Of a stretch of 64,000 nt of DNA, positions 1 through 64,000 are shown piece by piece. A model generated the notes under the pieces. The model was not told the origin of the DNA and searched no databases. It saw only the letters and a list, made by a program, of their open reading frames with translations. Both the position numbers and the translations under genes were made by a program. How positions within the stretch are numbered: the stretch's first letter is position 1; each line of letters starts with the position of its first letter. Source of the stretch: Pocillopora verrucosa (taxonomy: Eukaryota; Cnidaria; Anthozoa; Scleractinia; Pocilloporidae); the NCBI RefSeq assembly GCF_036669915.1, contig NC_089316.1, positions 1,826,743-1,890,742 of the forward strand, in the 5' to 3' direction.

Positions 1-111
1 CAACTAACAACAAGTTAACAACGTGGTGTGCCTTCAAATACCCTTGAAGACAATATTGTAAAGGAGCCTCCCCTCCCCCTCCTGCCTTAGTGGAAAATCG
101 CACCAGCCACC

Positions 112-3185
<3,074 letters not shown>

Positions 3186-4889
3186 TTTACGCAAGGAGGA
3201 CGCTTTAAGTTGGTCAACGTTAAACATTGAAGGTTGGCATAGGAAGGTGATTGAAAATATCATGACATCATAAGAATAAGAACGAAATTGTTTGTGACTG
3301 GATGATTAAGTACAGCTCACCAGATGTTTTTAGCTTTACAAAAGACAACGACGGTAATGAAGTTAATAACAAATATGATTGGTCGTCATTTGCTCGTTCT
3401 AAGCACTTATAAGACCATGTAAGCATTTTGCTTATGATCGATGTCGAAAGTAGCATCGAGAAAAGTCTAATTCAGTCTGTAATCCTACAGCTGATTAACA
3501 AATTAGACTCCGGCTTCGCGGTTTTCAATAATGTTTTAAACAATTTGTTTGATTACAGACCAAATTGGACTCTCTAATAGAAAACATGAATCGAACTTGC
3601 TCTTAATACAAGGAGGCTCTTCGCATTAAGTGAAATTTGTGCAGGTCTACACGTCATTTCAATGTCATTTTAACGCCAGTCTGTATTAAAGAAATTGTTC
3701 GTTTGATTTGGGGATTCTCTTAGCCACGTAAAATAGAAGGAATTTGTTCAAAATATGGCAGATGTTACTCCCACGGTGTTTAGACAACAGCCAAAACTTT
3801 TGATATTCGTATAGCAACGTATTTTCGTCTCCACTCCCTTTTCAATTCACCTTTTGCTTTGCATGAAAGTTGCAGTCACATACCAGGGTAAGTTACATTT
3901 AATGAAGCTTAATTCCAGATGTGATAACTTAGTTTTAAAATTTTTTTACCGACATGAACAATTTCTCCTCATTAACATGCACTTTGAATAATTTATGTTG
4001 TTTGTTGTGATAAAATGCGTTCTTTGAAAATTCAACCTTAAATTTATGCAAAATTTAAGATGAGAGTGATCATCATATGTTATGAAAACTACTTAAGCTG
4101 TAGTGAAAATGTAAGGCCTGAAAAAATTGTAGGTTCGCACCGGAGTTGAACCCATGACCTCTGCGATACCGTTGCAGTGCTCTACCAACTGAGCTAACAA
4201 ATCAACTGGTTGATTGTTTGGTTTGTAATAAAACCGTTAGTGAGGTATGAACGACCTGCTTGTGGTAAATATAACCGGCCGGGCAATTACGATTATTGAT
4301 CTCAGCAAAAAGCGAGATAATGGATCTTCAAATCAGAGTTGCATGAAATTCCAGTCATGGAGTATGTCGCGTTCAACTCACATTTTAATCAACTCTTGTA
4401 CTTGGCCTTAAGCACATAGACGACGCCATCATTTAAATTTAATGTCTTCTCGCCTGGAGAGTATCAGCTTAGAGTCCCTTGGATTTTACCATATCATTTT
4501 CTGTTGGTAAACTGATACGCCTGTTAGAATCCCAAATTGAATTTGCGTGACACTCGTGATCCGTAAAGCCAAACCACGAGGGTTTTCGCATAACAACATG
4601 GACGTTTTTCTTTAAAAGGAGCACAAAATTATTTAAGAATAAAAACTCTCTGCAAATATTCCATTTTTGGACAGTGTGAAATGGGTATACCTGATAGTTT
4701 TTCTTAGTCATTTGTTACGGACGAAATCAATCAAATATCACAAGAACGTATACTGGGGGAGAGAGGGCCGGGAAACAATGGAAACTTTTCAAAAAGAAAA
4801 AACGTAAAATACCTCCAAATACCAAAACCTCTGTTCTATAGGACCCTCCCCTCCCTCTCGTACGTAAGAAGAAAATCACACCATCCCCC
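3186..4889. other. Intergenic spacer between the two PAN-EGF genes, with a SINE-like tRNA fragment
   Basis: This separates the start of copy 1 from the stop of copy 2. Much of it is similar to the sequence upstream of copy 2 (compare about 3460-4080 with 9390-9960), showing that the duplication unit included upstream flank. No convincing exon is seen. A tRNA-derived element is at about 4110-4340. Confidence 0.6.
4110..4340 (-). mobile_element. tRNA-derived SINE-like element
   Basis: Read on the minus strand, 4200-4133 contains a D-arm-like GCTCAGTTGGTAGAGC, an anticodon-arm-like segment, and GGTTCAACTCC as a B-box/T-arm. The position before the presumed anticodon is not T and the stem is imperfect, so it is not a working tRNA. 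The same head occurs in the inverted pair near 52.6 kb. The element boundaries are approximate. Confidence 0.55.
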
Positions 4890-7800
4890 CTAGTCACAAA
4901 TCTCCTCCAACTGATCAAAGTTGATGTGTCCCCATCCTCCAGAATAGCCATCAACCAAACGTAACTGTGCCTCTTTATTTTTGTAACTTGTCACGTTCCA
5001 GGTTTCTTCGTACATCATTTCTGAACATCTCCCAGTGGCTTGGAAGACCACAGTTCCTTCTACCAAAAGCTCGGCCCTCACTTGGTTTTCATTGCAACTT
5101 CCTCCAATCAAAAACTTGATAGCATTCTTGGTGATGACGAAACTGGGTGACGTCAGTGTACCTTGGGGACCATCGCCTTGACGTCCACCGGCAGGATGAG
5201 CGGGACTGGAACGATTCTCGTAGGTACCTATCCACCAGTCCCCTCTGTGTCTGGATGGCTGGCCCCTGTTTCTCGCTGTGGGATTATCCCCGTATGTAGG
5301 CTGATTATTGAAGGCCGTACCGGTAAGATTCCAGCCTGATAAACCATTTTCGAAGTTAAACAGAACGCACGGTCCTTTTAAGAACAAAAACAAACAACAA
5401 AGGTCTCACCACATCGTTCTTGATTGAAAGGTTAATGGTTTCTTACATAAATACATACATACATTTTATTGGATTTGTATTTACAGGTTATCATGCGTCC
5501 ACAGTTTACGTTTGCTTGAGTGCTATTCTGGGTGGGTCGAATGTTAGACGTAAAACTATTACGTAAGCGTTCACGAATTACTTATAATCTGTTAATTTTG
5601 TCAATAGAAAAAGTTTACTATTGTAGAATAAATAAACTTACAATATCATATAGGGATTAATAGTTAAAATTTTCCTAAGGACTAACTAAGGATATAAACA
5701 AGTTGGCAGCCAAAAAAAAACCGCCAGAATTAGTTAAAACATTTTAGAAAAGCTTGACCTTTCGAATGATTTGTTGAGTGTCGATATGAGAGTCTTCTAA
5801 AGCGAGAATCACAAAGTTTTTTATTGCTTTTTGAATTAATGTTTTGAAAGATTTCTCAACTTTACGGGCATCTCATTTCAAACTTTTGTTTGAAATTCTG
5901 GAGAAAGAATATAGTCGAATTGATAGTTTGGAACTTTGTTGTTAGAAGCAGAAGATCAGGTAGTGTAAGAGAGGATCTCAGAAACATCTTGGAAGAGCTC
6001 TTGAATGCTGCAAGGTGCATTTCTATGCCTGATGTCAAACATCAAATTAGCTGTAAGTTCATAGTAGGAGAACTGTAACAGTAAAACTCCGATATCAGTA
6101 AATAGAGGAATTGCATGCTGGTTGTGATCAGAAAAATAAATAAAACGGAGAGCGCGTTTTTGGAGCTTGAGAAGCTGGCAAGGTATGATGCTTGGCCCTA
6201 AGCTATCAGACCTTAAGTTAGATATGGTGTAATGTAAAACAAAAAAATGTTTAAGAGAGCGCGCCTTGGCACAAAATATCGTAATTTAGGGATAAGTCCA
6301 TCAGTTTGGCTAATTTTGATTGCTTCGTGATCAATATAGTGTTTCCAAGACAGATGGTTGTCGATTAGAATTCTTCGATATTTCACAAAGTCTTGGCATT
6401 CAAAGGCTACCTTCTGTTAAGTTTATTTTCAAATATCATTATTTTGGGTTGGTAGGCTATAATAATTAATCATACAAGAGATTCAACAGAAGAGATTGGA
6501 TCCCCTTATACTTGCTTTGTTCTGAAGTAAATCCAAGTCAACTTATTATTACATTATAATCTGGTCACTCGAATAAGTTTTTCGCACGTTACATGTGGCT
6601 GGCGTGATGCTGGAATAGTATGATCGCATGAGTCACCGCATGAGATGTCCACGTGAGCAAAATTTGCCACAACGGATTTTCTAGGCATAGATTGTCGTGT
6701 AATTTCTGACTCAAGAGGACCTAGTTCAAGGGGAAAGGTTTTCTGCAAGCGTGGACAACTCGGCTCTGAAAACTTTATGCTTCTGTCTTCTGTTAACTAC
6801 CTAGTTGTCCAGGCTGCTTTCTTTGAACTCAATGCAATTATCACTGGCTAATCATTGTTCACGTGACCTTGCAATAATCTAAGAGTCTCCCACCGGCGAT
6901 ATATTTCGGAAATAGGAACTTCAAATATTTCCTTAGAGGGATGTATGCGTTTGACAGAATTTAATTAATATCACGCGATAAGAATGTGGCAGCAGCCGGT
7001 GGCTTTAGTCAGAAGCAAAGTCATCTAACCAAAGACTATCAGAATACCTCAGTTAAAAATGTCTCCGCTTTTCTACTCTATCGAAAGTACAGTTCCAGAC
7101 CTTTACTCTTTATCGTCCGAAAATGGCTGATTTTTTTTTCTTCGACACCAGAAAAGAAGCATATATTACATTTACTTTTTTATTCCCCATATATCTTACC
7201 TTTCTCGCATAACTCTCCTCCAAAACGACTGGGACATAAGCAGCGGAATGTTTTCTCTGTAAGTCCATTCTGACAAGTTCCATTGTTTAAACAAGGAGCT
7301 GACTCGCAAGCATTCTTCAGAGAAAACGATAAGTGATAGTAAAGAAATGAATTGTGTTATCGTAATATTCGACCCCACTAAATGAAAAGAAACTAACACG
7401 GCCACGTGATTTACCAAATTTCACGGCTTGATGGGTTATCATTACTATTATTATTACAATTTCTGATGAGTATGGAGCTTCGCTGCGCGCGCTGTTAACA
7501 GTGTGAAAAAATTCAGCACATAAAATAAAACTATTAAGACATCTTTTTACAATATTACAAACTAAAACATTAATACAAACAAGACTTTCTATTATGATAA
7601 ATATTTCCTAACCTCAGATCCTCGATACACAAACTTTTCTTTCATCTTAAGTTGTGTTTTGTCAGTGGAGTTGTTGAGTTCGCATACGTTGTCGGTAACA
7701 GTCTCATTTATTCCAAAGTTGTATGAAACGCATGAGTAGTTAAAGTAGCACTGCAAGCGGCAAACGAACTCGTCTGGTACATTCAGTGTGGTAATCACGT

Positions 7801-9089
7801 GGCCATACAGAGCTTCTCCTTCCACGTGATCTATCCATTTGATGACCCTGCAATAATCTTGGTAAAGATTAAGACAGAAGTTAACATTAATAAATCGTCA
7901 GTGGTTTAGCGTGTCTGTACTCTTATCAACAACGATATTCGTCATTACAATGGTCAAAATGTCGCGGACGTACTCGATTGTGCCTCGTGAGTCCGCCACA
8001 AATTTTGAAGACTGTGATGACGAATATTACGGTTGTCAATAAGAGTCCAGACCACGCTAAAACCACTGTCGATTTGTTAAAATTGGCCCTTATGGCTGAT
8101 AAACTGATTGTTCTCAATCCATCCCGTCATAATTGGGGAAAGAATACATCTTGCCTTGAGGCAAATCTTGAATTTTTTTCTTTTTTTTGGGGGGGGGGGG
8201 CTGGGATTGGCCTCTGTAGCTAATAAACTGCTAACAGGAAACAATTCAAGAAAGATTTCGCTATGCAATTTCTTCGAGCGAAAACTAAATTGTCGATATA
8301 TTTCGAAGAAACTAGTTCCTTCGTGCTCTCAGAAACATCTCCCTTTTAAGAGGAAATGTGATCCGGAGCTAATGTCTAATACATATTGGTCATGTCTGCA
8401 ATTTTCGCAACACTATGATGACAAAGAAGAATCAAAGCGGCCGCGCTAATTTAATCCCTGAATTAAAATCTCGAAGTTGTTGAACATCTCTATTGAACAA
8501 GCGAAAACGAGCACGAAAGTGAAAACTGTTTTCGTCTGGAGGAATCGATTGAACGGCAATTCAACAATGCCACTCCGAAGCAACAAGATTGTTAGTTAGA
8601 AGAACATAATGGAACTGGCATGAGCTGGAATCTAATGTCAGGTTCATTAATTTACAGCTCAAGTCGCTCATTCCAGAGAAAGTTATTTTGCTCACTTTTA
8701 ATCTAAAGTGTATCCTACCGGAAAAATCTAGATTTGGGATCAAACTTAATCAAACCTCATCAGCTCTCTCAAACAGGTGAAATGTTTGACATACATAAAA
8801 AAGGCCGAGTGTAAATCGGACTGGAAAAATTTAATTGGGTTCCTTTTCCGTTCTTAGCCTGATGACCAACGATTTGATTTAGAGTAATTAGAATAGTTTC
8901 CTCAGAGTGGTGCCAAAATTGCTCTCCTCTAAAATCGCAGCATTACAGCACATACAAGTCAGCATGTATACTTCCCAATTAAAAGAATGAAAAAAATTAA
9001 AATTTCTTACGATTCAAAGCTGTGCAAAACACTGACATCATGTTGAAATGTCCCATCAAAATCATCCAATAAGATATTCTGCATCGCAT
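4890..9089 (-). CDS. Secreted PAN/apple-EGF-beta-sandwich protein, copy 2 (4 exons)
   Basis: Exons: 9089-9011, 7857-7613, 7314-7200 and 5374-4890. Each has exactly the length of its counterpart in the gene at 112-3185 (79, 245, 115 and 485 bases), again giving 307 residues. The leader begins MRCRISYWMILMG. The PAN-like module has CRVIKWIDHVEGEA and CRLQCYFNYSC; the EGF module has [12 protein letters not shown]; the C-terminal sandwich has FNFENGLSGWNLTG, FLIGGSC and GGWGHINFDQ. It is clearly a tandem duplicate and both copies look intact. Its last intron is about 900 bases longer than that of copy 1 because of a LINE fragment at 5400-6430. A secreted or matrix protein is inferred; the ligand is unknown. 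Confidence 0.85.
5400..6430 (-). mobile_element. Degenerate LINE (non-LTR retrotransposon) fragment
   Basis: The minus-strand translation from about 6400 downward gives ILIDNHLSWKHYIDHEAI, then LIPKLRYFVPRRALLNIF and FYITPYLT, interrupted by stops. This pattern (DNxLSWKxHID, then PYLTYG-like) is typical of the region after the reverse-transcriptase core in LINE ORF2. Several in-frame stops show it is dead. It lies in the last intron of PAN-EGF copy 2 and is missing from copy 1. Confidence 0.7.
7890..8230. repeat. Probable dispersed repeat in intron 1 of PAN-EGF copy 2
   Basis: This stretch has no counterpart in intron 1 of copy 1 and so is an insertion relative to it. It begins near AGTGGTTTAGCGTGTCTGT and ends near a T run followed by a G run at about 8170-8200. 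I recall similar sequence as a common coral repeat, but cannot test that here. No reading frame looks real. Confidence 0.35.
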
Positions 9090-11854
9090 TTTTTCGGTAG
9101 AAGGATGCAGTATGCACTGGGAACTGGTCAAAGGCAAATATACACAGTTGACAAAAGACGATGATTTGAAAATATAATGACATAGCTTGAAGAAGCACTA
9201 GTGTAGTGACTCACGATTGACTCCAGGAACACCAGGTGCTGTTAGACTGTCTACAAAGGCAACGAAAACTAATGAAGCTATAACAAAGTTCTAAACCACA
9301 AGGATCGGCGTCAATTTGTCCGTTTTAGATACAAACAGGCCCCGTCTATGTATTTTACTCGTAATTGGCCCCCGCATCTGATAGCAAAATCCGCGACAGA
9401 CTGATTAACAAATCTAGGTTCCTGCTTCACGGTTGTCGATAGTGCTTTGATTCTTCGCATGAGTTACAGACTGAATTCGACTAACTGGAACCTATTACCA
9501 TAATGTAAAAAAAAACTTCGGTGGAGCCTGCTTTAAACTAAAGAAGCTCTGGCATAAAGGGAACTTATTCATGTCTACAAAGTCATGTCAATGAACAGAT
9601 GTAACTAACGACGCGTCCAAATTAAGGAATTTCATTCGTTTTTGGGGAGGATGGACTTAAACCATTACCAGCCAAAAACTTTGACTATTGTAAGGAAACC
9701 GTGGATCCTCTTCAACTCTCCTCGTGCTTTGTATTGAAAGTTGCAGTTACAGGCTATAGAAAGTTATACTTCTTCAAGCTTACATTTATAGTACCTTATT
9801 TTTTCAAATTTCCACGGACATGAACAATTTTCTCAGCATTAACATGCACTTTTTTGAATAATTCATCATCTTTAATTACTGTGATAAAATTGCGTTTCTT
9901 TGAAATTTTATACCTTGAAAATATGCAAAATTGTCAGATGAGCATTATCGTCTAATGGCGGCTTACAATACTTAGGGTAAGCTGAAAATTGGATACACTC
10001 TTGCAGCTTTAATGGATTAAAAATAGTTTTAAATAAGTCCATGAGGGTTCGTTTGATCATCAAGTGGTGACAAGAAAAAGGTCAACTCCAGTTTACGCTC
10101 GTTTTGACCCAGTCTGCTGAAAAGGGACGGACGATAATCATCATGCGATTCAAGTCAAGCCTTTGGGCTATTTGGCATTGTTAGCGAGCTTCAAAAAGGC
10201 CCTTGAAAACGTAAACAAAATCGTAAATACTACGTAAGATAGAGAAAATAAGAAAAAAATTTCGTTAGAAATAAGGAAAAATTTTTATAACAAGTAATTT
10301 TTAAATTACAAAGTTCAAGTCAACGAGTTTTGACTTGAAAAGAGAGAAGTACCAACTACTGACTATGAGGAAAAAATAAATTCAGTTCTTTAACATACAC
10401 TTTTCTAAGATAGGGGAACGGGAATATCTTGAAAAGAAATTGGAGTGAACACATAACGCAGGGTTTTTCAAAAAAGGGCCCTTAATTTTCCTAACAATGA
10501 ATTCAAGATCTAACCAGGATGAGGAGAAAAAATCCTTAACAACTTGCTATCCAAAGTACAGGGAAATCGTGAAATTAGATTTAGATAAATGTGTAAAGCG
10601 GCTTCAACTGGTTGGAAACTACTCGGTGCGGTAAATTAAAAACTGGGCAGGATCAGGAGAAAGGTTCTTTACCAAGTATTATGCGATTAAAAATATTAGA
10701 AGGACAGAGCTTCAAAAAATTTGGAATGGTGATCAAAACATTGTTTTGAGATTCAATTTTTTAAGTGTAAAACATCTGTCCCATTTATAACCTCCTTTTA
10801 ACAATCGAATGAAATAGATTTTCCTCGCATCTGAATGTCATTAGTAGCCTTCGCTTATAGGCCCCACGATCTGCCTGATGTAAGGACGATAGTTATCCCA
10901 CCGTGTAGCGCCAATAATCCATTTCCTTGCAATTATTTTAAGCTTCCTTCTAGCCTCACCGTTCTCTCCGGATGGCTCCGTTCGCCGCCACCAAAGTTTT
11001 ACCACTCTTGAAACAAAAAATCGCATGATTTTTTTTTGGCGTTAATTAGTAGTGTAAATTATCCTAAACTTGCATTGTGTCATCATTCTTTACTCTTCAT
11101 TGACGGCAACAGCTCCGCCTTGGTGTAGGAAGACAGGGGAACACGTCACAGTAGAAGACCGACCTCAAACTTATTGTTTTGCATTATTTTCCAGGTTCTT
11201 TTGTCTTTTTCCTTTCTATTGTTGAACGTTAAGTGTCTGCCTTCCTTCACACCAAAGTAATAGCCCCTCGTGGAAACCACAGGAAATTACTCGGAGTTTT
11301 TATCGTGTTACTTTGTGAGTCAGACTTCCTTACGATCAAGGTATTGGGACTTCGCATTTTTTTCGAAAGTCCCGGTAACTTGACAGGCATGGAATCATCT
11401 TTTAAAATTAAAATTTAAAAGAATAGACAAAATGCAGTTTGTGGCTCCCTAGCCAGTCCATTTGATTTCTTTGAGGCTGATAGTTTTTTAGATCATTTCA
11501 AAACCTTTGTGAAAACCCACACCTGGAATGAAAAGTTGGGACCTTCGAGAAACGGGGCCCTGGACCCGGCAACACGAAAGGTTTTCACGGTTGTTAATGT
11601 TAATCAGAAGGTCTTACAAATAAAAGCTGAAAAAACTAGAACCCTTTATTGACCAAAACTATTATATCTTTTTATTTTTTATCAGAGGGCACGGTAAAAG
11701 ATCAATGAAAATTTAAATGAGGCCCTGGGGATGAAGAGCTATTCGAAGAGCAATCTCTGTTCGCTCTTATAATAAAGTAAATGGAAAATCTTTTAAGTGT
11801 GACTAAAAGTATATTTATACTTGCTTGAGAGAGGCCGGTACCCCTAGCAGGCGA
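9090..11854. other. Gene-poor spacer
   Basis: No convincing exon is seen on either strand. The first 900 bases are related to the flank upstream of PAN-EGF copy 1. The remainder is AT-rich with stop codons in all frames. Confidence 0.5.
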
Positions 11855-12430
11855 ATGCTTTGGAAAAAAAAAACTTACAAGACTTCACCGGCTCATACTC
11901 TACTAAGCTTGGTTAATATATGTTTCTTAATCGTAATTTGGCCTCTCAGTTACGCTCATTGCGGTTCTCACATGTCCGCTATCGAGGGTCTCTACCATAA
12001 CGGAGAAGATGACGCCTCTTGGCACCTGAGAAAACGCCTAGTCTTTGTGTCAGGTAATTGCTTGGAAATTTTTATGAGATTAACGGAAGCATCACAAGAG
12101 TTTGATCTTACTTTTGATGAGTTACAGGGTTTAATTTCCTGTTTTGGCCGCTCAAGTTTTCTCTTTTTACCGAAAACTACAACCTCTACTGATGCAGTGG
12201 TTTTCATGCTCTTGAACGAATTTAGTCGATGTTCTACAAAGTTGCCTCCTCTTTTTTTCTCTAGGGCGGATTCTGACATGCATCTCGTAAACGTCATGAG
12301 ATATCTCTCCAAATGGCTATCATGTGCTGTTACGACAGCAAGTTCGCAAGACGCAGATCTTGGAAAGCGAGTAGGTTTGCATGTAGATTGGAACTCTGGT
12401 GAATTTCCTTTAAAGCATAGAGCCTTTTAA
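11855..12430 (+). CDS. Hypothetical open frame, convergent with the GPCR
   Basis: From the first ATG this frame codes 191 residues. It includes a hydrophobic stretch (ICFLIVIWPLSY) and a segment FDLTFDELQGLISCFG that looks protein-like. It ends 7 bases from the GPCR stop on the other strand. I recognise no domain. It could be a last exon, a decayed gene or chance. The long frame in AT-rich DNA is the only argument in its favour. Confidence 0.25.
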   Translation: MLWKKKTYKTSPAHTLLSLVNICFLIVIWPLSYAHCGSHMSAIEGLYHNGEDDASWHLRKRLVFVSGNCLEIFMRLTEASQEFDLTFDELQGLISCFGRSSFLFLPKTTTSTDAVVFMLLNEFSRCSTKLPPLFFSRADSDMHLVNVMRYLSKWLSCAVTTASSQDADLGKRVGLHVDWNSGEFPLKHRAF

Positions 12431-12437
12431 GTTTGGC

Positions 12438-13426
12438 TTAAACGAATCGCACGTTATTTATTTCTTGCTGGGCTGGTAACGCATTTCTTCGGAACAGTTT
12501 CTTCACACCATTCCTAACACGAGAATTTCTGTAGCAATACAGTAAAGGATTCGCCAGGGAATTCAACTGCATAAGTAATTCCCACAGGAGGAAAGCTGAA
12601 CTTGAACGCAGGATAGGGAAAGCTTCTCCTACCATGAACATTTGCAATAGCAGGAAAAAATGACAGGCATAGGGATCCAGTTAAAATGGCAGAGGTCTTG
12701 GCAAGCTTAGATTCAAGTTTTACCTTTAATATATCAGTAACTCGGCTGATTTCGCTCACTTTGCGCCTTCGAAATCCAATGCAAACCATAGCATAAAAAA
12801 TAGACGATTGCTACAATGGCAATTGTTCCGACGACGCACCAGATAATGTAGAGGGTTTGTGAGATCTTCTCAGCCAAGCCAAGAATTTCCATCAGGAGGG
12901 CTGGAATTGTTAAACATAAGGCTGCAAGCCAGACGGCTACCTTCATAATTTCAATGAGGCGTCTACTTACAATCGTCTTGTATTCAATCCATTTTACCAC
13001 TGCAACATACCTTTCCCAGCTAATCACTGTCAGGTGAAACAAAGATGACATAGAAAAACAGTACATTGAGTAGACGTTAAGAATGTCCAATAAGCAAATC
13101 CGCTGAGACCAAACTTGCTTGACCATTAAGAAGCAAATAGCGACAGATAAGGACATATTCACTGTACCCACAAGGAGACCAGCGATCGCTAAGCTGCACA
13201 ATAAAAGGTTTGAGTTCGTTTGAAGCTCTTTCATTTTCATTATGGCCGTGACGACTACAATGTTCAAGGCTACTGTAGCAGGGGAAGCAACAAATGTGAT
13301 ACTTAATAAAATCCAAGGAAAAGTCCTGTCGTTGAGGTTCCATGTCAGTTCTGGTGCATACGCACAGACAAACACTGTATCAGATTTGACAAAAGTGGAC
13401 GAGTTCTGGCTGCTGTTGAAATGCAT
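12438..13426 (-). CDS. Rhodopsin-like (class A) GPCR with two frame breaks at T runs
   Basis: A seven-helix receptor spread over three minus-strand frames. From ATG at 13426 it would be about 328 residues. The N-terminus carries two NSS glycosylation sites. TM1 includes LNIVVV, TM2 is CSLAIAGLLVG, TM3 ends in SWERY (the E/DRY position), TM5 ends near IVYF then CIGFRRRKVSEI, and TM7 carries NPLLY (NPxxY). Two one-base shifts occur at about 12798-12803 and 12655-12660, each at a run of six T; a run of five would keep the frame. This suggests sequence error more than a pseudogene. The conserved TM2 aspartate (2.50) is glycine. The upstream open frame to 13792 has no ATG. The ligand cannot be told. 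Confidence 0.82.
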
Positions 13427-14577
13427 ATCCAACTGCCGGCATAAAGATGCGTTTACAAAAAACAACTTATGCTCGCTTAAGATTGCTGGACGAATGCGAA
13501 ATGAATAACCTACTCTCTGTTCTTTTCTTAATACGAGAGCAAGGAGTGTGTTTCTTCCTTTTATGACAGCCTTACCGGAAGTTTTTAGGGTAAGGTATTC
13601 TGAGCCTAATTTAAAACGGGAAACACGACGTAATAACACGTAACTTGAATGGTTACTCAACAAACTAGAATTAGCTTTAAAAATTACAAAAAGGAAGAAA
13701 AGATTCAGTCCTACAATAATGGAATTCAATAGCCATTGCGTCAGGATATATATGTCACTGAATGACACAATTCTTGCAAACCAGAATACCACATCACCGC
13801 AACGGAACCAGACTCTTGTCCAATTGTTTCTTTAATCTACACCGGCAATTACGTGGCACAAAACGTGTCGCTTTTTGTTATTGATATTCATAATCTAAAA
13901 CATGATAAATTTTCATTTCGTAATTATAAATTTCATAAAAAAATAATGCAGGCTGTAAATTCGGTACAATTCAACCGAATTGTACGAAACAAAATCTAGT
14001 TTCATGTTTTTTGACTCCTTATACAACAACTCCACACAATCAGAGTATATGTGTTGACAACGAAATCATTGTGTCTCTCATTATTTGCGTGCAACTCAAA
14101 TTTAAGGATAGCTTCTTTATTTTTAAATAGTAACAGCGTTCTGCCTCTCAATATCTTTTTCGTATAATTGTTGCTTCATTCAATTCTATCTAACTCATCA
14201 TTCGACTTGTATTCACCTATTTTCGATTCAATCGAGACCCCTCATTTGATACCTCGAGATGTTGTTAACTTCTATTTTCCACCGTGAGAAAGCCAAGTAC
14301 AAAAGTACATCACCCCCGCGGATGCGAGCTTTAAATTTTTACCGAGAATGTCAGAAGAGAGAAATCAACGCGGTTCGATTTGAGTCTAGTAGTGTTGAGA
14401 TGGAATATGGGAATTGAATTCGTAGGCAAAGGAGAGTGGGGTAAGTCATGCAAACATTGAAAAGTATAATTCGGTAAGGATTTGAATAATAATAAGTTGG
14501 CTTGCATATCTCAGTCCTTGTGATGTGTGAGCAATCGACAATAAGACTTGCCAAAACGGTTTTCATACATTTAACTG
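13427..14577. other. Spacer between the GPCR and the first fibrinogen-like gene
   Basis: The first 370 bases are an open extension of the GPCR frame without ATG, containing a hydrophobic segment (NSIIVGLNLFFLFVIF); it could be an upstream coding part if another exon supplies a start. The rest holds no recognisable feature. Confidence 0.4.
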
Positions 14578-14583
14578 TTTATT
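14578..14583 (-). terminator. Poly(A) signal of the first fibrinogen-like gene
   Basis: AATAAA on the minus strand, about 100 bases past the stop codon at 14683. The position is right for 3' end formation. Confidence 0.45.
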
Positions 14584-14682
14584 CAAGAATCTCTCAATGC
14601 TAAATCAGTGTTAAAAGATCACATAACTTGAACGATGAGAGCCATAGCTCTCTCTTTCGGTTGGAATCCTCTGAGAAGATGC

Positions 14683-17249
14683 CTACAGATGGGAACCGAA
14701 CCACCACTGAGTAGTTGAACCTTCTCCTCGAGTGCAGCGGAACTTGTGGTTGATGGCTCCATAGAACCCGAAGTTGTCTTCACTTACTACTGCGCCAGCT
14801 GTCGGGTTAAATTCGCAGCCGGCAGCACTGCTGTCGATGTGTAAGGAAAAAGTGTTTTCTGCCTGCCAGAATTTGGCTGTCAGATGTACACCACGGTGCC
14901 CGCGTATGTTAACGTATTCCACCTCCTTACACTCACCGTTTCCAAGAAAGTCGACAACGTTGAAATCCTTAAAGTTACCACGAACGTAGTCTGTAAAATC
15001 GACACCATGGCTTGGATAGCTGCAGGTTGCTCGCCAATGAGTGGAGTGGGCTGCAAGGGACCTAATGCGAGACAGACCCAAGCGGTAGACATTCCAGTTT
15101 TGGGAATTTTCGTTGACTGGAGCGTCAAACTTAAACGGAGTCTTGGAGAACTGGGGTAAACCCCTATTCTTCTGGTTGTAGGACATAACTAGGGTCCACG
15201 CAGTGCCAGGCTCGGACGTGAAGTCACAGTAGGCTGGAAAGCTATTGCCATAGTCGTCAAAGAGCCGGTAAATACCACACGTTGTCTTACCAGGAACATA
15301 ATACTCAACGCAGGACTTAGGGCGAAATGGGTTGAGTTCGACAGTGTTTGACTTTGGGCAATTATCTCCCTAAAAATAGATCGAAACATCTCAAGAAATA
15401 TTACATTTTACGATTTTCCACATAATATGGACTAAAAGAAATGCTCCTAGGCCCAGCAGACAATACGAACACGTGGGGGTTTTTTTCTTGGAAATACGAA
15501 TCCATAAGAGGTGTCGACCTGTATGCAGGAAAATAGGCAGGAGTGTCGTATTTTTTTCTGAGCTCATAGAAACGCATAACTCTAATTTTTGTTCTTTTCT
15601 CGCCAAAACAGGAGACTCGGAGATATATTTTGCACCAGTGATGTAATTCTCATGGGTCTCAAGTTTACGAAAATGAACCATAAATAACAAATAAAGCTCG
15701 ACCGGTAACTTTTAATCTCCCAAACCTATTGTGCATTACTTCTCCTGAGAACAAAAAACAGATGCACTGTTATGAACTACTCAATTTAGAAGTGTTTGGA
15801 AACTATTAAAATTAGGAATGTTTTCATTAAGTGTTTGGGAATTGTTAAGGCCTGTTAGATTAACTTGAAATCCTTATGTGAGTCTTGTGAGCCTTGGTTT
15901 GTTATCGGTGCTGCAAGATCACATTTTTATTTTTACCTTTTGAGTAATGTGTCATTGACTGTTGTAATATAATAGGGCTGAATTCTCGTACGATAATCGT
16001 CATCGCTAGTCGTGTTTGGGTTTGTCCCCGACCTCGCTGAGATTCCTCCACGGGAAGTTTGTTTTAGTTTTAATTCCCGAAGATTAGTTGTTTTTCAAGT
16101 ACGTTGTTGTTCATTTGGAAATTCTCGTGAAATTGTCTGGGTCAGCGTTCTATGATTACTCTGCCAATCTCAGTTTTCCCGTAAGCCCAAATATGCCTAC
16201 TGATGGATATTTAGAAGCATGTACTCAACGGGCTGAATTAAAGAGACAGATATATATTCAGAGAGTGAATAAAAGTTCCTGATCAGACTCTTGGTGCCTC
16301 CGTTTGCGCGATTGACTGAGGCTGGTTAACCCCAATAGTACAACAAACTTATTAGCTTACAAAGAAATGCATAGCAATAATAAGAAAAACACTTTATGAT
16401 GACTGAAACCCTGGGGGTTGAACCAGTACGAAATAAATTAGTCTACTTTGGTAGATCGATGTTATTTAAATGCATATCTTTAAATATCGCACCTTACATT
16501 CCACAGAACGTTTTTCTTTTTTATGATCAGTTGCCTCCAGAAAAACCTAAGGAAAATAATTTTTAAAAAAATCCGTTAACGTTGAAAGTAATTAAAAATC
16601 CAAAAGAAGGATCCATTTTGGCAAAAAAGCAAATTAGATTAAGTGAAAAACGTGAAATAAATTTCGGCTTTAGAATGCTGTCCATTCGCAGGTCAAACGA
16701 TCTTGATTATTTTGCTCGGCTTTAGCCACTTCGATAAGTTTGATACAAGATAAAACCACACTATTTAGTTAAGGATGTAGAGAAAAAGTTAAGGATCATG
16801 AGGAAAGTAGGGGAAAGAAGTGAACTGATTTTAGACCATGCATTGATTCATCTCGTTAATGCCCACATCTCTACATGGCATGTGTACATGCATTCTTCTT
16901 AAAACTGAAGCTTATTTTCAATACAATAAAAATTCCATTCTTTGATTTTCAAAAGATCATCAAGTGATCAGCATTCAGGAGGCTTATCACAGATAACCTA
17001 GTGTTTGACTTAACACAAAAAACGAATTTTGTGGTGCTCCTATGGAGCCACGAGATCCCAAGATCTGAGATTTGAATCCTCTGAGGGTACGGAGATTTTT
17101 TTGGAGACATCAGGTTTGCTCTTTGGCCTAAATCTGATGGAAAAGCTACAGAGTTATCAATAGATTAAGAAAAGAGAATGAAAGAAACTTACTGGTAGAG
17201 CAACAGCAAAGAGACACAGGATAACGATATAAGAACGTGGTGACCACAT
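14683..17249 (-). CDS. Secreted fibrinogen-like protein A (2 exons)
   Basis: Exon 1 (17249-17193) encodes the signal peptide MWSPRSYIVILCLFAVALP. Exon 2 (15369-14683) encodes the mature chain, joined in phase 0, giving 247 residues. Landmarks: NCPK, RPKSCVEYY, TCGIYRLFDDYGNSFPAYCD, AWTLVMS, THWRATCSYPSHGVDFTDYV, RGNFKDF, VEYVNIRGH, EDNFGFY and the end STTQWWFGSHL. CGIYRL...AYCDF...AWTLV matches the start of fibrinogen-related domains (fibrinogens have YCDM...GGWT). The rest is a lineage-specific version, which I recall from coral proteins named 'uncharacterized skeletal organic matrix protein 5-like'; that name needs a search. Secretion is clear; a matrix or recognition role is inferred. The gene starts 1.5 kb from gene B in divergent orientation. 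Confidence 0.85.
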
Positions 17250-17290
17250 GTTGACTTGCTCGCTTTGTGGCTTACTAGAATGATTAGAGT

Positions 17291-17297
17291 CTTTATA
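17291..17297 (-). promoter_or_regulatory. TATA box of fibrinogen-like gene A
   Basis: TATAAAG on the minus strand, 41 bases upstream of the signal-peptide ATG. The spacing leaves a very short 5' untranslated region. Confidence 0.5.
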
Positions 17298-17299
17298 GA

Positions 17300-18772
17300 G
17301 GCTAGTGGCTTATTATTAAGTTATGCTTGATACCTTGAGAAGCGTCAGCTGCACTACTCTAAGTGGTTTGTATTTTGTCAAACCCGAATTTGACAATGTT
17401 TAAACATTAAGGCACGATCATGCAAATTGCTATTAATTTGTAGCTCTAATTCTCTTGATTAATAAAGATAATCGATGTTCGTGAATTTAGCTGATATACT
17501 TCAAACCTCCTCACTTGTACGATGAGTCCTTGGATTTCTTCCGATTTTATTCTTAAGATTCATATGGAAATGTTTTGGCATTTTTCAACGTTTGATTCAA
17601 GGCCTTAGACAGCTAAGCAAATATCACTGAGGAGAGGATTTGACGTTATATCGATATATCTCAGTTTTGTAAACAACTCATTCCTTTGGGTGAAGTTTCT
17701 AATCCATTAACGCAAGAACAAATAATATGTCAGCTGGAAAAGACTTGACGCCTTCAATAATACACTACTTGATACATTTCAGAAAGAGAAGAATGCAGAA
17801 ATACGTATATTGAAAATCTAATTCTCGATCTTTTGCCGCCTATACTACAAAACAAAACTTGAGTAACTGGCTGGGAAAGCGAGGCATCGCGAGGAGTGGC
17901 TAGGGAAACGAATTTTCTTGTATTAAACTTGCTATTTATTGTCATTGTCACGCCCATCTCATATATTGTGAACCGGCAAACATTTTTTTTTTCCTGTCGA
18001 GTTTTATTGCAAGATGTTGTTAGTAAGTCAAAGGAAGTAAAAGGAAAGGCTCATTATCGACCACTTTGCAACCTTAGGGTGTATTTAGGAGCCAACTTTA
18101 CTGTTGTAAGACCCTCATACCTGCGAAACCACCATCAAGGCCAAGATCAATTCAATATTTTTTTATATCGATTGATTTGGTCCCTTTTACTTCCTTTCCC
18201 CCTCCGTCCTCCGCCTTGTTGCTGCACAACGCCCCAAATACAATCCAAGATACTGGATACTACCGTCTTAGATTTTCTAAATACTCTTTTTTGCCATTTT
18301 TGAGCGCGTTTTCTCCTCCTTTTCTTGTGTCAAATATTAAGTGCACTCTGAAAGGAGTTTGATATCAGCTAACCTATAATTTCTGCCAGAAAACATTTGC
18401 CTTTAACTTTGTCTTTGTCTTTGTCATTTTTTCATTTGATGTGAATACGTGGCCATCAGGTTGACCTTTGGTGACTTTTCCATTAGATATAGTAAACATG
18501 ATGGAGTTTTGAACAAACATTTTAAGTGGGAACTAACTTTACAAGATATCAGCTGAGTCAACCATAGCCTATTATCAGGGGAAATTAGAAGGTGATCCAC
18601 GAAAACAGCCACGCGGTAATGGCCGATAACGTCAAACTTGGGTTGAGATAAAACACATTGATTTCAAAGAAGTGCAGCTGTCATTTTCTCAAGGTATTCT
18701 TCATAAAATTGGTAAAGAGGTCAAGAGTTCGAACCATTCTAAAGAAGTTCACAAGGAAAACCACAACTCGAT
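17300..18772. promoter_or_regulatory. Shared divergent upstream region of fibrinogen-like genes A and B
   Basis: About 1.5 kb separates the two divergent start codons. No exon is seen. Cis-elements serving both genes could lie here, but I identify no specific site other than the TATA box of gene A. Confidence 0.35.
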
Positions 18773-20652
18773 ATGTTGTCGCCAAGTTCCTCTGCAGTGA
18801 TACTTTGCCTCTTTGCTGTTATTTTTCCAGTAAGTTTCTTTCATTTCCATTCTCCTCAACTGGATTCAGACAACAAGTATTTTTCTTACGTTCCATATTT
18901 ATTTCATCTTTCCATTTCGTAAACGTAATCGCAGAGCAGCGGAAGTGGCATGAATGTAGGCTTTAGTAACTTAAGAAAGTTAAGCTAAATCTCTGACCGC
19001 ACTTAATTCGCTGAAGGGAAGCTTTTCAAGCATTTCTGATCTGTGACAAAGCATGAAAATTTCAGAATTATGATGCTACTGAAGGTAATTTACTTTGCTC
19101 AGGTAATATCTAGAGCACAGCCTTCGTGAGGATAGTCACTCGACTTACGCGCTTAAAGTTTCGTTTAAATTTTGTTGGTCTTTTAGGTCAGGGGTGATCA
19201 TCATATAGACGAACATTCAGTGGAGTGTAAGGTGGGAAATTCTGATATGTAAATCTTTCTGTTATCCAAAGAAATCTCTCTTTATCATCATCCCCTTTCA
19301 ATTAGAGGTCTCAACGATTGGTAATTATCCGCACGAATTGGAAGACCTCCTTCTAAATTAGCTGAGAGAATCTGTTATTGTATCAAGTTTGCTTTGATCG
19401 CCTGTAGAATGGTGTTTTGCTACAGTGAGAAGAGGTTACACATTAATGAACTTAGGGAATGAAGGATTTTTTAGAGCTAGACTGAGTTCTTTTTTTCGCA
19501 TTTACGCAAGTTATCACAGGTTTGAAACTGTTAAAATTATAAAGTAAAAAAGAATTAAATCTTGACAGAATAACACACCAGAATTTGGGTTGTTAATTTG
19601 TAATAGTCTCCCTGGATTAAATAATAAATACCTAAACTGAGGTATACACTGTACCTGCATAAAGGTGGACGTCAAAGAGCCAAATTTAAATTTTTAGTTC
19701 ACTTCCGGTTGAAAGATAGATATCTTGTATCTTGTCACGGGAGAAGCGAGAAGCGAGAGCTTCTGATTCCGCCATCCGTGGATGTACCTCTGAACTACAG
19801 AGGCTCCACGGTGAGCCAGGCTACTGAGCACGAAGTTTAAATGTGACAGGTGCCTGCATATTTCTAATATCAGCAATTTCGCGATCGAAAGCGTCAAGTT
19901 CATAAAGGTAATAAGAAAGCTCGGCTTTGAAATTATTCCATTCAATTTCTGTCTATTACCAGGGAAATCACTGTCCCAAGCCGATGCCTGATGTTTATCA
20001 GAAACCATTTCGCCCTAAGTCGTGCGTTGATTACTATGCACCAGGCAAATCGACATGTGGCATTTACCGGCTTTTCGACGAGCATGGCAACAGTTATCCC
20101 GCCTACTGCGACTTCAAGTCTGAGCCAGGTACAGCATGGACCCTGGTGATGTCCTGGGCTAACATCAATCGTGGGCTTCCTGAGTTCAGACAAACTCCTT
20201 TCAAGTACGACGCTCCAATCAACGAGAATTCTCATAACTGGTATATGTACCGCCAGAGTCTGAAGCGAATAAGGTCCCTTGCAGCCCACTCAACTCACTG
20301 GCGAGCAACCTGCAACTACCCAAGCCATGGTGTCGATTTCACAGACTACGTCCGTGGTAACTTTAAGGACTTCGACATTGTTAACTTCATTGGGTCTGGA
20401 GTGTGCAAGAAGGTGGAACACGTGAACATCCGGGGACATATTGGCACTCATCTTACAGCACGCTTCTGGCAGGTTAACGACACTTTCACCTTGCATATCG
20501 ACAGCGCTAGTGACGGCTGCGATTTTGACCCAAGGGCTGGCTCGGTGCTGTCTGAAGACAACTTTGGGTTCTATTCTGTTATCAACCCTAAGTTCCGTTG
20601 CACCAAGAGAAAGTTCTCCACCACACAATGGTGGTTCGGAGCTCATCTCTAG
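18773..20652 (+). CDS. Secreted fibrinogen-like protein B (2 exons)
   Basis: Exon 1 (18773-18829) encodes the signal peptide MLSPSSSAVILCLFAVIFP; exon 2 (19963-20652) the mature chain; phase 0 junction; 248 residues. Exon 1 has the same length as in gene A and both share VILCLFAV. The mature chain shows HCPKP, RPKSCVDYY, TCGIYRLFDEHGNSYPAYCD, AWTLVMSWANINRG, THWRATCNYPSHGVDFTDYV, EHVNIRGH, EDNFGFY and STTQWWFGAHL. The cysteine spacing matches genes A and C. It was probably made by an inverted duplication with gene A. AATAAA at 20797-20802 is a likely poly(A) signal. Confidence 0.87.
19690..19830 (-). mobile_element. SINE-like fragment in the intron of fibrinogen-like gene B
   Basis: On the minus strand this includes GTGGAGCCTCTGTAGTTCAG and GGTACATCCACGG followed by repeated CTCGCTTCTC. 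The D-arm-like and stem-like pieces recall tRNA-derived repeats, but no full cloverleaf can be drawn. The limits are approximate. Confidence 0.3.
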
Positions 20653-21254
20653 CCCATCCTACTAAAGGCTCTTGCAGAAACGGATAAGCCATTGGCTTCA
20701 TCATCTTATTGTTGTGATCCTGTAGCTCTGATTTAGAAAATAGTATTGACAGATGTTAATAAGTAGATGCTTTAAAAAATTAAACAGATTAAAAACAATA
20801 AACTGTTTTGCAAGATTCAAAAATTATTTTACAGCGTAGAAGGCAGTTTACTAAATAGCATCTGCACATCGCTCCGTGATTCTGTTTATTAATCCAAACA
20901 TCACAATTAAAAAAACCAAACAATCATGGCACATCAATGTAGCCTCACAATGGATTTTATCACAAAGCAGTTAATAAAACTGCTCTGAAAGCAAAACGAT
21001 GGTAACAAACTTTTCATGTTATCTTGAAACAATTTATAATAAGAACCTTTTGTGGAGTTAATAAATTGAAGAAAGAAAATAGTTTTGATTGCCAAACTAC
21101 AACCTTATGGTCAGTATATGCGTGAAAATCGTCCGACTGAAAAAAGGAAAGCTGGTTTTTGATCGCTTCATATATATCCAATGGGAGTTGAGTAAAATTA
21201 TCTGATCGAACTAACCTAAGTACTAGATGGCACAATGAAGAAAGATGATATGTT

Positions 21255-21660
21255 AAGGGCCTGTTTACATGGAGGTGGGAGACCCCAGGTAAGTGAGGTA
21301 ACCCGCCTAACCATGGTTGTAAAAATAGCTCGCGTTTACATACAATCTTACAATCCTGGGATCCCGAGGTGAAATGTTTTAAGATTGTTGTCGCACTTGA
21401 AATTGTAAAATTATCGATAATAACCGTTTAGGTGGGTTACCCCACGTTGAGACGTTTACATGGCAAATTGTGATCCCGGCTGGCAGGGGTACCCCACCCA
21501 TCAGACCGAGCAACCTACCTAGGCAGGTTACCCCACCTTAAGACGTATACAATTGTTGACAGTGCTACCCTACCCGGCCGACCGGGTAACCCGTCCACGC
21601 GGGTCACCCCATCTATCATGTAATCGAGATCAAGAAAAGATAAAAGATTATACGGGTAGG
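21255..21660. repeat. GGTGGGTTACCC-rich dispersed repeat
   Basis: The motif GGTGGGTTACCCCAC and variants (GTGAGGTAACCCGCC, GGCAGGTTACCCCACC, CGGGTAACCCGTCC) recur about every 80-120 bases, interleaved with GTTTACATGG-like pieces. It contrasts in base composition with its surroundings. It looks like a repeat element of internal sub-repeats and has no coding potential. Confidence 0.6.
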
Positions 21661-22754
21661 CGGGTTGCTTGGTTCGTTCTCCTTTTTTCTGGTCAGCGTT
21701 TTACCTCTGTTTTCATCTTCACAATCAGAGGAATTCCTTTATCCGTCGCTCAACACTTCATTAAACTTCTCTAAACGACTTAACTAGGTAAATAAATGAT
21801 ACGGGTAGGTGGGTGGCTTTATGCCACTAAATTGCCAAGTTGAACGTATTAATTTTTTTCGCCTTTTGTTGAAATCGTGTGTTGAAAATAGAATTTTGCA
21901 CGCGATTTATACCTTTCATTTATCGAATTACGTACTCGAATCTTGACTTCTCAGATTCCCGCTCTTTTCGCAATTGTCTCCCTGGAAAGCCGGGCACACT
22001 TGTTCTTTATGCATCGAAAGGGCTGGCCTAGGGTTCCTTTGTTTTCTATAAAGAGAAGACACACAGAAAACAACTCTTCGCCTGTGTTCATGAAACAGCT
22101 TTGAGCTAACCTTCTCAGTTAGCGGATCATGCATCAGTATAACGATGAAACCGAAGGACTCATATTCTCGATCATTTATTGTGCATGGAGTAAAATACTA
22201 ATTTTACAAATTGAATATTGAATCCAAAGTGATACATCGCCATTTACCCGCCATGTAAGTTTGCATGTTTATGAAATTGCTCAGAAATTTTTGCGTAGGT
22301 ATTCGGACCTATGCTAATAGTATGCATTAAACTTAAACCTTCACCATTGTTTGGAATTGGAATTAATGAAGGTGCTGTCAGCCAATCGCTGCGAGTTTGG
22401 CATGGCTATCACCAGAAGAGAACTGAGTATTTTCTACGGGAACAGTTAAGGGTCTCAATGGGATGATGACTTTAACGGCTAACTGTTCATTTCTTTTCGT
22501 TGCAGTTAAAAGAAATATTTTTACGCTTAACTTTTTTACGACTACCGGTTAAAAGTTTGTCAACTTTAACGCATAACAGCTAATTTTTTTCTTTTGCCTT
22601 TTTACGGCTAACGGTTAATCCTGCAGTAGGATTTTTGCCATTTAAGCCACAAGGACGCCAAACTTTTTAGTCTTAAATCTCAACCTCTCGGACGCAAAAC
22701 TTGATAGAAACTTCACGTAAAGAAGATGATTTCTTTTTCTTTTGGATCTCAATC
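21660..22754. other. Spacer with short AACGGTTAA-type repeats
   Basis: No exon recognised. At 22465-22620 the words TAACGGCTAAC, GACTACCGGTTAAAA and ACGGCTAACGGTTAA recur, forming a small cluster of related short repeats. Confidence 0.4.
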
Positions 22755-22760
22755 TTTATT
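22755..22760 (-). terminator. Poly(A) signal of fibrinogen-like gene C
   Basis: AATAAA on the minus strand, about 115 bases past the stop at 22875, the same spacing as in gene A. Confidence 0.45.
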
Positions 22761-22874
22761 GAAGAGTTTTCAAATGGTTACATCGTTTTTGCTAAATCTA
22801 GTTCATGATCAACTGATTACATGAGTGTTGAGATCCTTGTCTTGTGTCGTCTAAAAGACCATTGGACATGTAGC

Positions 22875-25030
22875 TCACAGATGTGCTCCAAACCACCACT
22901 GGGTGGTGGAAAAATCCCCCGCTGTGCAACGGAACTTGGGGTTGATGGTATAATGATAACCAAAGTTATCTTCACTTGACACTGAGCCGGACCTCGCGTT
23001 GAAGTTACAGCCGGAAGAACTGCTGTCCGTATGCAAAAGGTAGCTTTTAGCCACTTGCCAAAAGCGTACGGTGAGGTGCAAGCCACTGTGCCCACGGATA
23101 TTCACGAACTCCACCTTCTTGCACTGACCAGACCCAATAAAGTCGACAATATTAAAGTCCTTGAAGTTACCGCGGATATAGTCTGTAAAATCGATGCCAT
23201 GGGTCGGGTAGCTGCAAGTTGCTCGCCAGTGAGTGGAGTGGGCTTGTAGGGACCTCATTCGAGTCAGACTCAGGCGATACATATTCCAGATAAGGGAATT
23301 CTCGTTGACAGGAGCGTTTACCTTGAAGGGAGTACTCCGCAAGGCAGACCAGCCACGATTTTTATTAGCCCAGGACATCACCAGGGTCCATGCAAAACCA
23401 GGCTCGGACTTGAAGTCACAGTATGCTGGGAAACTGTTGCCGGAAGAGTCGTAGAGGCGGTACATTCCACAAGCGGATGCGCCCTTCAGCAAATAATCAA
23501 GGCAGGAGGTGGGACGAAATTTCTTGTTGTCTTGAAAGTAATCCTTTGGTTTCGGACAAGAATCTCCCTGAAAGTCAGCGGAATAAAATTAGCGTGGTCA
23601 GCAGTCATAAAAAAAAAAAAAAAAAAAAAAAACCAATGGGATTGAAGGGTCGGGCTGAAAAACAACTTACGAAGGGGGAGAGTGAACGAAGGTTTCCATA
23701 GAGACCATCCATGGCGAGATTGGGAAATCTTAAGACTTAGAAATGCAAATTAATACTAAATTAGGTGGGAAGGCATGTTAAAAGTTTTAGTTTCCACTCC
23801 TTAACCCTCAGTGAGAATGGAAAATAATCCGGAACTCTCATTAACAGCGCACTTTTGTGACTGGTGCTGAGCGATTGCGTCACCCTTTTAATCAATGAGA
23901 TGCAAAATCAAAGATCTCTGCAGCAAATCCCGACTTACTCGCATGAATTACGGTTTTCACGCGTTTGAGGCCTTGTTTACTTTGGGCTCACGTTGCCTTC
24001 TTCTGATGTGTACCTTTTCCTGATTTTCTTTGCCTGAATCAGGAAGCAGGCTTAATATGTTACTTTTCCGTTTGACTGAAAAAATTAATCAAGTTTACCT
24101 GACACACAACACAACTCCGGTCATTCTCAGTTAGTCCTTAACAGCGGAGAAAGTGGGATTTCTTTGGGTTTTTCTTTCGTTCGCAGGTTAGTAAACCAAA
24201 CTGAATGAATCTTAAATTAGATTAACTATTAAAGCATTCTGTGCTCCAAATCAGAATTTCAAACTTCATAAAATTAATAATTTTCATTCTTTTATTTTCT
24301 AATTAATGCCTTAATGCATTGTGATCTTTGCTGCGCGATTTTAGGGAATGAAATGACTAAATCTTCCTACCTTGCATCCTGACGAATGTAGCGGGTTCTT
24401 GTTGTTTGCTTCTGTAAGTGCCCAGAAAACAAAATACCGCGGGTAATCAACCATTTATACCAAATTCGTCATGAAGTCCACACAGATTAAATTTTCCTAT
24501 TTCTGAGTTTGGAAACTCTTTCGAACAGATGCATACGACCATTGTTAGGAACTCAAGTGTAGCAGTAAGAAATTTTCAAATGTATAGTTCTTATGGTCAG
24601 CTATATTTTATAAACAAACTTTGAAGTTAGTCCGCAACAACTAAACATCATTTTCGCGATATGCTACCCTTGCTTGAGAATTTTCTCTTGCTTTTATTTT
24701 AATTAATCCGGTTTTAATTGTTTTTATGCCTTTGATTTCGAGAACCAAGTAATGAGTATTAGGGCGCGAACCCAAGAGCCGAGGCTGTTCGGTTTCAAAA
24801 CTTGATTCACGTGAAAGGCCTAGACAGCTTTGGGAGCTTCTACGCGTCAGTATCTACTAAATTTTTTCCTGGTTGTAAATTAGTTTTGAACTAGATCCGG
24901 TTTTGTCCAAAATAACAATGTTAAAAATATCGGTTTACACGACTAAGCCTCGACATATGATGAAAAAGTCAGTAAAAAACCCACTCACCAAGAAAACGAT
25001 TCCAATTAATGCGATTGCTTTCAACTCCAT
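22875..25030 (-). CDS. Secreted fibrinogen-like protein C (2 exons, first exon less certain)
   Basis: The main exon is 23567-22875 (231 codons including stop): SCPKP, RPTSCLDYL, ACGMYRLYDSSGNSFPAYCD, AWTLVMSWANKNRG, THWRATCSYPTHGIDFTDYI, EFVNIRGHSG, EDNFGYHY and STTQWWFGAHL. It begins after a CAG acceptor in phase 0, as in genes A and B. The best candidate for exon 1 is 25030-24989, encoding MELKAIALIGIVFL before a GTGAGT donor in phase 0; this leader is shorter and unrelated to those of A and B. An alternative small exon, MDGLYGNLRSLSPF, ends at a GTAAGT donor near 23670. The mature chain is certain, the leader is inferred. Confidence 0.8.
23609..23632. repeat. Poly(A) tract
   Basis: An uninterrupted run of more than 20 A in the intron of fibrinogen-like gene C. 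It could be a microsatellite or the tail of a retrocopied element; no element body is recognisable next to it. Confidence 0.6.
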
Positions 25031-26099
25031 ATCCGTGTTTTCTCGCGGTGTCTAGCCGAGCTTCGATATTGGTCAGCTTCGAACAGCACAGAAATTATAA
25101 GTTCCTTTCTGACCGTTTCTAGTTCGATGGCAGTCGAAAATATCCTCAACGACTGTTCAGATCGATCTTAAGGTAAGTGCATACGTGTACAAAGGAAGTA
25201 AACAAACTGGTAACATGAAAATGTCTCCCAAAAACACGCACATTTCAGGTTAAGTAAGACATGTAACTGAAAAGCCTCAACCGTAAAAAACTATGCATCG
25301 GCCTTATGAAGTTTGTTTTTTACTTTTCCGTCGATTTAATTTGTTAAAGTATTAGAGTGTTATCCTTTTTAACCAGTTAATTCTTTCGCAGCTGTCTACC
25401 TAATGTTGTAACTGAGTTGAGAGCCAGACAATGGAACGAAACTCTCAAACATGAAATGCAACCATACACCAAAGAATTTGCATGTCCATATTCACCAATT
25501 GTCATGCATAGCGATCTCTGCCACGTCTATTTATGGACTGATACAAAAACCGTAAGCGAATCTTAAGCAAAATTTTCTCTGTTGTGCTTTTTTAAGACAT
25601 TGTTGAAGTTTGATCTACTTTACCAGAAAGTTTGATGTGAAATTTTTCCACCATTTAGTCGACTGCGAATAACCCATCAAATAAAATTGTTAAATTATGG
25701 CGATTTGGCTTGAAAAGGCCTCATAATGTGCTAGTCTGCCCTTGATGTAACGTTAAACGTGTAGCTTTTAATCAACGTGTAATGTTTATCGTGTAACGTT
25801 TACGAAACGTTTAACGTGTATAATAATCTCGTACCGAGATCTTACCATTTAAATGTAACTTAAATTTAGGGTTCAAAGCGTTTTTGTCGATCACGACAAA
25901 GTCAGGAAAAGCTCTGCTTTGTAGCGCTTAATAAGTTTTCGATGTTGTCAAATTTTCAAAATTCGACTAAATACCCCTTCACACAATAAATCACTATCTT
26001 TTCACATCACTGATATTGAACAAAATAACATGTGACGACGAAGTATCAACGGTTTAGAAGCTGTTAAAGTCAATCTAAGTGTTTGCAGTTTCATATCAC

Positions 26100-26300
26100 A
26101 TGGTTGTATTAATATTGGAGGAATGGCTTATGATAACAAAAATCAAAGAATATCTATGCTAACTCGTGCATAAAGTACTTAATCTGAAGAAGAAACATGG
26201 TTGTATTTATATTGGAGGAATGGTTTGTGATAATCAAAGAATACCTATGGCCAACTCTTGCATAAAGTACTTAATCTGGAGAAGAAACATGGTTGTGAAC
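26100..26300. repeat. Two-copy tandem repeat, about 100 bases per unit
   Basis: ACATGGTTGTATT, TATTGGAGGAATGG, GCATAAAGTACTTAATCTG and AGAAGAAACATGG each occur twice in the same order, the second copy starting near 26195. A third copy begins (ACATGGTTGTGAAC) and stops. Confidence 0.7.
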
Positions 26301-27603
26301 TTGTAATTATTGATCATGTGGCAATGCAAGGTTGCTCTTGTCTCAAAAGCCAAGCTTCGGGACAATCACGGAGCGTACCACAATTATGGTAGCCATCCAA
26401 CTCTGCAGAATGATGAACGCATATAATTTCTACTAAAAAAAACAGCACATAATAGTATCCTGTGTTAAACGAATTTCTCTCTGCAAAATTCGTCAAATTC
26501 AGGCGCTGCAATCCATATCTTTCTCCGCCTGCACAAGCCAAATTCGACAATTTTCCATTTCGCGATGTCACGTTTCGCCTCACGGTTGCTTAATAAATAT
26601 TCGCATTGTAACGCAATGACCTTTGTCTACAGCGTTGGCTTGCATCCAATAGTGTTTCTTTAAATTTTCTGCCTCTGAACGAAAACACCACAGAACGCAT
26701 TTTATGTGACCGCAAGTTTCTTGGAATGATTCAAATTGAAGATATGCGGCAGTGAATTCTACAAGTTTTCTTTTATCAGATAATCACAGGATTATTTTCG
26801 TCCGCGTCTGATCGCTCCAGCCAATGTTTACATAAGATAATTGAATTTAATCACGGTTCTTGGTGTACATCAGATCATAAGCAGTCGAAGCGGTTCACAA
26901 TATTAGGTTTGTGCCTGAACTCGATACATTTTTGTTCACTTGGAAGCACAGGCAGCCTAAGCTCCACCCGTGAGATGATCATCTTGCGTAATACGAGTCA
27001 TGGCGAAAATATAAGAGTTTGTATGGGAATATTTACGACCTTAGGAATTAAAAAAATACTGTCAAATTCTCAATAAAAATACCTCACCTTACTTTCACAG
27101 TGCATCGCTTGTTGTCTGACCGCTTGCTATGTTGAAAATAAGTCATTTTAGCGAGTTATCCATCTCTAGGTTAACTACTCCTTAGGAGTAGCAAAGGAAC
27201 GAATTTTGCAAAGCTAATTGTGTTGGAAGGAGATATTTTACGCAACGATGCCTAGTATAAACTGCAACAAAGCCTCTCTATCGTTTTAAGCGCGGTTAAT
27301 ACTCCAATATAGCTTCGTGCTCGGACGAGTTCGGGTGACCAACTGAAGATGTCTGCCCCTTATTCCTATCGACTAATTGCCATTGAGTGAGTGACTCGAT
27401 TGCGTATCGAGTCCCCATATAAATGTATATTTTTGAAAATGAATATTTTGCTTCGGTGTTTTTTCGAACCCCTAATCTAGCGCGCAGTTGTATGTTTTAA
27501 AAGTGAAATATAATCTCCATGTCAATGAACTTTGTGCTCACGGGTCAGAGTAGAATGGTTATTTCAGATGGAAAAACACTTGTCAATAGGAACGTGTTCC
27601 GAC

Positions 27604-27814
27604 CTAACTCTTTCAATCCCAAGATCTCATTAGTAATTCTCCTAACTATTGCTATACGGTTCTCATGGTGTTATTTTGGAGAACTCGGTATTTGATCAAC
27701 GAGTAATCCTCTAATTGATATTTTTCTTTATTCTCATCACTTATCTGGTTGACATTGTATTGATATTGTAAGGAGAAGTTCTGTCTTGGTCACTAGTAGG
27801 AGTTAAGGGTTAAG
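27604..27814. mobile_element. MITE, TTAACCCTTT family
   Basis: About 210 bases with related inverted ends (CTAACTCTTTCAATCCC and GGAGTTAAGGGTTAAG). Internal words such as AATTCTCCTAACTATTGC, CTTTATTCTCATCACTT and ATTGTAAGGAGAAGTTCTG are shared, in one orientation or the other, with the copies in EXOC3 introns. It has no coding capacity. Confidence 0.65.
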
Positions 27815-28411
27815 AGTGCCGCGTAAAAAGTCAATCAACAGGAGATGTTTACATTTGGAGGCTCAATGTCTAATTCTAGGAAACATTGCTTGATTCACAG
27901 ATTTTACATAAACCTTGAAATAAAGTGAGAGTATAACGAAAGAATTGAGAATCAGATCATACGTTTTTAGCTGCCAATGTTTATTCTTGTCAGAGTATGT
28001 TTTCAGTCGTGTTTGATGTAAAATGTTAAGAGGGAAGAGTAAGATAAACAGATCATCCGAAAAGCGACGAATTTATTTAAAAGAATTTTGAATATTGATC
28101 TGGTAAGTGATCACGATTAATAACTGAGTACAAAAATTAACTGCTGTAATTAAAATAATAATTGTTCTGTTGACTGAATCAATTTTGTGATATTAGTGAG
28201 TTAAATCATCTATAAGTTCATAAATCTGGTAACTTTAAGTGTGCCTTTGCTAACGAAATGAATCAGCTTCACATTGTCATGTTCGATTCCTATGTATCAC
28301 CAAACAATTTAGCACTGCTTTTTCAATGTATTTTTGGGAGATTTGAATCTTCTGATCTGAAAATGTCATGAACCCTGGCAAACTGCCGAAACCTGCATAA
28401 TCTCTTTCTTC

Positions 28412-29266
28412 CTACAGACTTTTCTTTATTTCTTCAAGTTGTACCAGATTAGCGATCTTCCTGGCGAAATCGACAGCAGCCAAAACGGTCAAAGCAATCT
28501 TTGCTATTAGCGCTGCTCCTTCTGTGGCAAGGGCTGCTATGATCATGGCGCTCACCTTCGCTGCGGTCTCCAACCAGTCGTACCATTTCATCTCTCTGCA
28601 CAAACTCTTGATGATGGTCCACAACAATCCAGCTGCGTAGGTTTCTTTGAGGAGGAAGAAAATGGCTTTAGCCTTGTTAGTTGCACTGCCTCCCGCCGCT
28701 TTCCACGAACTGACAAACTTCTGTATCGCTTGCTGGAATGCTGAAGACTTCTTAATTGCTTCCGCGGTGTCTTCAATGGTGGCTTTCATGGTGCTGCTGC
28801 TTACAGATACTCCGATCCCAACTGCCTGCATGACAAGCATCACCGCCTCCACCACAACACTGGCGTACTGAAGAATCGTGGCCCAAACGATGTCAGCACT
28901 CGCTACCAGTTCCCTGGATGGTAGGAACTCCTCTCCTTCTCTTGTCAACTGCACCAGATGTTTGCCATTGTCCATCTTGCTTATTTCCATGCGGAATGTT
29001 GGAATGGTGAGCGCCTTTTCAATCAGCCTGATTCGATCTTCGGGCAGATGCTTCTCAAGGCGCTTACGGATGTCTTGTTCTGGTTGAGAGGCAAACTCGT
29101 GAGCGAGTTTCACTTCCTCATCGGCGGCTTCCCTCGCTGCTGTAGTGATAGCATCTTTCAATTTCCCGTCTGCAATGAGCTTGGAATGCTCTTCAGGAGC
29201 GTTCGTTTTAATCTGCACCAACGCCCCCTCTACAGCTTCCGAGATTTTCTTATTATCTGTTGTCAT
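28412..29266 (-). CDS. Uncharacterised helical protein, copy 1 (intronless CDS)
   Basis: 284 residues in one exon; ATG at 29266. I do not recognise the family. It has no signal peptide; the N-terminal 120 residues are charged and predicted helical (RKRLEKHLPEDRIRLIEKAL, then PTFRMEIS). After FLPSREL comes a run of amphipathic and hydrophobic helices (VVVEAVMLVMQAVGIGVSVS; AGLLWTIIKSLCRE; KWYDWLE) ending in an alanine-rich hydrophobic hairpin (MIIAALATEGAALIAKIALT) and a charged tail. The layout suggests a protein that can insert into or lie on membranes, but that is only inference. A leader exon ends at 29878 and splices to 29291. Its paralogue lies at 34576-35475. Confidence 0.85.
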   Translation of the reverse strand: MTTDNKKISEAVEGALVQIKTNAPEEHSKLIADGKLKDAITTAAREAADEEVKLAHEFASQPEQDIRKRLEKHLPEDRIRLIEKALTIPTFRMEISKMDNGKHLVQLTREGEEFLPSRELVASADIVWATILQYASVVVEAVMLVMQAVGIGVSVSSSTMKATIEDTAEAIKKSSAFQQAIQKFVSSWKAAGGSATNKAKAIFFLLKETYAAGLLWTIIKSLCREMKWYDWLETAAKVSAMIIAALATEGAALIAKIALTVLAAVDFARKIANLVQLEEIKKSL

Positions 29267-29290
29267 TTTCGATCAAGGAAATTTTAAGTT

Positions 29291-29962
29291 GCTGTGAATG
29301 TAAAGCATTCAAGACCAATTTCAAAATGTTATTGCAGATTATACACCAAGGTACGCAAATACTGCTGAATAATCAAATTTAATTTCAATCAAAAGTAGGG
29401 GAAATATCTTCAGATTTGAACCTCGCAAAAGTTAGATGACGATCACTGCTGAAGAAAGCTGTTTCCACACGGCATATCTAGGTATCACTTTAATTCATTT
29501 CGAGGGCACTTTTCTGACCAACATCATTGCGAGACAGTTGAACGGAGAGATGAGTACCGAAACTATAGGTCATAATCATCTAAACCTTTTCCAAAATACA
29601 ATTACAAAATGTGACAAAATTTTCTTCAGTGCTCACAGTTATTTCGCTCATTCAGACAAATGTTTTAACATCGATGCTAAAGCGATTCTCAACGAACGAA
29701 GTCAAATCATCACTAATTAGTTCCGCATATGCGCTTGCCCAACAAAACGCTTTACCAGCCCTAATTCGAAGAGCACTTTAACTGAGCTATAGAATGATCT
29801 TTTGTTATTGTCAGCTTAACTTGAAAGAAATCTAAATTGATCAACATAATGTTCCACTAGGAAACCTGCATGCTTACCAAATTTAACTGTGCCAAGCTCA
29901 GAGTTCAGCTTCAAGGGAAGAGATGTAAAGTGCTTTTGATGTTCTGAACGTTCAGTTTATAC
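29291..29962 (-). promoter_or_regulatory. TATA box, non-coding first exon and leader intron of helical gene 1
   Basis: On the minus strand: GTATAAA at 29962-29956, then an exon of about 50 bases ending AAATTTG at 29878 with donor GTAAGCATG, and acceptor TTCACAG at 29292 followed by CAACTTAAAA before the ATG. The matching parts in copy 2 (donor GTAAGTACA, acceptor TATGCAG then CAACG) lie in the same arrangement. The intron is 586 bases. Confidence 0.65.
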
Positions 29963-29999
29963 GTATCAACTCGTCCATCACGTGATAGACACGAGTTGA

Positions 30000-31750
30000 G
30001 TTAAGTTCTCATTCTATCTCGGCGCTTGCTGATTGGTCCATTGTGAATCACCTGATTTTCTTACTTGTTTACATCTAGTGCTAAATTTGGTTCCACCTCA
30101 AGAAACCGATGAACTTCTTGCTTTACTCGGAATTGAACATAAATAGCTCCACACAATAGAAATACCCAATATCACTGAGCCTAAATTTCTCGGGGCTCTC
30201 TGATTGGCCTATTGCGAAGTTACCTGATTTTTTTCATTTGTTTGCATTTCAACATCTAACAATAAAGGTAATGAAGGTCAAAACTCCTTGGCGTAGTTAT
30301 TGAAAACATATTCTATATCCAAATATATTACAGAATATCATTTTTTTGCCAATTCAGGCGTAAACACAGAACCTCTCCTCTAACAATGTTAGTGAAACAA
30401 AACAGTCGTCTGGTTAATTTTTACAAAGCGCACAAAATTCGACATTGTTTGAAGGAGAGAGGGATTTTAGTAATACTGCGATAAGTGTTCCAACACTTTT
30501 AATCTCCCTTGTAGATTTTTACACTCGGCATGCTCGGTTTTCAAGACAGGTTTCAACAAGCTTTCTAATTTTTTTGGAGAATCTTAAGATTTTTAATATA
30601 ACGACTTACTTGCACGGAGGAGCTGAGAGTGCCATATTAAAGCAAAAAATACAATATTTAGAGACATCGCATCAAAATAAGTTGACGAGACACAGACACT
30701 GTGTTGCTTCTTATACTTGCACATCAGTCATAAATGATTTGCACACCTAACTGAACAAATCACAAAGCCATTCTGTATACTTACACTTATTGTAGAGACA
30801 GTCTCTTTCCTACTGATCGTCTTCGTCAAATATAATCGATTAAGTTTGCGATTGTGGCTATCAAAATCTCTTTTCTTAAGCGCTTGCAGATTGATTTAAT
30901 GTCAAATCTCCCAATTTTTTTTTCTTTACATTTGATACTTGATTGCGTTGCACTTTCAAAATGAGTTTCCTGCTTTTCCCAGAATTTGGGATAAACAGCT
31001 TATCACGAAAAAAAATCCTGACTCTTGTCATCACCAGGCCTGACTTTTCGGCGTTACGTAGAATACCATTCGAGAGTGAAAAATGTACGCTTCATACACA
31101 GGTCCTTCAAAAGATTAGTAGATTATGGCTAAGTACTTTTTGTTTTTTTACTTAACTCAATTTTGTGTCCATCCATTAGAAAAGAGGAAGAACAAGGCCG
31201 ATAACAGGCCAGTTTGATGAGGATGGGTTGTTTTCACACGACAAAACTTTCGGTTGCAGTTCAATTTCAACTGAAGTCACAACAATGAAATCACCACCTT
31301 TTTGACACTTGATACTCCATTTTGCGTTGACAGGTCTTAATCCCTTTGTTTTTCTCGGAAATTAACAGACAACTACAACAATGGAATCTAAAGGCATATC
31401 TGCCTGATTGCCATATTAAACTGTTCCAAACTCAGACGTCGGCTGCAATGGAATAAATGGGTATACCATTGATATTGAGAACTTTCAGGTTATGCGCGTG
31501 GACATGTCGATCACGGAAAAGTCACAAGTTAAATTCGATTTGTCTATTGCTGAGTTACATGATTTTTTTTTATCTATTTACATTTGATATTAAAAATTGG
31601 CTTCCGGGTTTTCTCGGAATTTCATATAGCTTAATGTCTTAAATAGAGATAGCTCAGCACAATAAATTCGCCAACTCTTGACATCAACTGGCCTGATTTC
31701 TTGGAATGAAATAGTGAGGTATGAGAATTAAATTTCTGTGGTATAGAAGC
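30000..31750. repeat. Degenerate ~100-base repeat array upstream of helical gene 1
   Basis: Related blocks recur: TTGTTTACAT/TTTGCATTT/ATTTACATTTGATA, followed 30-50 bases later by TTCTCGGAAT-like words and then AGCTC-ACACAATA or CAACAATG-AATC. Copies are seen near 30060-30170, 30205-30260, 30930-31060, 31250-31290, 31340-31390 and 31560-31690. Similar blocks lie near 36330-36480 and 25975-26095. Confidence 0.5.
31395..31480 (-). promoter_or_regulatory. Relic of a third helical-gene first exon
   Basis: On the minus strand this matches the leader exons of both helical genes (CAATGGAATAAATG on the plus strand here, CAATGGAAGAAATG near 36135; CTGTTCCAAACTCAGA here, CTGTGCCAAGCTCAGA at 29890). 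The donor has decayed from GGTAAG to GGCAAT. No coding exon follows it before gene 1. It is either a remnant of a lost gene copy or an old alternative promoter. Confidence 0.5.
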
Positions 31751-31849
31751 TGATACCAAATCGATTTTCAGGCCTCGCGGGAGCCTTGCCTCGGCCTCGC
31801 TCTCGCCCTCCTCAACTATCACGCGATGTATGTGAGACACGTGTCACAT

Positions 31850-34040
31850 GTGAATCTGGTAAGTTCTAATGACGGCCTCGCTCACCATAGAGTCTCTGTA
31901 GCTCGGTGACTGAGCTTCGAAAATTTTGTTACAATTTGAAATTCAAACTTTTACAATAAAAGATCTACGCGCGTGAGTGTGTGCGTTGTTTTTCTTTTTC
32001 TTGGTTGCTATCGCGAAACTTGTTGTGATACCGTTTCCCGAGTGTCTTGCGTTTGCGTCCTGCGGATCAATGCTTATGTCCACTTTTTAAAAAGCAGCGT
32101 CGTCGTTTTTTTAATGCCTGTAAAGCTATGCGCCTTTAAGGTAAATGTTTTCTTTATTGCGAGTTTCTTTGAGTTTTTGTTCTCGAATATGTATTTTATA
32201 TTAGTAGCATAGGCGTTTGTATGATTTAAATAAATGGATGAGCACAATTACGCGTGACTTCGCCCATAGTTGTCGTTGTTTTCGTTTTTAACGTCGATGC
32301 AATCCAGATTATTTCTGTTAACTTTACCTAATTATCTCTGAATAAAGCATTTTCTAATAGAATGGGGGAGAGAAGGAGAGTTTTCAGGACCACTAAGATT
32401 GGGATATATCTCAATCAGTACTCGAGGTCATGAACGAGGGGAAGAATATTGAGTTACATACACTCGGCGTTGCGGAGTCATCGCGGGTCTGGGTCAGGGA
32501 TTTGGATTGGTTGTGGAGACTTGGGCGAATTAAAGACTTGAATGTAGAGAGAAGTTTTTTGTTTGAATTCGAGCTTGAACGAACGAGGTAAAAAACCTTC
32601 TCTCCCCATCCCGTCTCTGAGCTGCCGAGCCTTAAAAACCGCCCTAGTCCTCACAACCAGTCCCAGTCTCTGGCCCAGACTTGCGGTGACTCTTTGTCTC
32701 TCCTTAATTTGACATTTATGATATGTGGCTAAGGAGAGACATTTCCTTTTTTGGACGAGAAGAAGGTGGAAAGGAAGGAAGACTATTGTACGACACTGAA
32801 CCTCTGTAAGTGAAACTGTTTTTGACAAAGTTGGCTCGGGGTAGTGGAGTAACTAACTTGCCCTCGAAGTTTCTTAAAGAATAATTAGAACTGAATTCCA
32901 TCCCGATAAATAAACATAGAGGGCAAATATTGCGGAGCAAGGCCATTTAGAGACTTGCAGATCATAGCCGCTGTTTAAATTTTCCGTTGCGTTTCAAGTT
33001 TTCCCAATCCAAAGATTTGAAAAGATCGTCAGCACTGACATCATAGGAAGAGTAGGTCACAATGTTGAGTAGGGATTAAATCGAAACAAAGGATTTGCGT
33101 CATCATTCCCGCTCGCAGTATCAACAGTAAGGGGTTAAAATGGAAGCCAGGAAAAAAAGGCCGAGGAAAACATTGATTAAAAAAGTTTTTTTCATTTTTT
33201 TATGAAATTTGTGAATAGCTGGTTGTGGTTTATCGTCGCTAAAAGCGCCAACCTCAACCTTAGCATAACATGTGTTAAACTGTTCCATGCGTTCAGTCAG
33301 TGAAACGAAGCGCGATGATAAACGGCGATAACATACATGGCGGAGGAGTGAAAAAACGAGCGTCGCTTGGGTCGAGTCGCGTAATGAACGTCTGTGTTCT
33401 TTTTTCGCTTTTTCACTCTGCAGCTATTATGGTGTCGCTTAGTGTTTCGCTTCGATTTGATAACTGACGCCTGGAACATGCTAATCATCACTGAAAGGTT
33501 AACAAATGGCCTCTTGTATGTTTACGTCGGAATTTGCAATTTAACCTCCAAGCTTCGCTTTCATGAAACAGTCTGGGGAAATCCCAAAACATGTCCGATG
33601 TCCATGGCAAAGATTCAAGAAAAACTTAGTGCTTGTGAGTTCTCGGTGACATCGTCGTATTTAAGAGCTATTTGCCGATGGGTTTTTTTCTTGGAAAAAA
33701 TTCGTTTCACGGGGAGTTTGACGTTTTTTTACTTCATAGGAAGGGCCTTTCAGGCGCTACATTCAGTTTAATTGACTTACCGATGTCGGTCGAGCTGAGA
33801 AACTGGTCTGCTCATTAAATTTTTTGTATATTAACACTCTCGCTGCCGTCTTCGTAATGCCGAGTTTCCTTTAAAGTCTAGTAAAATTGTTTATCTCTGT
33901 GCCAGATCTTTTGAAACCAAGCCATATATTTGAAGTATTTGTGTACATAAAAAATACCGCAGCTCCTTAGGGGTTAGTAGACGGGCTAATTAGGGGCTCG
34001 GAACAGTCCTCGACCTCGTGACGTGATGTCTTGAATATTC
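31850..34040. other. Spacer without recognisable genes
   Basis: Open frames here are short and not protein-like. A possible SINE scrap (AGAGTCTCTGTAGCTCGGTG) is at about 31888. CpG-containing stretches occur at 31770-31830. Nothing else is supported. Confidence 0.4.
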
Positions 34041-34044
34041 TTGC

Positions 34045-34560
34045 ACGGGCAGCTGCCAATGTAATCTTTTGTCTAGTGTGTTTTGGTTTTCGATTGAAAC
34101 AATATAATTAAGGGGAAAGAATAATTCAGATCGTCTCAAAAGCGAGGATTTTTTTATAAAAAAAGAGTAATCTAAAGAACGACTAACTCATTTTAAACAA
34201 TTTTATTTGCTGGTGCTTCTGATCGAGATAGCCGGTTCACTCAGTTAAATTCGGCTGCTATATACAATAATTTTGTTGTTGACAAAGTCGATTTTCTCAC
34301 ATCTCACGGTGAAATAATTTTCATTACTTTCATAAACCTACTAAATATGTTAAGAGTGCGCTCCATAACAGCTGGAAATCACTCTACAATAACTCCTTGC
34401 CGGAATGTAACAGTTCACTCCATTGTCTTCGATTCCTATTCATCACTAATCGGTTGCTGTTTTTTTTCTACAATTTCGAGGGACTCTGGCATATATTACA
34501 AAAGCTTGCAGTCTGACTGTCCTCTTAAAAATAATTTACTCATGTAAAGTATACACATAG
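34045..34560. repeat. Duplicated 3' flank of the helical genes (partner 27968-28360)
   Basis: AGCTGCCAATGT opens both flanks. Further matches are AAAAGCGA(C)GA, TTGTTGTTGAC against GTTCTGTTGACTG, and TTCGATTCCTAT(T/G)(C/T)ATCAC. So the duplication that made the two genes carried about 450 bases of downstream sequence. Confidence 0.65.
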
Positions 34561-34575
34561 ACTGTAATACCTGTT

Positions 34576-35475
34576 CTAAGGTAGATTATCGGAACCTGTA
34601 TGATCTCGTTCTTTTTGTAGAGTTTTCTTGATCTCTTCTTGTTGTACAACATTATCGATCTTCCTGGCGAAGTCAACGGTCGCTAGGACGGTCAAAGCAA
34701 TCTCAGCTATTAGCGCTGCCCCATCTGTGGCAAGGGCTGTTACGATCATGGCGCTAACCTTCGTTGTAGTCTCCAACCAATCGTACCATTTGGTCTCTTT
34801 GCACAAACTCTTGATTATGGTCCACAGCAATCCAGCTGCGTAGGTGTCTTTAAGAAGGAAGAAAATGGCTTTGGCTCTCTCGGTTGCGCTGCTCCCTGCC
34901 GTTTTCCATGTGCTGACAAACTTCTGTAACGCTTGCTGGAATGCTGAAGACTTTTCGATTGCTTTCCCAGTGTCTTCAACGGTTTCTTTCATAGTACTGC
35001 CACTTACAGATACCTTTATGCCGGCCGCCTGCATGACAAACATCACTGCTTCCACTACAATACTAGCGTGCTGTAAATTCATGGCCCAGTTGATGTCTTC
35101 GTGTGCTGCCAGCTCCCTGGAAGGCAAGAACTCCTCCTGACCTCTCTTTATCTCCACCAGAGATTTGCCATTGTCCATCTCAGGCTTGCTGATTTCCATA
35201 CGGAATGTTGGGATGAAAAGAGCCTCTTCGATCAGCTTGATTCGGTCTTCGGGTAGATGCTTGGCAAGGCGCTCGCGGATGTTTTTTTGAGGTCCACATT
35301 CAAACTCGTGAGAGAGCTTCACTTGTTCCTTGGCTATTTTTCTGGCCGTCTCCTTGATAGAATATTTCAATTTTTTAAATGCAGTTAGCTTGGAATACTC
35401 TCCAGGGGCATTATTTGCAATATGCGCCAATGCCATTTCTACCGCTTCGGAGATTTTCTTTTTATCTGTCGCCAT
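34576..35475 (-). CDS. Uncharacterised helical protein, copy 2 (intronless CDS)
   Basis: 299 residues; ATG at 35475. By eye it is about two-thirds identical to the protein at 28412-29266, with an indel (EISKPEMDNGK against EISKMDNGK) and a longer charged C-terminal tail (LQKERDHTGSDNLP). Conserved blocks: RLAKHLPEDRIKLIEEAL, PTFRMEIS, EEFLPSREL, the GI(K/G)VSVS turn, SSAFQQALQKFVS, AKAIFFLLK, TYAAGLLWTIIKSLC, KWYDWLE and the alanine-rich hydrophobic hairpin. Both frames are open and differences keep residue character, so both copies look constrained. The function is unknown; no enzyme motif is visible. Confidence 0.85.
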   Translation of the reverse strand: MATDKKKISEAVEMALAHIANNAPGEYSKLTAFKKLKYSIKETARKIAKEQVKLSHEFECGPQKNIRERLAKHLPEDRIKLIEEALFIPTFRMEISKPEMDNGKSLVEIKRGQEEFLPSRELAAHEDINWAMNLQHASIVVEAVMFVMQAAGIKVSVSGSTMKETVEDTGKAIEKSSAFQQALQKFVSTWKTAGSSATERAKAIFFLLKDTYAAGLLWTIIKSLCKETKWYDWLETTTKVSAMIVTALATDGAALIAEIALTVLATVDFARKIDNVVQQEEIKKTLQKERDHTGSDNLP

Positions 35476-35494
35476 TTTGCAAGGAACTCACGTT

Positions 35495-36180
35495 GCTGCA
35501 TAAGAAAAGGCAAGAACGATTTCATAACACTTCATCTTAGTAGCTGTCTGTCAGAAATACCTAACATTACAACCGAGAGTGCAAATAGAGTTGCATAACA
35601 TTTGAGATTAAAATAACCAAAACAAAACAAATTTGTCATTTCTTCATAAATGGAACTGTAAAACACAAGCTCGATGAGGATCTTCACGCAAAGAGCGGTC
35701 TGTTAAAGAAATATATCATACTTATATGCAATTCTTACGTCATTACTCTCCTGTTAACTTTAGTAAAATAACGAAACAGTAGGGGATTTAGGGGTACAAG
35801 TAACGCCTTATGAGTACTTTAAACCGTTCTTAACTACATACAGAAAATGTTTTAAAATCTTTCCAAAATTTCCTTGCATATTGCGCCAGAGATCTTTTTA
35901 ATCGCTCGATCCCTAAGTGATTTTAGCAAGTTCGGTTAAAACCTCTCCGAACTACTTCAGTCGCATTTGCACGTACGTTGGTTTTTTTTTTCTTCTGCTC
36001 CGAAAACAGTTTAACTAGTGTAACAGTCTAGCATATGATTTTGCTATGCAAAGGTAGAGAACTTTGAATCATTTTTCATATATACTAGAAGATGTACTTA
36101 CCAGACACAGCTAGGCCAAGCTTACAGTTTAGTGCAATGGAAGAAATGTAATGTTCTGGAATAGATGTGTTGTTTTTATA
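35495..36180 (-). promoter_or_regulatory. TATA box, non-coding first exon and leader intron of helical gene 2
   Basis: TATAAAAA on the minus strand at 36180-36173. The first exon ends at 36102 with GTGTCTG and donor GTAAGTACA; the acceptor CTTATGCAG ends at 35496 and is followed by CAACGTGAGTTCC and the ATG at 35475. The intron is 606 bases. The organisation is the same as copy 1, so promoter and leader were duplicated together with the gene. Confidence 0.7.
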
Positions 36181-37269
36181 CGCTGGAAGTTCAGTTTTGG
36201 CGCGGAAATCGTGCTCACGCGATAGTCATGAGCATCACTTGCAAGCACCTGCTGACCTTTAAATTATATAATCAGCTGTAATTCACATGTTTCATTTTCA
36301 CTTTAATTTTTTAAACTCTCAAATCGACCCGCGTGATTTTCTCGGAAATCGCCAAAATAATAATTACACCACAAAATCGCTACCTGTTCACCACATGATC
36401 GTTTTTCTCGGAATGAAACGTAGTTACATGTACAATTATAGCAACAAAATCTTAAAGTTTTAGGAGCTGATAGTCAATCTATGTTTTGCAGTTTCAAATC
36501 ACAAGGTTTTCTTGACGTTAAATACTGAACCAGACTGTACTGCAAGACCTTTTTCAACGACATTATTCAGTTGAAAATGTAGGAATTTTTTCTAGTTTTA
36601 TCTCGAACCAAAGATGCGCCTAAGTCCTTTTTAAGACAGGACTAGTTGTCGGATAACACAATTTTTCATGTAAGGCAAGAAATCGTTCCTGAATCACCCC
36701 TTCGTTCTACTCCTGGTAGGTCTGTATAATGCAGAACTATGACAGAGGTCAAGAAAATGCTGCCGATGTCACAGATTTCTACTCTTGTTACAGTTTTTAG
36801 TCATTCAGATCGCCAGTTTATAACATACGTAGTGTTTCTCCTCCCTCTCCCAAATAACTTAAACGTTGCTGAAATTTCTTACATACGGTAACAAACACAC
36901 AGAGACGCTCATAAACATCGTGCTCAGCGAATCTAGGAAACTGCTACAAACTTAATGTTTCAAAGAGGAATATCTTTACTTGGGGCGAATTTTAGCCTTA
37001 AGAGATCAGATGTTCTCGATCTTTTTATGAGTTTGCGCCGTGGATTCTCTTAGCTTGTCACTTTTGGTTCTCAAATTACTATTGTTCTCTTCAGTAATTG
37101 ACCAAAAGCAGAGAACGTGGTAATTGTCGCCGTCAGACAGAGACTGTTTCGGTTACATTTCATTGTGAGAAGCCATGTAAGTGACGTAATTTCAATTAAA
37201 TAGGGAGAAAGTTCTTGCTCTAATTTTTTCCTGTGAGTTTCAAGAAATTTCAGCCAATCTGAAGGTTTT

Positions 37270-37683
37270 AGTTTGCCTGTCTCTTGCAAGAAATACAAAT
37301 GAAAGCTAATTCTCACGCTCCTTATCGGCACAGCGCCTGCGCTATGTTGTGGGAGGTCTATGTTTATCAATATGGAGACAACTATTGGTCCAATTATTAA
37401 TTAATTTTATGACTTCCCTTCGCGACCAAAACGAAATCTTGAGATCATATTCTGCCTGTCTGTGGCGAGAAATTCGCTTCAAAGCTAATTCTCACGCACG
37501 TTATCCGCACAGCTTTGGATGACCTAACGCTACACACAAAGATACGAAGATGACTTCCCTTCGCGATCAAAACGAAATCTTGAGACCATATTCTGCCTTT
37601 CTGTGGCAAGGAACTCGAATTAAAGCTAATTCTCATCCGCACAGCTTTGGATGACCTAACGCCACATACAAAGATACGAACAT
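37270..37683. repeat. Tandem duplication of ~135-140 bases, with a third diverged copy
   Basis: Units at 37410-37549 and 37550-37683 share GACTTCCCTTCGCGA, CAAAACGAAATCTTGAGA, CATATTCTGCCT, AAAGCTAATTCTCA and CAGCTTTGGATGACCTAACG in order. A diverged partial copy at about 37270-37345 has GCCTGTCTCTTGCAAG and GAAAGCTAATTCTCACGC. Confidence 0.75.
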
Positions 37684-38739
37684 GAAGATGAAAAATTTTT
37701 CAGACTTCAATGCGGCCTTAGGCGTCAAATACCACCAAAATTTGTAATCCTAGGTGCTGGAAAAGAATTGCTAGTGAAGAAGTAAAACCACAGACCAAGT
37801 TCGAGCAATATTCCTTATTAATAATGTGAATATGTTTATGTGACGCAGTAACCGAAATACTAAGACCGATACATGTAGATTGTTGAGAGGGCGCATTTAT
37901 AACCCAACAATCTGACTTAGTTTTGAATAAAATCTCATTCAGTTCGCTTGTATGTCAATACGTTTGAAACTTGCGCGTTTTCTCAGTAGGCTTAAATACG
38001 GAAGTTTTTTTTCTCATTCAATTTTGCTCTTCTTGATTTGAAGGGATTACGAAAAGGGAACTAAAAACCTACTAAATAGCTGTAAATAAGCAAGAAAACT
38101 CATGCAATCCAAGCGAACAGGCAAAGATGCGAGGAAAGTTTGTTTTTTTATTCCAAATCAGATCAGATTACTAGGTTCATGAAACGTGACTTCCCGTCTT
38201 GCACAAATCTCTATTTTTGCCTATTTCATAATATAAACGTGTTTACATAACATTGCAGGCTCGCTTTCGTGCGTGCTCTACGCTAAGTGGAACATTTCAC
38301 TGTCTTAGTAATACATGCAATACAAAAAGTATTTAGTTAGTTCAGTATAATATATTCATGCGTTTAGGTACATTTAGTTACTCTATGAATTTTAAGTCCG
38401 AAGTTATTTTAGCTCAAACTATGGCGATGAGTTTCTAAATTGCGAATGTCTTGCCTAGCGGCTTCAGTTAGTGGACCTGCCTAGTTTGTCCACTGACCTC
38501 AGTTGCTTTGGACCCACACGAAAGTTCTTGTTTTGGCTTAAGCTGTCAAATGTTGATTCGGTTGTGATTGAGAGCAGAAATACATTGTTGTTTATGTTTG
38601 GGATTATTGTAGAAGTGTCTGGATTAATGTTCTAACAACATATGTTTTACCTTCCAAGGTCAGATAGCCAGCATGCCCACTCTTGCCTGCTGCGACAAAT
38701 ATATGAGCAAGTAATTTTGAGTTTTAAGGGGGTAACTTT

Positions 38740-38835
38740 TAAAGAAACTGTTGTGCTGCGTCGGTGTGAGAGTATAACAGGGTAATTTTGTATAATCAAC
38801 TGAGTTGATAACAAAACAGCCACAAAGCGCGCTTC
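38740..38835. repeat. Dispersed repeat with TGCGTCGGTGTGAGAG core
   Basis: AAACTGTTGTGCTGCGTCGG, GTGTGAGAGTATAAC and ATCAACTGAGTTGATAA recur at 60805-60890 in an EXOC3 intron. ATCAACTGAGTTGAT is nearly palindromic. The type of element is unknown. Confidence 0.5.
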
Positions 38836-38979
38836 GAAGATTCTTAAAACTAGTCACGGTATCCTTAAATTACTTGAGATTTTGAAAAGGGAAAATAACT
38901 CATTTGAGAATTTGCTTTTCAAATGTCATTTTATCTAAGTGGGAAAAGCGTGAACCACAGGAAGGCCTCGTTTCCTTCG

Positions 38980-39049
38980 CAGCCGTTGTTTGGTCTCGTC
39001 ACGCAGCGTCGGGGAGAGGACATTGCGTGACGAGACCAAACAACGGCTG
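38980..39049. mobile_element. Perfect 26-base inverted repeat (hairpin or MITE remnant)
   Basis: The arms 38980-39005 and 39024-39049 are exactly complementary (GTTTGGTCTCGTCACGCA / TGCGTGACGAGACCAAAC at their core) with an 18-base loop. It could be a short foldback element left by a DNA transposon. Confidence 0.7.
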
Positions 39050-39944
39050 TAAGGGCCCCGCTGATAGCCTTTAATTTGCTTGCTTTCGCCCCATGAGCTT
39101 CCATTAAAGGGGAGGAGGGGGAGGGGGTGGGGGAATCTGAGTAACCTGTGTCCTATTAAGTTTTTGGGATTTGAGTATCCCCAATAATTCCAGTTTGAGA
39201 ACCTGGAATCTCCATTTTAAATAAGAACAATTGATTAAGAAAAAAATGCATGTGAGGTAGTTCTCAGTACACACACACAAGTCCTACATGACTTTCCTCA
39301 ATTTGTAACTAAAATACTTTTTTTAAGTTTGGTGGGCACCTAAGAAAACATAAAATGAAAGCATTGCTGTCACCACGGGTAAAGACAGAAAAATCAGCAC
39401 ACAATGTATAGGATGTTAAGGACCAATCAGAATACAGGATTTGCTTCTGGGCTTATGTAGAAAACAATAAGTGTAGTTTTAAGTTTCAATACTGCTTGTA
39501 TTTCCTTCATCCCATTCTATTTTTTGAGACAATTTGACCAGTGATAAGTTTGCCAGAAATGAAGGTTCTTTTATCTCTATGGAGAAAGGTAGAAAAAGAG
39601 GGAGAGGTTGGTAAGTTTAAAAAAAAACAAACAAACAATACCTGAGTCTTTTTAAATTTTCATTGTAATTTCATACATGGCAGCAAGTTCCTTTTAAGCA
39701 TGGTAATATGAATCTCAATAAATAAGTATTCAATAATGACACAAAAGCTAACTAGTATGGTTTGTTGTTGACATATCCTAAATAAATATGTCTAAGTTTG
39801 TTCCAAGTCCCATTTTAAATCATTGTCATTAGCTAAACCCTGGCCATATAAAACTACTATAAAAAGAAGGATAGTGTTCTTTCTAAACCCTTTCAAAATA
39901 GGGGTCATCAAAATGGGTTTGTTGAAAAAAGAGAAAACACATCC

Positions 39945-41736
39945 TTACAAATTTGGAGCAGACACTTTTATCAGAAAGTTCTTCTGTACTAACTTTCTCC
40001 CTCTTGGAGGAGAAATCATTTCCTCATAACTACAAGAACTGCGAACCTGTGAAATAAATTTAGTTACCCTTAACAAAAGTTGAGAATCTGTCTTTTCTGT
40101 AAACTGACTGAAATTGATTTGTTTTAAATATCTGCAACTCTTCACAAGTGAGGAGATGGAAGCTTCACTTACACCAAAACAGCCAATAGCATCCAAGTAG
40201 GTCAGATTTGGACAATTTGCGGCAAGAGAAAATACCGAGTTACTTGTGATTTGAGCACAAGATTGTGACCCTCTAAAAGACACATCAAGATATTGCAACT
40301 TTTTGCAACCATGAGCAATGCTGATGATGCCAGTGTCTGTGATTCTATGGCACCCAGCGACACAAAGGTATTTTAACCTTGGGCAATTCTTAGCCAGTTG
40401 TTTTAAAGTTCTGTCTGTGAGCTTGGTGCAATAGGAGAGGTCCACATGATGAAGGAGAGTTAATGAGCCTTTAACTGATTTAAAATCCAGGTCAGAAACA
40501 TATGAACATACCTGCATATCAAGCCATTCAAGTTGGTTGCAGTTCTGCAGAATATCATTTATACTGCCGTCTGTTGCACGCAAACATTCAGATATCTCTA
40601 AGCTTGTTAAACCTTTACAGAAGGTTGCTAAAAGTTTTAGTGAAACATCAGAAATTCCTAAACAACCGTAAATGTTGAGACCACACAACTTCTTGCAATT
40701 TGTTGTAATGGCAGCAATTCCAATGTCTGTAACCCCCCTGACACCATTTGACATTTAACTGGTGTAAATCAGGGCAGTTTTCAGCAATTCTTTGTACTGC
40801 TACATCAGTAATGTTTCCTGTAGGTCTTGGCAGTTCACAGCCACACACATTCAACCACTGAAGCTTTTTACAATGTTCTGCAACAGTTTCGATTGACACA
40901 TCCGTTACACCAGGACATCCTTCTGCTATAAGCTGCAATAGGTTTGGGCAAACCTGTGCAACAACTGCAATACCTGCATCATTGATACTAGGACAGAAGG
41001 AAACATCGAGAGATTGTAACTTAGGAGAAGTACAAACCAATTCCCATAGTACATTGCTGTTAAGTTCAATACAACCTAGCAGGCCTATGCTGAGCAAATT
41101 GAACATATTTAAATCAGAAGTCAGATGTTCCTCGTCAAAAATTCCTGCGCCGTGGAAGTAGATTCTTTTCAAACTGTCACTCTCTTTCGCTGCCTTGAAG
41201 AACTGATTCGTTAAGAAAAAATTAGATTCGTCTGAATCCTCTTCCTTCTCACAAATGACTGTCAACTCCTGGAGTGATTTACAAGATGTGATCAAATCCT
41301 TAAGAATGTTACACGTTATACTTGTTTTATATGCTACGATTTTTAAGTCACGAAGGAGTCTGCAATTCGTTGAAATCACTTTCAACCCGTGGTCAGACAG
41401 CAATCGACAGCCTTTTAGATCAAGAATTTCTAAATTGCCACACTTTTTGGCAATACTTTCCACACATGCATCATCCACTTGGTTACAGTTCGAAAGAATA
41501 ACTTCTTTAACGTTGCCACACCAGGACAAGACGTGATCCAAGGCCTTATAACAGAGTCCTTCGCAGTTTGGAAAATACAACTTCCTCCATAAACTTGAAT
41601 CTGTTGACAAACGAGACCATTTCTTGCACACAACTCGAAGTCTAAACAAATTATATATACGCTCTCCGGCTACAAAAGCGAAAATGTTTAGGATGACAGC
41701 CTCTGGTAAATCTTGGAACGTAATTTCTGCAGTCAT
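39945..41736 (-). CDS. F-box and leucine-rich-repeat protein (FBXL type), frame break at a G run
   Basis: Substrate receptor of an SCF ubiquitin ligase by family. ATG at 41736. An F-box occupies residues about 5-50 (FQDLPEAVILNIFAFVAGER, then VCKKWSRLSTDSSLWRKL). About a dozen cysteine-containing leucine-rich repeats follow (LEILDLKGCRLLSDHGL; LQSLDVSFCPSINDAGI; LKYLCVAGCHRITDTGI; LTYLDAIGCFGVSEASI), of the AMN1/FBXL2/FBXL20 kind. The frame changes at 40733-40738, a run of six G on the coding strand; with five, the repeat would read NVKWCQGVTDIGIAAI without a break. So the true protein is probably 596 residues and the shift a sequence error. No introns are needed. Which FBXL member it is cannot be decided by eye. 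Confidence 0.88.
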
Positions 41737-43617
41737 TTCTCCCGAAAGAGCTGCAGAGGTTGGCGCTCTACTTGAACTACATTTCGAGTTTTGCTGAAAA
41801 CAGAGAAAGGCTGGAATCTAGTTTTTAGCTCCCGCATCTCAACAAAATGTCCGAGAGCATCAGCTGATTAACAATTCCCTGGTAACAAGTAATTGTTTTG
41901 GTAATCAAATAGTTATTCAAGATATTCGCAATTAGAGTTGGCTTTTATTCATTAGTTTATTAATTGATTTGGCGCCATTAGGTCGAGGAGCTACCCTGAC
42001 AACTCCACCTTTTAATTTGCTCGCTATTATTACTGAACAACGAACAACAGTTAACTGTGTGATGTTTGACTAAATATTTCACAAAAGCAATTGATGGGTC
42101 AAGTCCGGTCTCTTCCAAACAGTGTGTTACCGCCACCTATCAATAACTGCTGCTCAGCTTTGGAAGCCATGAAAGAGGGGCAAATTAACACTTTGGAAAC
42201 TAATCACCGAACTGAACGAAAAAGAATAATTGTTGCTTCACCTGAAGAACTCTGAGTGACTAGCATACAAATTCACTCCTGAATCACACTAGAATAAAAG
42301 ATATGATTTTAAGCAAAGTCTCCTTGTCAGCACCATAGGAAATGCCTAGAGAACAGTATGGAGATTATGTATACTGATGTTAGGTTGTAAAGGTTGAAAC
42401 AATGAAGGAATACCCACCCAACAATGAAACTCCCCATGAGAGAGACAATCCACCCGATCATTTAAAATCGCAAAATGTGAAGCTTTGTAAATCTTAGCGC
42501 GGAAAGATTTGTTTTGGATTAACTCGCTGTTTGTCATTAAGGCGTTTGAGGTCAGGGCGATGTTTGAGTAGCAGTTTTCAGTATATTAAATTTCAAGAAA
42601 CGTGGAGATCATATTTCACTCCCACAGTAATCCAAAACGACAATTTTTCCCAAACAGTGCGCCACCCTGTGAAACGAAATGATGGGTCTATTGATTCTCA
42701 GGAAGAACTGTCAAAATTCTGAAATGACATGGGTAAGATTCCTCATAAGTTTCATTAAAATATAGTAACAAGATTGGAATTGAAATTGTGTTCTCTTGTT
42801 TCAACTTTCAAACAGACTGACATGACCGTTAGAAAACTAAAATTGCCTCCAAATAATTTGTAATTTGAACAACTTTGCAGAAGCTTCAAATCCCAAATAA
42901 TTCATTTACGATACGTGAAATTTGAGAAAAGATAGAGAAATTTCCATTTATTCCTTTGCCAAAACCTGTGCAGCGCGAGTGCGAGGGAATCATGCATGTT
43001 GTACTTGCAAGTGCTCCAGCTTTTACGCATCAGCTGTGGGTACTGAAGCACAACGAATGTACCAGATGTTGTAGACCTGAAGCTGAACGTCAACAAAAGC
43101 CTTTTACAATCAACACACAATAGAATACCTAGACAATTGAAGTTTGAAATGTTTATTTTGAGATTGTACAAACTGCTCTCCTCCTATCTTCTGGTTATTC
43201 ATTTTATGGTCGATACACTTACTTCTCAATAACAACTGCGAGTAGATAGCAGCCTATTTGTAGCACAGGCGATATTATTAATATGAAAAAGAAGAATCGA
43301 AACAGCACTTTTTAATCGACAGTGTAATTTGCTTTCGCGGCTTTGCTGCGAAGAACAATATAGCCGTCAATAATTAACTCTTACATAATTATCCAACGCG
43401 TTTATGACACCAGTTTAATTGCTGTCTCGGTGACGTAGAATTTCTTAAGTAAATCAATTTGCATTACAACAAAAAGTTGTCGGATTTTGGGCAGCTCGCC
43501 TCAATCGTGTTTTTCAACACACCGTTCTCCTAGCTACAAGAGACAATGAGTGAGACGTTGATAAACACATCGAGAATGTAGTTCAGAGGAAAAATTTATC
43601 AATCCAAGTGCAAGGGG
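41737..43617. other. Spacer between the F-box gene and the MGC-start gene
   Basis: The two genes are divergent, 1.9 kb apart. No exon recognised. A partial repeat at 42318-42395 (GAACAGTATGGAGATTATGT, GATGTTAGGTTGTAAAGG) is shared with 58430-58510. Confidence 0.45.
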
Positions 43618-46600
43618 ATGGGGTGCAGTGAATCCAAGCCATCTCAAGGCAACGGGAGAGCCGAAGCTGAGGCAATTATTTCATCCAATGGAAACGGATT
43701 GCAGGAGACAGAGCCGGCAAAAACCAAAGCAACGGATAATTCGCTACAAGACGTGAACCCAATCCAATTAAATTCCACTCACGGAAGCGTTAAAAGACCT
43801 GAAGAGTCGAACATTATGAAACCACTGAGAGCAAGGCCATCCGGTCTGGAAAACGCCTGGGGTAACACAAGAGTCGTAAATAAAAACCTCGAAAATACTT
43901 TCAACAAGCCGCAAGTACAAAAGGTGAACGACTTTGGCAGCGAATATGGAAAAGATGGTGTTGATTTAGCTTCAAGTCACGTTCAAAGGGGGCAGGATAC
44001 TGAGAAATTCGTCAGTAACTCGCTAGGTGCGCGAACATCCCCCGATGGTACATACAGCGCTGATTACAATGAGAGACTGAACCATGAACGCCCTGGTATC
44101 CATAAGGTAAATATAATGCTAATGGCCTGAGAGAGCGTTGTAAAGCACGATGGATTGGCAAATAAGACCAAATAAGCGTTCATTTAATTTATTTTACGTC
44201 CAAGTCCTGGTTTGTTTTTCAGAATTTTTTTCCCGCCTCCCATTTGACTTCCACTGGCCGATTAGTCAGATTTTTGTAAAGCAAAAATCGCTATCTATAC
44301 GATTTTGACACTCCACAATACCTTTGGAAAAAAAAAACTTAAATACATTTTATTCACCTGAAAGGCTGTTGAAGTCGCAACATAAATGGTTTATTTTTTA
44401 TTTATTTTCTCTTGGCAGAAAGAATCAGATGAATCTTTCGATCCGTCGAAATTAATAGATATTGAAAAATTCAAAGCGGCAAATGCCCCAGGAAAACAGG
44501 TATGAATGATCAAAACAAATTGTTAAGTTCGTCGGATTTTTCGTCGATCTTTTTTTTCCCAATTTTAATTTCTGCCTTAAGCCTACCGAATTAAACCTGA
44601 TGAATAAAATTTTTCTAACGATAAGGTCCTATTAATTATATCTCACGCAGGGATAATTGTTCATTAGTTTGAAATCCTGGTAAAATCCTTATTTTCGATC
44701 AGTGAACTGCTGTAAAGAAACTGATGTGCAAAATAGACGCTTCCAACCCTAATGTCTTATGTTTTATTCCTAATGTTATTCACAGTTGTAAACCGGTGTT
44801 TTATTCTTTGAGAAACGGAAAGAGACAGATAAAACATGGAAAGATGGCTGGTTTAAAGGCTGATCATTACCTCGCCGTTGTAATATCTGATAGAATTTAC
44901 TGATGCACCAGACAATGCAGTAGTTGCTAAATGTGCCGTGCAAAAATTAATTAACGGAATGAATTATTTCCTAGCTACATTTTTCCTAACGTAAAATTAT
45001 AAATCCCTCTCCATCATTTAACAACTTATATTTGAGATTAAAAGCGTATGTATTTAATCAATAAAAAACACTGTTACTTAATTGATCGAAGACAAATTCG
45101 GTTATTTCATCACAAATTTTCTACAAGAACTAATTTTAATTGATTAATGAGCTCTGATGTAACTGCTGCCAAACCACCCCTTAAAGTTTTATTAACTATT
45201 TTTTTCCCTGGGTAAATAGCTGTTATCTAACAGCTAACTCTTACTTTTCCTTTTCCTTTTCAGGTGCAAACGACCACCGCAAAACCAGGTAAGAATAAGA
45301 AATATGTTTGCGACATACGCATTTTAAATCAGCCTGAATGATTATCATATTAATTGCACGCCTTAACGTTGTTTTGAACAATAATTATTTGCAAACATAA
45401 CTAAACTCCGTGATCTGAAAACTAAAAATTTTATTTTCTAATACAGTTTGAAGCGAATCAAGTGAGAAATTAGGTTTGCAACTCTAATATACACAAATAA
45501 ATTAGATATATGGGAAACGAAAAGAACGTGATGCTGTGTAATTATGTAAATGAAAAGATGTTTTTTTTTTTTTAACAGTTTTATGTCTCACGGTTACTAT
45601 GAAATGACTTAGCTTGAAGAGAAGAAAAGTTATCAAAAAAGAACAGCAATGAAATGTATTAAGGCCAAATGAAATTTTAAAATAGTTTATCGTAAACTTT
45701 GAAAAACAGGGAACGGAGGAAATTTTTATAATTTACATATAGGCACTATGTAACGAAGCCTGGAACTAATATCACATTACACGTAATTATACAGCAAAAT
45801 TAAGCAAATATTGAGCTTTCGTGGCTACAGCAGATCAGGCGGGAGGATGCCTGACTCACTCCACACCTAGTGCCTTGTTTTTTGAGTTTAAGTCCTTGGC
45901 TCTCTTTAGGCGGCGATTGTGTTTCGCAAGAAGCGCGCGCAGCGTAGCCTCATAGTTCAGAAAATGTGTGCTATATTGTTGTGAGATACTCGTTAACTGC
46001 CTATGGAAGTTTGAATAATTTAAAGGAAGTAATGTCAACGAAATGGAGCTCCACTTTTAGGCATAGGTTAGTTTATCTTATGAGATCGTCTGGTTTTAGA
46101 GCTGAGGCTGAACTTACTCATCCATTTATTTATCTATTAGTTTATTCATAAACGAACTTTGTGGTTTGAGCCTGATAATATCTTGGGGTGTTATTTAAGC
46201 TACTAGCTCTGATATTTCGTCAAATCAACATAGACGTGACTAAAGTAAAATATAAATTTGTATTGTTTGCTCTGATGAAAAGAGAATTTAGTGAAAGGCC
46301 ATAAATATTTTATGTGGCACAATTTAACACCGGATTCTTGAGGAAAAGGTGGTTAACTCATTTGAATGAGAACATCTGGATACCTGAAACTCTATGCACT
46401 TTCCAAAGAAGATTACTCGGAAAAAAAAAACATCTCAAACCGGGATTTACTCTGACGCAATATTTCTGTCCCAAGCATCTAGAATTCTATTTACTCAACT
46501 TTGCTATTTACTCACCATTAATGTTGTGAAATAAAACCCAAGCAAAAAAAGAAAGGAAAAAAAACCACCTCTGTTCGATAAATTGGGTTACCGAATTCTC

Positions 46601-47926
46601 GTATTGGGTATCATCCAAATTTCTTCGTAAATCTTTCTTCTTATTTCAGAATTGTCAAAATTTGATACTGACGTAAACCCCAACGTTCTTGAAAAAAGAA
46701 AAGCAGCCAGGTGAGATTGTCTAGTTATTTCAGAATTTGCCAAAATTTTTTTGCACCTTTCTTTTTCTTCGTCTTGTTTCATTTTTTGCTCGCTCACTGT
46801 GTGGCTTACTTAGTCTCTTTGCCTATCTCTCTGTTTCTCTGTTCGTCTGTCTGAGTTTATGTCTTATTACCCTTGGGCCTGTTTACATTATAGTCTGCCC
46901 GCTCGCGCCCGACGGTCCGTCGGACAAAGTCCCTGTCTGTTTGGCTCAAGAACTTCTTCCTCTAACCTATGACCGTAAACTCAAAGACCTCGTTTTCTTT
47001 TTCAAATGTCTGAATGGTTGTACCGATCTCAATGTTCGTGATTTTGTTTCCTCTGTTTCTCACAGCCAAACCAGGCTAAGTACTTCTTATAATCTTAAAA
47101 CACCTGTATGTAAAACAAGTTCCTTCCAAGCCTCTTACTTCAACTGCAACGTTAACTTTGGAATTATATGTATCTGAAAATTATCACCTCCTACCAGTTT
47201 TCCAACTATAGAGTCCTTTCATAATTTTTTCAGTCGGCAGGTTTTATCTTCTTTAGAATTGCTTTGATGTAAACCATTTCTGTACTTGGAAAATTGTACG
47301 ATCCTGCTCCTGTCACCCGTAGTTTCTGGTTTCTTTTTCCTAAAAATTATTCACCATGTTTTACAATTCTTTGTGTTTTCTTTTGTTATCTCACGGGCGG
47401 TGCCTGGCATGGGTCCTTGTGTCCCGGTCGCGTCAGCCCCATTGGGTCCACGACGTTTTTTTTCCTGCTTTGCTCTCTCAATAATTGTTCTTATTGTGTC
47501 TTGTATTTTCGAATCATATCGTATATTGTATTAGTATTATATGAGCCATACCCAATAAAGCTGTTAAAAAAGTCTGCCATGGTCTGTCAGTCAGTCTTTT
47601 CGCTTTTCTATCTGCTGCCTAGTTATGTACCTACGTGCCTGTGCGTCTGTCTGTCTGTCTGTCTATTAGTCTGCCTTCTTGCTACCCCCTAACCTGTCTG
47701 TTCTGTCTGTCTACTGTTTTGCTTTAATATTCCTGTTCGTTCGTCCTTCCATCTCGCCGTATATATTCACCTTCTGGCGTCTACTAACTTTTCTTATGTT
47801 TATATCAACAGTAATGATGTAGAGAGGCCGCTAAACTATAACGAAATTTACGACGACGATGAAAAGCAACTGATTGCCAGCATAGAGAATGACTTTGAAA
47901 CAGCTTTGCCAGGATCTGTGTTCTAA
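43618..47926 (+). CDS. Unrecognised protein with lipid-anchor-type N-terminus (5 exons)
   Basis: Exons 43618-44106, 44419-44499, 45264-45288, 46650-46710 and 47812-47926; phases 0, 0, 1 and 2 agree at every GT/AG junction; 256 residues. It starts MGCSESKPSQ: glycine-2 suits N-myristoylation and cysteine-3 palmitoylation, so a membrane-attached cytosolic protein is inferred. The first 160 residues are polar and low-complexity. The conserved-looking part is C-terminal: DPSKLIDIEKFKAANAPGKQ, LSKFDTDVNPNVLEKRKAA, NYNEIYDDDEKQLIASIEND and the end ALPGSVF. No known domain is recognised. AATAAA at 48545 may be its poly(A) signal. The last intron carries a LINE 3' end. Confidence 0.78.
46860..47580 (+). 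mobile_element. 3' end of a LINE in the last intron of the MGC-start gene
   Basis: The plus-strand translation includes LPLTYDRKLKDLVFFFKCLN, RDFVSSVSHSQTRLSTS and LKTPVCKTSSFQASYF, typical of the C-terminal end of LINE ORF2 after the reverse transcriptase. A T-rich 3' part follows, ending near AATAAAGCTGTTAAAAAAG at about 47550-47573. It is 5'-truncated and in sense with the host gene. Confidence 0.7.
47630..47720. repeat. CTGT-rich microsatellite
   Basis: GTCTGTCTGTCTGTCTGTCT near 47645 and more CTGTCTGTCTA further on. This is a tetranucleotide repeat in the last intron of the MGC-start gene. Confidence 0.75.
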
Positions 47927-48907
47927 CAAATAACCGTTCCCTCCTAGGTAATGAACGGTAATTTATAACCGCGTATTAAAGATACACGTAATTTACTTCG
48001 CCAAGAAACTCACTCATTTTGGATGAAACTACCATTTAAGCTCCAAAAAAATCTCATTGAATCAGTGTAATGGCTTAAGGGATTTTCATCAAATTGTTAC
48101 TGTGGCTAAGACTGTTTTTATAGCGATTAGATCGGTTTTACTCATCCTCACGACCAACGATATTCTGTTTTCTTATGTTTAATTTTTGTTTGTTTTTCAA
48201 TAGAAATCCAAAAGTAGAGAAACAGCTCGATTCTCCTGGGAGTCACTTCCGTGAAGCTGCGTTTCTTTTAGCTTTAAGAAGTTATTTTTGAATGCGATAG
48301 GATAAAGTCATGTTTTCAGTTTCACATCTCCATTCTACGGTTTCAGATCCACGGTATTTTCGGGCGTTTCACCCTGATGCATCAACGAAGTCAGAGAAGA
48401 GAAACACTATGTATTGTGAACGAAGTTTACCCCCAGGTGGACATGGTAGACTGATAATAGCCATACCACAGTCATCAGTCTCACGAATTCCACTCACAGC
48501 TCAATTTTCCTAATGAAATGAAGGCGACTAATTCGTCTGTACCAAATAAACGGCATAAAATCGTGTACACAACTTACACTGTTTCAAGGAATTCAAGTCG
48601 TTTAAGAACTATTTTTTAAAAAGAGAAACATAAAAGAGCCTAAGAATTTATCAGCGTCAAGGTTTTAACAGCAAGGAAGTAATGTCGAACTAAGTTTGAC
48701 TTCATTTCTTTCAGTTACGGAAAACCTTGTTTGTCTCACTACAGGGGCCTTTTGAGTATATGCATATTAGAAAACGTCGAAAAGTAAAGAAGTATTTAAA
48801 AACTGTGCATCGTTATTATCCTGTACAATATCAAGCACAGTCTCAGAATAAAAGTCAGAATATAAAATTTTGAGTGGCTGCCCTTTCCTACTTTCCATGG
48901 ACTTTCA
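47927..48907. other. Convergent 3' region of the MGC-start gene and SETD4
   Basis: It separates the two stop codons. It presumably holds both 3' untranslated regions; no other feature is seen. Confidence 0.4.
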
Positions 48908-50851
48908 TCAAGAAATCTTCAGCAGGTCCAAGGCATTTTGAAGGATGTGTTTCTCTTGGTTTCTTAAGCTCAAGGCCAACTTTGCATTTTCAGATCGTTG
49001 GATATCTGAACTCAAGAATTTAGCAATATTTTTTTCATCTAACTCATAAGATATTAGAACCCTTTCAATTAAGTTTTGTCTCCATTGTGAAACTCTATTT
49101 TCAACATCATCCCCAAGAAATTCACCAGTCAAGACTCTTTGCCAATGCCTTTTGAAGTGGTCCTCCTTCATTGCGAGAACCCTCAACAAGACAAGTAGAT
49201 TCCATGACAAACCACTTCCCTCTGAACAACATAAGTCCTTGTGTAGCTTGTTAATGGCAATTATTTCCCTCTTCTTTCTTGAAATACCAAAGATATCAGG
49301 TAGAACAACTGAGTAAATTAGATCTTCAGAGAAAGCAACAGTATTGTGCAAGTTATGTGGCAAAATAAAACCATATTCTAAAAGCAGTTTTCTGTTATCG
49401 TGGGGCCCATAGTTAATAAAAACCTGCATTCCTTTCTTGTAGGGTGTAAAAGTGCAAATTTCATAATGTTTACTTTCTTGGTTGAATCCAGCTTGGACCT
49501 ACAAAACAATTTTGATATTCCTGAAAGAGTTTTAATCTACCCTATTATTTATGTCAGCAAGAACAAACGATAAAATCTAAGGTGACTGAAAGAAGTTTGA
49601 CCAAGGGAAATTAATGGGATGAGTACCAACACTGGTAAAAGGTGAATAAAATGATGATAGTGATGATAATGAACTACAGAACAATTACATTGGGGATGAC
49701 AATAATGAGAATAATAATGCTGATGATAAAGGTGTAATTATGAGAGTAATAATCCTACAGTAACTGATACTGCTTATGGTGATGGTAATCACGGATGCTG
49801 AAGGGGTGTTTAGCAGTAATACACACTGGATAGGCTTCAAGATTTTTCCACTCAGGTTTGCAAATTACTAAAAGGGGCTACTATCAAAATGGCCGAATTT
49901 TCAAAAAGAATACTCAGACACTAAGGTTACATTCTTGGACTTGATCATGAAGATGACAAGATCATAATGCTGTTACTGCTTACAGTGTTGAAGATGATGA
50001 TTTGGTGTACAAGTGGGAAGTGTTATTTTCATTGTGTCTATTGTCTTTGTCGTTATCATCATCATTACCATTGTTAAATTGTTAATTAGTAGAAATCTAT
50101 ATACCTCTGTTGTGTCATTATGGTTCAGCAAATCAAGAACTGGGGCAAGGGCATAGTTATCCTGTGTCTGCAACCTGCTGCCTGGTAACAAATCCATGCA
50201 GTTGGCTTTGAACACAGACCTTGTGTTAACTACAAACCACGCCCATCTGAACTCATCAAAAGTCAAGAAATCCAAAAATGCTTTATCCAGCATAGTTGAA
50301 TCATTTTCAACATATCCTTTCAGCTCTTCAAAAGATTCACGCACAGTTTTGATCTGGGAAACACACTGTTGCTGTAAACTAGACGGCAAAGCACTAAGCT
50401 CTTCTGCTTTGAAGTAAGCAGGAGTGTTAAAAGATGTGGGTAATGTTCTAATGTAAGGGTACCAGAAAGAGCTTCCTCCCTGGAATTTTTCATACAAGAT
50501 AAAAATGCATAAAATCTGAATCGCTGTCAGGGAATACTTCGGTTGTAGTTTGATGAACGTTTTCACAATCTGGCTCCTTTCCGCTGTTTTTGTCGTAATT
50601 AACATTTTCTCTGGAACAGATATCACTAAATCACCTTTTGAAAGCTTTCTACAAGTCATCAAACCTCTTCCTGTCTGTCGAAAGTACGCTGGACGAAGTT
50701 TACCGAAGGAGATGCCATTTCGTTTCGCCCACTTTAGGAGTTCAATATAGCCTTGTTCAAACACAGCTGCACCAAATTCCCTTCGATAATCACCGTCCCT
50801 TTTACGCTTACGCCTTCTTCCAGTTCTACCATACGATCCCATTAATATCAT
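48908..50851 (-). CDS. SETD4: SET domain-containing protein 4 (SETD4), lysine methyltransferase
   Basis: Two exons, 50851-50105 and 49498-48908, joined in phase 0; 445 residues, close to vertebrate SETD4 (about 440, from memory). A basic start (TGRRRKRKRDG) precedes a split SET domain of the Rubisco-LSMT/SETD3-SETD6 class: GRGLMTCRKLSKGDLVISVP at the start, WYPYIRTLP, then LDLLNHNDTTE (the NHxD motif at the end of exon 1) and INYGPHDNRKLLLEYGF in exon 2, supplying the conserved tyrosine and YGF. A helical substrate-binding domain follows to the end. It transfers methyl from SAM to protein lysines; the targets are not settled. A second in-frame ATG lies 9 bases inside. It is head to head with EXOC3. 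Confidence 0.93.
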
Positions 50852-51059
50852 TTACAAATCAACCCAAAAATGGAGCACTAAAATTGGATTGTAAGGTCTA
50901 ACATGTTCTCCATTTTGAAATTCCAAAACGTCAGGGTCTGGGTTCTAAGATGTTTTTTCCATAGTGCATTGCAAACTGTGGAAGAACCAAAATAAAACAT
51001 GGCGGACTAGTTTCCGCCTCTGTGAAGAAATATAGTGAATTCAGTTTTTTACGCCAAAC
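50852..51059. promoter_or_regulatory. Putative bidirectional promoter of SETD4 and EXOC3
   Basis: Only 208 bases separate the start codons of these two oppositely transcribed conserved genes. No TATA box is obvious. AAAATGGCG-like words are present on both strands (CCATTTTGAAATTCC; AAAACATGGCGGACTAG), the latter a YY1-like motif often seen in housekeeping promoters. Confidence 0.55.
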
Positions 51060-54000
51060 ATGTCCTTCGAAATTCAGAGGTGGAAAGCTGAGGCTCATGA
51101 AAATGCTGCAAAGACCGTGGCAAATATGCTCCAAGTAAGATCCTTACTGCGATGTACAACGCTTGTTCAAGCACCTAAAAACAATATTCAGCTGATCGAA
51201 ATATATCAAAACATGTTGCCCCACAAATGTATGGGTGTGGAATTTAATCTTGGCAAAACTTGCAATGTACCTTGTGCTAGGATCATTGAAAGAGATAGCA
51301 GTGAATAGTGTGATCGTTTTGTAAACTGTCAATTTCTGTTTTCATCGATTTACAATCGAGTATTCAGCACTAAACAGCTTTGTCTGAGACAGTATTTAAT
51401 AGGGTTACACTTCAAGATAAACCCACATAAATCAGTTTCCGTCATGCCTGATGGCCAAATTTTTCCGATTTTTTAGCATCCTGACAGCCTGGACAAAGTG
51501 GAACAATGGAGACGGAGATATATGAGAAACAAGGTTTGTTGCAGTTCATCATTGCCCAATGCACATTCTAACCTCATTCTGGTGGCTGGAACCAGGACCT
51601 TTTTTCTTGATCATGAGTTCAACCCGTCCTCCTTTGATATTATACATAAGTGTGGAATGGAAATGTCGTCTATAAAATGGGAGGCAGTGGAGGACTATCT
51701 AGTCTACACTCCTCAAAGAAGGAGAAATGACACAATGGCCATTATTGTGTGTCAGTGAGATGTAAATAGGTCATCTTGTATTCTAAAGTTCTGCAGAAGT
51801 GATCATTAGTGTTTGAGTTATTGAATACATGTTAAGCCAAAGGGGGAGAAAAGCACATTCAGTCTCATTAGGCATGCTTTGTAGGGAGAAAATTTTAACT
51901 TTGTAATACTTCACAGGCATCAGCTGAAGCCAGACTGAAGACAGCTGTGCAGTCCCAATTGGATGGTGTCAGAACAGGGCTTCATCAGCTCCATGGGTGA
52001 GACAGATCTTGTATATGACAGAGTCAAATTATAATTCAAATTTATCACAGTTTTAATCCTGGTTTTGATTTCAAGTTTTTTAATTTGGAAGGTTTTTCTT
52101 TTCAGAGCTCTTCAAGATATTAAGGAAATTAAGAAGAGGTAATTAATAATATTTATCTTCAGATGTAACAATCTGTTACACCTAACTGTTTAGTTGAAAT
52201 CATTTTGACTGGTTTAGAACATTTTACTTTGAGTTTTCAATTTTTGACAACCTTAACTTTGTGAATTGCCAGAAGTTTTAAATTGTTCACTGCCAGATTT
52301 ATACCATACAAAAAAAATTTGGGGGTTCACAAGGTGTTGATCTCATTAATTTAGTCCTGTTATTAAAAAAAAAAAAAACAAAAAACATAGAAAGCATCTA
52401 AATGAAGATTTTTAGATATATGAAAATTCACATATTTGCACTGCGGTGGAAAGATGAAATTAGGAGATCCTCGCAGCTAAGAACACTACTGAAACGAGTA
52501 GTTGTAAATAGGACCTGAAAAAAATTTCAGGCCCGTACGGGATTTGAACCCATGACCTCTGCGATACCGGTGCAGCCTTCTACCAATTGAGCTAACAAGC
52601 CAACTGGGAGCTGGTCAATGAATTGGGTCCAAATAAACATCCAAGTGAATGAAGATTTTTAGATATATGAAAATTCACATATTTGCACTGTGGTGGAAAG
52701 ATGAAATTAGGAGATCCTTTATTTGGACCCAATTCATTGACCAGCTCCCAGTTGGCTTGTTAGCTCAATTGGTAGAAGGCTGCACCGGTATCGCAGAGGT
52801 CATGGGTTCAAATCCCGTACGGGCCTGAAATTTTTTTCAGGTCCTATTTACAACTACTCGTTTCAGTAGTGTTCTTAGCTGCGAGGATCTCCTAATTTCA
52901 TAGAAAGCATCTGTTACTGGATTTGTTCAGTATGCAAATTTTTGAAATTCTACTAAAATCGTAAAATGAAATTGAGTTCCTGAAATTCAGAAACATTTTG
53001 CACTAATTTATGAACCTCCATTATTTAATTAATTCTCATTTGATTCTAAAAAAAATAATAATACCTAATTTTTTATCAGCATGAATGAAGTGGATTCTAT
53101 GTGCAAAAATGTGGAATATTTAGCAGATGAGCTGCAGACTGTTAGGGACTGTCAATTACACCAGAGCAGGGTATGTATGATCATGTAAAGGTTAACCTGT
53201 TACACCCTATCATCAGTATGTATATTCTCCATACTGTTCTCTATACATTTCCTGAAATGCTGACAAGGAGAATATATTTGAAAATCAAGAGCTTTATAAG
53301 TTGGTGATGATTTCCTTTATTCTCATGACCTTAATGTTTGATTCAGGGGTGATATTGTAAGGAGAAATTAGAAGCTGATCACTCATAGGGGTTAAGGAGT
53401 TAAAGGTCTGTATACAAACCAAGTGGCCCATCCAGCCTGAACTTATTCAGTTTTCTGTAGCATGAGGTGATTAGAAGTTTTGCTAACCCTCCCCCCCCTC
53501 CCCCCCTCCCCCCCCCCCCCAAATGGGATCCTACTGAAAGATTACTCCCCAGCATTTCATAAAATAGAACAAGTTTATAGGTCTGTCAACTTACCAGGAC
53601 CTTCAAGAAAGGGGCCCCAGGCCAGGTCTTAAATATGGGCCTCTCAATCCACAGAGTCCAATGCACTAAGCATACAGCTGCTGCACCTCCCACTCCAATT
53701 ACCTCTAGGGGTGAAAATTCATGTTAGCTGTAGTGTATTGATTTTTAGTATAAATTAATTTCTCTAATATTATTTCCTCAACAGATATCTAAAGCCTGTG
53801 AACATCTTAATCTTATCTTCACTGTTCCAGACAGTGTAAAAAAAACAGAAGCCTTGATCAATGAAGGAAAACTTCTCCTTGCTCACAAATGGTAATGAGC
53901 ATTACGTTGCATTGATCATGGCAATCATTTAGTAAACCTTACTGTAAAATGGCCACTGAAATTTTTAAGCAGATGGATACTAAACTGCATATGGAATGAT

Positions 54001-57000
54001 GTAGATGAACACCAAAATAATGTATTTAAAAGCAGCTAACCATCTATCCTGAGTTTTGACCAGTTAGATTTATTTTTTTGGCCAAGAAAGTGTTATTTAA
54101 GTTGGAAAAATTGCAGGCATATGCGTGGAAGAGGGTATTTGCTAGACCTTCACAGTCGTACATATGGTAGTTGTCATAAATTGTAGTTTAACATGATTTC
54201 AAGCTAGACTTGATTTGTAGTTTCTTTTGCTTCAGGATTGTGTTAAATGTATCAAGAGCAAAGATGAAAACAAAGACATCTAGTTTTAGATTATATACAC
54301 CCAAAATTACTTTAAGTTTCCACTGCATTTGATAATAACCTTATGCCCAATGTAAAAAAAAGAAGAAGGTAGATGGATGTAAATGGATGTAAAAAAATCC
54401 TGTTGAATAGATATTAATTCTAAGCACTGTGGTCAAATGTAGTTTATCAGACTTGGAAGCCACCAGGGATGAACTCCTGCTGGAAGTTCACAAGATGGCA
54501 CAGGAAGAAGAGGGTCCAAAACCTGATAAAACAGTGAGTTTGTTGTAACATTTACTAAGCTTGCAATATATACAACGACTTTAAGATATTGTTTTGCTCT
54601 GCCTTGAGCTTCTTCTCTCTGCTCCATTTTGATATGTCAGCATTTTGGATTCCATTTGTAATTGAATATAACACCATGCAGTGTAAAGAGACTGCATTTC
54701 TTTTGTATGAAATAAACTACTAGTTTCAGTTTTGTCCTTCTAAAATTGAGCTGTGATTTGCTGGTTTTAATGGGACTGTTGAGCTCAATACAAGTGTACA
54801 ATTACATTCTACAAAAATTATGTAGAAACAGTAGACAAAATGATATTAAAAGGTTGAAAGAACCTTAAAGTTTGTAGTGTCAATATACCTTACTTACTCT
54901 GTTTTCACTTCCTCTTTCTCCCAGCCGCTGTACCAATACTTTGATGTAGTCAAAAAGTTATCAGTAAGTAACATGTGTGACTTTATGATTTTTTTGTCTT
55001 CTTGTACAGCAAGCCACTTACGTTTAACCCTTTACACCATAACATCAGTAAAGGTATTTTCCATGCTGTTCTCCTTTAACTCCTATGAGTGACCAAGACA
55101 GAATTTCTCCTTACAATATCAATACAATGTCAACCAGAAAAGTGATGAGAATAAAGAAAAATATCAATTTTTGGGTAATTAGTTGATCCAATACCAAATT
55201 CTCAGAGCTAACATTACAAGAATTGTATAGTTGACAGTAAGGAGAATTATGAATTTGATCTGGGAGTTAAAGGGTTAAAGGATTAAACCAAAGGAAATGG
55301 AAATATTTCAACATCCAAATTGAATGAGTAGAGGAAGAAATACATCATTGCATTTAGGAGATGTTTGATGGATATCCTTGCAATTATTTTTCCAATTTTT
55401 CAGGATTCCCTTGGCAAACAGTGCTGGGTTGTGTTGGGGAGAGTGCTTAGTACAGTTCGCAGTGACCCCGCCCAGTTGGTGACAGCCCTAAGAATTGTTG
55501 AAAGAGAAACAAGGTATCATCTGCTTTGCATTATATTCTATTTTTTTGGATCAACTTATATATTCTCAAGAGTCATCTCTTAACATTTTTACTTACGAAG
55601 TTTAGTGAACTTGCCAATATATGGAAAGTATTTCATCTTAGTTATCCATCTACAGTTTTCTCCTAACCAGTTTAGTCTAAATCAGGAATTATCACGAGGA
55701 GAAAATAGCAAATGATCACTGTGAGGTTTAAGCAAAGATATAATCCTTGCAGTTGGGCTGCAAACATGAAAAAATTCAGGCTTTGGTGGGATTTAACACT
55801 TTAACTCCCAAGATCTGATTGTTAATTCTCCCCTGTAGCTGCTACACATTTCCTTGTAAATAAGTTATGAGAACTTGTTGCTAGATCAAGATAGCAACCT
55901 CTACCTTATAAGTTTGAATATTCTCATTACCTGTTTGCTGAAGAATGTATGAATATTGTAGGGAGAAGTTTAATGTTAATCAATTCTGGGAGTCAAAGGG
56001 TTAAACTGTCTCTTGGGTATTCTAAGGAAATACTAACATTACTGAGCTACAAAGCGAGATGTTGGGAGAGAGGAAAATTTTCAGTTTCAAATGGTTGAAC
56101 TTTGAAATTCACTTACAGTGCATAATTTTTGAAAAAAAATTGAAACTACTGTATTGTATCAGAAGAGTTTTAATATTCATGTATCATCTACTCACAGAGC
56201 TGATAAAAGAGCAGAGGAAAAAGAAAAAAATATGGGATTTTCTGTGCCTGGGCGGCCTAAGAAGTGGAGAGATAAAGCATTTAAGGTTCTAGAGGAGTCT
56301 GTCAGTAACAGGTTAATATGCAGTTATGAAAATTCTTGAAATTTAAAGAGAATGTTATTTTGGAATATTTCTCACATGTCACTGTAGATTCTAACTGTGA
56401 ACAGGTTAAGAAGATTCTGACATTTGTTTCCTCTTCAGCTATTAATAACTTTTGTATAATGCATACTCAAGAGCAATGTAGTGTTTCTTTGTTGTATATT
56501 AATGGTGGATTTTACCATCTTGTTTTCTGCACTACTTCTCCTGTCTGTCTCTTAAATTTTCCAAGATGTACACACTATTTCGTACTTCCTCTGTCACAGG
56601 GTAACCAGTTCTTTGTTGGCTCTGGTGGCATCACTGTGCCTGGGTCACAGGGGATGCTAGCTTTATGTGTGGTTTACTTGCGGGGAGAGCCCTTGAAAGA
56701 ATTGCATTTACATTTACATTTACCTCAAGCAGTTATGACATGATTTGGGAATTTCAGGTTTGAGAGTCTTGACATGGAACTGCAGGATAGAATGGATGAC
56801 AAGATGTGGCTGGTGAAACATCTTGAACGCACAAGGCTACTTGTTTTGGATGATTTGATTGTCGTCAAGGTTTGTTTTCTTACTCACCCTTATCTCATTA
56901 ATGCCAAATGACAAAAATTTCATCATTACTGAAAGAAGCAATTTTATTAACTTTAACCTTTCAACTCCCATTAGTGACCAAGAAAGAATTTCTCTTCATT

Positions 57001-60000
57001 ATGTCAAACAAACAAGTGATGAGAATTGAGAAAAACATCAATTAGGGAACTATTAGTTGATCCAACATCAAATTCTCCAAACTAACAGCATAAGAATTGT
57101 ATGGTAGACAGTAAGGAGAATTACTAATGAGATCTTGGGAGTGAGAGGGTTAAGAGAGCATTATGGGAGTGTTTTTGGAGAGCGAGTGCTCGGTGTTTGT
57201 GTGTGAAATGTTTGGCTGCTATCATGTGTTTTTTAAAGGAGGGAAAGGCGAGGGAGAGAAATAAATCCTATCACGTTTTTATTGTAATATTTACGTTCTT
57301 ATTCGTCGTAGAACTTGTGTCAGGTTTGTTTCCCTCCAAGTTATGACATATTTGATCGCTACATCAAAATGTATCACAAGGCACTCTCCGTCATGGTAAG
57401 GAGCTTAGAAGTCACTTCATTCATTAAATCTATTTGTTGACTTCGATACGAACCAGAGTATTTTCTTCAATTGTAGTTTCTTCGAATTTACGAGTTTGTA
57501 TTGACAAGACGAGGAACGTTTGATTGTGGTTACAACATGAGGGTAAATTACCCAACATCCAGAGGGCGTACATGTACCTGGACCCGACTATCGATTCTCG
57601 ATCCCTCGATCCTCGAATCTCGAAGACATTTAGGGTCGACGGTCGTGTCGAATTTCGAGACGTTCGGGCCTGTTCGGGATATTGTCCGAGATCTTCGTGA
57701 AATATACGCGACGAGAAACAAACGATTTTTGGCGTGATTGCGTTGTTTGAGGTTCAATCGGTTTGGAGTGATTTAACGTTCACCTTATTGATTTTGATTT
57801 TGCCAGTTGGAAAGATTTGTTCTGGAAGAAAGACTTGATTCGAATGAGTGCATCAGTCTGTTAACCTGGATCAAAGAATACAAGTAAGTAACTGAAGCAA
57901 AGGAAAAAATACTGGAACATTGCTGATCCTATTAGTATGTAACTAGTGTATAACGTAATGCACCAACAGAGTCTCTCTCTCGCGCAACCCCCCCTCTCCC
58001 CCACTTCCGCGTGACCCCTTCACTGAGGGAATCAGATTTTCCTTTTTTTTCCCTACCTTTTTGATCATCTTTGTGAAGAGCTCATTTCTAATGCAACTAG
58101 CTTGACTTTCCATTGGTGAAGAGCCAAGCTCGGAACCTATAGAAACTTTAAACCCTCAGTATATAGCACTTTTAGTTAATGTAAGCTGAAGGCTTTCCTA
58201 ATACGTATCATACAAGTCATAGGAATTTTTCCTCTCATCTTTTGCTAGCCCATTTGTTGCAGCCTGATCTTGCAATTCATCATTCCCTTAATCACTGTTC
58301 CGTTACTATTATAGGGCCTACATCTGTCTTGTGTATCGTTCGAGATATGTTTGGCAAACTGCTTTGGCAGATTATGTTCGCATTAACCTTTTGACCACCA
58401 ACTAAAGAAATATTGATTTTTAAATACATTCTCCTCGTCAACACCTTAGGAAATGTATAGAGAACAGTATGGAGAATATGCATACTGATGTTAGGGTGTA
58501 AAGGGTTAAACTTTAAATTCGTTGAGAGTTGGCGTGACTGCTGGACTTAAATATATCAGAACGAAACATCATTTGACTGCGCTTGATACATTTTTTTTAC
58601 ATTAGGGGAACTGATCTTATGATGCATCCAGAGCTACAGATTGATGTTGGTTTCCTAGGACCTCTGTTATCGCCCAAAGTTGAACAGGAACTGCTAGACA
58701 CGTAATCAAAACTTTGTTATGTACTTTCAAATTGTCCCTTTTACGTACTCCTCATCGTAATATGCTCGTGATGTCTCGCCACGTAATCATACTGTCTGAA
58801 TGAACTTTTAAGGAGCCAAAGAGAATTAGGGTTGTAAGCGAGTAAACAGCGGGAATCGCATGTAGTCAAGTTAGAACTGGTTTCATTTTTGTATCTGATT
58901 GGTTGCGATATTGGCGCGAGTTTTCGAGAGCAATCAATGAACAGACCGAAATCCTCGTTCATTTTTGACACGAGATTGAAAGTTGTTTTTTAGTGAAAGT
59001 TAGATTAGTAGAAATAACTACTACTGTATCACAATTAATTCAACTTCTTTTTCATCAGCTACCTCACGACCACTAAAAACAACATGATGGAGTGGATGAC
59101 CAGGCTGGCCGAAACAGATCTTCAGGTGATGAATTAACGTTTGTATGGTGCCGGTTTCACAGAGGATTTGGACTCCCCGGTTCAAATCAGTGAGCGGATA
59201 TGGACCCCCTCTCGCTGATTTGGACCCTTAAAAGACCGGGGGGTTCAAATTAAGGGGCGTCCAAATCCGTTAGCACACTGGCAGTTGCTGATACTTTTTT
59301 GAATGTTTACTTTTGGTCGAATTATCAGTTTGGCCACCCTCTAGCTTTAAGAAGTGATTACTCTGCAAATTCACCTCTTCATTCCAATACATTATGCAGT
59401 AGACAGGCTACGAGATTAGATAATGTTATCAGTTGAAGAGTGTTGTTTTGATGCAACTGCAAACTCTCTCAACTTATTTACAAGGAAATGTGAGGCGTTA
59501 AGAAGGGAGAGTAACTTGGGGGTTATGAGGACAGTAGCTTGCTGTTACTTTTTGTTGTTTTTTTTTTTTCATGGTAACTGCTGAGAGCTAGGTTTGAATA
59601 TCTGTTGCGTTTCTAATTCCAGGACTGGAACAGGGACGCACCGCCAGAGACAGACATGGATGGTTTCTACAACACATCGCTTCCAGTTTTCCTTTTTAAA
59701 ATGGTCGATCAGAATGTGAGTTATTCTCTTATTTTGGCAAGAAATACTATCCAAAGAACAAGATTTAGCCCTTTCTTCCAATTTTTGGCCATCCCAGTAA
59801 ACATTACTTTTTTTTTTTCAGCTGCAAGTTGCAGCGAAGGCTGGAGAAGAGATCAAACTACAGGTCAGCTATAGAAATGAATTATTCGCCGCATTGAACG
59901 TAAACTTCTAAAAGGGTTGTCTGGTTTAGTGATGTTACACTAGGACCAAAGTGATCGCAGTAAAATATTGACAATAAACGTAAAAAGACTTAAAATCTAA

Positions 60001-63000
60001 AGTAATACCTTGCGATTTTCTTCTTTGCTCAGATTCTGGATATTTGTCTTGAGTCTATGCAAGGTTTCCAGAGGGAATATAGAGGTAACTAGTTATTTAG
60101 ATGGTAAAGTTTCAGCTTGTCTTTGAAAACGAGCTGAAAGAAAAGATCATAGAAGAGAAAGATGTTTTTCGTCTGGTCACGAGCGTGGGAAAAAGAGAAA
60201 ATTCTGTGTCCATTTGAGGAAACGAACCTCAAACCTTCGGATTCCGCGCTCCGATACTCTACCACTGAGCCACTGGGACTCCACGGTGTACATTCATATA
60301 TGACACGCATCCTGTATACTTCTTGGATCAGCAATGTCGAATAGTGTCATGTTTTTTAAATAGGATAAGAAAGATGGTAAGTTTTAAGCTCGGTTAAGAT
60401 ATGCAGAAAGATGTTTTTCGAATCATGTTATTCGTTGCGTGTGGTTTAATCTGTAGGTCAAATCAGAGCTTTCAAGAGCAAACACTTTGAGGACAGAATG
60501 CAGCCTGTGAGATTTGTGGAATACATAGTAAGAGTGTTGCTCAAAAGTTTGCGAAGTTAATATTTGATAGGCACTTATGGTAGTCTTGTGACACAATCTG
60601 GTGTCCCAAATTCGACACAATTCACTTAGTGCAGTAGTTTTTTCCACATTATTTCTTTCTTTGGTTTGTTTGTTTTGTCTATATGTTCCGTATCCTTTAT
60701 ACTAATGTGCGTGACGCAGTTATAAGAAATAATCATCCTTATCTGTATTGGTGTGAGTTAAAGATAAAACTGACTTACTTGACTTCGAATAAAGGAGATA
60801 AGTTTTTAGAGAAACTGTGGTCCTGCGTCGGTGTGAGAGCGTAGCAAGTTAATTTGGTATTATCAACTGAGTTGATAATGTCAATTGGCCACCGTTAAGA
60901 GTTTCAAAGCTGACTATTCGAGCGTTAGCCCTTCGTCAGAGCGAACGGAGGAATCGTGGGTTTTGTGTGTTTTTATATGTAGACTTCGTCCGAGCGATAG
61001 TTGGCTAAAAGAAGATCAAAAGCGAATCACCGATAACGTGTCCGAATGTCACTGCTGGTGTACATTACAATAGTTATCGAGAGCGTATCGGAATCACTAA
61101 GATCGAACGAGTGTCAGTGACAGCGCACGAAAATCACCACGAATACACGAAAGGGTCAAACTTTTCATCAGTCCTTCCCATTCATTTTCTTTGCTCCTCG
61201 CTCATTCACACAAGTAATTTCAAAGCCTTTACTCTACGTTTGTCTTGTAGAAGCTACGCTGTTCTTGAGTTTACAACTGAGTGTGATTTTCCCTCTTTGC
61301 CAGGTGGCCATCGTAAACAACTGTAACTCGTGTATGGACTTTACAGATCAACTAAAGGTAGGCTTCAAGATGCTAGAGCGCTTTTCGATTGAATTTCATG
61401 AACCAAAACTAAAGTGATCACAACGGCCATTGAGAAGAAAGGGATATTCCCTAACCTGCCGATGAGAACTCGAAATAAAAACTCGCAAACTTCCTAAAGC
61501 GCGGGAAAACGCGGGTTACCAAGTGGTGATTGGTTTTTAGCATGCATATGATTGGTTGAGGGGTTAGCGCAAGTTATCCGGATTAATCACAGAGCGAAGG
61601 CTTGGATCAAGCGCGCACAAAATTGGGTAGCTACAAAGGCGAAGAAGTGTAAGTCTAATCGACGTGAATGTATGTTTTTGCTCTTACCTTTACCAACTTT
61701 TAACTCTTGTTTATTCTCTGTAGGAGCGGTTAGTGGCTGAACTTGGCCGAGCAACGTTTGGAGAAGATAAACAACGATCATTTAAGAGCGTCGTCGACTG
61801 CTTCGCACAGATAGGAGAGGAGAGGTTTGTGCGCTGACACAAGTTTTATTTGTCAAAATGTTGGTTACTTAAGCGCTTTTTATCGGAGTATCGTAAAACG
61901 AATTCCAAAGTAATTACAGAAACCAGTCAGAACAAATACAAATGTCTCTTTGAGAAGTAATGGTAACCCAGAGTGAAGAAGAAAAACAATTTCCTCGAGG
62001 CGCGGGAAAAAGGCGAGGCAGAAAGACGCGTTTTGTTTCAATTCTTCATCTAATTGGTTGAGAGGGCGTCGCAAACTGAGATGTCTCGACCTAAACAATT
62101 TCTTTGAGGCGCGGGAAAAGGCGAGGTAGCAAGACGCGTTTTGTTCAATTTTTCGTCTAATTGGTTGAGAGGGCGACGCGGATTAAGATGTCTCGACCAA
62201 TCACAAAGGGAAAGCAATTACGTCGATCCTGAAGCGCGGGAAAACACGAGCGACCAAGTCGCGACTAACACTTGGCTTGCATCTCATCTTAATTTTACTT
62301 AGTTGCTGTTTCCAAATGAAGATTTTTTTGTTAATATTTTTCAGTGCTGGATACCTCTTGGATGAAGCATTTTTGGACCTGGAGCCTTTTTTCTCACAAA
62401 TTATGACTCCTACATGGTATTGTATTTCATGTCCAACAAACTTTGCAATTTTAATGAAAAGTTGTTCAACCTTTTAACTCCCATGAGTGACCAAGACAGA
62501 ATTTCTCCTTACAATATCAATACAATATCAGGCTGACAAGTGATGAGAATAAAGAAAAATATTAATTAGGGGATTATAAGTTGATCCGATCCCAAATTCT
62601 CCAAACTAACATCACATTTACTATATGGTAGACAGTAAGGAGAATTACTAATAAGATCTGGGGAGTTAAAAAGTTAAAACTACATTTGTGGCAAGTTTTG
62701 TATTTGGAATTAATTTCCAGAGACCAGACAACTGAAACCTTTGGTCTTTCGACTACTGTTTGGATGCCATCCCACTGAGCTTCGCAGAACTTGGTTTTTA
62801 GCATCGCCATTTTCCTAGGTCCTATTTGACGTTCGTCCTCCCAAAACCTTCCTTGATTTTTCACTCCTCTGAAAACGTCGCACCATTAACTATTACGCTT
62901 CGTTTACCTGTTGTAAGAGAAAAATTTAAAGGGGTGGTGGTTGTTGGATCGTTAGTTGATCAAGGAAAGGTTTAAATATGCTTACCCTTTTTAATAGCAG

Positions 63001-64000
63001 TTTATTTCTGAAGGTCTGATATTTTCTGGTTTTTTTTGTTTTTTTAGGATACCAAGTCCAGAAGCTGTGGACACAATAATTGTCACAATAGAGGATTACT
63101 ACAATGACTTTTTACACTTGAAAGACAAGTAAAGTGAACTTGAATGTTTCTTTTATAGCTATGGGAAGTTTTAGTGTTAACGGCATGATGTCTTTACAAC
63201 GTCGCGCACACCGAGATACCACTCGATGTTTTGTGAACCGGCGTGAACCGAGAAAGCGTGAGCGCGACGTGAAAATGCTTTAAAGTGAAGTAAAAATTGT
63301 AGAAACTGGTTTAAGATAAGGGAGAAGACTCGGTGACTGTTTGGGTTTTCTTACGCTGATTAGTTTTTCAATAAGACTCTTTTTTCGACAGATTTTTCGA
63401 TAACCTCATGAAACAAGCTCTGAAGAAAGTGCTGCTAGAATATGTCCGTGCAATGCTGAACAAGTATGGTGTTGAATATTTTTAACTGTTTTGTATTTAG
63501 TGGACTTAACTTCTGGCATTGCCGTATTGCTTGCGAAAAGCGGGAGTGTTTCAGATTTTCATGATGGTCGGCGATCATTCACTTTGTAGTTTTGTCTGAC
63601 GAAGACGTAAATGAACGCGTGGTGAAAATTCGCGCTCGTGGGGTTAAAAGGCATGAACGTTACGTGAAAATTTCTTAACGTGACATTTTTAAAAATTGAA
63701 TGAGTGCGCTTTGAAAATGCGCAAACTTCAGCGACGGTTCGTGAGAATCTGGTACGCTAACTGATGTAACTCAAAATCTGAGATTTTGTGTGTAAATCCG
63801 CGATAGTCTTGGACCTTCCCGGCATAAGGAGGCACACCTCAACTTAAGTTTTACAAGTTCTTTTTCATTTTTCTAGGCGTATTGCATTTAAGGATTACGA
63901 AGGAAGGAGGGATGCGGCAAAAAAGATCACGGAGGAATCCAAAAAGATCGAGAAACTCTTCAAGAAGTTAGCCAAAGCTAATTTGCAGCCAGAAACTCGA
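51060..64000 (+). CDS. EXOC3: Exocyst complex component 3 (SEC6), 25 exons visible, 3' truncated by the window
   Basis: Subunit of the exocyst, which tethers secretory vesicles at the plasma membrane. Exons: 51060-51134, 51477-51533, 51917-51996, 52106-52138, 53080-53170, 53785-53891, 54443-54533, 54925-54963, 55404-55513, 56198-56311, 56758-56869, 57312-57395, 57807-57883, 58606-58701, 59059-59125, 59623-59715, 59822-59863, 60033-60084, 60457-60527, 61304-61357, 61724-61824, 62345-62416, 63048-63128, 63392-63463 and 63877 onward. All phases agree; 665 codons are in the window against about 745 in vertebrates, so about 80 are missing. Matches: [58 protein letters not shown]. Exon 7 uses the acceptor ending at 54442; the one eight bases on would create a stop. 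Confidence 0.95.
52454..52901. repeat. 184-base perfect inverted repeat carrying two tRNA-derived heads
   Basis: The arms 52454-52637 and 52718-52901 appear identical in inverse orientation, with an 80-base spacer, inside EXOC3 intron 4. Each arm holds a tRNA-like body (plus strand 52760-52835: acceptor-like GGCTTGT pairs with ACGGGCC; GGTTCAAATCC as B box). The D stem and the anticodon arm are imperfect and the base before the anticodon is not T, so these are SINE-type pseudo-tRNAs. A 68-base direct repeat (from AATGAAGATTTTTAGATATA) precedes both the left arm and the spacer end. Confidence 0.8.
53191..53404. mobile_element. MITE-like repeat in EXOC3 intron 5
   Basis: It starts GTTAACCTGTTACACCC and ends GGGGTTAAGGAGTTAAAGG. 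Internal TATTCTCCATACTGTTCTC and ATTGTAAGGAGAAATTAG are shared with related elements at 58385-58507 and 27604-27814. Confidence 0.55.
53484..53520. repeat. C-rich simple repeat
   Basis: Runs of C broken by single T in an intron of EXOC3. A G-quadruplex could form on the minus strand. Base calls in such a run are unreliable. Confidence 0.7.
55025..55277. mobile_element. MITE, TTAACCCTTT family, in EXOC3 intron 8
   Basis: Ends TTAACCCTTTACACC and GGGAGTTAAAGGGTTAA. Internal GAGTGACCAAGACAGAATTT and TTAGTTGATCCAATACCAAA are shared with the copies at 56957-57152 and 62467-62678. Confidence 0.7.
55791..56005. mobile_element. MITE, TTAACCCTTT family, in EXOC3 intron 9
   Basis: Ends AACACTTTAACTCCCAAGA and CTGGGAGTCAAAGGGTTAA. 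The interior differs from the other copies (TAGCTGCTACACATTTCC), so this is a subfamily. Confidence 0.65.
56957..57152. mobile_element. MITE, TTAACCCTTT family, in EXOC3 intron 11
   Basis: About 195 bases ending TTGGGAGTGAGAGGGTTAA, in the same orientation as the copies at 55025 and 62467. It shares CAAATTCTCCAAACTAACA with the latter. Confidence 0.7.
58385..58507. mobile_element. Partial MITE-like repeat in EXOC3 intron 13
   Basis: It begins TTAACCTTTTGACCACC and ends GTTAGGGTGTAAAGGGTTAA, with GAACAGTATGGAGAATATGC inside; the right part matches 42318-42395. Confidence 0.6.
59149..59283. mobile_element. Short foldback MITE in EXOC3 intron 15
   Basis: 135 bases with imperfect inverted ends of about 30 bases (TGCCGGTTTCACAGAGGATT against TGCCAGTGTGCTAACGGATT). 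GATTTGGAC occurs near both ends and again in the middle. Confidence 0.6.
60160..60345 (-). mobile_element. tRNA-derived SINE in EXOC3 intron 18
   Basis: On the minus strand TGGCTCAGTGGTAGAGTATC is a clear A-box/D-arm and GGTTTGAGGTTCGTTTCC a B-box-like T-arm about 35 bases on. No acceptor stem closes, so this is a SINE head. The boundaries are approximate. Confidence 0.6.
60805..60980. repeat. Dispersed repeat with TGCGTCGGTGTGAGAG core, longer copy
   Basis: It shares CTGCGTCGGTGTGAGAG and ATCAACTGAGTTGATAA with 38740-38835 and continues through AAGAGTTTCAAAGCTGAC and GAGCGTTAGCCCTTCGTCAG. It lies in EXOC3 intron 19. Confidence 0.55.
61965..62275. repeat. Tandem duplication (~115 bases) in EXOC3 intron 21
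   Basis: AACAATTTC, GAGGCGCGGGAAAA, GGCGAGG, AAGACGCGTTTTGTT, TAATTGGTTGAGAGGGCG and GATGTCTCGACC occur twice in order, from about 61988 and 62094. A further GAAGCGCGGGAAAACACGAG at 62231 and GCGCGGGAAAACGCG at 61500 are partial copies. Confidence 0.7.
62467..62678. mobile_element. MITE, TTAACCCTTT family, in EXOC3 intron 22
   Basis: Starts AACCTTTTAACTCCCATGAG and ends GGGGAGTTAAAAAGTTAA. The interior is nearly collinear with the copy at 55025. Confidence 0.7.

Follow-up and report, generated by a model that had tools for sequence, protein, structure and literature searches.

The closest described counterpart of the gene pair reported here is the phage protein family phrog_3518, known from the Synechococcus phage ACG-2014f and its relatives, which is functionally blank and of which we found no mention in the literature searched; nor did we find any literature on the animal gene. 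As a working analogy for the alanine-rich hydrophobic hairpin of the animal proteins we took the colicin-like and alpha-pore-forming helical bundles, although the pair has no sequence match to these bundles in Pfam or PDB. Microbial genes in animals have been described elsewhere, including 41 bacterial genes reported in anthozoans (PMC4878875) and, in the case of a phage-borne gene, cdtB from APSE phages in insects (PMC8455502). Here we looked at two genes within a 64,000-nucleotide stretch of the Pocillopora verrucosa genome (contig NC_089316.1), referred to below as the window. The reading we favour, to which as a whole we attach a probability of about 0.4, is that a maintained animal pair carries a helical module in common with microbes that would have been shared horizontally and possibly acts on membranes.

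The gene pair and its copied flanks

A preliminary description of the window had proposed a duplicated pair of genes with copied promoters, leader introns and flanks, and the flank alignments and genome search confirm it. The pair is encoded on the minus strand, which makes positions 28412 and 34576 the 3' ends, and each gene consists of a single uninterrupted coding frame as originally described, copy 1 (P0001, 28412..29266, minus strand) having 284 codons and copy 2 (P0002, 34576..35475, minus strand) 299 codons. The proteins are identical at 208 of 284 aligned residues (73%) with the difference in length made up of 2 internal and 13 C-terminal residues, and by tblastn the DNA beyond the stop of copy 1 still aligns in frame with copy 2. 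Besides copy 2, copy 1 is the sole match in the genome, and five kinds of probe found no further copy in its 353 Mb. The contig that carries the pair is 28.8 Mb long and the window neighbours encode rhodopsin-type receptor, F-box, PAN and SET/Rubisco-LSMT domains, which argues against contamination.

The flanks were scored against random window pairs, which include other true duplications of the window, and on this measure the 750 bases 5' were identical at 447 of 656 aligned bases (0 of 290 random pairs as high), the promoter and exon 1 at 90 of 120 (1 of 288), the last 60 bases ahead of the ATG at 36 of 48 (2 of 287) and the 500 bases 3' at 192 of 258 (1 of 291). In the next 750 bases 5' there was a weak stretch only (8 of 287 random pairs as high) and the next 450 bases 3' had no similarity between the copies (243 of 287). 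The common 3' flank, also a feature of the preliminary description, occupies 27970..28411 in copy 1 (aligned to about 28046 and followed by eye to about 27970) and 34052..34575 in copy 2 (to about 34160 and by eye to about 34052), both on the minus strand. GT...AG motifs together with the flank alignment place a putative leader intron of around 600 bases at the matching position of each gene, 586 nt in copy 1 (29292..29877, minus strand, donor at 29877 and acceptor at 29292) and 606 nt in copy 2 (35496..36101, minus strand, donor at 36101 and acceptor at 35496). That each gene has a TATA box ahead of it, as first described, holds with one correction. A motif search found a TATA-like motif in each copy, starting about 80 bases ahead of the donor in both, but these are not the same aligned bases, as that of copy 1 (29956..29961, minus strand) aligns with non-TATA sequence of copy 2 and that of copy 2 (36175..36180, minus strand) lies inside an insertion relative to copy 1.

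Both genes had been thought to look constrained and the dN/dS between them, at about 0.23, is far from 1. With NG86 we obtained a dN of 0.162, a dS of 0.700 and an omega of 0.23 (bootstrap 95% 0.16-0.32, 400 resamples), and omega by other estimators was about 0.23 (LWL85), 0.31 (ML) and 0.41 (YN00). Median omega was 0.32 for residues 1-115 and 0.17 for the rest of the protein, and the copies differ at 52, 37 and 93 sites at codon positions 1, 2 and 3. The gene pair is a maintained tandem duplicate.

Relationship to phage and bacterial proteins

Each protein is composed of a charged N-terminal half and a hydrophobic, alanine-rich C-terminal half, much as first described, and has no obvious signal peptide. 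The charged part (residues 1-115, minus strand, 28922..29266 in copy 1 and 35131..35475 in copy 2) is outside the phage/bacterial profile match in copy 1, and its copy 2 counterpart when searched against the genome matched itself and copy 1 only, with no relative found outside the pair. A likeness to the stretch ahead of the core in the Bacteroidota protein G140 seemed possible by eye and was given no support by the profile.

The phrog_3518 profile matches a helical core in both proteins, with E-values of 4.8e-12 for copy 1 (residues 136-261, 28484..28861, minus strand) and 2e-13 for copy 2 (residues 138-269, 34669..35064, minus strand), the limits of the core being those of the phage/bacterial profile match at 41.9 and 49.8 bits. 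In the genome search this profile recovered the pair at 2.6e-10 and 1.6e-11 and a third place at 0.94, which was taken as chance. As the match spans only positions 65-189 of the 203 in the profile, the pair carries the core domain and does not belong to the family over its full length. A profile made from ten sequences, nine viral and one bacterial, and built without the pair, scored the two animal proteins at 50.4 and 42.6 bits compared with 13.5 for the best of 20,000 shuffles that preserved local composition. In the reverse direction a profile of the pair scored a Marinoscillum protein at 47.3 bits and viral sequences at 14.4-35.6, the best of 10,000 shuffles reaching 14.0, and the profile-profile probability was 97.2 across 122 columns. 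The animal and microbial sides are both rich in alanine and hydrophobic residues, and the likeness might be a chance one between alanine-rich helices, an explanation to which we give a negligible probability and which the shuffle controls rule out. On these comparisons the C-terminal half of the pair is almost certainly homologous to the phage and bacterial core and we regard the homology as firm.

The likeness to phrog_3518 consists of a helical core of about 130 residues, the order of its hydrophobic segments and an A-T-[DE]-G-A-A turn, which in the alignment is kept in both animal copies; the core acidic residue of helix 1 is D in the phages and Marinoscillum and E in the pair. The phage proteins of the family have 149-208 residues with an N-terminal part that is short or missing, whereas in the animal proteins the N-terminal half, charged and about 110 residues long, is unrelated to it, and the conserved C-terminal cysteines found in most phage members are absent. 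The preliminary description had seen here an undescribed family to be counted across cnidarians. Profile searches yielded no well-described family, since the strong match is to the functionally blank phrog_3518, but the core does belong to that family and has bacterial relatives, and the C-terminal half is therefore not confined to cnidarians.

Among other libraries, Pfam, NCBIfam, PADLOC and PDB gave nothing credible for the pair, and neither Pfam nor PDB matched it to any pore-forming family or chain that is known. The weak family matches, to 7TMR-HDED, nitroreductase, RPN13_C and DivIC, to a sulfoacetaldehyde dehydrogenase model (18.5 bits where the cut-off is 600, E 0.0007) and to SLATT_fungal (matched by 3 members out of 10, the best at E 1.7), were all far below cut-offs and not common to both copies. 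We also rejected the PDB entries, which were designed helical proteins, leucine dehydrogenase and others of this sort (E 0.07 or worse).

Searched against phages at an E-value of 10, P0002 matched 48 records, of which 45 were Synechococcus, 2 were Mycobacterium and 1 was Escherichia; P0001 had no match at an E-value of 1; plasmids had none with P0001, P0002, P0003 or the core of the Bacteroidota protein G986. In four scanned loci the phage relatives occupy late or structural gene regions, one lying between gp16 and gp17, two (L021, L022) downstream of the major head protein and another (L019) within two to three genes of an endolysin and a tail fibre. The best single relative is a protein from a Marinoscillum sp. 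MAG (P0008, L011:4480-5112) with 35% identity over 119 aa and an E-value of 1.9e-10, which in the 353-Mb genome matches the pair only (1.9e-10 and 3.6e-10). It appears to be a chromosomal bacterial gene, adjoins a calcineurin-like phosphoesterase and has an N-terminal part that is phage-like and not animal-like.

Three further Bacteroidota proteins carry the core or a candidate for it. In G986 (551 aa) the core (E 4.2e-16) is joined to a six-fold 52-residue repeat, which was tested directly, and this fusion is the only one in Bacteroidota that is beyond doubt. The cores of G821 (546 aa, E 1.5e-6, improving to 2.5e-8 once G986 joined the profile) and G140 (1013 aa, E 2.9e-4, between lectin-like and PI-PLC-like domains) are tentative, as in a shuffle-controlled test with two of the profiles G821 scored 2.4 and 13.8 bits, not above the best shuffles, and G140 10.5 and 8.6 bits, below them. 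Four more Bacteroidota matched the widest profile at 0.003-0.009 and were not counted as relatives, which is a reason for treating the single-profile match of G140 as tentative; from the look of their sequences we take two of the four to be channel- or transporter-like membrane proteins and one to be of TPR type. The animal pair has no partner domain like those of G986 or G140.

Origin of the animal genes

In the course of events that we consider somewhat more likely than not, judging from the sequence comparisons, the animal lineage acquired the domain from a microbe. A bacterial or phage gene would have entered this lineage, come under an animal promoter and gained a leader intron behind a non-coding first exon as well as a charged half at its N-terminus; only then would a segment of about 2 kb have been duplicated. 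Unbroken coding frames with an intron in the leader only are what would be expected of a gene of microbial descent that a eukaryote has equipped. The opposing view, that of an old eukaryotic or pan-domain family which predates the animal, has been kept patchily and involved no recent transfer into it, with phages and bacteria holding the domain by descent or from elsewhere, seems to us unlikely. It draws on a star-like unrooted tree in which a very long branch separates the pair from the rest (2.78 + 1.66 changes per site), and on the rarity and patchiness of the domain in Bacteroidota, where the core occurs in 1 of 395 with the phrog_3518 profile, 1 of 390 in the order and 3 of 390 in the family. 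That the five kinds of probe recovered nothing but the pair in this one genome speaks against such an old family, as do the coding frames without introns, but neither is decisive and intronless frames also occur in ordinary genes. With two bacterial cores added to the tree the placement of the pair was still unsettled, and the trees gave no direction.

Possible action at membranes

In favour of action at a membrane, we found hydrophobic peaks over 19 residues (Kyte-Doolittle 1.4-2.1) at corresponding places in the pair, the phages and Marinoscillum. Wimley-White octanol sums were mixed in sign (-0.8/-2.3, +5.0/+5.0 and -2.7/-3.3 in the pair), so that a soluble bundle with these segments buried in its core would suit them equally well, and acidic residues occur within the hydrophobic segments. 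The domain may be a soluble-to-membrane bundle with several marginally hydrophobic helices and a C-terminal hairpin around the A-T-[DE]-G-A-A turn, which would insert into the lipid bilayer; this insertion we hold to be possible though doubtful. Because the animal protein has no obvious signal peptide its action is proposed to be from inside the cell, where it may permeabilise or remodel a membrane, perhaps in defence. The bacterial relatives, which are joined or adjacent to a repeat domain, to domains resembling lectins and phospholipases, and to a phosphoesterase, fit membrane action, and this evidence from neighbours rests on few bacteria.

A soluble regulator or scaffold, its buried bundle serving dimerisation or binding and never entering a membrane, is conceivable to a like degree and would account for the octanol sums, the acidic residues, the lack of an obvious signal peptide and the charged N-terminal half. 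It sits less easily with relatives that lie beside or are fused to repeat, lectin-like and lipid-cleaving domains and with a hydrophobicity of the C-terminal half that is conserved from phage to animal. The late or structural setting of the phage genes described above might alternatively point to descent from a phage holin, a lysis or host-takeover protein whose pore was reused by the animal. This we think quite improbable as an endolysin is close in only one of the four loci, the only holin-family match (TIGR01598, E 0.14) has 12.4 bits where its cut-off of 39.7 asks for far more, and the phage proteins have 149-210 residues, most holins being shorter than this. Within the favoured reading of a horizontally shared, possibly membrane-acting module the most specific version appears improbable, though less so than the holin: the animal would have domesticated a tailed-phage late gene or a phage-carried bacterial effector module, joined it to a new N-terminal half, supplied a promoter and a leader intron of its own, and then doubled the gene, both copies being kept as a protein that attacks membranes from within the cell, for example in antimicrobial defence.

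What appeared to be an animal orphan pair has in this way been connected to a domain that tailed phages and Bacteroidota have in common with an animal and for which the libraries searched name no function. If gained from microbes, it would add to the bacterial genes in anthozoans and to the phage-borne genes in animals. In either case phage, bacterium and animal offer three experimental entry points to one domain.

Gene models, extent of the duplication and constraint

Both coding sequences are uninterrupted frames on the minus strand, copy 1 at 28412-29266 encoding 284 residues (P0001) and copy 2 at 34576-35475 encoding 299 residues (P0002), in agreement with the intronless coding regions of a preliminary description, which correctly reported two genes but at positions 28412 and 34576 gave their 3' ends. 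Motif searches placed a leader of 25 bases (copy 1) or 20 bases (copy 2) 5' of the ATG, preceded in both by an AG acceptor at the corresponding position, and predict leader introns of 586 and 606 bases from a GT donor, as expected from the matching introns of ~600 bases described earlier. Each copy has a TATA-like motif ~80 bases upstream of the donor. Upstream similarity spans ~750 bases with 447 of 656 aligned bases identical, a score reached by 0 of 290 random window pairs; the two TATA motifs nevertheless occupy non-homologous positions in the alignment of the copies, so that the proposed copying of promoters is true of the region but not of the box. The reported sharing of ~450 bases of 3' flank is also borne out (192/258 identical; 1 of 291 random window pairs as high), and past this flank we found no similarity (243 of 287 random window pairs score as high). 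Directly past the shared flank of copy 1 lies one copy of a dispersed repeat of ~200 bases, whose four copies (27605-27809, 55073-55279, 56952-57153 and 62465-62678) are 77-84% identical.

P0001 and P0002 are identical at 208 of 284 aligned residues and most differences between the genes fall at third codon positions (52, 37 and 93 at positions 1, 2 and 3). The NG86 omega is 0.23 (bootstrap 0.16-0.32), looser in the first 115 residues (median 0.32) than in the remainder (0.17), and the remaining estimators reach as high as 0.41 (YN00), upholding the earlier impression that both genes are constrained.

Relationship of the C-terminal half to phage and bacterial proteins

The pair had been put forward as a candidate for an undescribed family and curated libraries indeed returned nothing credible, but the C-terminal half matches phrog_3518, a PHROG phage family of unknown function (E 4.8e-12 and 2e-13). 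A profile of ten sequences, nine viral and one bacterial, built with the pair left out, scored 50.4 and 42.6 bits against the pair. Among 20,000 shuffles, half of them preserving composition within blocks of 20, the highest score was 13.5 bits. In the reverse test a profile of the pair gave 47.3 bits for a protein in a Marinoscillum MAG and 14.4-35.6 bits for the nine viral sequences, the best of 10,000 shuffles reaching 14.0, so that the weakest viral sequence alone is level with shuffles. Profile-profile comparison gave a probability of 97.2 across 122 columns. Judged from these sequence comparisons, the pair carries a domain that belongs to a family of phage and bacterial proteins as yet without a name.

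With the phage protein as query, 45 of 50,697 phage records matched, all Synechococcus phage ACG-2014f, in which the gene is flanked by gp16 (small terminase) and gp17 (large terminase). Scans of IMG/VR gave ten contigs with relatives, the tenth (L023) being excluded from the profiles as its gene is truncated by the contig end. A major head protein lies upstream of the relative's gene in L021 and L022, and a tail fibre and endolysin lie near it in L019. DUF6321 (PF19846) was identified by Pfam in four of six adjoining proteins scanned (L006:6576-9395, L010:4636-5379, L014:3324-5291 and L019:4690-4992), the remaining two having no Pfam match. These neighbours occur in two unlike phage gene orders and the DUF6321 protein is a possible partner of the phage relative.

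Bacterial modular proteins and possible mode of action

A scan of 84,980 species genomes, resting on two short patterns by which divergent members are missed, gave 366 candidate stretches and one confirmed locus, that of the Marinoscillum MAG, where the next gene encodes a calcineurin-like phosphoesterase. Overlapping samples of genomes were also drawn from the phylum, order and family to which this MAG belongs; profile searches of these whole genomes, with the MAG counted every time, found matches in 2/395, 1/395, 1/390 and 3/390. Among Bacteroidota relatives, a protein of 551 residues (G986) carries the core, the helical domain shared with the pair (E 4.2e-16; 46.4 bits with the phage/bacterial profile), and then six repeats spaced ~52 residues. 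Five were compared pairwise, every pair beating its 500 shuffles. The repeats match nothing in Pfam or PDB and may resemble propeller lectins. G821 (546 residues) is similar in appearance, its putative core being detected by the wider profiles only (E 1.5e-6 and 2.5e-8). G140 (1013 residues) has in order a Laminin_G_3 domain (E 1.1e-38), in a region also matching a neurotoxin receptor-binding lectin-fold model (E 2.7e-9), a weak core match (E 2.9e-4) and a PI-PLC-like domain (Pfam E 2.4e-4, slightly below cut-off; PDB match E 8.1e-15), and may tentatively be considered to contain the core. The 1013-residue Bacteroidota protein, with laminin-G-like and PI-PLC-like domains flanking a hydrophobic helical stretch, is encoded at L041:4208-7246 (minus strand).

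Three to four hydropathy peaks occur at corresponding places in the animal, phage and Marinoscillum proteins, while the octanol sums of the hydrophobic segments are mixed. Together these are compatible with a helical bundle that could flip a hydrophobic hairpin into the membrane, and a soluble helical bundle would fit equally. Our preference for membrane action is due to the bacterial company of the core, namely the repeat domain, the lectin-like and lipid-cleaving domains and the phosphoesterase. Membrane action is a tentative reading (probability roughly 0.4); in the animal it would proceed from the intracellular side, since the pair lacks an obvious signal peptide.

Genomic neighbourhood and origin

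Several further features were observed in the window. Three related frames of ~230-245 residues (14683-15369, minus; 19915-20652, plus; 22875-23588, minus; DNA identity 72-76%) have a fibrinogen-like pattern by eye; Pfam scans of two of them gave no match at E 0.001. A second duplicated block lies near the window start (56-657 and 4834-5406, 88% DNA identity), with a second pair at 2045-2420 and 7508-7880 (81%) encoding a PAN domain. A long inverted repeat at 52454-52901, matching its own reverse complement across ~450 bases at 88%, is perhaps a mobile element.

Searches of the 353,415,432-base assembly, in which counts are lower bounds, recovered copy 2 and the query itself with P0001, and the two genes of the pair and nothing else with either the Marinoscillum protein or the N-terminal 115 residues of P0002. 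The phrog_3518 profile found the same two genes plus a further place at E 0.94, which we regard as a chance match. The G986 core matched copy 2 only (E 0.027).

Acquisition of the gene by the animal from a microbe fits the uninterrupted frames with a leader intron alone, the microbial relatives and the animal character of the surrounding genes, which encode rhodopsin-type receptor, PAN, F-box and SET/Rubisco-LSMT domains and lie on a contig of 28.8 Mb. Coding GC is 0.49 and 0.46 against a window mean of 0.385, but another exon-like frame of the window is likewise at 0.49 and composition is thus uninformative on origin. A very long branch separates the pair from the remaining sequences, and the tree, being unrooted, is unable to show acquisition. 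In anthozoans 41 transfer cases are known, including unnamed 'hypothetical' and 'predicted' proteins of bacterial origin, according to PMC4878875. The pair are real, maintained animal genes and are more interesting than an orphan.
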